Source: a virus | IMG/VR virus record: IMGVR_UViG_3300010392_000649 | Location: 1 to 30,458 of that record | DNA length: 30,458 bases | Strand: one strand, 5' to 3' | Part shown: positions 1 through 30,458 of the stretch, one piece after another | How the letters are laid out: each line of letters opens with the position of its first letter | Position numbering within the stretch: the first letter of the stretch is position 1 | Program-made: the position numbers and the translations under genes | The notes under the pieces: model-generated | Database searches by the model: none | What the model was told of the DNA's origin: nothing | Seen by the model: only the letters and a program-made list of their open reading frames with translations

Positions 1-2
1 CC

Positions 3-281
3 CCGATAACGGTTGAGAACAGAAAAGAAGACCCGGCACTTAGCAGTAAGACGACCCCCTCAACGTCCAACCTGACACACACAGGAAAAATGGTGGACAG
101 CATAAACTATAAGGCCACCACGGGGAAGGCGATAGTAAAGCTTCAAAAGCCGCAGGCAACGAAGGCTAAGAAGAATATAGAATTAGGTCGTAGATTTATG
201 GAAGTTAGCGACAAAGACTTAGATAAGATAACAGATATCATCGGCAAGAATATAGAAGCCGAAATAAACAAACTCAAATAA
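3..281 (+). CDS. phage virion morphogenesis protein, gpG/gp10-like (5' end missing)
   Basis: The frame is open from the left edge, so this is the C-terminal 92 residues of a longer protein; the Met at 90 is internal. The visible part has the layout of tail-completion/virion morphogenesis proteins (Mu gpG-like or HK97 gp10-like): a line ending LTHTGKMVDSINYK, matching the family's 'PLv.TG.m..SI.y', followed near the C-terminus by GRRFMEVSDKDLDKI, matching the family's 'GRpFlglsdeD...I'. Such proteins act at the head-tail junction or tail terminator during virion assembly. It precedes the scaffold and capsid genes, which fits a head-assembly cluster. The family assignment rests on motif resemblance only. 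Confidence 0.6.
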   Translation, partial: PITVENRKEDPALSSKTTPSTSNLTHTGKMVDSINYKATTGKAIVKLQKPQATKAKKNIELGRRFMEVSDKDLDKITDIIGKNIEAEINKLK

Positions 282-308
282 CCCGGTTGTGCCGGAAGGA
301 GTAAAAGA

Positions 309-920
309 ATGGAAGACAACGACAAGAAGCCCGATAGTGTCGAGCCGAAAAGTCAGCCTGCTGAAGGTGTACCGACGCAGGAAGCTGAATTTGTTGCGCG
401 TAAAGCATACGAGGAAGTGTCTAGTGACATGCACAAGTATAAGCAACGCTATAAAGAAGCCCAAGCCGCGAAGAATGAATATGCGACTAAGCTGAAATCA
501 ATTGAGGAAGAAACCTTGAAAGATCAAGAGCGTTGGAAAGAACTTTACGAACAGGGAAAGGCTGAAAAGGAACAACTAATGGCTGATAGAGATAAAGAGA
601 AACAACTCTACTCTAAGTCTGTGAAGCTTGCCGCGCTGAAGGCGCAGTTGGGCGGAAAGATTAAGGATGAGTACCTCTCTCTAGCTAATGTATCTGGCAT
701 ACAACTTAACGAAGACGGAACACTTAGCTCTGATAGTGTACACGAAGTCGCTAACGCGTTTCGCCAAGAACACCCTATGTTGATCCCCCAGGAGGCTTCA
801 GGTAATGTTACCGGACAAGCCCCTACGAACTCTGCAATTAAAACCAAAACTCTGGATGATATGAGTATCGACGAGAAGGTTGAACTCTTAACCCAGATGA
901 GCCCTAATAGGAGAAAATGA
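309..920 (+). CDS. capsid scaffolding protein
   Basis: A 203-residue, highly charged protein lying directly before the major capsid gene, the usual place for a phage scaffold. Residues about 30-105 are rich in Lys, Glu, Gln and Ala with heptad-like spacing and should form a long coiled coil. A short less charged region (about 105-175) follows, and the C-terminus ends in basic PNRRK, as expected of a scaffold tail that binds the inner capsid surface. Size and layout match gp20-like/DUF4355 scaffolds of siphoviruses. The start has a good ribosome site (GGAAGGAG, about 293-300) and the stop overlaps the capsid start, so the two are translationally coupled. No protease-like domain is fused to it. 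Confidence 0.85.
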   Translation: MEDNDKKPDSVEPKSQPAEGVPTQEAEFVARKAYEEVSSDMHKYKQRYKEAQAAKNEYATKLKSIEEETLKDQERWKELYEQGKAEKEQLMADRDKEKQLYSKSVKLAALKAQLGGKIKDEYLSLANVSGIQLNEDGTLSSDSVHEVANAFRQEHPMLIPQEASGNVTGQAPTNSAIKTKTLDDMSIDEKVELLTQMSPNRRK

Positions 921-1795
921 TGGCTTCATTTACCACAGCGAATACTGGTGATACAGAACGCGAGATTATATCCAGTATCGTTCAAGAACAACTTTTACAA
1001 GAAACTAAACTACTTCACACTGTGCGAGACGTATCCAGCATGGTCGAAAAGGGTATGAAGACGCTAGAATTGCCCCGCTTTGACAGTCGGTTTGCAGGTC
1101 CTGCTACTCAGAACCCTGATGGCGAAACTCCAGTTACTGCCCAGACTCTTGATCTGGCAACTGACGTTTTAGCGCTTGACCAGTGGAAGAACTTACCATA
1201 CAGAATCCCGGATAGAATTGCTATGCAATCAGCAGTTCCTCTCCAGGCTGAGTTGGCTAAGTCTGCTGGTAGCGAAATGGCTATTTATGTAGATCAAGAA
1301 ATTGCTGCTCAACTTAAATTGGCTGCTGATGGAACTGGCGGATTGCCTGACCATATCATCCAAATGAGTGGTACTTCTAACCTCGTAATCACTCTGGGAG
1401 ATATTACTGAAGCTCGTCGTCTATTGAATGTTGCTAATGTTCGTGACGATGGTAACCGTTTCCTTTCTATCTCTCCTGAGCAAGAAAAGGCCATGTTGAA
1501 TATCGATAATTTCATCAAAGCTAACGAGTATGGTTCTCGCGAAGCTTTACTTAACGGTGAAGTTGGCCGAGTGTTCGGTTTTCGCGTAGTTGTTTCAAAC
1601 TCTTTTTCCGGTGCCGAGGCAGTGGCCTATCATAAAGATTGTGTCGCTATTGGTTTCCAAAAAGGCGTTGACTTCGAAGCTCAGAGAGCTGATGTTACTA
1701 TTCGCGCTACTGACTACAGTTATGCTGTTGGTTGGGGACGTACTGTTCTTGAGCAGGGCGTTAAGCAAGTATATTTGAACGCTACTGGATCTTAA
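920..1795 (+). CDS. major capsid protein (HK97 fold)
   Basis: A 291-residue shell-forming protein. It follows the scaffold gene, has the usual length for a capsid protein without a long prodomain, and shows capsid-like features: an N-terminal helix region (EREIISSIVQEQLL), a segment reading SPEQEKAMLNIDNF and later GRVFGFRVVVSNS, which resembles the 'vsP....l......G.v.G..v..Sn' line of many phage capsid proteins. Two ATGs in a row lie at 917 and 920; the second is preferred because AGGAG (909-913) is then six bases away. Codon choice is strongly biased: 13 of 16 Arg codons are CGN and GCT/GTT/ACT dominate, unlike most neighbours, as expected of the most abundant virion protein. A terminator follows immediately. 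Confidence 0.9.
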   Translation: MASFTTANTGDTEREIISSIVQEQLLQETKLLHTVRDVSSMVEKGMKTLELPRFDSRFAGPATQNPDGETPVTAQTLDLATDVLALDQWKNLPYRIPDRIAMQSAVPLQAELAKSAGSEMAIYVDQEIAAQLKLAADGTGGLPDHIIQMSGTSNLVITLGDITEARRLLNVANVRDDGNRFLSISPEQEKAMLNIDNFIKANEYGSREALLNGEVGRVFGFRVVVSNSFSGAEAVAYHKDCVAIGFQKGVDFEAQRADVTIRATDYSYAVGWGRTVLEQGVKQVYLNATGS

Positions 1796-1810
1796 TCCTT
1801 TAGTTAATTG

Positions 1811-1838
1811 GGGCCTGGCTTCGGCTGGGTCCTTTTTT
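1811..1838 (+). terminator. intrinsic terminator after capsid gene
   Basis: A nine-pair stem (1811-1819 with 1824-1832, including G-T wobbles) closes a C(TTCG)G tetraloop and is followed directly by six T (1833-1838). It lies 16 bases after the capsid stop and overlaps the start of the next ribosome site (TGGAG). As the downstream genes have no clear promoter here, it probably acts as a partial terminator that lowers expression of the genes behind the capsid gene. Confidence 0.85.
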
Positions 1839-1847
1839 GGAGATTAG

Positions 1848-2051
1848 ATGGACCATCAACCCCCCGCATCATTAGAAGCTAAGACAAAGCAAGAGTTGCG
1901 AGCAATTATAAGAGCGAATAATAGAAGGCACGGGTTTAGATTCCATTATTTTGATTTCTCATACGCACAAGGGAAATGGCATTGTTGGTTCGAAGTTAGC
2001 GAAGCTGAGCTAGCAACAAAAAAGGCAGAAGATGAGCATCTCAAACAATAG
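1848..2051 (+). CDS. small hypothetical protein
   Basis: A 67-residue protein that I do not recognise. It starts with a good ribosome site (TGGAG, just after the terminator T-run). Sequence is basic in the first half (TKQELRAIIRANNRRHG), has an aromatic middle (FRFHYFDFSYAQGKWHCWF) and ends in an acidic/basic helix. The end overlaps the next gene by 20 bases. It is the first gene of the post-capsid cassette. No domain, signal or membrane segment is visible. Confidence 0.6.
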   Translation: MDHQPPASLEAKTKQELRAIIRANNRRHGFRFHYFDFSYAQGKWHCWFEVSEAELATKKAEDEHLKQ

Positions 2052-2454
2052 GCAGGACCGAGACAAGGCAGCTTATATAGAGAACCCTGATGACCAGGGC
2101 ACAGACAGGCGCGTCCAAGATCTTGTAGGGAACGATCTTCTTCAAGACATTGTAAACGCACTAGCGGGAGCCTCCGCTGCAACGAAAACCATACACGATA
2201 ATGGTACTGTTGGGACTAGCAACATACAGGTACCAAGCACACCCGGAGGAAAGATTCACTCCATATTGATTAAAAACAAAGAGTCCAATCCAGCCGACGC
2301 TATAATTAAAGTAAGCTTTGACGGCGGGACCGAATACTTTGACATACTTAATAATGAAAACTTTACTATAGATGTAGCAAGTAAACCAACACAGATAGAT
2401 CTGATCGCCACCGAAGCTGGCGTAGAATATCAGATTCTAATGAACACGGAGTAA
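2032..2454 (+). CDS. virion-associated beta-rich protein
   Basis: A 140-residue protein. After a polar N-terminus (NNRQDRDKAAYIENPDDQG) and a short helical stretch, residues about 55-140 look like an all-beta domain, with alternating hydrophobic residues in short strands (for example IHSILIKN, IIKVSF, IDLIATEAG). This type is common as a small accessory virion protein in marine siphoviruses; a capsid decoration role is possible given its place one gene after the capsid gene, but is inferred. The ribosome site is weak and the start lies inside the previous gene, suggesting coupled translation. Confidence 0.6.
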   Translation: MSISNNRQDRDKAAYIENPDDQGTDRRVQDLVGNDLLQDIVNALAGASAATKTIHDNGTVGTSNIQVPSTPGGKIHSILIKNKESNPADAIIKVSFDGGTEYFDILNNENFTIDVASKPTQIDLIATEAGVEYQILMNTE

Positions 2455-2456
2455 AG

Positions 2457-2639
2457 ATGGCATCAATTGGAAACGCCGTTATTGCGAAACTCAAGCTATG
2501 CGTCAAGCACCTAGTTACTAAGAGCATAACTGTGGCTGATGGCGAGACCTGCTTTCATTCAAATACGATGATTCAGGCAGGCTCTAGTGTTACAATAAAC
2601 GGAACCGGAGAGTTCATCATAATAGGGACGGGCGGATAA
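2457..2639 (+). CDS. small beta-structured protein, fibre-associated
   Basis: A 60-residue protein of unknown function. The second half (MIQAGSSVTINGTGEFIIIG) resembles the short repeating beta strands found at the ends of phage fibre and spike proteins. It starts two bases after the previous stop and its stop overlaps the start of the large fibre gene by one base, so it is probably made together with that fibre, perhaps as its cap or attachment piece. This role is inferred from position and strand pattern only. Confidence 0.55.
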   Translation: MASIGNAVIAKLKLCVKHLVTKSITVADGETCFHSNTMIQAGSSVTINGTGEFIIIGTGG

Positions 2640-5188
2640 TGGCTAAGTTAACTTTCGAAAATGTATCATCAGTACCTACCCCGGCAACAGGCAAGACCGC
2701 CATATACGTAGACTCTGCTGATAAGCACACAAAACAGATCGATGACACCGGGGCAGTAATAGACCTTACTGAAGAAGGTAACAATGATAAGGTTAAGGCC
2801 TCATCAAACGACTCCACCGCAGATTACCTTTTGAACAAAGTTGTTGCAGCAGACGAGTCGAACTCCTCTAACATTTTAGAAGTAAAAGAAGTAAACGACG
2901 GCGGGGATGAAGACCTCAAGATAGCAATAGATGAAACTAAGATAGATCATGATAACTTAACCAACTATGTAGTAGGAGAACACACAGACGCACAAGTAAA
3001 GGTGTCCAGTAACGACAGCACTCCTGGGTATCTGGAAGACAAGATAGTAGTTGGCGATGGATCTAATACTTCTACTGCCCTAGAAAAAACTATATTAAAT
3101 GACGGCGCTGATGAAGACGTTCAGATACAGTTTGACGAAACTAAAGTTGACCACGACGCTTTACTTAATTATGCCGTTGAGCAACATAGAGTCATAAATG
3201 ACGTAAGTACATCGACCACCGAACTTTTTAGTGCGGATAAGATATTAGCTTTATTCACTGCATCATTTCAAAATAGAGACCACAAAGATTCGGTTCTCAC
3301 GGTATCAACTTCAAACATTACTTTATCTGGAGAGCAAACTTTAAACGGAGTCTTAACGAGCGCCTCTCGGGTTGGTGTTGTTGGACAGACTGACCCCATT
3401 GAAAATGGAATCTACGTATCAGACTCTGGCGCATGGACTCGAACAGACGACGCCGACGGCGATCCTGAAGTAACCAATGGATTGAGTTTTTTCGTTGCAG
3501 ATTCAACTTCGACTAAATTGGGTTCAGAGTACTTACTGATAACTCCTGATCCAATAGTTGTGGACACCACAGGGTTGACCTTTATAGAAGTTCCCCGAAT
3601 TGAATTGGGGACAACCTCAGGAACCGCTGCCGAAGGTGACGATTCTAGGATTCCCGCACAAGATGAGAATGATGCTTTAGTCGGTACTAACGGAGCCCCG
3701 AGCACGTCCAATAAATATGTCACAAATTCTGATCCAAGAAATTCAGACGCCAGAACCCCAACTGCCCACGAAAGCACACATAACGAAGGTGGCTCTGATC
3801 CATTAAAGTTAGATGACTTAGCTATTCCTGATGATAACACAGACCTCGATGCGTCCACTTCTAAGCATGGACTAATGCAGAAATATCCAGGTGGAACTAG
3901 CGACTTTTTGAGAGGCGACGGCACATTTGCCGCACCTCCAGGAGCAGCTAGTCCCTTGACTACAAAAGGTGATTTGTTTGGTTTCTCCACGGTAGATGCT
4001 AGAGTTCCAGTAGGCACGAATGGACAAAGGCTTGAAGCTGATTCAACAGCAGCTTTAGGTGTTAAGTGGGCAGATGAAGTCGTTCCTGCTCCTGCCTGTT
4101 ATGGAAGTTTGTCTATGGAAGGTAATTCTACAGCTACTACTATTTCTACTCAAAGCGTACCAGTAAAGGCAGCAGGCACAACAACAGCCGAGCTTCTACA
4201 AGACTTCACTCACACAAGTAATAAACTAACCTACACTGGTACTGATACTGCTAAATTCTTGGTGAATGTTAGTATCTCAATACAAGCTGGTATTAACAAC
4301 GATGAGTCTTTAGCTGTTTTAGTATATAAAAATGGAGTCCAAGAGTTTGCTGAAATAGTTGATACTTGTAAGAAACTATCAGACGACAAGCCAGGGCAGC
4401 CTAGTAATACTGCGATTGTTAGTTTAGCTGAGAATGATTATATCGAAATTTGGGTAGCTAACAATAAGTCCACTGAAAATGTTACAGTAAAACATATGAA
4501 CGTAACAATTACTTCTATTGGAGGCAATGGCGCTCAAGGCGCTGATGGAGCTACTGGAGCTACTGGAGCTACTGGAGCTGGCGCGAATATCATTGTTCAA
4601 AAGGATGATGTAACAGTCGGAACTGTGACAGACACACTTAACTTTGAAGGCTCTGGTGTTTCTACCGTAGTAGACGAGGGGTCAGATAAAACCACAGTTA
4701 CAATTACTGGTGGCGGTAGTGTTGCTCAACTCTTTGATTTCGGCTCTAACGAAGTTATGTATCCCACTAATATGTCAGGTACAGCCTCGTCAAGAAACGG
4801 CCATAGCATAATTGATTTTGATGACACTGACAACGAGGAAGTAATTTTTGAAGGCGTAATGTCTAATGATTATTTAGACGGTAATATAAGTATTGATATT
4901 TTTTGGACCGCAGCTTCTACAAGCGGAAATGTTAAGTGGGATGTAAGTTTTGAGAGAATGAACGGAGACATCGACACCGACTCTTTTGCTGCTGTTCAAA
5001 CTGCCACGGCAGCTCCAGACGGAACATCTGGAATTATCAAGAAAACAACTATTGTATTTACTCAGGCCCAAGCCGATTCAATAGCAGCGGGAGAGCTTAT
5101 GAGGATTAAAGTCGCAAGAGACGCAAGTGCGGGAGCCGACACAATGACGGGCGACGCAGAACTGCTTCGAGCGGTAGGGAGACAATAA
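2639..5188 (+). CDS. large fibre protein with collagen-like repeat
   Basis: An 849-residue modular virion fibre. Residues about 51-110 and 120-178 are two copies of the same module (shared SSNDST, D.DETK.DHD, and closing NY). The middle holds segments usual in phage tail fibres: ENGIYVSDSGAWTRTDDADG, then TAHESTHNEGGSDPL, and FLRGDGTFAAPPG. Near residue 631-648 is a short collagen-like Gly-X-Y run (GADGATGATGATGAG), a common trimerising shaft in phage fibres. The C-terminal part (about 697-849) looks like a separate beta-sandwich. Unlike most fibres it is encoded between capsid and head-tail connector, so it might be a head fibre rather than a tail fibre. Confidence 0.75.
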   Translation: MAKLTFENVSSVPTPATGKTAIYVDSADKHTKQIDDTGAVIDLTEEGNNDKVKASSNDSTADYLLNKVVAADESNSSNILEVKEVNDGGDEDLKIAIDETKIDHDNLTNYVVGEHTDAQVKVSSNDSTPGYLEDKIVVGDGSNTSTALEKTILNDGADEDVQIQFDETKVDHDALLNYAVEQHRVINDVSTSTTELFSADKILALFTASFQNRDHKDSVLTVSTSNITLSGEQTLNGVLTSASRVGVVGQTDPIENGIYVSDSGAWTRTDDADGDPEVTNGLSFFVADSTSTKLGSEYLLITPDPIVVDTTGLTFIEVPRIELGTTSGTAAEGDDSRIPAQDENDALVGTNGAPSTSNKYVTNSDPRNSDARTPTAHESTHNEGGSDPLKLDDLAIPDDNTDLDASTSKHGLMQKYPGGTSDFLRGDGTFAAPPGAASPLTTKGDLFGFSTVDARVPVGTNGQRLEADSTAALGVKWADEVVPAPACYGSLSMEGNSTATTISTQSVPVKAAGTTTAELLQDFTHTSNKLTYTGTDTAKFLVNVSISIQAGINNDESLAVLVYKNGVQEFAEIVDTCKKLSDDKPGQPSNTAIVSLAENDYIEIWVANNKSTENVTVKHMNVTITSIGGNGAQGADGATGATGATGAGANIIVQKDDVTVGTVTDTLNFEGSGVSTVVDEGSDKTTVTITGGGSVAQLFDFGSNEVMYPTNMSGTASSRNGHSIIDFDDTDNEEVIFEGVMSNDYLDGNISIDIFWTAASTSGNVKWDVSFERMNGDIDTDSFAAVQTATAAPDGTSGIIKKTTIVFTQAQADSIAAGELMRIKVARDASAGADTMTGDAELLRAVGRQ
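4547..4579 (+). repeat. 9-bp tandem repeat coding collagen-like GAT units
   Basis: The unit GGAGCTACT occurs three times in tandem and then partly a fourth time, coding Gly-Ala-Thr triplets within the fibre gene. Such repeats can gain or lose copies and so change shaft length without breaking frame. Confidence 0.85.
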
Positions 5189-5860
5189 ATGAGTAGACTT
5201 TTTGATGAGAATAACTCTAATTATTTGTCTGCGAGTAGCGCAGCTTTACCCGACGCGCCTTTAATGATAAGTCTGTGGTTTAGAGTGACAGATTTAAGCA
5301 CAACAAACGATCAAGTTTTATTCAATATCGGAAAAGCGATTGGCACAAAAGGCTACCGGATTTTTATTGATATTGCCCGTACTGGAGATTTAAAACTAGC
5401 TTGGGAAGTAGAAACAGCTACAGAAAGTTGGGACATAAAATCAATATCGGCTTTAAACGAAAACCAATGGTATCACGTCGCAGTTAGAGAAATAGCTTCG
5501 GACGCTAGACAATTATGGTTAGATGGCGTTTTTCAAAATGGAAACAGTACAGATCTTGATCCGGGAGGTCTTGACGTAACTTACATTGGAAAAGATGTTT
5601 CTTATAGCGATCCATTTGCGGGGGATATATCTCATGTTGCGCTTTGGAATACTGTTCTAACCGAAATTGATTGTAAATCATTGGCGGCAGGTGTTTCGCC
5701 GCTTCGAATAAACAGAGGCGGATTAGTTAATTACTGGCCACTAAACGGACAATCACCAGAAACGGACATTGTAGGCGGCTTACATATGACAGTTAACGGC
5801 TCGCTCATAAGGTCTACTAACCCCCCAAGGGTAAGGCAACCAATGAAGGCAGGAACGTAA
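5189..5860 (+). CDS. LamG/concanavalin A-like fold virion protein
   Basis: A 223-residue protein that begins at the base after the fibre stop. It has the pattern of the LamG/ConA-like jelly-roll family (Laminin_G_3 type): PLMISLWFRV near the start, then RIFIDI, ENQWYHVAVREIA, RQLWLDGV, DVTYIGKDV, FAGDISHVALWNTVL and a closing GGLVNYWPLNG. Domains of this kind bind glycans or act as surface decorations. Phages often carry them on capsid surfaces or fibres. No catalytic residues of a hydrolase are evident. With the fibre upstream it probably forms part of an adhesive structure on the particle. Confidence 0.75.
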   Translation: MSRLFDENNSNYLSASSAALPDAPLMISLWFRVTDLSTTNDQVLFNIGKAIGTKGYRIFIDIARTGDLKLAWEVETATESWDIKSISALNENQWYHVAVREIASDARQLWLDGVFQNGNSTDLDPGGLDVTYIGKDVSYSDPFAGDISHVALWNTVLTEIDCKSLAAGVSPLRINRGGLVNYWPLNGQSPETDIVGGLHMTVNGSLIRSTNPPRVRQPMKAGT

Positions 5861-5861
5861 G

Positions 5862-6101
5862 ATGAGCGTTGAAAACAAACTAGATAAATGCCTGGAGTCC
5901 ATACACCGCATAGAGTTATGTCAAGTTGAAATTAAGGCAGATTTAGAAAGAAACACAGATGACGTAGAGGAGCATATAAAGCGCACTAACCTCCTTGAAA
6001 AGAAACTATCAAAGGTTTACACATTCGCGCTGATTGCTGCTGGCTTTGTTGCAGCTAAATACGGAACTGACGTTTTTAAAATAATTGGAGCTATGTTATG
6101 A
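5862..6101 (+). CDS. small coiled-coil membrane protein, possibly holin-like
   Basis: A 79-residue protein with a charged helical N-terminal part (about 1-50, with heptad-like Leu/Ile spacing) and one hydrophobic C-terminal stretch (about 53-79, FALIAAGFVAAKYG...IIGAML). This layout resembles XhlA-type holin-associated proteins, so it may be part of lysis. It could also be a membrane anchor for infection. No endolysin lies beside it, and its neighbours are virion genes, so the holin reading is weak. The end overlaps the connector start (ATGA). Confidence 0.5.
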   Translation: MSVENKLDKCLESIHRIELCQVEIKADLERNTDDVEEHIKRTNLLEKKLSKVYTFALIAAGFVAAKYGTDVFKIIGAML

Positions 6102-6937
6102 TTGACCCCCGCACAGTACTGACAGTAAAGCACGATGACGATAGTTCTTTTGCTGACTACAGCGAGAAGGCTAAGGACTACCTTAGAGACACCTTCACTA
6201 TTGAACTGATTGCCGCTGAAGACTACCTCTATCTGGGATACACTAAACCCTTCGGCTCCGCCTACGTAGAATTAGAAACTCCAAATGTTAACGCCAACTC
6301 GCTAACTGCTGAATACTGGGACGGAGCTACATGGCAGAGCATGGACCTAACAGATGAGACTGAGGGCTTCACCCGCTCGGGATACCTCATGTGGGATAAA
6401 GAGCAAATGGTGGACGGGGAGACAGTGGCCGTAGACAGCGACGACAAGTACTGGTTTAGAATACGCCCTGACGCCGATCAAAGCTCTACTGTATTTAGAG
6501 GCATCAACCTAGTGTTCGCAGATGACGCTACGCTCAAGCAAGAGTTCTTCGAGATCGATAATACTAATATGCTACCCCCAGGCGAATCAAGCCACATCAG
6601 CGTCCATGTAGCTTCTAGAAACTATATCATACAGAAGCTTCGGAACCTAGGATACATAAAAGACGACTCAACTAGCGGGGATATGATTATAAACCAATGG
6701 GACCTCATGGACATGTTCGAGATTAGACAAGCCGCCGTCTACTTGGCGCTTAGTAAGATCTTCTTCAATCTATCAGACGACCCGGAAGACCATTGGTGGG
6801 CCAAATACAGGGACTATCAAGACAAGTTTGAGAGCGTCAAGTGGCCTGCTCAGTTAACAGTAGACATAGACAACGACGGGGAGACAGACCCTGATGAACA
6901 GGCGGCTCCTATTAAAGTCGTTAGGTGGAGAAGATAA
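6098..6937 (+). CDS. head-tail connector/adaptor protein with N-terminal beta domain
   Basis: A 279-residue protein in two parts. Residues about 1-150 are beta-rich (YVELETP, LTAEYWDGATWQSM, KYWFRIRP, GINLVFADD), resembling discoidin-like domains. Residues about 165-250 are mainly helical (YIIQKLRNLGYI, DLMDMFEIRQAAVYLALSKIF, YRDYQDKFESV), the pattern of gp6-like head-tail adaptors that close the portal ring. Position before the tail-end and tail tube genes supports this. Residues 256-267 read DIDNDGETDPDE, an exact EF-hand calcium loop (Asp 1, 3, 5, Glu 7, Asp 9, Glu 12). The start overlaps the previous stop as ATGA. Confidence 0.6.
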   Translation: MIDPRTVLTVKHDDDSSFADYSEKAKDYLRDTFTIELIAAEDYLYLGYTKPFGSAYVELETPNVNANSLTAEYWDGATWQSMDLTDETEGFTRSGYLMWDKEQMVDGETVAVDSDDKYWFRIRPDADQSSTVFRGINLVFADDATLKQEFFEIDNTNMLPPGESSHISVHVASRNYIIQKLRNLGYIKDDSTSGDMIINQWDLMDMFEIRQAAVYLALSKIFFNLSDDPEDHWWAKYRDYQDKFESVKWPAQLTVDIDNDGETDPDEQAAPIKVVRWRR

Positions 6938-7389
6938 TGTCAGATGTGATGAGAGATATCACAAATGCTATGGAGACTGAGATCCAAGCGGAACTCGGTG
7001 TCTTATACAAGAAGCTAGCCTACGTCGAGGATGTCAGTAAGAACTCCCTCCGTACTAGCTCAGATCGCTATGGAGTTAGAGCCCTAGAGTCTAGTCAGAT
7101 TCCGGGGGTTACAAAGTTCACAACTTATACCCAGTCTTATGAGGTTGTACTCTCAAAGGGCTATGTCCAATCAAACATCGATGATACAGAGCAAGTCGAT
7201 GCTTCATATGACCTCAGAGCGTTATTATTGGATATTTACACGCGCCTAGTACAAACCCACGCTGGGCTGCCGTTAGTTGTTCTCAATATATTCAACATGG
7301 TCGCCGACCAGCCCGAGTATTTAGTGGACGAGAAAGTGGTAGTAATCAGAGCAACTATGGATATAACATATAGGTTAACCTTATTATAG
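6937..7389 (+). CDS. tail completion/tail terminator-like protein
   Basis: A 150-residue protein between the connector and the tail tube gene, where siphoviruses usually encode the tail terminator that caps the tube and joins it to the head. It is a mixed alpha/beta protein: a helix (RDITNAMETEIQAELGVLYK), then strands such as SYEVVLSKG and a C-terminal KVVVIRATMDITYRLTL. Length matches tail-terminator families. The ATG at 6937 is chosen over an upstream GTG (6925) because AGGTGGAG (6923-6930) stands six bases before it. The assignment is mostly positional. Confidence 0.55.
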   Translation: MSDVMRDITNAMETEIQAELGVLYKKLAYVEDVSKNSLRTSSDRYGVRALESSQIPGVTKFTTYTQSYEVVLSKGYVQSNIDDTEQVDASYDLRALLLDIYTRLVQTHAGLPLVVLNIFNMVADQPEYLVDEKVVVIRATMDITYRLTLL

Positions 7390-7399
7390 GAGATTAATT

Positions 7400-8593
7400 A
7401 TGGCTATTGCTGTTAAAGACAACACGGTATACGCCGTCGAAGTCGAAGACACGGAAGGGACTTACAAAGCCCCTCAGGCTGATACTAGCTTCGTTCAGAC
7501 CCTCGCCGATGGCGCGGAAATGACACCAGCTAAGGATTTGCTTGAAAGGAATATTTTTAACGGAAGTATCGGAAAGACTACACCTAGAACCGGGACTCGT
7601 TCTGTTACTGGCGCTATGCCTGTTGAGATGAGAGCTAGTTCTACTGAAGGAGATGCTCCTGAGTATGATGCGCTTATGCGTTCAGCTATGGGATCTCGTC
7701 GGCAGGTTACTGCTACTACAGCCGATGATACAGATGCAGGCGGTCCTCATACGACTACCCGGATCTATCTATTGGACGCTGATGCTAGTAAGTACAGTGT
7801 AGGCGACTGTGTAACTGTCCAGGTTACTGGCGACTACCACACTAGTCCTGTAACTGCTGTTAGCAACACCCCCGGCGATGTCTATGTAGACTTGCTGATT
7901 GCTGCTGATAACGCTTTTACAGATGGCGATGTTATTGCTGCCGTTAGTACTTATGTAACTGCTGATAGCGGACACCCATCACTGTCCATATCTAAGTATG
8001 TCGAGACGACTGTATTGGAAGCGGCAACAGGCTCTAGAGTTAACTCTATGTCTCTTGAAAGCTTTACTACTGGTCAATTGGCTAACTGGAATTTCGGGTT
8101 TGAAGGACTATACTCTGATCGGACACTTACCGCGCAGCCCTTTACTCCTGCTTATAGCGATGCACTGCCTCCGATCATATTGAGCGCTTGCATATACCAG
8201 GATACTGTTCAGCTTCCGCTTAACGAACTAGGCGTCACCTTAGAGAATTCATTAGGTTTTGCTACATCAACATGCTCTGAGAACGGTCGTATTTCTGGCC
8301 GAGCCACCGAGCGTACTGTTGCGGGGACGATGAATCCTTATAAGCAGGATGATAGTGTAGCTCAATTCGATAAGTTCAACGACAACACCGAGTTCAGCAT
8401 CTTTGGATCTGCATATATTCCTAGCACTACTGCTGGTGAGTATGGACAGGTTGTAGCTTTCTACATGCCCAACTGCTTAACTGTTGAAATTGGAGAAGCC
8501 GATCAGGATGGACTGTTGCAGGACGCTATTGCGTTTGCTGCTGGTCGTGGTTCTGATGGAACTAGCGAAGAGATTTACATAAGCTTTTCATAA
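7400..8593 (+). CDS. major tail (tube) protein
   Basis: A 397-residue protein preceding the tail assembly chaperones, the fixed place of the tube protein. It opens with MAIAVKDNTVYAVEVE and a segment with features usual in tail tube proteins (LADGAEMTPAKDLLERN, then GTRSVTGAMPVEMR, i.e. 'G..s.sG...vel'). The middle (about 110-200) may be an added beta domain and the C-terminal part returns to tube-like strands. Ribosome site AGGAG lies at 7388-7392. Codon choice leans to GCT, ACT, GTT as in the capsid gene, as expected for a protein with many copies per particle. Confidence 0.8.
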   Translation: MAIAVKDNTVYAVEVEDTEGTYKAPQADTSFVQTLADGAEMTPAKDLLERNIFNGSIGKTTPRTGTRSVTGAMPVEMRASSTEGDAPEYDALMRSAMGSRRQVTATTADDTDAGGPHTTTRIYLLDADASKYSVGDCVTVQVTGDYHTSPVTAVSNTPGDVYVDLLIAADNAFTDGDVIAAVSTYVTADSGHPSLSISKYVETTVLEAATGSRVNSMSLESFTTGQLANWNFGFEGLYSDRTLTAQPFTPAYSDALPPIILSACIYQDTVQLPLNELGVTLENSLGFATSTCSENGRISGRATERTVAGTMNPYKQDDSVAQFDKFNDNTEFSIFGSAYIPSTTAGEYGQVVAFYMPNCLTVEIGEADQDGLLQDAIAFAAGRGSDGTSEEIYISFS

Positions 8594-8617
8594 TCTAACC
8601 CAGGGAAGGAGACCCCC

Positions 8618-9028
8618 ATGGCAAAGATATACCGCACTACGGATAGGATCCCAGTGCAAGTTGACGATGTAATCATTACTTTATCCCCTCTTAAATATCA
8701 TGAGAAGGCTGAGATTCAAGCCTGCGTGATGAAGGGGGACGCTCATGGCGCTACACAAGGCGCAGCATTAGCCCTCAAGTACTCCATTAAGGAGATCAAG
8801 GGCGTTGAACTAGAAGACGGAAGCGAGTACAGTTTAGACTTAGGACCGGAAGGCAACCTAACCGAAGACTGCATAAGCGACCTGCTAAACCTCCAGGTGT
8901 TTGACAAGCTGATTGCGGTGAGTCTAAACCTGCTTAACGGGATCCCTGATAAGTTTGTGGACCTTGCTACAGGTAAGAAGATCACTGGGGTTGAGATAGT
9001 GAAGGAGAAATCCGGAAAAAAGAAGTAG
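8618..9028 (+). CDS. tail assembly chaperone G (unshifted product)
   Basis: A 136-residue acidic/helical protein between the tail tube and tape measure genes, like lambda gpG. It helps fold and load the tape measure protein and is not in the finished virion. It has the usual order: N-terminal strands (IPVQVDDVIITLSPLKYHEKA), then helices, then a Lys-rich tail KEKSGKKK that is read over the slippery site. A strong ribosome site (AAGGAG, about 8605-8610) precedes the ATG. A fraction of ribosomes slip back one base just before the stop and make the longer GT product. Confidence 0.85.
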   Translation: MAKIYRTTDRIPVQVDDVIITLSPLKYHEKAEIQACVMKGDAHGATQGAALALKYSIKEIKGVELEDGSEYSLDLGPEGNLTEDCISDLLNLQVFDKLIAVSLNLLNGIPDKFVDLATGKKITGVEIVKEKSGKKK

Positions 9029-9498
9029 AGGATAGTTGGGACCTCGGAATCTTTTGGCGCTACATTTACTACCGCATCATTGATATCTCTTCATTTTCCG
9101 AGTACGATTATATACAGCTTGTAGGACAATATCAGGCTATCCAACACGAACCAAAGGTTGACAGTCGTATCCATGATAGAGGGTACAGTCCAGAGGCCTT
9201 GAAGCAACTCGAAGAGCAATTAGGTAACAGGCGGAAGGTAACTGAGTTACAGAGTCTGAACCTGCTTTTCAAAGGGGACCTAACCCGGTTCCAATATTCT
9301 TACTTTGGGTACGTCCTTACCCTGTACCAAGCATACCACTCGAGTGGCGTGTTACCCTTTCCGGGCTCTCTAGCTGACCAGCCAGCACAAACAATGGAAA
9401 TAATAAATACCTTGGACGCCCTGCGGGGAGAAGAAGAACAAAGGATCCAGGAAGAGACCCAACGACAAACTAAACGGGAAAAGAATGTCAGACGTTAA
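8618..9498 (+). CDS. tail assembly chaperone GT, made by -1 frameshift
   Basis: If ribosomes slip -1 at 9016-9022, the first 135 codons of G are joined to 158 codons of the frame running from 9022 to 9498, giving 293 residues. The -1 frame is open without a stop from before the slip site to 9498 and would read KKEVEDSWDLGIFWRYIYYR after it. It has no good start of its own: the first candidate is a TTG at 9199. This T part contains helices and a charged C-terminus (EEEQRIQEETQRQTKRE) and overlaps the tape measure start by 14 bases. This is the lambda G/GT arrangement. The GT form binds the tape measure and recruits tube protein. Confidence 0.85.
9016..9022 (+). promoter_or_regulatory. -1 programmed frameshift slippery site A AAA AAG
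   Basis: The heptamer A AAA AAG stands in the G frame exactly as in the E. coli dnaX frameshift site (codons GGA AAA AAG). A Shine-Dalgarno-like AAGGAG (9002-9007) lies eight bases upstream, similar to the stimulator of dnaX. The G stop comes four bases after the site (9026-9028). A strong downstream stem is not obvious; only GAGG/CCTC (from 9028) pairs. Confidence 0.85.
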
Positions 9499-11821
9499 TA
9501 TTAAGATACAGATCAATGCTAAACAGGCTATAGCTGCGGTTGATAAACTGAACCGTTCGCTGGGCGGACTGGATAGAAAAGTTGGCGATACTAACCGAAA
9601 AATAGATGGTTTTGGTACATCTTTAGGAAAGGTAGGTAAGATAGCTTTATCGTTTGCTGCATTTAAGATAGTACAAATAGGCTTCCAGGCAATTACTACC
9701 GCCGTAGGCGATTCAATTGATGCATTTGCTGATTTTGAAACAGGCCTTGTCGGGGTCGCTAAAACAACAGACCTGGCAGGATCGTCGCTGGCTGAGTTTG
9801 GCGCATCAATAGAAGACCTCTCTACAGAAATCCCCGTAACAGCAAAAGAATTACTGAAGTTAGCCCAGGTTGCTGGGCAATTAGGCATACGTGGAACTGC
9901 AAATCTTCGGAAGTTTGCCGAGACAGGAGCCAGGCTTGCTGTATCGACGAATTTGGCAGGCGAAGTCGCAGTTAAATCCTTATCACGAATTATAGGGGTT
10001 ACGAAAGATAGTCAAGAAAATGTAGACAGACTAGGATCCTCGCTTGTTCAGTTAGGTAACACATTCAAAGCTGATGAAGATGAAATACTAAATGCCGCAA
10101 GAGCGTTAGCTCAGTCAACTGCCGGGCTTGGTATTGCTTCAGATGAGATATTAGGTATAGCGGCAGCTATTAAAGAAGCCGGTCTGGGTTCTGAGAAAGC
10201 AGCTACCGCGGTAGGTAAATTATTTACTGATTTTGTTAAAGGAGCGAGCCAGGGATCAGAAGAAGCTAAGGAATTTGCTAAACTATTAGGTATTTCTCTA
10301 GACGATCTTTTAACTAGAATTGATGAAGACGCCGCTGGAGTCTTTGGTGACTTTATAACACAGCTAGGGTTAGGTAATACAAAAGCAACAGAGCTGACTA
10401 AGACTCTTGATAGTTTAGGTATAAAAAACCAAAGATCAATACAAACCGTTAGAGCCTTAGCTAGTATACAAGATAGACTTAACATTGCTCTTGACTCATC
10501 CAGAAAAGCATACCAAGAAAATACCGCACTATTAGACGAATCAGAGAAGGCATTTGACACGTATAACTCCAGGGTACAGACAGGCCTAAACGGATTCACT
10601 GCTCTAGGTCGAGTGATTGGGAGTTTTGTTTCCGGGCCTCTCGGAAGGCTAATATTAAGCACAGGTAAAGCCGCTGAAAATTTAGGATTATTACTAGAGG
10701 CTGTATTCGGTGATAAAGCAAGTTCGGAAATAGCACAAAATAGACTTGAGCTGGAAAGATGGCAGAAAGAACTAGACAGCGCTAATGCAACAATAGAAGG
10801 CTCAAAGAAACTACTGAAAACTGAAACCAGGGATGGTTTTATAAACAGAGCTATTTTCTTCATGGAGCAGGCAGAGTTAAAGGCGGCTAGGGCTAAAAAA
10901 AGAATAGAGGAATTAAAAGAAGCAACAGAAACAACCGGAGGCGCTATAGCAGGCCCTGAACAGGGCAAGGACGATACTGCCGGTAACGCCGCGAAACAAA
11001 ACAACGCCTTAGAGATAGAACTTCAGCGTAGACAAGAAATCATCAATAACTTTGTAGCTATCAGAAACGAACAAACTGAAGAACAGACACAAGAGGACTT
11101 GCTTGTAGAAGAAGCTAGATTTGACAGCGAACTAGCTCTGCTTGTTGAACAACTAGGCGCAGCAGAAACGGCTAGAATACTCGCTCGCTCCAGAGATCTA
11201 GAGGCCCAGGGTAAACATAACCAAGCCGTTGAAGTTTTAAGACAGGCTAATATAAAGGCAGAAGAGAACGCAGCTAAGACTAAGGTGCAGTTAGATAAAC
11301 GATCCGCACAACAGCGAATTTCTATTGCAGATAATTTAGGAAATCTAATTAATGCAATTGCAGGCAGGCAGACAGTAGTAGGGTTTGCTTTACAAAAAGC
11401 GGCGGCTGCTGCCCAAGTAATTGTAAGTTCCCTGCAAGCGGAAGCCGCGGCTCTAGCCCCTCCTCCATTAGGATTAGGTCCGGTTGCGGGTATTGGTCTG
11501 GCAGGACTTATAAAAACTAATAGAAATATACAACTAGCGACAATAGCTGCCACCGCTATAAAGGGATTTCAAAACGGAGGGGTCGTTGGCGGAAATTCTT
11601 TCTCAGGAGACAATGTAGTCGCTAGGGTTAACTCAGGAGAAATGATCTTAAATCGACAACAACAAGCGCAGCTTTTCACTCAAGCTAACGGGCAGGGACA
11701 GCAACAGGGAGGCCCGCAGGAAGTAGTCGTACACACCACGGTTGAATTGGACGGGGAGGCTATAGGGGCATCTGTCAGTCGCCAGGTAGCCGATGGTCTT
11801 GAATTAGGAAAGGTTGTATAA
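9485..11821 (+). CDS. tail tape measure protein
   Basis: A 778-residue protein that sets tail length and is ejected ahead of DNA at infection. Residues about 60-260 match the TP901-type tape measure core (for example AKELLKLAQVAGQLGI, LAVSTNL, ILNAARALAQSTAGLG, EILGIAAAIKEAGLG, VGKLFTDF). A hydrophobic patch (about 370-400) and long charged helices (about 410-620) follow. Near the C-terminus is the recurring tape measure end signature GGVVGGNSFSGDNVVARV followed by SGEMILNRQQQ. At roughly 0.15 nm per residue this predicts a tail near 115 nm. The gene starts inside the end of the GT frame. Its stop and the next start overlap as TAATG. Confidence 0.9.
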   Translation: MSDVNIKIQINAKQAIAAVDKLNRSLGGLDRKVGDTNRKIDGFGTSLGKVGKIALSFAAFKIVQIGFQAITTAVGDSIDAFADFETGLVGVAKTTDLAGSSLAEFGASIEDLSTEIPVTAKELLKLAQVAGQLGIRGTANLRKFAETGARLAVSTNLAGEVAVKSLSRIIGVTKDSQENVDRLGSSLVQLGNTFKADEDEILNAARALAQSTAGLGIASDEILGIAAAIKEAGLGSEKAATAVGKLFTDFVKGASQGSEEAKEFAKLLGISLDDLLTRIDEDAAGVFGDFITQLGLGNTKATELTKTLDSLGIKNQRSIQTVRALASIQDRLNIALDSSRKAYQENTALLDESEKAFDTYNSRVQTGLNGFTALGRVIGSFVSGPLGRLILSTGKAAENLGLLLEAVFGDKASSEIAQNRLELERWQKELDSANATIEGSKKLLKTETRDGFINRAIFFMEQAELKAARAKKRIEELKEATETTGGAIAGPEQGKDDTAGNAAKQNNALEIELQRRQEIINNFVAIRNEQTEEQTQEDLLVEEARFDSELALLVEQLGAAETARILARSRDLEAQGKHNQAVEVLRQANIKAEENAAKTKVQLDKRSAQQRISIADNLGNLINAIAGRQTVVGFALQKAAAAAQVIVSSLQAEAAALAPPPLGLGPVAGIGLAGLIKTNRNIQLATIAATAIKGFQNGGVVGGNSFSGDNVVARVNSGEMILNRQQQAQLFTQANGQGQQQGGPQEVVVHTTVELDGEAIGASVSRQVADGLELGKVV

Positions 11822-12594
11822 TGAGCGGTATCTATTTTTTATCTGAAAACTATAATGACGTAGCTGATCTAAGCATAACTACCGGAACGGAGAACGCGCA
11901 GTTCCCTCTGTCCAATCTACAGAACGACGCTACTGTTTACAAGTTCCGTTCAACAGGGAACACTGTAGTCATCGAGATGGACCTACTCCAGACAAGGGAC
12001 CTCGACACCTTCTCCATTACAGGGGACGCCAGCGGAACATTTGATCTTACATCAGTTGTTATTAAGACATCAGTGACCACAGACTTCTCTAGCTCTACGC
12101 CCGTCCCGTGTCCAATCTCTGCCGAGTACAACATCGGGTACGTTTTCTTCACCGAGGTTTCTCATAGGTTTGTTGAGATCACTGTTACTGGAAACGGCAG
12201 CTACTCAGAACTAAGCAACATCTTCATCGGTAAGGCAATAAACCTCCCATACAACAGTCTCTCTACGAACTCGTTTAGATATCGATACAAAGACCAGTCT
12301 AATGTCAAGCGGAACCGCAACGGGCAGAAGTTCATCGACGAGCGCTTCCAAGTGAAGAACATAGTTGGAACCATAGAATTCGTTAACACCACGGAGCTAG
12401 ATACCCTAGACAGCATCTATAACTGGCACGGTAGAAATAAACCGCTCTGGGTTATAATCGATCCTGACGGAACAGCCTTTATTGATTCCGAGTACAAGCT
12501 CGCCATGTACTGCTACTTCAATGAGCTACCTGGGTTTCGCTCCGTAGGCGCTAGGCACTACAATAGCAGCCTTGATCTAGGGCAGGTAGTATGA
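11821..12594 (+). CDS. distal tail/minor tail protein
   Basis: A 257-residue protein right after the tape measure gene, where the distal tail ring (Dit-like) or first tail-tip protein is encoded. The first half looks discoidin-like: FPLSNLQNDATVYKFRS, VVIEMDLLQTRDLDTFSITG and later RFVEITVTG, a pattern used by proteins that measure or bind surfaces. The second half (LSTNSFRYRYKDQSNVKRN, then IVGTIEFVNTTELDTL and KPLWVIIDPDG) resembles the conserved C-terminal half of phage minor tail proteins. The exact role is unknown. Overlaps the next start as ATGA. Confidence 0.6.
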   Translation: MSGIYFLSENYNDVADLSITTGTENAQFPLSNLQNDATVYKFRSTGNTVVIEMDLLQTRDLDTFSITGDASGTFDLTSVVIKTSVTTDFSSSTPVPCPISAEYNIGYVFFTEVSHRFVEITVTGNGSYSELSNIFIGKAINLPYNSLSTNSFRYRYKDQSNVKRNRNGQKFIDERFQVKNIVGTIEFVNTTELDTLDSIYNWHGRNKPLWVIIDPDGTAFIDSEYKLAMYCYFNELPGFRSVGARHYNSSLDLGQVV

Positions 12595-13064
12595 GCACTC
12601 TCCTTCTTGATGAGCTCTATGACGGCGTTGTGTTCCCTCAGAACTTCAAAGTATCGAAGAGTATGAACGGAGCCCACATACGCCCATGGATCTATAAGCA
12701 GGGTACTCTAGCAGATGGAGCCCTCACCTGTAGGGTGTATGAAGGAGCAACGCTTCTATCAACGAAGACCATATCCTTCAGCGAGATCAACACAGAAATC
12801 CCCGCCACATATGCCCACGGTTTCATTAGATTTGATTTCCCAAGTTTATCCTTGAAGGTGGACGAAGGGGAGACAGAGCATGAGTATACCGTCCAATTTG
12901 AAATGGTAGGATACACAACCGACACTGACAACTTCGTTGGGATCTGTCGTAGATGGGAGCTTAAGACCTACCCGACCTACGGTCCAGGAGTTATCGATAA
13001 CGAAGCCCCTAACGATTCAGTAGAACCTGCTGGTTTAGAAATATTTGAATACAAACTAATTTAG
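12591..13064 (+). CDS. tail-tip structural protein, beta-rich
   Basis: A 157-residue protein coupled by an ATGA overlap to the gene before it. It appears all-beta: ALTCRVYEGATLLSTKTISF, then GFIRFDFPSLSLKV and EYTVQFEMVGY, as in an immunoglobulin-like or carbohydrate-binding sandwich. I do not recognise the family. It lies in the tail-tip cluster between a distal tail protein and a large fibre, so it is likely a virion part. No catalytic motif is visible. Confidence 0.55.
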   Translation: MSTLLLDELYDGVVFPQNFKVSKSMNGAHIRPWIYKQGTLADGALTCRVYEGATLLSTKTISFSEINTEIPATYAHGFIRFDFPSLSLKVDEGETEHEYTVQFEMVGYTTDTDNFVGICRRWELKTYPTYGPGVIDNEAPNDSVEPAGLEIFEYKLI

Positions 13065-13072
13065 GAGAAACA

Positions 13073-15919
13073 ATGGCCCGCAAGATAAGCTTTTTTGATG
13101 GAGCTAGTTCAGAAACAACCCCGACCATAGGGAACATAGTCGCCTCAGACTTAGTCACATACGCAAACGACGCTGCCTTTGAAGCAGCAGAACAGGGCTC
13201 CCCTAAGAGAGGCAACATCTACTTCAGCACTGATCTAGACCTAGTAAGGTACTACACCGGGACTGCGTGGGTTAGCATCGTAGACGAGACAAGTACACAG
13301 ACGATTGAAAACAAAACTATTGATGGCACTGACGCTACTGGTAACAACACAGTAACCACAGACGCCTCGGATGTCACTTACGACCCTGCGGGGTCAAGTC
13401 TAACTTCAACAGACGACCAGGCTGCCATAGACGAGGTTGCCGGAAGACTAGACACGAACGAAGGAGATATCGATGATTTGGAAACGCTTTCTGGTGTTCC
13501 TGGTGATACCAACTATGGTGTATTTTCTGGTACTACTATATCTGATAATACCACTACTAAGCCTGCTCTCCAAGAGTTAGAGACTGCCGTAGAGGCCCGC
13601 ATACTCTCCTCTGAGAAGGCCGCAGCTAACGGAGTAGCAACTCTAGACGGGGCTGGTAAGCTCCCTGACAGTCAACTTCCGACCTCAGTAGTAGGCGCTG
13701 TTGTCTACAAGGGAACATGGGACGCAGACACAAACACTCCTACCCTGGCAGATCCCGGAACGCAAGGGCATTACTACATAGTGTCAGTTGGGGGAACGCA
13801 AGACTTAGGCTCAGGGTCCATAACATACGATGCTAAAGATTGGGTTATTTCTGACGGAACTACCTGGGCAAGAGTAGATAACGTAGATCCAGCTACCACT
13901 GATGAGCTCGCCGAAGGGTCCACAAACCTTTACTACACTGAAGGCCGCGTTACGGCCAACACTAGCGTTACTGCTAACACAGCTAAGGTAAGTGCTGATG
14001 GGTCTATCGATACTCACTCCGACGTAGACACTACTACCTCGGCTCCTGGACTAGGAGAAGTCCTCGAATGGGATGGGTCTAACTGGGTACCAGCTGCTGG
14101 CGGCGGAGGTTCCGGATCGGGAGGCGTTAACTACGTTCCTGAAGGGGACTCCAGAAATTCAGAAGGCGCGACTGTAGGTGACTGGGTTGCTTATTACGAC
14201 GGACCTGTAGCTGACCCTATCGACGGAGTGGGTGGAGTAACAACAGGGCTTGGTCTATCTTCATCTCCAGCGTTTAAAGTTCGAGAAACAAGATCCATAC
14301 TAATGAGTATCAGCACTGGAACTCCTCAAGGTTTAGGGATTAGTGTTGACCTTAATCCTATTGACCAGATGGACGAGGGGGGAGAGCTAACAGTACGGTT
14401 CGATTATCTGATATCCTCAATGATTGCATCAGTGGAACAACTACGGGTATACGTATACGACATTGATAACGCAACTCTTATCGGTCCGGTTAGAAACGAT
14501 GATGACGGGTATGTGAGATCATACCAAAGCTCACTAAACTACAACACCTTCGTTGGGAACTTCAGTGCTACAGACTCCTCCAACTATAGGTTAATTTTAC
14601 ACAACACAGCAAGCACGGAGACTATTTACAACTTCGCATTAGACAGCGTCAGCGTAGGTCCATCCCCATTGGTTCCCGGAGCAATCGTTACCGACTGGAC
14701 AGCATACACCCCGGTTGGTTCTTGGACGAGTAATGTAGAATATACCGGACAGTGGAGACGCGTAGGCAGCGAGATGGAAGTTAGAGTTGGCGTGACATTA
14801 ACCGGGTCTCCGAATGCTTCAACGCTAACTGTAGATATGCCTCCTGGCTATGAGATTAAGATATCTAAGATGCCCAGCGAAGCTGACTATAGAGACCCAG
14901 TAGGAGATCTTTACATCAGAGACACTCTCCCCGCAGAATATCGCGGCGTGGTAAGGACACATGATATTGATTCGGTTAGACTTCAAATACCTAACGCAGC
15001 GTCCAACACTATCACAAACGTAAATGAGACAACACCGATAACATTTATTTCTGGAGATGAACTTAATTTCTGGTTCAAGGTTCCTATAGAAGGCTGGTCC
15101 GCAGGGGCTATGCTTAATACCGATGAGGTCAATCTTATTACCACAAGGGTAAAGGGAGCAGACAATGGCGGAGAAGTTTTAACCGCAAATGTTACTGATA
15201 TGACCTTTACAGAAACCCTAGACAACACCGGGTCCTGGGACGGCCAGAAGTTTACTGCCCTAAGGGATGGCGACTATTATGTATCAGGATCGGCCTCCTA
15301 CACTGCCGCTAACACCGCTATAGTTAATGCCTACGTGGATGGCACAAAGACATCCGTTCTCGGTGTGGGTGATGGGGCTTCTGTCAGTCAGTTCTCAGGT
15401 ACCGTTTATCTAGACAAGGGAGAAGAGTTATCGTTACGAGTGGATGCAGGATCTACACTATTATCTAGCGCAGTAGACCATTCAATCGCTATAACGGGAC
15501 TCCCTAACTTTACGACCTTCAGCGTATACGGGAAGACCGACGTAATACAGTCCGGCTCTGCTTTCGGTAACTACGCATTCACGGTAAACCAATGGGCCGA
15601 TATGGCAGCGAAGGCGCTTCCGGGTGACGGCTCCAGGTGGGACGTATACATTCATGCAGTCTTTGATTGCAACGGAGCTACCACTACCACTGATATCAAG
15701 GTTGGGGTAGGTACAGTTGGAGGCAATGTGTCCCCGGGTATAGATGGGTTCGATTACGTTACAGGAACTAAGTCCAACGCTACAACACAAAGGGACACCA
15801 TAACATATATGCTTCATGATGTAGCCGGAGGCCAGACTATTTACGCTAAGGTTTACGCCGCTACCTCCACAACTAACCTCAGGTATGCGCACAAAATGAC
15901 CGCAAGGAAGATACAATGA
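13073..15919 (+). CDS. large tail fibre protein with C1q-like domain
   Basis: A 948-residue modular fibre. Residues about 190-270 form a module widespread in phage fibres (LDGAGKLPDSQLP, VYKGTWDADTNTPTL, GHYYIVSVGGTQDLG, AKDWVISDGTTWARVDN), followed by TNLYYTEGRVTANTSVTAN and a Gly-Ser linker (343-351). A segment about 540-610 (WTAYTPVGSW...YTGQWRRVGSEMEVRVGV) is another known fibre module. Residues about 685-810 look like a C1q/TNF-type jelly roll (FTALRDGDYYVSGSASYT, VYLDKGEELSLRV), typical of trimeric receptor-binding heads. A further beta domain (about 815-948) closes it. A good ribosome site (TAGGAG) precedes the ATG. Probably contacts the host surface. Confidence 0.8.
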   Translation: MARKISFFDGASSETTPTIGNIVASDLVTYANDAAFEAAEQGSPKRGNIYFSTDLDLVRYYTGTAWVSIVDETSTQTIENKTIDGTDATGNNTVTTDASDVTYDPAGSSLTSTDDQAAIDEVAGRLDTNEGDIDDLETLSGVPGDTNYGVFSGTTISDNTTTKPALQELETAVEARILSSEKAAANGVATLDGAGKLPDSQLPTSVVGAVVYKGTWDADTNTPTLADPGTQGHYYIVSVGGTQDLGSGSITYDAKDWVISDGTTWARVDNVDPATTDELAEGSTNLYYTEGRVTANTSVTANTAKVSADGSIDTHSDVDTTTSAPGLGEVLEWDGSNWVPAAGGGGSGSGGVNYVPEGDSRNSEGATVGDWVAYYDGPVADPIDGVGGVTTGLGLSSSPAFKVRETRSILMSISTGTPQGLGISVDLNPIDQMDEGGELTVRFDYLISSMIASVEQLRVYVYDIDNATLIGPVRNDDDGYVRSYQSSLNYNTFVGNFSATDSSNYRLILHNTASTETIYNFALDSVSVGPSPLVPGAIVTDWTAYTPVGSWTSNVEYTGQWRRVGSEMEVRVGVTLTGSPNASTLTVDMPPGYEIKISKMPSEADYRDPVGDLYIRDTLPAEYRGVVRTHDIDSVRLQIPNAASNTITNVNETTPITFISGDELNFWFKVPIEGWSAGAMLNTDEVNLITTRVKGADNGGEVLTANVTDMTFTETLDNTGSWDGQKFTALRDGDYYVSGSASYTAANTAIVNAYVDGTKTSVLGVGDGASVSQFSGTVYLDKGEELSLRVDAGSTLLSSAVDHSIAITGLPNFTTFSVYGKTDVIQSGSAFGNYAFTVNQWADMAAKALPGDGSRWDVYIHAVFDCNGATTTTDIKVGVGTVGGNVSPGIDGFDYVTGTKSNATTQRDTITYMLHDVAGGQTIYAKVYAATSTTNLRYAHKMTARKIQ

Positions 15920-16152
15920 GAAAGATGAAATGGTATTACCATACCGATAATGGACACCCTCAAATTGAGCTCTCCACACATGCGCCTATTGGTGAGTGGT
16001 ATGAAATTGACGACAGATATCCATGGGCGGAAGTATACGATCTTTTAATAGACGAAGACGGTAGTAAAGCATTGTTTATTAGCGAAGAGAAGTTAGCAAA
16101 TAGATTGGACAGTGAAACCCGGAGAGAGCATGAGCTTCGAAAACAGAAATGA
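15916..16152 (+). CDS. small hypothetical protein of tail cluster
   Basis: A 78-residue protein of unknown function, coupled by an ATGA overlap to the fibre before it and overlapping the next gene by 23 bases. It is acidic with many aromatic residues in the first part (MRKMKWYYHTDNGHP, EWYEIDDRYPWAEVY) and ends in a charged helix (SEEKLANRLDSETRREHELR). It may be a fibre chaperone or a small virion part, but nothing in the sequence decides this. Confidence 0.6.
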   Translation: MRKMKWYYHTDNGHPQIELSTHAPIGEWYEIDDRYPWAEVYDLLIDEDGSKALFISEEKLANRLDSETRREHELRKQK

Positions 16153-18697
16153 GTATATAACCGCACAGTCTTCAGAGAAGGCAGTGTTGGCTTGGACACA
16201 CGCAACTACCAGGCTCATAGAGTGGACCTTGGGAGCAGGCGCTGTCTATAGGAAAATAGTGCCTTACTTTGTGTACCAACTAAAGCAGCTGACTGTAGAG
16301 CTAACCCGTGTAGATACCCTCGGAGCTGTAGTTGAGGGTAGTTTCTACTACGATATACATACCAGCATAGTGTACGTGTGGACTAACGGCTCAACCAATC
16401 CCACAACAGACGAAGAGATGATATGCACATACCGCTTCTTCTATTCCAACACACCAATCACAGCCTCGTGGGACCTGTCCAATACATCAGATCACGTACA
16501 GTACGACCCAAGAATCATTCGCTCGCCTGGTTATAAGCATAAGATAGCAGTGGAGCAGGACCTTATATCGACAGTTGGTTCCGGAACGCTGCGACTTGAG
16601 AACAACGATGGCGGGCTGGATGATATATTCGACACAGTGTTCTTTGAGAATCAGGTAGTCGAGATCTACAGTTGGAACAGACAACTTCAGTTTGAAGATT
16701 CGCAGATCGTATACAAGGGTCGCATCCAGAATAAGAACTTCAACACCAAGGCTGTATGGTTCGTCATTAAGGACCAGATCCATGACCTACTTCAGAACGT
16801 CCCACAGGACGCCTATACAGACGCAGACAATGTAAACAGCGACATCAAGGGTCGATATAAAAGATGGATATACGGGCGCGTAGCAGGCCTCAAGCTACAG
16901 TCTCTTGACCAGATAGGAGAGGGTTACCTCATTACTGGAACGGTCAGTGGCGACCCTACTACGCTCGTTGTAACAGGCACTACTACTACATTCCTTGCAG
17001 AGCTAAGCCCGGGAGACAAGCTAACAGTTGAGAGTCAAGAGTTCGAGATCGAAAGTGTAGAGAGCGACACCTCGGCTACCATTACGGATCTTCCTGAATA
17101 TGCCTTTACCAATCAGCCCGGATCCCTCAGTCCAGAGATACCAACAGTAACTAAGAACAGAGAGTTCCTCGTATCAGGTCATGCCTGCACGGAGCTATCT
17201 AAGACAGTTGTGGACGTTATACAGTTCAACCGCGTCCAGTTAAGCGACGTTATCGGGTTAGAAGCCGGAGACTTCCTTGAGTTTTCAACAGGCGAGCGTG
17301 TGGAGATCAAGAACACAGCACCGGGGGACATAGTTGTTCTCAGACAGAACCTGATACTCATTCCGAGCGTCTCCTCTACAGTAATCAGACAACCCGTACA
17401 GAGAGTCTTTGTTGAAGGGAAGTCAGTCGAAGCAGAAGACTTTACTATAACTAATATAGGAGCGCCTACTAACTCGTGTCAGGTAACGCTAGATTCAGAC
17501 GTAGAGTTCAGGCTATCGCGAGCATCTAGTATCTCCATCGACATGACGTTCACTAACGGGACCAGAGACATCACTACAGTAGAAGTAGTTGATCTCCGGG
17601 ACACATTCTCCCCAAGAGATTGGATCCGCCCAGCAGACCTCACGTACTCAACATACTACGAAGTGTTATCTGTAGAGGAACAGTCCATAAAGATCAGAAC
17701 CTCGTTTGTAGACCCTACGATTACTGATACTATTACTGCTAAATTTCCGAACTATATCGGTGACGAAACGGTGATATCCGCAGACATTCTTGGCAGAACC
17801 GAAGACGGGGAGCCTAGTGGTGTTTGGATCCGCACAGGAGCGCAAGCGGTAAGAGACCTAGTTGAAAGCATAGGCATCACAGATTACTTCGCTCCAAGTT
17901 TCGACGAGGCAGAGCTAGATAACAAAGCCCTTATATCTGTAGCCGTACCAAGCAGCCCCGCTGGTAGTCAGGAGACAGTTAAGAGCGTAGCTGATAAGAT
18001 CAATCTAAGTATAAACGCTGCCCTTACTTTGGGTCCCAACTTAAAGCTTCGCTATAGAGTGTTGAACCCACAGATAATTGAAGACGACCTACTAGAGATC
18101 TCTGACAGGGACGTTATCGACTGGTCCGTGCGTACTACTAACGGTAAGACCTACGGGAACTCTCTTGCTAGGTACAGACACGCAGATGTGGACAGGGCTA
18201 CCCTTGATGCAGGGAACTTAGCGCTTACTTACGAGAGTGAATTCGTTCAGAACTATATCGGAACCAATCAAGGTTCAGAGATTGACTTGTACCTCTACAA
18301 TGATAACGAAGCCAACATAGCACTGCACAGACACATATACTACAACAGCCTAGGTCGTACCGACATTACTCTTGAAACAGACCTCCGACTTGAAGCAGTC
18401 AAGATAGGCGACCAAATCCAGATAAACTTTGATCGACTATACAAGCGCCTCGGTGACAAGTCTAGCCGGAAGAAGATCTGCATGGTAGTGGGCCGAACAG
18501 TTACTGGCACTAAAATTAAATTGGACCTTACCGACCTCGGAAACATATACAACCGCTCATCTATAATCACGCCTAATACTGCCCCCGACTGGAGCGCTGC
18601 AAGTGAAGATGAGAAAATTAAATACGGGTATATCACAGACGACAACGGTCTAATTGATAACGACGAAGACACAGGAAACATCCACTTAATCTCATAG
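16130..18697 (+). CDS. tail hub/tail-tip structural protein
   Basis: An 855-residue virion protein in the tail-tip cluster, placed where the central hub (tail-associated baseplate protein) is expected. Text features that recall hub or gp27-like parts are a middle that begins TASWDLSNTSDHVQYDPRII and a C-terminal region GRTDITLETDLRLEAVKIGD, then QINFDRLYKRLG. Residues about 270-327 (GTVSGDPTTLVVTGTTTTFL, then SPGDKLTVESQEFEIESV) are an inserted beta module seen in many phage structural proteins. The ATG at 16130 is chosen over an earlier GTG (16112) because GGAGAG (16121-16126) precedes it. No lysozyme or peptidase motif is visible. The exact tail role is inferred. Confidence 0.6.
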   Translation: MSFENRNEYITAQSSEKAVLAWTHATTRLIEWTLGAGAVYRKIVPYFVYQLKQLTVELTRVDTLGAVVEGSFYYDIHTSIVYVWTNGSTNPTTDEEMICTYRFFYSNTPITASWDLSNTSDHVQYDPRIIRSPGYKHKIAVEQDLISTVGSGTLRLENNDGGLDDIFDTVFFENQVVEIYSWNRQLQFEDSQIVYKGRIQNKNFNTKAVWFVIKDQIHDLLQNVPQDAYTDADNVNSDIKGRYKRWIYGRVAGLKLQSLDQIGEGYLITGTVSGDPTTLVVTGTTTTFLAELSPGDKLTVESQEFEIESVESDTSATITDLPEYAFTNQPGSLSPEIPTVTKNREFLVSGHACTELSKTVVDVIQFNRVQLSDVIGLEAGDFLEFSTGERVEIKNTAPGDIVVLRQNLILIPSVSSTVIRQPVQRVFVEGKSVEAEDFTITNIGAPTNSCQVTLDSDVEFRLSRASSISIDMTFTNGTRDITTVEVVDLRDTFSPRDWIRPADLTYSTYYEVLSVEEQSIKIRTSFVDPTITDTITAKFPNYIGDETVISADILGRTEDGEPSGVWIRTGAQAVRDLVESIGITDYFAPSFDEAELDNKALISVAVPSSPAGSQETVKSVADKINLSINAALTLGPNLKLRYRVLNPQIIEDDLLEISDRDVIDWSVRTTNGKTYGNSLARYRHADVDRATLDAGNLALTYESEFVQNYIGTNQGSEIDLYLYNDNEANIALHRHIYYNSLGRTDITLETDLRLEAVKIGDQIQINFDRLYKRLGDKSSRKKICMVVGRTVTGTKIKLDLTDLGNIYNRSSIITPNTAPDWSAASEDEKIKYGYITDDNGLIDNDEDTGNIHLIS

Positions 18698-18705
18698 GAG
18701 ACACT

Positions 18706-19218
18706 ATGGCATACACAGTCATCCCAGCAGGCGACATAGTCGCAGGGAAACCGACAAAAGAAGAGATCTTTGATCAGATCAGAACAAACCAAGAGCACTT
18801 TAATGATGAGATTGAGGCTCTAAACCAGACGGCTATTGAAGACGTTATGAACTTTCGCTTCACTGGGTCATTAGATCAGTACACAGTAGCTGAAGTAGCA
18901 AGTAGGATCCCTACATACAAAGCCCCTATTTCTGCTACTATAGTTGGTTTCAACATGACACTTCTTGAGGCTTCAACATCGGGTACGCTTGAGATTGAAT
19001 TAGACAAGTCCACAGACGACGGAGTTAACTGGACGCCCCTGTTGGACACCCCAGTGGAACTTACCGGAACTACTGTTGGTTCTCTCAGTGGCTCTGTTGA
19101 CTGGGTGGATGTCCCGTCACAAAGCTTCGCCCAGGGAGATCTACTTCGTATCAGAGTGACCGCTGTACAATCAGGGCAAGGTAGTTTTCAACTTCACATA
19201 TATGGAGAGTTATCATGA
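18706..19218 (+). CDS. virion structural protein, possible adhesin connector
   Basis: A 170-residue protein with a short helical N-terminus (VAGKPTKEEIFDQIRTNQEHF followed by NDEIEALN) and a beta-sandwich C-terminal part (about 60-170: ISATIVGFNMTLLEAST, LEIELDKSTDDGVNWTPLL, LLRIRVTAVQSG). Such pairings occur in tail accessory proteins of siphoviruses, where the helix docks on the tail and the sandwich carries surface contacts. Ribosome site AGGAG lies at 18696-18700. It overlaps the glycine-rich gene by ATGA, so the two are probably made and used together. Confidence 0.6.
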   Translation: MAYTVIPAGDIVAGKPTKEEIFDQIRTNQEHFNDEIEALNQTAIEDVMNFRFTGSLDQYTVAEVASRIPTYKAPISATIVGFNMTLLEASTSGTLEIELDKSTDDGVNWTPLLDTPVELTGTTVGSLSGSVDWVDVPSQSFAQGDLLRIRVTAVQSGQGSFQLHIYGELS

Positions 19219-19940
19219 GCGCTAGTGTTATACATTTCATGGATAAAGGCATGTGGGCCTCTGAAGAATTCACTTCCAATGATACCTTCAATGTACCTGC
19301 CGGGATCAACGCAGTATTTATTGAACTAATTGGCGGGGGCGGGGCTGGTGCTGAAGGCGGAGACGGTAACGGCGGTAATGGCGGAAACTCTGGGGTTAGG
19401 TTAGTGGACGTTGTGCCCGTAACTCCCGGAGGAAGCGTATCTATCACGATAGGTCCCGGAGGAACTAACTCAGAGGCTGGCGGATCGGCTAAGAACGATG
19501 GCGGTCCCGGAGGGACTACTTTATTTGGCGGGATCATCTTTGCTAAAGGCGGCAGCGGGGGGTTTGCTCATACTCTATCCACATACCAGGGGGAAAATGT
19601 AAGCTCTTATCCCGGACAAGGCGCCGGGGGGCTAGCGGGAACAACTACTGGTACGGTTCTTATAGCCGGAGCAGAAAGCGGTCAAGATAGTATCAGGTAT
19701 ACAGGCGGAGGTGCTGGTACTGGCGACGGTGCTGGCGGCGGGGGAGCGGCATCTACATATGGAGCCGGGGGGGTTGGTGGTAACTATACTGTTAGCGGTA
19801 CTGCTCCTGCTGGCGGAATTGCCCCTAGCTCGTCTTACGGAGCCGGGGGCGGGGGCGGAGGGTCCACTGATTCTGATAGTGCTGCCGGAGGTAGCGGAGC
19901 TCCAGGATACATCAAAGTAAGCTGGGTAAAACCTAACTAA
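19215..19940 (+). CDS. glycine-rich receptor-binding adhesin
   Basis: A 241-residue protein with a short beta start (FNVPAGINAVFIELIGGGG) and then many glycine-rich loops with Gly runs of three to six (for example GGGGAASTYGAGGVGGN and SYGAGGGGGGSTDSDS), ending GYIKVSWVKP. This is the pattern of glycine-rich phage tip proteins with a polyglycine-II-type core and variable loops, as in gp38-type adhesins of T-even phages (a comparison of layout, not an alignment). It is the last late gene, as receptor-binding proteins often are. It probably sits at the fibre tip and decides host range. A ribosome site (GGAGAG) precedes the ATG. Confidence 0.7.
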   Translation: MSASVIHFMDKGMWASEEFTSNDTFNVPAGINAVFIELIGGGGAGAEGGDGNGGNGGNSGVRLVDVVPVTPGGSVSITIGPGGTNSEAGGSAKNDGGPGGTTLFGGIIFAKGGSGGFAHTLSTYQGENVSSYPGQGAGGLAGTTTGTVLIAGAESGQDSIRYTGGGAGTGDGAGGGGAASTYGAGGVGGNYTVSGTAPAGGIAPSSSYGAGGGGGGSTDSDSAAGGSGAPGYIKVSWVKPN

Positions 19941-19956
19941 TAAATCTTTGCGCCTC

Positions 19957-20154
19957 CTAGTCGGTTAAACGGTCTCCCCGGCTGGGGGGTTGCATTTCAT
20001 TAGCATGTAAAAAGATAGCAAATGTTTCCCACCATACCTTAACAGCAGGAGTACCTGCACTTCTCTCCTTCCACACCCGAAGGAATATCTGTTCAATCTC
20101 ATTCATCTCTTTCTTTGTTAACTCAAACGGTATTTTAAATTGTTTAGTCTGCAT
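19957..20154 (-). CDS. small hypothetical protein
   Basis: A 65-residue protein, the last gene of the leftward operon. I do not recognise it. It has a good ribosome site (AAGGAG, upstream of the ATG) and helical, aromatic content (FELTKKEMNEIEQIFLRVW). It ends 16 bases from the end of the convergent late operon. The spaced ribosome site argues for a real gene despite its size. Confidence 0.55.
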   Translation of the reverse strand: MQTKQFKIPFELTKKEMNEIEQIFLRVWKERSAGTPAVKVWWETFAIFLHANEMQPPSRGDRLTD

Positions 20155-20260
20155 TGATTCTCCTTAAAAAAAATGTAAGAGCCCCGCGGCCCTCTAACGA
20201 TCTAGAGGTTTATAGGGACATGCCTTATCCTGCACACCTACCGCGGTTTTCCTACAAAAA
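20155..20260. other. intergenic stretch with inverted repeat between small gene and polymerase gene
   Basis: This 106-base stretch holds a perfect six-pair inverted repeat (20191-20196 with 20203-20208, six-base loop), two CCGCGG sites 57 bases apart (20184 and 20241), and, read on the minus strand, eight T (20173-20166). A weaker stem (AGAG...CTCT) lies nearer that T-run. It could be a weak leftward terminator or an RNA processing site before the last gene. I see no coding sequence in it. Confidence 0.4.
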
Positions 20261-22420
20261 TTACCAAATTTCCTTACCTACAATATATTGTACCATTCTA
20301 CCTTCATTCCTCTTCAATGCATAGTTTGGAAACACTCCCACATCCAGCACATTCTCAAACGTCTTAAGTGTATTAAACAACTTACCATACAACTTCTTCT
20401 TACAGATTACTCCATCGAAGTTTTCCCTGAGGGAGAGTTGGTCTTCTTGTCTGAAGTAGACATAGATCTTATCCCCCTCCTGGAGTAGACGTCCCGACCT
20501 CTGGGCTGCCTCCTTAATTCTTGCTTCATTTGTTCTCTCAGGATTAAGTACCGCCTTTGTGATCGTCTTTTTTGAGCACCAATCAGAAACATCAGACCCA
20601 CTGTTAAAATTATAAATAGTATTTGCGTAATTGTTATAAAGATCATACAATTCATCCTTTCTATTCATCAATAACTTCTCGATTACCTCACCCATAAACT
20701 CTCTAAGAGCTGGTTCTTTCATTGGGGCCTTTAATGAGTTACCTTTTATTACAATCCTTTTGGGGTCCACCAAAACATAGTTCTTAGCCTTGACGATCAG
20801 CGCCTTGTCGTACTGTCCGTCATTCTCCCACCTAATCATATCTGGGAAGTTAGTATTAAGATCGTCTATTTCAGTAGTGAACTCCTCTGGGCTCAGCTTC
20901 TTGCCTGTGGTGTAGCTGAAGGAGTCGGTGTCCACGTTAACGATAGCGTACTCACGAGCCTTAGCCCACTTAACGCCCCGCTCTAGTATCTCTCTACCGT
21001 ACCCGGTAACCTCCGCAGCATGGTCAGGCGAATTAAAGTTCAATCCGGGACATCCCATGAACCCATAGGCCGAGTTAATAATGATCTTCTGCGCTTGCTC
21101 CAGATCTCTATACTTTCGTTCTCCTGTTTCGTTAGCCAACTTTTTATTAGAGAGTCGCTCGTCAGTGAAGGCCTCGACCATTTCGAGGAAGTTGGCTTTA
21201 GGGTCTTTCTGGCGGCTGTAGATCTTGTACTCCCTGATAATCGAAGGGTATAGACTAGCAACGTCCACCTTGTTGACGTGACGATACAATCCGGGATTCC
21301 CGTAACTAATGCCTCCCGCGTAATGGTGCGTCTCTGACGCCTTGGGTAACGAGTGTCCCTCCTGTAGATAACTCCGAACTAAGAACGCATTGATCTGGCT
21401 CCCGGTAGATCTACCAGAGTTAATAACCTGCTGGAGGGTCTTGGGTATGGACTGTAGGGAATAGAAGTAAGGCGCGATCATTAGGTCGTACAACGCTAGA
21501 GCGTCATCAGCATCGTGCTCGGCATACGTGCAGATCTTCTCGAACTCTACGGGGTCCTGATAAGTATCTCTGATAGAGGCTGCATCGTAATACTGTCTAT
21601 CTTCGCGCACGAGCCCTTCTTGCTGCATGATACTTTTAAGTCCATAGCTTTCATAATTTCCAGCGACATCGTATTTAATCGACAGAAAGAACGTGTCAAT
21701 GAGCTCTCTCCCGAACACGGACACATCTCTATAGTCGTAGAACTGGCTTGCATCCTTTCGGAACTGTCTTGGGTTTTTTGCAAACTTAGCTTTGGACCCA
21801 TCTCTGCCCAGCTGGAGCCCGAACACGCCAGAGCAATAATAAAGGTAAGGAAGGTCAAAACCAAATATATTGTGGCCCGTAAGAAAAGTCGGGTCCATTT
21901 TTCTGATCCATCTGCACCACGCATTAATCATCTCCTCGTTAGTTTCATAGTCACTATACTTGAATAGCTTGCGCATAACCTTCCCGTCTTTACGGAACGT
22001 ATTAGAAATCAATACGACCAAAGAGGATTCGTCATGAGTAAGCCCGGTAGTTTCAATATCAAAGCTTAAGATGGACACATCGCTGGGCTCTAATCCCTTG
22101 AAGTAAGTGTATCCCTGCTTAACCATAAGCGATTCAGCTGGGTGATATACTCGGTACGAGTTGGCTCCTGATTGGCGAGCTTCCCTCTCTGCCAAGTACT
22201 GAACCTGGCGGGACTCGTATTTCTCCGCGTAGCGGAATGGGAGGTCCCCTTTAAGGGTAGTCATCCCAAGCTTATACTCGTGATCGTATATCGTCCAATA
22301 CTCTACAGGCACCTCTACTGACTCTTCCTCGTGCCGGAATACCGTGTATGTGTCTCCTTTCAAAGAGATATTAGTAATCTTGTCTAGTTCGTTATTCCCG
22401 TATAGAAATTTAGAATTCAT
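20261..22420 (-). CDS. family B DNA polymerase with 3'-5' exonuclease
   Basis: A 719-residue replicative polymerase. Exonuclease motifs: FDIETT (about 120-125), GHNIFGFD (about 182-189) and YAEHD (about 299-303, the Y...D motif). Polymerase motifs: YAGG (about 367-370), VDVASLYPSII (about 385-395), KIIINSAYG (about 445-453) and VDTDS (about 496-500), with KAKNYVL later for the KxY motif. All catalytic acids are present. It lacks the terminal-protein-priming insertions I would expect in phi29-type enzymes, so RNA/DNA-primed synthesis with the upstream primase-helicase is likely. ATG at 22420 is chosen over a TTG at 22423, as AGGAGGGG stands six bases before it. The start overlaps the preceding gene's end. 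Confidence 0.92.
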   Translation of the reverse strand: MNSKFLYGNNELDKITNISLKGDTYTVFRHEEESVEVPVEYWTIYDHEYKLGMTTLKGDLPFRYAEKYESRQVQYLAEREARQSGANSYRVYHPAESLMVKQGYTYFKGLEPSDVSILSFDIETTGLTHDESSLVVLISNTFRKDGKVMRKLFKYSDYETNEEMINAWCRWIRKMDPTFLTGHNIFGFDLPYLYYCSGVFGLQLGRDGSKAKFAKNPRQFRKDASQFYDYRDVSVFGRELIDTFFLSIKYDVAGNYESYGLKSIMQQEGLVREDRQYYDAASIRDTYQDPVEFEKICTYAEHDADDALALYDLMIAPYFYSLQSIPKTLQQVINSGRSTGSQINAFLVRSYLQEGHSLPKASETHHYAGGISYGNPGLYRHVNKVDVASLYPSIIREYKIYSRQKDPKANFLEMVEAFTDERLSNKKLANETGERKYRDLEQAQKIIINSAYGFMGCPGLNFNSPDHAAEVTGYGREILERGVKWAKAREYAIVNVDTDSFSYTTGKKLSPEEFTTEIDDLNTNFPDMIRWENDGQYDKALIVKAKNYVLVDPKRIVIKGNSLKAPMKEPALREFMGEVIEKLLMNRKDELYDLYNNYANTIYNFNSGSDVSDWCSKKTITKAVLNPERTNEARIKEAAQRSGRLLQEGDKIYVYFRQEDQLSLRENFDGVICKKKLYGKLFNTLKTFENVLDVGVFPNYALKRNEGRMVQYIVGKEIW

Positions 22421-23999
22421 CAACTTCCCCTCCTACTGCGTATGTTTCTGTTTTCTCGTCAAATACTAACTGTCTTTTATTAAAGCCGCGACCACCACGC
22501 TGGGAAGTAGTAAGATAACGAGAAGCGCCATGTTTGTTAAAAATAATAGCGTTATCAACAGCCCCGTGAATACCGACTGAACCAAGTATAGACTCGGGGC
22601 CAATACGGTCTGATTTATTGCTGTGATGGATTCCCATAATATGTGTTCCGCTCTTTCGAGCAATTTCGCGAAGCTTCGAGAGTACATTGTTCACCTCATT
22701 GTAGTTGTTAAGATCTTGGATCCCAGCAAACAGGGCTAGGGTATCCACTATTAGGAGCGCTGGATTAGTATTAGCTATCTGCTCCTCTAATTCTTCAAAC
22801 TCCTGCGGAGGTACTGGACCCACGTGGATTAGAATGTCATCGTCATTGGTCACGCCTAGTCTAGCAAACTGCTCTTTCAACATCTCAGGCTGCTCTTCGA
22901 GAGCTAGGTATAGGATCCGCCCCTGCTTACAGGACCGCTCCAAAAATGAGTCTCCTCTACATATGGACTGGGCCAGCTGTCGCACGATTGTTGACTTCCC
23001 CGACTTAGGGAGACCAACCAAAAGGGAAAACCCGCCGCGAGTAAGGAACCCATCCACAAGCCAGTCCACTTTCTTCTCATTAGACATAAGCTTACTGATC
23101 GGCGCGAAGTTAAACTTAGACTTCTTATGCGAGCAGGCGTTGTCCCCAAGAGCGGAGCAGTAGGAATGGAGCCATGTGCCATCAGTCTTACAGGCGTACA
23201 CAGCCCCCCGGTAGTCGTCTCCGAATACATGGTTTATGACTTCACGCTTAAGGTCTTCTACGTTGTAGTCTACCCCTGTGCGGGCCTTTCTCAATTGATA
23301 AGCATTAATGCACATATAGTACGTTTGATCTTTAGTGTAGTTTAGGGCTCGACACGTAGTTGCGAGGGACATCATTGCCTGGTTACTTTCCCCGGCTTCG
23401 AATGCTCCGTTAGCTATTGCCCACTTACAATTGCTGAATCCGTGTGGCTTCTTGCTGAAATCTACCCCGACAGTGTCCACATCGTCAACTAAAAAAGTGT
23501 CCAAGGGACTCAACTCGTCAGCAGGGGGGACTGCTTGGGGATCGACAAGTTGGCCCTTAGACTTTGAATCATATACATAGCCTGACTGGTAGAACATACG
23601 TGCAGCGTCCTTACAGGCGTGATCAGCTTGAGGGAACTTAATAAGTAGGTGCCGGGCAGTGCTCTTAAAGACTGCGCCATCAGTTATCGGCTCCGACAGG
23701 AAGAGTATAACTCTGAACCTATCAGCTACGATTCCACCCTTTTCTTTCTGGTGATTCTTAGTAGGTGCAATTATATATTTGTAATCTTTAAATGCTTCCT
23801 TAGCGCCCTCAATTGAGAGCCCGTCATCGAAGTCTAGTCCAATGACATGGGCCTCAGTAAAATTCTTAGACGTTCTATGGTTATCTTTAAACAGGCCGCA
23901 GGAGTATGTTCGTGTTGTGATTACTCTTTCCAGAGATTTAAAACCGTATACCCCCAACGGTCTAAACTCACTATTCGATTCTGCGACAGATAGTTTCAT
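22410..23999 (-). CDS. fused AEP-type primase and RecA-fold helicase
   Basis: A 529-residue protein in two halves. The N-terminal half looks like an archaeo-eukaryotic primase (prim-pol): GLDFDDG (about 54-60, the D-x-D metal motif), TKNH (80-83, s-x-H motif), RFRVILFL (94-101) and ARMFYQSG (133-140). A helical middle (about 190-265) resembles a PriCT-type region, followed by three Cys (270, 281, 289) and a His (291). The C-terminal half is a RepA/KaiC-like ATPase: Walker A GLPKSGKST (329-337), EE at 368-369 and Walker B LLIVDT (415-420), then GTHIMGIHHSNKS. It would both open DNA and make primers for the family B polymerase that follows. Its ATG is fused to the ERF stop (TAATG). Confidence 0.85.
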   Translation of the reverse strand: MKLSVAESNSEFRPLGVYGFKSLERVITTRTYSCGLFKDNHRTSKNFTEAHVIGLDFDDGLSIEGAKEAFKDYKYIIAPTKNHQKEKGGIVADRFRVILFLSEPITDGAVFKSTARHLLIKFPQADHACKDAARMFYQSGYVYDSKSKGQLVDPQAVPPADELSPLDTFLVDDVDTVGVDFSKKPHGFSNCKWAIANGAFEAGESNQAMMSLATTCRALNYTKDQTYYMCINAYQLRKARTGVDYNVEDLKREVINHVFGDDYRGAVYACKTDGTWLHSYCSALGDNACSHKKSKFNFAPISKLMSNEKKVDWLVDGFLTRGGFSLLVGLPKSGKSTIVRQLAQSICRGDSFLERSCKQGRILYLALEEQPEMLKEQFARLGVTNDDDILIHVGPVPPQEFEELEEQIANTNPALLIVDTLALFAGIQDLNNYNEVNNVLSKLREIARKSGTHIMGIHHSNKSDRIGPESILGSVGIHGAVDNAIIFNKHGASRYLTTSQRGGRGFNKRQLVFDEKTETYAVGGEVDEF

Positions 24000-24496
24000 T
24001 AGAAGTCTCCTCCTACTGTTCCAACCGCAAGCTTTGTACCTGCTCTTGGGTTCGGACTAGTTGACTTCGTATCATTCTCTGGATCGTCGCCAGTGGATAC
24101 GTTAAAATTCTTAAGTAAGAAATACTTCTGGGCTCCGGTACGTGCCTTGTATATGCCCTTATCTCCGTTGTCGGTTCCGCATCCTATTTCTTGATATACG
24201 TAATAGTCCGAGCTGTTCTCACTATTGATAAGCTTGAACTTCGCCACAATAGTGGTTAGTTTCTGAAACTTCTTCGGGTCTCCTATGTCTTGTATAGATA
24301 CGGGTGTACATTCTTCAGTCACCATTATGATGCCATGCTTGTTAAAGAGTTTTTGGAACGCTTCGGCGATGTCAGCTTCTCTAGCAAACGCATATCGCTG
24401 AAAAGAATTGTAGCCTTTCTTCTCTATGTTACCTACTGCCTTTTGCACTTCCAAAAGCTTCTCAGCCAGTGTTAGTTTCTTTGCTAATTTACTCAT
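23999..24496 (-). CDS. ERF-family single-strand annealing recombinase
   Basis: A 165-residue protein with the ERF core: LAEKLLEVQKAVGNIEKKGY, an AREADIAEAFQKLFNKHGI stretch, then IYKARTGAQKYFLLKNF followed by TGDDPE. The phrase 'DKgiykA.TgAqKY.Llk.F...tgDDPE' is a hallmark of the family (P22 Erf and relatives). It anneals complementary single strands during phage recombination and repair. The C-terminal third is Pro/Lys-rich and variable. ATG at 24496 is chosen because GGAG stands four bases upstream; a longer in-frame reading from 24559 would overlap the previous gene by 67 bases. The neighbouring nuclease gene would supply 3' or 5' overhangs. Confidence 0.88.
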   Translation of the reverse strand: MSKLAKKLTLAEKLLEVQKAVGNIEKKGYNSFQRYAFAREADIAEAFQKLFNKHGIIMVTEECTPVSIQDIGDPKKFQKLTTIVAKFKLINSENSSDYYVYQEIGCGTDNGDKGIYKARTGAQKYFLLKNFNVSTGDDPENDTKSTSPNPRAGTKLAVGTVGGDF

Positions 24497-25293
24497 CTCG
24501 TCTCCTTTTTTATTAGCCCATTTTTGTCGTTCTTCCAACAGAACTTTATATAAGGGCATGGTTTACCATATATCTTTCCGCATGCTTCTAAATTCTTGTA
24601 GTATTTTCCACTACTTATGTTCTCTTCTACTTTCGTCATACTCTCTACAACTAGGTTCGAATGATACTCAGGCATGTCATCGATCAGTACCTGCAACATC
24701 TTCCTGCAATTCTTTTTGACCAAGATAATGAACCCGGCTTTCTTTATCTTCTCATGAGAGCAATACAAAGCTAATTGGGTACTATCCTGAACGGCAGTCC
24801 TGACATACGGTCTTGCTGCTGTCTTGTGATCCACCAGCACTGGTCCGTCTCCGAAGTCGAGGATTGCGTCCAATACACCGGGGCGTCCCTCTATCTCCTT
24901 CTGTATACTGATGACCTTCTTGATAGTAGGCAAGATGTCGCGAGCATACTCTTCAAGACCTAGTCTACCTTTAACTCTTAGGCTGGCCCAGGAAATGTAT
25001 TCCATCGGCATCCCTTGAAGTTTCTGAGCCTGCTCTTCGTCGAAGACCCTCATGTCTATGTCTCTCTTGTCCCATTGGACATTGGAGAAATCTTCATAAC
25101 GGAAGTGGTCGCGAAATACTTCCATGTACTTGTCGTCACCTAACAGTAGGGCGTTAAGCCCCTCGTCAACAGCGGTTCCAAACACCAATGCTGATGATGT
25201 ACCTGAAGGGCGCAGCCGCTCTCCGTAGTGAAGCCTGTACATTTCTGGACAGGTTAAGTATTTCTTCCATGCACTAAAACTAATCTTGCTCAT
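24493..25293 (-). CDS. PD-(D/E)XK nuclease, Cas4/RecB-like, with Cys cluster
   Basis: A 266-residue nuclease. N-terminal SFSAWKKYLTCPEMYRLHY matches the RecB/AddB-type 'S.s....fl.CP..f...y'. The catalytic line is GVLDAILDFGDGPVLVDHKT (about 139-158) with Asp142, Asp155 and Lys157, followed by QLALY (173-177, motif with Gln). Cys15, Cys238, Cys246 and Cys252 match the four-cysteine layout of Cas4/AddB iron-sulfur nucleases (one Cys before, three after the core). It probably degrades one strand of DNA ends to prepare the substrate for the ERF protein; no CRISPR array or other cas gene is nearby. Overlaps the ERF start by ATGA. Confidence 0.85.
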   Translation of the reverse strand: MSKISFSAWKKYLTCPEMYRLHYGERLRPSGTSSALVFGTAVDEGLNALLLGDDKYMEVFRDHFRYEDFSNVQWDKRDIDMRVFDEEQAQKLQGMPMEYISWASLRVKGRLGLEEYARDILPTIKKVISIQKEIEGRPGVLDAILDFGDGPVLVDHKTAARPYVRTAVQDSTQLALYCSHEKIKKAGFIILVKKNCRKMLQVLIDDMPEYHSNLVVESMTKVEENISSGKYYKNLEACGKIYGKPCPYIKFCWKNDKNGLIKKETR

Positions 25294-25669
25294 ATTTGTA
25301 CCTATCGTCTTTCCCTAAACCCTGCAATTCATGTTCCAACAGCATCAGCAGCCCGCAAGCGGCATGTGCTAGGTGGCTTATCTCAAACTCAGGGTCTAAG
25401 TTTTCTCCTGTGTTCCACGCGTGTAGGTGGCGCTGTATAGCTCCCTGAAGTCTACTCCAGTTAAAGCCCTCTCTCCAATTGTTATCACTGTATTTTTCCG
25501 CTCCCTTTGTAAAAACCTTAGCCACCTCTATCAGGGCAGCTGAAGGTATAAGTTCTATTCTGTTCTTCCCATGGTCATGCTTCGTTGCTGCTGCCGCTCT
25601 CTCCCGGATCTCCTTGACCTGGGCTGGCGTGATCTTCTTCCTTTCTATTCTTCTGCCGTAGTCGCTCAT
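25280..25669 (-). CDS. DUF5664 protein, dATP/dGTP diphosphohydrolase-type
   Basis: A 129-residue helical protein. The core reads DHGKNRIELIPSAALIEVAK, then FTKGAEKYSDNNW, SRLQGAIQRHLHAW, GENLDPE and ISHLAHAACGLLMLLEHEL, which is the DUF5664 pattern (K-R-L-L-P, GA-KY-..-NW, RH...GE..DpE...HL.H). The family is linked to a MazG-like dATP/dGTP diphosphohydrolase of Z-genome phages (from memory; not checked by search). Its role here is probably to trim the host purine deoxynucleotide pool. Its start lies 95 bases inside the preceding small gene. The upstream GAGGGG (about 25679) is an adequate ribosome site. No purZ or other base-modification gene is visible. Confidence 0.7.
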   Translation of the reverse strand: MSDYGRRIERKKITPAQVKEIRERAAAATKHDHGKNRIELIPSAALIEVAKVFTKGAEKYSDNNWREGFNWSRLQGAIQRHLHAWNTGENLDPEFEISHLAHAACGLLMLLEHELQGLGKDDRYKYEQD

Positions 25670-25847
25670 TAATTTCCCCTCGTTGTATTATAATTTCCTT
25701 CATTGCTTCTTCTATCCCGGGGAGCGTTAACCATACTGACACCCCCGCGACAATTCGTGGCTTCCTAAGCATCGTCTGCCACCGGGAACGAACCCCAAAG
25801 GCCTCCAAAGAAAGCCCGTTTAATTCTTGTCTCTTCTCGTAAGTCAT
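25575..25847 (-). CDS. small hypothetical protein overlapping DUF5664 gene
   Basis: A 90-residue protein that I do not recognise. Its ATG is fused to the stop of the exonuclease gene (TAATG), so translation should re-start there, which is the main reason to accept it. The first 65 residues look like a normal helical protein (SRWQTMLRKPRIVAGVSVWL, EEAMKEIIIQRG), while the last 30 (EDHASPGQGDPGESGSSN) are low-complexity and are read in the region that also codes the start of the DUF5664 protein. A clear Shine-Dalgarno sequence is lacking. Confidence 0.55.
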   Translation of the reverse strand: MTYEKRQELNGLSLEAFGVRSRWQTMLRKPRIVAGVSVWLTLPGIEEAMKEIIIQRGEINERLRQKNRKEEDHASPGQGDPGESGSSNEA

Positions 25848-26620
25848 TAGAACCCACTCACTTTGTCTTGCTTCTTGTTAAGCTTAGACCAGCTACCGCA
25901 GGCAGTACACTGCATCCGTTGGAAGGCAGTTCCGCCACTTATTCTCCAGCCATTACTGACCAGTGCGTCTTCGCCGCAAGTAGGGCATACCATTTCGTCA
26001 GGATTCACGATGTTCTTATTAACTGTAGAGTTACCGTGAAAGGGTCTAGTCTTGTGGTATATCTGCTGTAACACTTCAACGTCCATCTTGCAGTACTCAG
26101 ACATATCATGCCGATCCTTAGGGGTATCTTCACCAAACGCAAATCGCTCCCACATTCCCCACTTATTACTAAATGTCATCTTATCATCCAGCTTGTAAAA
26201 CTTAGCCACATTTGCCAAAGAGTTACTGTAGAGGCTAAGGTGAGACTTACAGATAACCTGAGTGTCTACATGGTGGATCTTCGGTAACGGAGGCATTCCA
26301 TGCTTAGAGAGCCTAGTGTTCATAACCTTAACATCGAAGCGCTTACCGTTATGCGTCACTATTTCGTCTGCGTCGTGCAGGATCTCGTAAGCCATATGTA
26401 CAAGGGCTGCATCGTTGTGAATATCATCAGCGTAGTCCCACACATTAAGTGACTTAGCTTTTGCTTGACCTTCGATCTTATAACCAAAGCACATGATTGT
26501 CTGTAGCTCGGCCTTGAATGTTCTACCTGGCCATGCGCCAATACTAGGAATGACTTTGTATATCTCTCTAGCATCAGGAAGAGTTTCCAGATCCCAATGT
26601 ACTATCTTCGGTTTATTCAC
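25847..26620 (-). CDS. DEDDy 3'-5' exonuclease with zinc ribbon
   Basis: A 257-residue RNase H-fold exonuclease of the DnaQ/RNase_H_2 type. Catalytic motifs: WDLET (9-13, Asp10 and Glu12), THNGKRFDVKVMNTRL (89-104, Asp96) and YCKMD (176-180, the Y...D motif). SLANVAKFYKL also fits the family. The C-terminal part (about 210-245) holds CPTC...CTAC (Cys212, 215, 238, 241), a zinc ribbon that could bind nucleic acid. This is a second proofreading-type exonuclease besides that of the polymerase; it may process ends or RNA. Start is GTG at 26620 (GGAG six bases upstream), overlapping the preceding stop as GTGA. Confidence 0.82.
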   Translation of the reverse strand: MNKPKIVHWDLETLPDAREIYKVIPSIGAWPGRTFKAELQTIMCFGYKIEGQAKAKSLNVWDYADDIHNDAALVHMAYEILHDADEIVTHNGKRFDVKVMNTRLSKHGMPPLPKIHHVDTQVICKSHLSLYSNSLANVAKFYKLDDKMTFSNKWGMWERFAFGEDTPKDRHDMSEYCKMDVEVLQQIYHKTRPFHGNSTVNKNIVNPDEMVCPTCGEDALVSNGWRISGGTAFQRMQCTACGSWSKLNKKQDKVSGF

Positions 26621-27063
26621 TTCTTGCTCCTTTGGTGTAGTCTACGTAAAGAATCCATCTGAAGGAAAAACCTATTAAGGGTTACCTTCTTGTCTACGTG
26701 CTGATTCTCCAAGTCGTTTATCGTTCTATTCATAATATCATCTTTTGCAAGATTTATACCGCCTTGATGGTATGCGTCCTGCCAACTCCAGGTATCGTTA
26801 GCATCTTCCATGAAGGCCTCGTAGATCGCCATGTCTCCACCGATGTACCGCATGAATCCTTCCTTACCCTTGTCCATCAAATCTGTATTCTTCATGGTGT
26901 GGTTCCGGTTAGCTTCCTTCCTTATCTTCTTTTTTTTGATTATAGGATCCTCTGGATATTTACCGTAATGGTATTCCTCGTTAAATTGTTTCATCCACTT
27001 CTTCTCCTCAGGAGTTAACTTATCCCAGTAGTCAATATGTGAGGGTTTCTTATCGTCGCTCAT
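26617..27063 (-). CDS. hypothetical charged protein
   Basis: A 148-residue protein of unknown function between an HNH nuclease and an exonuclease gene. It is very rich in charged residues: TPEEKKWMKQFNEEYHYG, then KKKKIRKEANRNHTMK, and ends SLRRLHQRSKK. Sequences of this look, with '.L..e.k.W..kFn.EyY.g', occur in phages near replication or packaging genes but have no function known to me. ATGA overlap with the HNH gene and GTGA overlap with the exonuclease gene show that it is part of the operon. Confidence 0.65.
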   Translation of the reverse strand: MSDDKKPSHIDYWDKLTPEEKKWMKQFNEEYHYGKYPEDPIIKKKKIRKEANRNHTMKNTDLMDKGKEGFMRYIGGDMAIYEAFMEDANDTWSWQDAYHQGGINLAKDDIMNRTINDLENQHVDKKVTLNRFFLQMDSLRRLHQRSKK

Positions 27064-27458
27064 GGCTTGTCCTTTATTCTGTTAACCAGTATGTGCTTTA
27101 CGAAGATACCGAAGAAACTACTCGACAGTGTAAACTGTTTATCCTCGTGCTGGTTCAGTAAATATATGATGTCGTCTCTATCAATGAGGTTATGCTTCGC
27201 AACCTCCGAATAAAAAACCATTTTAAGTTGATCTGTCTTCCTGCCAGTGAGCCCATGTAGCCACCGATGGAACTTAACAGGCACCGCTATCAGATTCTCT
27301 GGCCTGTTGTCATACTTCAAACAATTAATATGATGGACATGAACCCCGTCTTGGGGGAACACGCCACCAAACGCTTTACCGTATACTTCGTTATGCTCAA
27401 GGACACCGCCTGGTAGCTTTACGTACTGATTAATGGGGACGCGGGTTACCTTGCTCAT
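27060..27458 (-). CDS. HNH endonuclease
   Basis: A 132-residue nuclease with a compact HNH motif: VHVHHINCLKYDNRPENL (about 39-56), with HH at 42-43 and Asn51, followed by FHRWLHG (His64). This follows the 'vHHid....dNrpeNL......H...H' line of phage HNH proteins. It might be a free-standing homing nuclease or take part in phage DNA processing. It is coupled by ATGA overlaps on both sides, so it is built into the operon rather than a recent insertion into a gap. The ribosome site is weak. The C-terminal 50 residues are not typical of HNH families. Confidence 0.78.
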   Translation of the reverse strand: MSKVTRVPINQYVKLPGGVLEHNEVYGKAFGGVFPQDGVHVHHINCLKYDNRPENLIAVPVKFHRWLHGLTGRKTDQLKMVFYSEVAKHNLIDRDDIIYLLNQHEDKQFTLSSSFFGIFVKHILVNRIKDKP

Positions 27459-27955
27459 GTTGCAATCCTATCTATGAGCCCTACCTTAAGTGCTTCTTCT
27501 GCTGTGTAGTATACATCTTTTGTAAACCAATTGGACACGGTCCGTCGCTTTACGTTCACTCTATCGAGGTAGATGGTCTCCATGTCCTTCAAAACTTTCT
27601 TGTTATGCTTAACCTCTTGAGTAGAGGAGGTAGCTGCATCTTCGCCGTAGTGAAGCAAAAACTCCGTATGCGGGTAGGCTACACGTTCGGTTCCCGCCTG
27701 GAGTATAATAGTTGAAATAGATGCGACCACTCCCATACAAACAATCTTTACATTGCCCTGTATATTCAGGAGGTTATAGATAGCGAACCCTTGGTTAACT
27801 TCGCCGCCTCCTGAATTAAGTTGTACCACTAGATTATCAGCTTTAAGTAAAGCGAGACCTTCACACGCAAGCTCATACATCTCCTCATTAACTTCGCCAG
27901 TAAGACGAAGAGTATTGTTTTCGAGATCGATGCCGCGTTTAAGTAGGTCCCTCAT
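27455..27955 (-). CDS. ClpP-fold serine protease
   Basis: A 166-residue ClpP/SppA-type protein. The catalytic triad can be read: Ser79 in MGVVASISTIIL (ClpP 'G.AaSmA'), His102 in TEFLLHYG (ClpP 'f..MIHqP') and Asp147 in TKDVYYTAEEALKVGLIDRI (ClpP 'RDrf.s..EA..yGLiD'). NSGGGEVNQGFAIYN matches the oxyanion-hole region. Shorter than bacterial ClpP (about 200). In most phages ClpP-like proteases process the prohead and lie in the head cluster; this one is an early gene, so it may degrade or process other targets, or pair with the host Clp ATPase. It starts one base after the previous stop and lacks a good ribosome site, so it may depend on coupling. Confidence 0.85.
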   Translation of the reverse strand: MRDLLKRGIDLENNTLRLTGEVNEEMYELACEGLALLKADNLVVQLNSGGGEVNQGFAIYNLLNIQGNVKIVCMGVVASISTIILQAGTERVAYPHTEFLLHYGEDAATSSTQEVKHNKKVLKDMETIYLDRVNVKRRTVSNWFTKDVYYTAEEALKVGLIDRIAT

Positions 27956-27956
27956 A

Positions 27957-28295
27957 TTACTTCAACTTCGCTACTAAAACTTGAGTGATGTTGCGGGCAG
28001 CTGCAATTTCTTCAAACTTGCTGACCTGATCAAGAGAGATGACGCCATCATTAGCGAGCTTCTTCTTGAACTCAATCTGATCGTCCACGCTGTTGAATCG
28101 GATGTTGCGATACTGAGGATCAATCGCTACTTCGCGGTTACCTACCATGATCTTAACATCAGGACTGAGAACCAATTGATGGTAAGAAAAATCAGTACCA
28201 TTTCCATCAGTGCCAGAAACCTTACGTACTGTACCGATCTCCCAGTTCTTAGCTTTAGCAATAATTGCTGTGTTATCTGCTTTAGTTGTTTCCAT
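27957..28295 (-). CDS. hypothetical protein with highly expressed codon pattern
   Basis: A 112-residue protein that I do not recognise. Its first half is beta-like (EIGTVRKVSG, YHQLVLSPDVKIMVGNREV, YRNIRFNSV), the second helical (QIEFKKKLAND, VSKFEEIAAARN). All five Arg codons are CGN and GCT, GTT, GAT, ACT are favoured, a bias otherwise clearest in the capsid gene, whereas the next gene upstream uses AGA/AGG only. The ribosome site is strong (AAGGAG, seven bases before ATG). This suggests high protein output, as for a single-strand DNA-binding protein or an abundant takeover factor. No acidic tail of a typical SSB is present, so SSB is a guess. Confidence 0.7.
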   Translation of the reverse strand: METTKADNTAIIAKAKNWEIGTVRKVSGTDGNGTDFSYHQLVLSPDVKIMVGNREVAIDPQYRNIRFNSVDDQIEFKKKLANDGVISLDQVSKFEEIAAARNITQVLVAKLK

Positions 28296-28304
28296 GTTTA
28301 CTCC

Positions 28305-28583
28305 TTAGTGTAGTTTATCTGTTTTAGGCTTACTTAGCCTTTGGTCTGTCTTCAATCTTTCTCTTTCTCCTAATGCGTAGCCTATTAAAAATATGTGAAA
28401 GGCTTCAGCATCAAAAACGTCCAAGCTATCTGCTATAGTTTCCATGATATCAAACAATGTTCTACCACTTATAGCTGACAAGTAAGTAACGTGCAATAGT
28501 TGTTCCAACTCAGTAACAGGCCTCCTCTCCCCTGTTATGATTTCTATTATTGTGTCTTCTGTCATAGATCCTTCGTCCATCAT
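28305..28583 (-). CDS. small hypothetical acidic protein
   Basis: A 92-residue, mainly helical, acidic protein of unknown function (TEDTIIEIITGERRPVTELE, then FDIMETIADSLDVFDAEAFH). It starts inside the thioredoxin stop (ATGA). A later ATG (MDEG or MTEDT) is also possible. No signal or membrane segment is visible. Confidence 0.6.
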   Translation of the reverse strand: MMDEGSMTEDTIIEIITGERRPVTELEQLLHVTYLSAISGRTLFDIMETIADSLDVFDAEAFHIFLIGYALGERERLKTDQRLSKPKTDKLH

Positions 28584-28999
28584 TTCTCTACCCGTTTGAT
28601 ACTGAGGAAGCTAGAAATAACTCTGTCTAGTTCAGCCTTTGACGGGAGACCAGAGCCTCTCACCACTACTCTACCATCTTTAAAGAATATCATGGTAGGG
28701 GTAGCGAACACACCCATCACTTCAGCGCAACTAGTACTCTTAAGAGCGTCAAGCTTCTTGATGTGCAATAGCCCTTTGTATTTGGCTCTGACAACTTTAA
28801 GCATATCGTCCATTTCGCTACATAATACGCAGCGTTTAGAGGAGTAATAGAGGATAATCTTGGGTTTTTTGTCAACTTCCTCCTTTAGTTTACTCAAACA
28901 AAGGACATCTTCTACCTTCATGGGTACTGGAGTTCCCTTGTACTTAGCCTCTCCGGACACACACATTAGACTTACTATAAGTAGTATTAATATTTTCAT
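28580..28999 (-). CDS. exported thioredoxin-fold protein
   Basis: A 139-residue protein with a Sec-type signal peptide: MK, a hydrophobic core (LILLIVSLMCV) and a likely cut after SGEA (residue 18). The remainder has a thioredoxin pattern: IILYYSSKRCVLC (48-60) with a CxxC active site (Cys57, Cys60), and FATPTMIFFKDGRVV (98-112) with the cis-proline (Pro101). Cys91 and Cys34 are extra. It would act in the periplasm or outside the membrane as a disulfide reductase or isomerase. It is expressed from the early operon with a strong ribosome site (AAAAGGAG). Not a lipoprotein by the usual lipobox rule. Confidence 0.78.
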   Translation of the reverse strand: MKILILLIVSLMCVSGEAKYKGTPVPMKVEDVLCLSKLKEEVDKKPKIILYYSSKRCVLCSEMDDMLKVVRAKYKGLLHIKKLDALKSTSCAEVMGVFATPTMIFFKDGRVVVRGSGLPSKAELDRVISSFLSIKRVEK

Positions 29000-29000
29000 T

Positions 29001-29213
29001 TTATCTCCTTTTAATTAAACATAAGTTACTTTCAACATCCATTACATAATCGTGACCTACTGGCGTATACCTGATCTGCTTCATACTCTTCTCGAAGTCC
29101 ACTTGCCAGTATGTCTCATGTAATGCAAACGTCGTGCCGACCATAGGGGTAACTGAGCGTCCCTGAGGTAGGAATAACGTAATATGGCATACAACTGTCA
29201 ATAAGTTAAACAT
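29001..29213 (-). CDS. small protein with hydrophobic N-terminus
   Basis: A 70-residue protein of unknown function. Residues 1-16 are hydrophobic (MFNLLTVVCHITLFLP), perhaps a short membrane or export segment; the remainder is mixed. It ends one base before the exported thioredoxin gene and begins on the previous stop (TGATG), with ribosome site GGGAG upstream. Its place beside a secreted protein gene might point to a shared location in the cell envelope, but this is not shown. Confidence 0.55.
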   Translation of the reverse strand: MFNLLTVVCHITLFLPQGRSVTPMVGTTFALHETYWQVDFEKSMKQIRYTPVGHDYVMDVESNLCLIKRR

Positions 29214-29443
29214 CAGTTCTTCTCCCTGTATACGTAATCCACCAGCTCATTAACAATAGCCTTTAGCTTGTTGTGTGCATGCTTTAGTTCGTGGAGTTCC
29301 CTTTCAATAGATCCATCCTTATAATCTACTTTTCCATAAAGATCAATATATCTTATAAAATTAGGGCCAGTAACTTTCTCTTTTAATTCCTCTAATTCAG
29401 ATTTAATTTCCTCTAACTGTGACCCTGATATTCTAACAAACAT
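29213..29443 (-). CDS. small coiled-coil protein
   Basis: A 76-residue, almost wholly helical protein (ISGSQLEEIKSELEELKEKV and ERELHELKHAHNKLKAIVNE). Two ATGs stand side by side (29446 and 29443); the second is placed better behind GGAGG (29455-29451). It overlaps the end of the preceding gene. Function unknown; probably dimeric. Confidence 0.6.
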   Translation of the reverse strand: MFVRISGSQLEEIKSELEELKEKVTGPNFIRYIDLYGKVDYKDGSIERELHELKHAHNKLKAIVNELVDYVYREKN

Positions 29444-29684
29444 CATAACACCTCCATTTAAGTATGTTCATTCCAAGCTTCACACGCTGCGCTGCTTCCG
29501 AGTTATACACCCTGTACATCCCCGGGTCGAAGCCTAACATGTCCTGCACTTGCTCTATCTGCTGGAACGTAAGCGGAGCATCAGAGACCAGTATGAACTC
29601 TCTGGGCTTAACAGCCCTAGCTAACACGCGGTTCCTTCCCTCGTCCATGTTTAGGAATTCATAGTATTGTTTATCCTTCTTCAT
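29433..29684 (-). CDS. small hypothetical protein
   Basis: An 83-residue protein of unknown function. The start at 29684 (MKKDKQYYEFL) is chosen because an upstream ATG (29696) is itself part of the ribosome site TGGAGG. Segments such as REFILVSDAPLTFQQIEQVQ and MLGFDPGMYRVYN suggest a small alpha/beta fold. It ends CYDVC, with two cysteines close to the C-terminus, which might bind metal or form a disulfide. Confidence 0.6.
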   Translation of the reverse strand: MKKDKQYYEFLNMDEGRNRVLARAVKPREFILVSDAPLTFQQIEQVQDMLGFDPGMYRVYNSEAAQRVKLGMNILKWRCYDVC

Positions 29685-29893
29685 TTCTTCCTCCATTTAA
29701 CCTTACCGCCTAACTGATCCACATACCATGCAATAGCGTCTCTAGCCTCCTGTAGGCTTAGGTAGTCTTCACCGAAGGATAGTTGGTCCCCGAAGAAGGT
29801 TATCGCTGTTACGGTGTCACCCATAGCGCATACTACGTGGTGTGGTAGTTCTATTGGTTCCTGGTCTACTAATACATCTATTGCTTTTTTCAT
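29681..29893 (-). CDS. small hypothetical protein
   Basis: A 70-residue protein of unknown function with a strong ribosome site (GGAGGG, six bases before the ATG). It is acidic in the middle (FGDQLSFGEDYLSLQEARDA) and basic at the end (GGKVKWRKK). It overlaps the ATGA of the upstream small gene and the start of the next gene. No domain recognised. Confidence 0.6.
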   Translation of the reverse strand: MKKAIDVLVDQEPIELPHHVVCAMGDTVTAITFFGDQLSFGEDYLSLQEARDAIAWYVDQLGGKVKWRKK

Positions 29894-30060
29894 GCTGTTC
29901 CCTCCAACATCACTGCTATAAAGATAAGATCGTATATAGCCTCATCCTCTGCGTTCTCATAAAGCTTAATGATCAGCTCCCTTCTCGTGGGGAACCTAAG
30001 CAATAGATGGTCAAGCGAATGCTCTGTTAGTAGTAGCTCACTTTGTCTTATTGTATTCAT
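29890..30060 (-). CDS. small hypothetical protein (56 residues)
   Basis: This gene is only 56 codons, but it has a strong ribosome site (AAAAGGAG, six bases before ATG at 30060) and is joined to its neighbours on both sides by overlaps (ATGA at its start with the pentapeptide gene, ATGA at its end with the next). The product is helical and charged ([37 protein letters not shown]), with a hydrophobic end ([11 protein letters not shown]). Function unknown. Confidence 0.6.
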
Positions 30061-30458
30061 GTTAGTCTCCTTTTACACATCTTAATAAAAGCACCATACT
30101 CTTCGATGTCTTGCTCACTATACGCTTGATCGAGACCAATCTCCTTATAATGCTCTACCCAGTATTCGATCCGCTTGTCTACGCATCCTATTTGAATACG
30201 ATCTTCGTGGCAATAAGCAAAGTGTCGGTCTCCTTGGAAGCTTAGTATTTCAGTTCCATGAAGATCCGCCCCCTGAAGATTAGCCCCCTGAAGATTAGCC
30301 CCCTCAAGATTAGCCTCCTGAAGATTAGCCCCCTGAAGATTAGCCCACCGAAGATTCGCACTCCAAAGATTCGCCCCATGAAGATCCGCCCCATGAAGAT
30401 TAGCTCTTTCTCCTGCTGGATCCTTATCGAGCCATAATTTATGCTTTCTTAATATTTC
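30057..30458 (-). CDS. pentapeptide-repeat protein (5' end beyond window)
   Basis: The reading frame is open to the right edge; 133 residues are visible. Residues 19-65 hold about ten A(N/D)LxG-type five-residue units (for example [19 protein letters not shown]), which fold as a right-handed four-sided helix. After it comes a C-terminal part ([20 protein letters not shown], then [15 protein letters not shown]) of a type seen after such repeats in other phage proteins. Pentapeptide proteins can mimic DNA and block gyrase (Qnr, MfpA), but this run is short and the role here is open. It is the most upstream visible gene of the operon. Confidence 0.85.
30262..30410 (-). repeat. 15-bp tandem repeat coding pentapeptide units
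   Basis: Ten 15-base units begin with AGAT at 30262, 30277, 30292 and so on to 30397 on the plus strand, most of the form AGATTAGCCCCCTGA. They code the A(N/D)LxG units on the minus strand. Three or more neighbouring units are nearly identical, so recent unit gain or loss is likely. Confidence 0.9.

Follow-up and report, generated by a model that had tools for sequence, protein, structure and literature searches.

Positions 2032 to 5860 of the window (the whole stretch of DNA that was analysed, 30,458 bp long and taken from IMG/VR as a virus record) hold a set of four genes beside the capsid gene (MCP) that is exchanged as a unit among related phages. The set includes a fibre gene with constant ends and a variable middle and a gene for a protein with a lectin domain. 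Our preferred reading, to which we give a probability of about 0.5, is that this is an exchangeable adhesin cassette for head-borne attachment structures in a group of uncultured long-tailed phages. We infer that the cassette proteins would be present in the virion and located on the head, that the small protein p140 would bind the capsid, and that the set would have a glycan-binding role.

Organization of the locus

The left part of the window encodes, in order, a virion morphogenesis protein, a scaffold-like protein, the MCP, six ORFs and a neck/connector-type protein; p154 (a 154-aa neck/tail protein), the tail tube protein, the tape measure and a fibre set follow. In phages the space that separates the capsid gene from the neck genes is usually short. 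In the window this interval spans 4.3 kb of densely packed genes, and all the ORFs that the initial annotation had placed in it were found. The features are listed below.

309..920, + strand: scaffold-like protein upstream of the MCP gene, backbone landmark (PF06810 Phage_scaffold, E 1.8e-6, under the curated cut-off; kept in relatives)
917..1795, + strand: MCP, left landmark (phrog_267, E 1.3e-25)
1810..1840, + strand: intrinsic-terminator-like stem-loop and T-run (10-bp stem, 6 GC pairs)
1848..2051, + strand: p67, 67 aa, backbone gene (18-member alignment; similarity tracks the MCP)
2032..2454, + strand: p140, 140 aa, left end of the mobile cassette (AlphaFold model; N-terminal motif in relatives)
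2457..2639, + strand: p60, 60 aa, beta-rich, beside the fibre, cassette member (70% identity in L018)
2639..5188, + strand: 849-aa fibre, cassette member (phrog_11518 tail fiber, 1.4e-20)
5189..5860, + strand: LamG/concanavalin-like lectin protein, 223 aa, right end of the mobile cassette (PF13385, 1.5e-17)
5862..6101, + strand: coiled-coil protein with a C-terminal transmembrane (TM) segment, 79 aa, backbone gene (14-member alignment; architecture and position)
6098..6937, + strand: neck/connector-type protein, 279 aa, right landmark (position; kept in all relatives with the region)
13073..19940, + strand: separate tail-fibre set after the tape measure (minor tail and tail fibre PHROGs, PF21722), with members at 13073-15919, 16112-18697, 18706-19218 and 19215-19940

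The six ORFs are probably transcribed as one unit together with the neck and tail genes, because their junctions range only from -20 to +2 bp (overlaps or gaps) and no terminator-like site was found on the + strand in the interior of the block. The capsid gene proposed earlier is well identified by its PHROG match, and the second fibre set claimed after the tape measure is present. The connector claim fits by position, but no family model gives the 279-aa protein a name. Since the only match in a PDB search paired its N-terminal domain with residues 530-624 of 'orf18', a protein of 818 aa (9efk, E 3.8e-9), the term connector is used here as a positional assignment. The tail tube protein is likewise named from its position (its PHROG match is minor tail), and PDB searches with it and with p67 gave no match. 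Further downstream, at 20261-23999 on the minus strand, opposite to the structural genes, lie genes for a Family B DNA polymerase (PF00136) and an AAA_25 ATPase.

Relatives and contents of the slot

No match to the MCP, the connector, the tail-tube protein or p67 was found by tblastn in 50,697 phage records. The backbone has no counterpart among cultured phages, and its relatives are uncultured viral contigs. In search of a host, bacterial genomes were scanned once with the tail-tube profile, and no prophage was found. Scans with MCP, connector and tail-tube profiles yielded about 34 distinct relatives after overlapping loci were merged. Both the MCP and the connector are present in 20 of these, which together with the window makes 21 genomes. 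MCP identity to the window is 46-57% in most relatives and about 20-25% or less in L032, L034, L039 and L040. The MCPs of two of these (L032:4672-5556 and L034:4731-5612) are only weakly similar to the usual MCP of the group (normalised score about 0.13), although the scaffold, connector and tail tube of the same genomes are close relatives of those of the group. It seems that in these two genomes only the MCP was exchanged for another or evolved rapidly; p67 is altered along with it.

The interval between MCP and connector is filled with 1.7-4.6 kb in 18 of the 21 genomes (the window and 17 relatives). The three nearly empty intervals and the main types of filling were as follows.

L039:8594-8671, nearly empty, 78 bp
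L057:5794-6087, nearly empty, 294 bp
L056:4955-5632, nearly empty, 678 bp
Window and L018: fibre and LamG protein
L017 and L019: LamG-bearing long proteins
L012 and L013: large fibre-like proteins
L032 and L034: coiled repeats
L002: strings of small beta-rich proteins (L027 is similar, on a contig that stops short of the connector)
L060: cement-like domain (PF09956, below cut-off)

The position beside the MCP is conserved across the group with fibre, lectin and decoration-like contents, which supports the initial annotation in this respect, and since the filling varies between genomes but keeps to the slot, the arrangement in the window is not a local rearrangement. In L064, an unrelated phage, the N-terminal module of the window fibre was found at 454-1689, preceded by two small beta-rich ORFs. 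It is located there between a head gene and a protease/MCP pair, so that placement in the head block is not peculiar to the group of the window. The K1 capsule-lyase C-terminal domain (PF24146) is a domain of phage spikes, and a slot protein of L059 (7269-7898) ends in it (E 3.4e-22).

At the right edge of the slot, the connector gene in relatives is preceded by a coiled-coil and TM protein or by a PF05105 holin, often with a papain-like protein before it. Holins of the PF05105 type occupy the position of the TM protein in L015 (14122-14508) and L020 (13420-13806), and one just before the connector was recognized by eye in L048 (3230-3616); in all three genomes a lysis gene lies within the morphogenesis block. 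The papain-like protein, of about 160 aa, carries a PSHxxxL...FCxE pattern that by eye is NlpC/C92-like. It precedes the TM protein in many slots and is absent from the window. Examples are given below; the L022 protein matches PF05708 at E 0.04 only.

L017:8957-9442, papain-like slot protein
L022:9809-10291, papain-like slot protein
L034:8007-8489, papain-like slot protein
L044:8012-8503, papain-like slot protein
L002:5835-6296, papain-like slot protein

Searches of the 14 aligned TM proteins, including the 79-aa protein of the window, against the Pfam holin and XhlA families gave no match. By architecture and position only, the window protein looks like a lysis-type backbone gene of the holin/XhlA kind. 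The initial annotation had grouped this membrane protein with the fibre genes; that assignment is not retained, as the protein is placed like a holin and belongs to the backbone.

Borders and exchange of the cassette

The borders of the mobile unit were located by comparing the window with the relatives L018 and L022. The latter two share 71% identity in the MCP, 63% in p67, 45% in the TM protein, and 69% each in the connector and p154. The window shares 32-51% with either of them in the MCP, p67, the connector and p154 (36% between window and L018 in p67) and gives no match in the TM protein. L018 nevertheless carries the cassette of the window, with 60% identity in p140, 70% in p60, 57-60% in the fibre ends and 38% in the LamG protein, whereas L022 has no counterpart of these L018 sequences except 32 residues of the p140 N-terminus. 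Because L018 and L022 are sisters in the boundary genes, yet only L018 has the window-type set, the mobile unit is placed by sequence comparison at 2032-5860, with borders between p67 and p140 and between the LamG protein and the TM protein. The cassette outlined earlier is thereby trimmed: p140, p60, the fibre and the LamG protein move, but p67 and the coiled-coil/TM protein stay with the backbone.

Pairwise similarities in 15 genomes, and in a second set of 14 genomes without two highly divergent MCPs, were used to examine covariation. With the effect of the connector removed, p67 follows the MCP (partial rho 0.71, p 0.001, n=15; 0.49, p 0.014, n=14). The TM protein leans to the connector (partial rho 0.37, p 0.04; 0.32, p 0.08, n=14). 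No covariation with the MCP was seen for the p140 N-terminus (partial rho 0.09 and -0.14), and its relation to connector similarity gave partial rho values of 0.12 (p 0.18, n=15) and 0.23 (p 0.06, n=14). As p67 also lies directly 3' of the MCP gene in most relatives and forms a single alignable family of 18 members, these alignments mark it as an MCP-tracking backbone gene outside the mobile cassette. Adjacent genes co-vary by linkage alone, and so the covariation marks exchange borders and is not proof of capsid binding by p67. Most deep branches of the connector tree lack support, and it gives no direction of cassette gain or loss.

Proteins of the cassette

In the AlphaFold model of p140, residues from about 51 to 140 form a beta-sandwich and residues 1-48, which take in an N-terminal peptide of about 45 residues, are of low confidence. 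A fold search gave only generic beta-sandwich matches, among them a weak one to the HFTV1 turret (8qpg, E 9.8e-3). In relatives the ORF after p67 usually starts with a motif like RDRDxAAYxENPxDxGTDRRV, which has diverged in several of them, and the remainder of the protein is unrelated. The p140-type N-terminus thus bears different C-terminal bodies across relatives: in L017 and L019 the body is LamG, in L032 and L034 it consists of long repeats, and in L060 it is a phage cement domain that is sub-threshold (PF09956, E 0.0021, 18.9 bits against a cut-off of 24). The slot proteins of the window gave no match to PF09956. The short protein p60 has a counterpart in L018 only; short beta-rich ORFs upstream of the fibre were also seen by eye in L015, L045, L048 and L064.

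The fibre has a conserved N-terminus of 45 residues, common to L018 and L045, a swapped middle and a conserved C-terminus of 155 residues, common to L018. Apart from the ends it shares just two short stretches with the L018 fibre, and with that of L045 the N-terminus only. L018 was the only other phage in which a scan detected the C-terminal domain, and the AlphaFold model of this domain (pLDDT 58) was below searchable quality. The protein also has an ENGIYV-type domain (aa 204-340) and a jelly-roll-like region (aa 481-627). The collagen repeat reported earlier is present but comprises just six triplets (GAQGADGATGATGATGAG). Residues 204-340 match proteins annotated as 'capsid/head decoration' in PSS2, Yvonnetastic and Trina. 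These labels were dropped as proof of a head role since the genes concerned sit among tail or unrelated genes.

For the LamG protein, the fold suggested earlier is borne out by PF13385 (Laminin_G_3), which scored 64.6 bits, above the curated cut-off of 27.6. In L017 and L019 LamG is fused to a preceding p140-type N-terminus, which supports a link of LamG to p140. The adhesin character of the cassette is well supported by the LamG and fibre domains recognized in its sequence.

Head, neck or tail

The head location is favored by the place of the cassette in the head gene block beside the MCP, apart from the tail-fibre cluster, in the window and 17 relatives, and by the build of p140, in which a putative capsid-binding N-terminal segment with a recurring motif precedes a modelled beta-sandwich. 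This N-terminus does not co-vary with the MCP, although an anchor on the capsid might well do so, and this counts against its fitting the capsid tightly. The annotated decoration labels discussed above, being on genes near tail or unrelated genes, also stand on the negative side.

The MCP gene is followed by a stem-loop at 1810-1833 and a T-run (fold z = -2.3). The initial annotation was right that a terminator is present here, but not that it serves the cassette in particular: comparable stem-loops follow the MCP gene in 17 of the 18 loci examined, among them L039, which retains one inside its 78-bp interval. Control specific to the cassette was ruled out on this ground, and because the stem-loop precedes the tail genes as well. 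It would set all downstream genes, tail genes included, below the MCP level. This argues for fibre amounts closer to those of tail than of capsid proteins, and against a capsid-like copy number.

The expression level that the terminator would give to the cassette suits the main rival to a head location, in which the fibre and the LamG protein form collar whiskers where head and tail join, as in T4 fibritin or the lactococcal neck passage structure. The slot also runs straight into the first neck-type gene, whose reading frame overlaps the preceding one, with no terminator at this junction, and lactococcal 936 phages bear carbohydrate-binding modules on their neck passage structure (PMC6669499). 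However, exchange of the cassette is not coupled to the neck genes, as L018 combines neck genes of the L022 type with a cassette of the window type, and p140 is not tied to connector similarity by the partial correlations given above. The fillings of several genes for small beta-proteins (L002, L027) are also unlike one collar protein. We regard neck whiskers as unlikely.

It is distinctly improbable that the cassette encodes tail-tip or side-tail fibres that just happen to lie within the head block. The domain families of the fibre are known mostly from tail fibres, its best-named family being 'tail fiber', and repeats of tail-fibre proteins recur in slot genes of L022 and L060; both points count against the head reading. 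On the other hand, relatives also keep a complete fibre set of its own downstream of the tape measure, and the slot fibre had no blastp match at E 0.01 to the proteins encoded at 13073-15919, 16112-18697 and 19215-19940. Gene order in relatives had been chosen beforehand as the refuting test for the initial annotation. In all group contigs fetched, LamG, p140, p60 and the fibre ends were found only in the slot beside the MCP and not in the tail-fibre cluster, which keeps the cassette distinct from the tail fibres.

A general cargo slot, or hot spot, without a single function, in which read-through past the MCP terminator suits moderate late expression of decoration, adhesion or lysis-type genes, also appears quite doubtful: the slots do hold a mixture (lectins, repeats, the K1-lyase C-terminal domain, PF05105 holins and papain-like proteins of the C92/NlpC kind) and the p140 N-terminus tracks neither MCP nor neck, but p67 and a p140-type N-terminus hold fixed places in most filled slots, suggesting a common attachment logic, and the lysis-type genes are mostly found at the right-hand end of the slot, beyond the unit that the window shares by exchange with L018.

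Comparison with known systems

The head fibres gp21 and gp29 of the Bacteroides phage crAss001 have capsid-binding N-terminal peptides (residues 1-38 and 1-58) followed by a small exposed domain, and residues 1-58 of gp29 bind a hexon pocket below an Ig-like domain (PMC10172136). This plan of an N-terminal peptide and an Ig-like beta-sandwich would resemble that of modelled p140. Genes for holin, peptidase and lectin proteins surround that of gp29, which is located a short way ahead of the MCP gene. crAss001 differs in being podovirus-like with T=9 and in its order of fibre then MCP, and an exchanged block of anchor, fibre and LamG is not described for it in the cited literature. Comparison of the p140 family with gp29 gave an hhalign probability of 0.1% and no significant blastp or HMM match. 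Homology of p140 and the TM protein to gp29 and gp28 was rejected, and for gp29 this lack of homology weighs against the head reading.

A head spike of two parts on a long-tailed particle, like the proposed p140 and fibre, is found in RcGTA (base Rcc01079, fibre Rcc01080). Its beta base is bound to the capsid by the N-termini and holds the fibre by the short N-terminus of the latter (PMC7296036), and the spikes bind capsular polysaccharide (PMC7296036, PMC10218006). There is one fibre per capsid vertex. In the Bacillus phages, SPP1 gp12, which is collagen-like, and phi29 gp8.5 are fibrous head decorations tied to cell-surface binding rather than to capsid strength (PMC7602432). The phi29 protein joins a beta-tulip base to a spike formed by a helical supercoil. 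The genes of both adjoin the capsid gene. They differ from the cassette in being single proteins without a LamG partner. HFTV1, a tailed virus, carries on its capsomers a turret with a base (gp30) and a head with a galactose-binding-like domain (gp31) (PMC12494034); it is an archaeal virus, however, the turret head has a deacetylase-like domain, and judging by the numbers gp30/31 are not adjacent to the MCP gene, gp19. The neck passage structure of the 936 siphophages consists of a long fibre protein of about 500-900 aa with alternative carbohydrate-binding tips, and the related TP901-1 collar is non-essential (PMC6669499). Unlike the cassette it is a single protein of that size and belongs to the collar, not the head, and a two-ended exchange beside the MCP is not described for it in the cited literature. 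It is plausible, with the even odds given above for a head location, that the cassette works like known head fibres; the likeness would be one of function and is no claim of membership in those protein families.

Proposed function and significance

A mechanism can be proposed on the head reading. p140 would bind the capsid through its short N-terminal peptide and present its beta-sandwich as a base, on which the fibre may dock by its conserved N-terminal 45 residues. The variable middle of the fibre and the LamG protein could then bind glycans on host cells or on nearby surfaces, adding reversible attachment to that by the tail-tip fibres. Recombination between phages would refill the slot stepwise, with the MCP-linked p67 and the neck-linked TM protein as the bounds of the steps. 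A broader proposal, somewhat short of an even chance in our judgment, is that the slot is a port for head adhesins, with fixed docking beside the capsid gene (p67 and anchor peptides of the p140 type) and complete payloads of fibre and lectin swapped from lineage to lineage, which would give the head a glycan-binding range evolving on its own besides the tail fibres.

Swapping of tail fibres is the textbook route by which phages change their attachment targets. If head adhesins are swapped as whole cassettes, independently of capsid and neck type, phages would have a second and largely overlooked locus determining their range of attachment, and gene position beside the MCP would be a usable cue for such systems in phages known from metagenomes only.

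Follow-up and report, generated by a model that had tools for sequence, protein, structure and literature searches.

Thioredoxins encoded by phages are usually read as intracellular helpers of DNA synthesis, T7-type DNA polymerase being one that binds thioredoxin, and outside the cytoplasm the thioredoxin fold occurs in the bacterial proteins DsbA and DsbC/G. The closest described phage system to the protein analyzed here is BdbA (YolI) of the Bacillus phage SPbeta/SPBc2, a phage-encoded single thioredoxin domain with a hydrophobic N-terminus, whose gene is part of the sublancin operon in a prophage of a Gram-positive host. BdbA is a thiol-disulfide oxidoreductase, and sublancin production can do without it (PMC6391423). 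Apart from SPbeta/sublancin, no exported phage thioredoxins appeared in the titles and abstract openings among the literature matches listed. The protein studied here has the same architecture as BdbA, in that a signal or anchor at the N-terminus precedes a phage-encoded thioredoxin domain, with export predicted in our case, and the two are alike in length (139 versus 137 aa), in the hydrophobicity of their starts (best 12-residue means of 3.39 and 3.46) and in a Tyr that, counting back six residues from the first active-site Cys, falls at the place of Asp26. Unlike our protein, BdbA has CPPC at its active site, and the sequence match between the two is weak (29.9% identity over 66% of our protein, E 0.6) and indicates no close sequence relationship. 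The preliminary description of this DNA was right to contrast the protein with the cytoplasmic thioredoxins of phages; thioredoxins of phages that begin with a hydrophobic stretch are not new, BdbA being an earlier case.

The window, the whole stretch of 30,458 bases that was analyzed, is a siphovirus-like IMG/VR virus record in which tape measure and tail fiber genes lie on the plus strand, and genes for a family-B DNA polymerase, helicase/primase, exonucleases and an ERF recombinase lie on the minus strand with small genes upstream of them. Matches to scaffold and capsid proteins score below the Pfam cut-offs, and no named phage comes close to positions 5500-30458 at the DNA level. The features of the locus are as follows:

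27957-28295, minus strand: operon gene for a 112-aa protein, next after the 92-aa gene; homologue in L005 (E 7e-5)
28305-28583, minus strand: downstream gene for a 92-aa protein, overlapping the thioredoxin gene by 4 bases; slot marker in relatives
28580-28999, minus strand: thioredoxin-fold protein, putatively exported, 139 aa (stop included in coordinates), ATG start; from PF00085, the structure model and a homologue in the L033 slot
28697-28702, minus strand: T100-P101, at the place of the thioredoxin cis-proline; all 28 aligned rows have proline
28820-28831, minus strand: active-site codons C57-V-L-C60, corresponding in the alignment to C32-C35 of thioredoxins of E. coli type
28946-28999, minus strand: predicted export signal MKILILLIVSLMCVSGEA, residues 1-18, from hydrophobicity with an inferred cleavage site
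29001-29213, minus strand: immediately upstream gene for a 70-aa protein with a hydrophobic start (N-terminal hydrophobicity 2.40), possible partner
29005-29009, minus strand: ribosome-binding site AGGAG of the thioredoxin gene

The thioredoxin gene has a good Shine-Dalgarno sequence (AAAAGGAGATAAA-ATG). Since the genes between 30458 and 25847 share one strand and are overlapping or tightly spaced (overlaps of at most 16 bases, gaps of at most 9), they probably form one transcript, a packed operon that the thioredoxin gene shares with replication genes (the family-B polymerase, the helicase/primase and the exonucleases); these replication genes suggest that the operon is "early", as the preliminary description called it. 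A scan for promoters and terminators found none of the latter, and its five promoter-like sites did not exceed the 6.1 expected. For the 70-aa neighbor neither Pfam (E ≤ 10) nor NCBIfam (E ≤ 1) gave a match, and PHROG gave a single weak one (phrog_23616, unknown function, E 0.1); the 92-aa protein matched no Pfam family above cut-off. In the 33 of the 37 window ORFs that were scanned, no DsbD-like electron donor or ribonucleotide reductase was seen and no bacteriocin gene or exporter was recognized. PADLOC matched no family at E ≤ 0.01.

The protein belongs to the thioredoxin fold both by sequence profile and by model. Pfam PF00085 matches residues 37-128 (E 8.4e-11; 42.2 bits against a cut-off of 23.5), PHROG family phrog_22 (thioredoxin domain) matches at E 3e-4, and the best PDB chain found by sequence is a designed thioredoxin (E 1.7e-8), with natural thioredoxins following from ~1e-6. 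An AlphaFold2 model of residues 19-139 from the 28-row alignment had a mean pLDDT of 90.2 and a pTM of 0.79, and its best PDB matches were thioredoxins (from E 5e-8, TM-score ~0.75 by query length); modeling of the full-length protein from its single sequence was poor (pLDDT 43.8). The preliminary description had named this fold and proposed structure prediction as a check, and profile and model alike bear it out. The NCBIfam thioredoxin equivalog TIGR01068 was not reached (42.1 bits against a cut-off of 96.8), so the protein is not a classical thioredoxin. It also differs from the bacterial periplasmic DsbA and DsbC/G, as there was no match to the DSBA Pfam family at E ≤ 10, the DsbG NCBIfam profile, whose cut-off is 124 bits, scored it at 13.1, and the helices of the model leave no room for a DsbA-like helical insertion.

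With cytoplasmic phage thioredoxins (phrog_22) and bacterial TrxA the protein shares the fold, the cis-proline position and the CxxC spacing, but where the comparison thioredoxins mostly have WC(G/P/V)PC, Asp26 and Trp28, it has RCVLC, Tyr51 and Ser53. The CVLC motif given in the preliminary description can be read directly at residues 57-60, where the first active-site helix carries its CxxC, and TPT occupies residues 100-102; both cysteines and the cis-proline (P101) are kept in all rows of the 28-row alignment. Five phage domains with hydrophobic starts were aligned, L035 being left out as a near-duplicate of L034. In them the position of E. coli Asp26 is taken by Y, Y, K, R and R and that of Trp28 by S, Y, S, T and T, the Trp being lost in all five, whereas the comparison rows have D at the Asp26 position in 22 of 23 cases (E in the other) and W28 in 22 of 23. 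These 23 rows, one from a phage and 22 from the best 80 genome loci, are neither a random sample nor a census because the pattern that found them was derived from these proteins. Among them is L211, which keeps Asp26 and Trp28 even though it has a lipoprotein start of signal-like type, and the loss of these residues is therefore no rule for exported thioredoxins. Trp31 is lost in the window protein (R) and in the protein of the relative L033 (E). With Asp26, Trp28, Trp31 and the CGPC dipeptide lost, redox catalysis could be weak or absent; thioredoxins that lack an Asp26 equivalent can still be active (PMC3720550). The retention of the cysteines without the motif argues for a specialized rather than a general role.

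Export was assessed solely as N-terminal hydrophobicity, expressed as the best 12-residue Kyte-Doolittle mean, and by this measure the start of the protein is strongly signal-like, unlike that of classical TrxA, which has no export signal. Its value of 3.39 is the highest among the 37 window ORFs, followed by those of the 70-aa neighbor (2.40) and of a third ORF (1.43), and among the 443 genes of at least 100 aa in the related loci L005-L060 a value of at least 3.39 is reached by two. The signal peptide of the preliminary description is thus upheld in the sense of an export-type hydrophobic start. The N-terminus reads MKILILLIVSLMCVSGEA followed by KYKG, with the proposed cleavage site between the two, after A18; Ala stands at position -1 and Gly at -3, and by the -1/-3 rule for signal cleavage this is our guess at the most likely site. 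A lipoprotein formed through Cys13 was considered and dropped because the Met before the Cys does not fit the lipobox. That thioredoxins of relatives also have hydrophobic starts makes work outside the cytoplasm likelier.

The closest relative by identity of operon genes is L033 (39.7 kb), with 51% identity in the polymerase and 58.6% in the exonuclease (best segment); L052 and L005 have slightly more genes in common with the window, at lower identity. The gene order in L033 is a pentapeptide-repeat gene, an 83-aa protein, a thioredoxin-like protein and an 86-aa homologue of the 92-aa gene (alignment score reached by 7 of 5000 shuffles), and by reading a 90-aa gene occupies the place of the window's 112-aa gene. 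The thioredoxin-like protein of L033 has 148 aa (152 from an earlier start), a start that is hydrophobic but less so (2.24; a value of 2.4 is reached by 25 of the 443 genes of related loci), and cysteines arranged as CGAPC (CxxxC). In pairwise BLASTP it aligned with residues 1-135 of the window protein at 22% identity (E 3e-7), and the score of 66 between the mature parts was reached by none of 5000 shuffles. It falls just under the cut-off of PF00085 (23.0 of 23.5 bits, E 8e-5) and scores E 0.06 when the window protein is searched against the ORFs of 154 loci, so the case for homology is made by synteny together with the pairwise tests. The active-site pair comprises the sole two cysteines of the L033 protein, and the absence of others argues that the pair still matters. 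The preliminary description had made its reading depend on conservation of the active cysteines, and this expectation held by half: the pair is kept in L033, but as CxxxC and with the flanking classical residues gone.

A 70-residue neighbor with a hydrophobic N-terminus is present as described earlier, and in L033 the 83-aa protein, also with a hydrophobic start, occupies the same place. Between these two small proteins, sequence similarity is not significant and is confined to a stretch of 13 residues; the 83-aa protein has two cysteines, both beyond the hydrophobic start, and the 70-aa protein has a single cysteine outside its own. The idea that the neighbor is a partner of the thioredoxin-fold protein is therefore favored by the repeated position and not by the sequences of the small proteins.

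By its own sequence the window protein found no close viral relative: its search of viral contigs gave 14 pattern matches, the corresponding searches with the single-sequence polymerase and the 112-aa gene gave 2 and 14, and none of these was confirmed. Relatives were instead found through alignments of the polymerase (16 and 59 loci, overlapping sets) and of the exonuclease (best 80 of 119 loci). Of 54 related records, searched as sets of 14 and 40, PF00085 matched in none of the first set and in 7 of the second, although this search missed L033 and can thus miss divergent thioredoxins. Hydrophobic starts precede the domain in five of the seven, the other two (L074 and L075) looking cytoplasmic by reading. 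L070 and L072 encode one and the same protein, a single thioredoxin domain of 111 aa starting with MDSRKLALILFLGVLPMSANA followed by KNV; directly before its gene in L070 is a 184-aa gene, and two genes upstream is a 54-aa protein with hydrophobic segments. In L069, L071 and L073 the thioredoxin domain comes last, after the hydrophobic start and a metalloprotease-like domain with HExxH; the PhageMetallopep match is above cut-off in L034 (a copy of L069) and below it in L073. All of these proteins, like those of the window and L033, have lost Asp26 and Trp28; in place of the CVLC of the window and the CxxxC of L033 they keep WCPPC. Apparently exported protease-thioredoxin fusions with HExxH and a C-terminal WCPPC were recorded at L036:3378-4097 (metalloprotease-like motif HELGHALGLDH), L034:1080-1859 and L035:2418-3197.

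A profile of three hydrophobic-start thioredoxins found no further convincing member among the ORFs of 154 loci, and a search with the thioredoxin alignment gave five loci, three of them known records found again and two (L156 and L157) with thioredoxins of cytoplasmic type by reading. A thioredoxin is present in two of the seven slots that were read; another gene adjoins the 92-aa homologue in L005, L021, L025, L032 and L052 (as read), and L078, with neither a thioredoxin nor a recognizable 92-aa homologue, was left out of this count. As none was found in most related records, the gene is best regarded as accessory rather than core. Weak matches occurred in six plasmid records, four of them annotated trxA. 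In the genome scan with the thioredoxin alignment (best 80 of 169 confirmed), many of the thioredoxins were from Bacteriovoracaceae and deltaproteobacteria, at identities of 22-32%, with patterns that favor sequences of this type. A host in these groups is not claimed, because the polymerase had four matches in 129 genomes of deltaproteobacterial class, the best two at 26-28% identity, and these are no closer than the Salinibacter phages (29%). Phage records with thioredoxin matches are frequent (385 in one search), and 14 of those listed, not picked at random, were surveyed, with L253 outside the comparison of starts: BdbA (3.46) and an ssRNA-phage record of doubtful standing (3.33) were the only two with a strongly hydrophobic start, while alternative starts in L250 and L254 reach 2.46 and 2.03.

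Putting together the thioredoxin fold, the signal-like start, the packed operon and the homologue in the L033 slot, we infer, with a probability of roughly 0.55, that the protein is an exported thiol-disulfide oxidoreductase of the host envelope, probably a dedicated reductase or isomerase, that alters the envelope during infection. The host Sec machinery would export the thioredoxin-domain protein as infection proceeds, cleavage most likely following A18, after which the domain would work in the envelope space. There the cysteine pair would exchange disulfides with an envelope client, either a protein of the host or one that the phage sends there, probably as a dedicated reductase or isomerase and not as a general thioredoxin. 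The gene may belong to an optional set for exported proteins that lies in the same operon upstream of the replication genes and that some phages of the lineage do without, and its likely purpose would be to alter the host envelope while the phage multiplies. The main value added by this analysis is the finding that apparently exported thioredoxins recur among these related phages, in more than one form and, in one case, in an identical slot; such recurring proteins, some of them fused to a protease-like domain, would point to phages acting on envelope disulfides.

It is possible, though unlikely, that the protein is an exported folding helper for a small secreted protein of the phage, with the 70-aa neighbor (83 aa in L033) as its client. 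The small hydrophobic-start protein lies immediately upstream in both the window and L033, the 83-aa protein has two cysteines past its hydrophobic start, BdbA offers a precedent through its location in the sublancin operon, and Tyr is found at the Asp26 position in the window, L033 and, by counting, BdbA. Yet the two small proteins have no detectable similarity and the window one has a single cysteine outside its hydrophobic start; the L070 thioredoxin is preceded by the 184-aa gene, even if the 54-aa protein lies further upstream, and BdbA itself is dispensable, as noted above. Slightly less probable again is an exported binding protein acting as scaffold or inhibitor, for example in superinfection exclusion, with cysteines that are structural or bind metal. 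The CxxxC of L033 and the losses of Asp26, Trp28, Trp31 and the GP dipeptide would fit such a protein, as would its rapid divergence (22% identity between the syntenic homologues versus 58.6% for the exonuclease). The L033 protein, however, keeps exactly the active-site cysteines and no others, the hydrophobic-start thioredoxins of the other relatives keep WCPPC, and the activity reported for thioredoxins without an Asp26 equivalent weakens the argument from the lost residues.

Conventional roles inside the cell and at lysis fit the locus less well. We consider it improbable that the protein is a cytoplasmic thioredoxin serving nucleotide reduction or the polymerase, its hydrophobic start being no export signal, even though thioredoxin matches are frequent in phages and a ribonucleotide reductase gene adjoins the thioredoxin in 3 of the 14 surveyed. 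The signal-type start comes with a ribosome-binding site of its own and is repeated in L033 and other relatives, no ribonucleotide reductase was among the scanned window ORFs, and TIGR01068 was missed by a wide span of bits; a role with a T7-like polymerase was dropped, as the window polymerase is of family B and not of T7 type. SAR endolysins are controlled by disulfide exchange (PMC3556154), and a lysis helper that activates a disulfide-locked SAR endolysin would accord with the finding that no lysis gene was recognized in the window, itself possibly a fragment. The gene is one of a replication operon, however, and the L033 record has an Amidase_2 amidase (E 3.6e-20) that lacks a hydrophobic start and stands, by reading, beside a holin-like gene, which makes this role very improbable. 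A wider version of the exported oxidoreductase preferred above can be formulated, which we regard as unlikely: phages of this lineage with a family-B polymerase may carry an interchangeable exported set, consisting of thioredoxins, thioredoxin-metalloprotease fusions, ClpP-like proteases with signal-like or anchor-like starts, and lipoproteins, that would unfold (through disulfide breakage) and cut envelope proteins of the host such as receptors during infection and so shut out competing phages, with the window protein as the disulfide-breaking part.

Similar-looking lipoproteins (LTGC, LVAC and LTAC starts) are encoded near the front of the operon in L033:1466-1774, L021:960-1391 and L263:76-465, two of them with a collagen-like stretch; judged from L033, the window ends two genes before this place. 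Phage lipoproteins can exclude other phages, T5 being the example (PMC10434257), and by analogy superinfection exclusion, one of the roles raised in the preliminary description, is thinkable for the window protein, although the T5 case does not count as evidence for it.

Several other proteins were recorded in the course of this analysis. ClpP-like proteins with signal-like or anchor-like N-termini occur in nine loci (L263:4185-4859, minus strand; L029:16745; L028:17468; L009:5928; L042; L037; L038; L027; L024), of which L263 was the one checked against Pfam CLP_protease, and L005:243-470 resembles a C-terminal piece of such a protein; the ClpP-like protein of the window itself (27455-27955) is of cytoplasmic type. 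Proteins of 124-157 aa with one N-terminal membrane segment are found at L261:1-390 (minus strand), L263:3444-3830 (minus strand) and L032:420-794, with similar ones in L031, L045 and L054; some end in a beta-rich tail, and in the L033 record they lie near amidase and holin-like genes, so that by reading they are possibly lysis proteins of spanin-like type. L032:616-1293 (minus strand, start at MKFFIAMLMMFVTPGHGA) has a signal-like start and, by eye, a possible cysteine-poor thioredoxin-like pattern. The ssRNA-phage record L247 (NC_073930.1) opens at 79-561 with a membrane-anchored thioredoxin of bacterial type that breaks off into unrelated residues, and is possibly a chimeric assembly. Finally, positions 25280-25669 of the window (minus strand) encode the N-terminal domain of a dATP/dGTP diphosphohydrolase (PF18909, E 1.2e-32), a family linked to phages with modified adenine.
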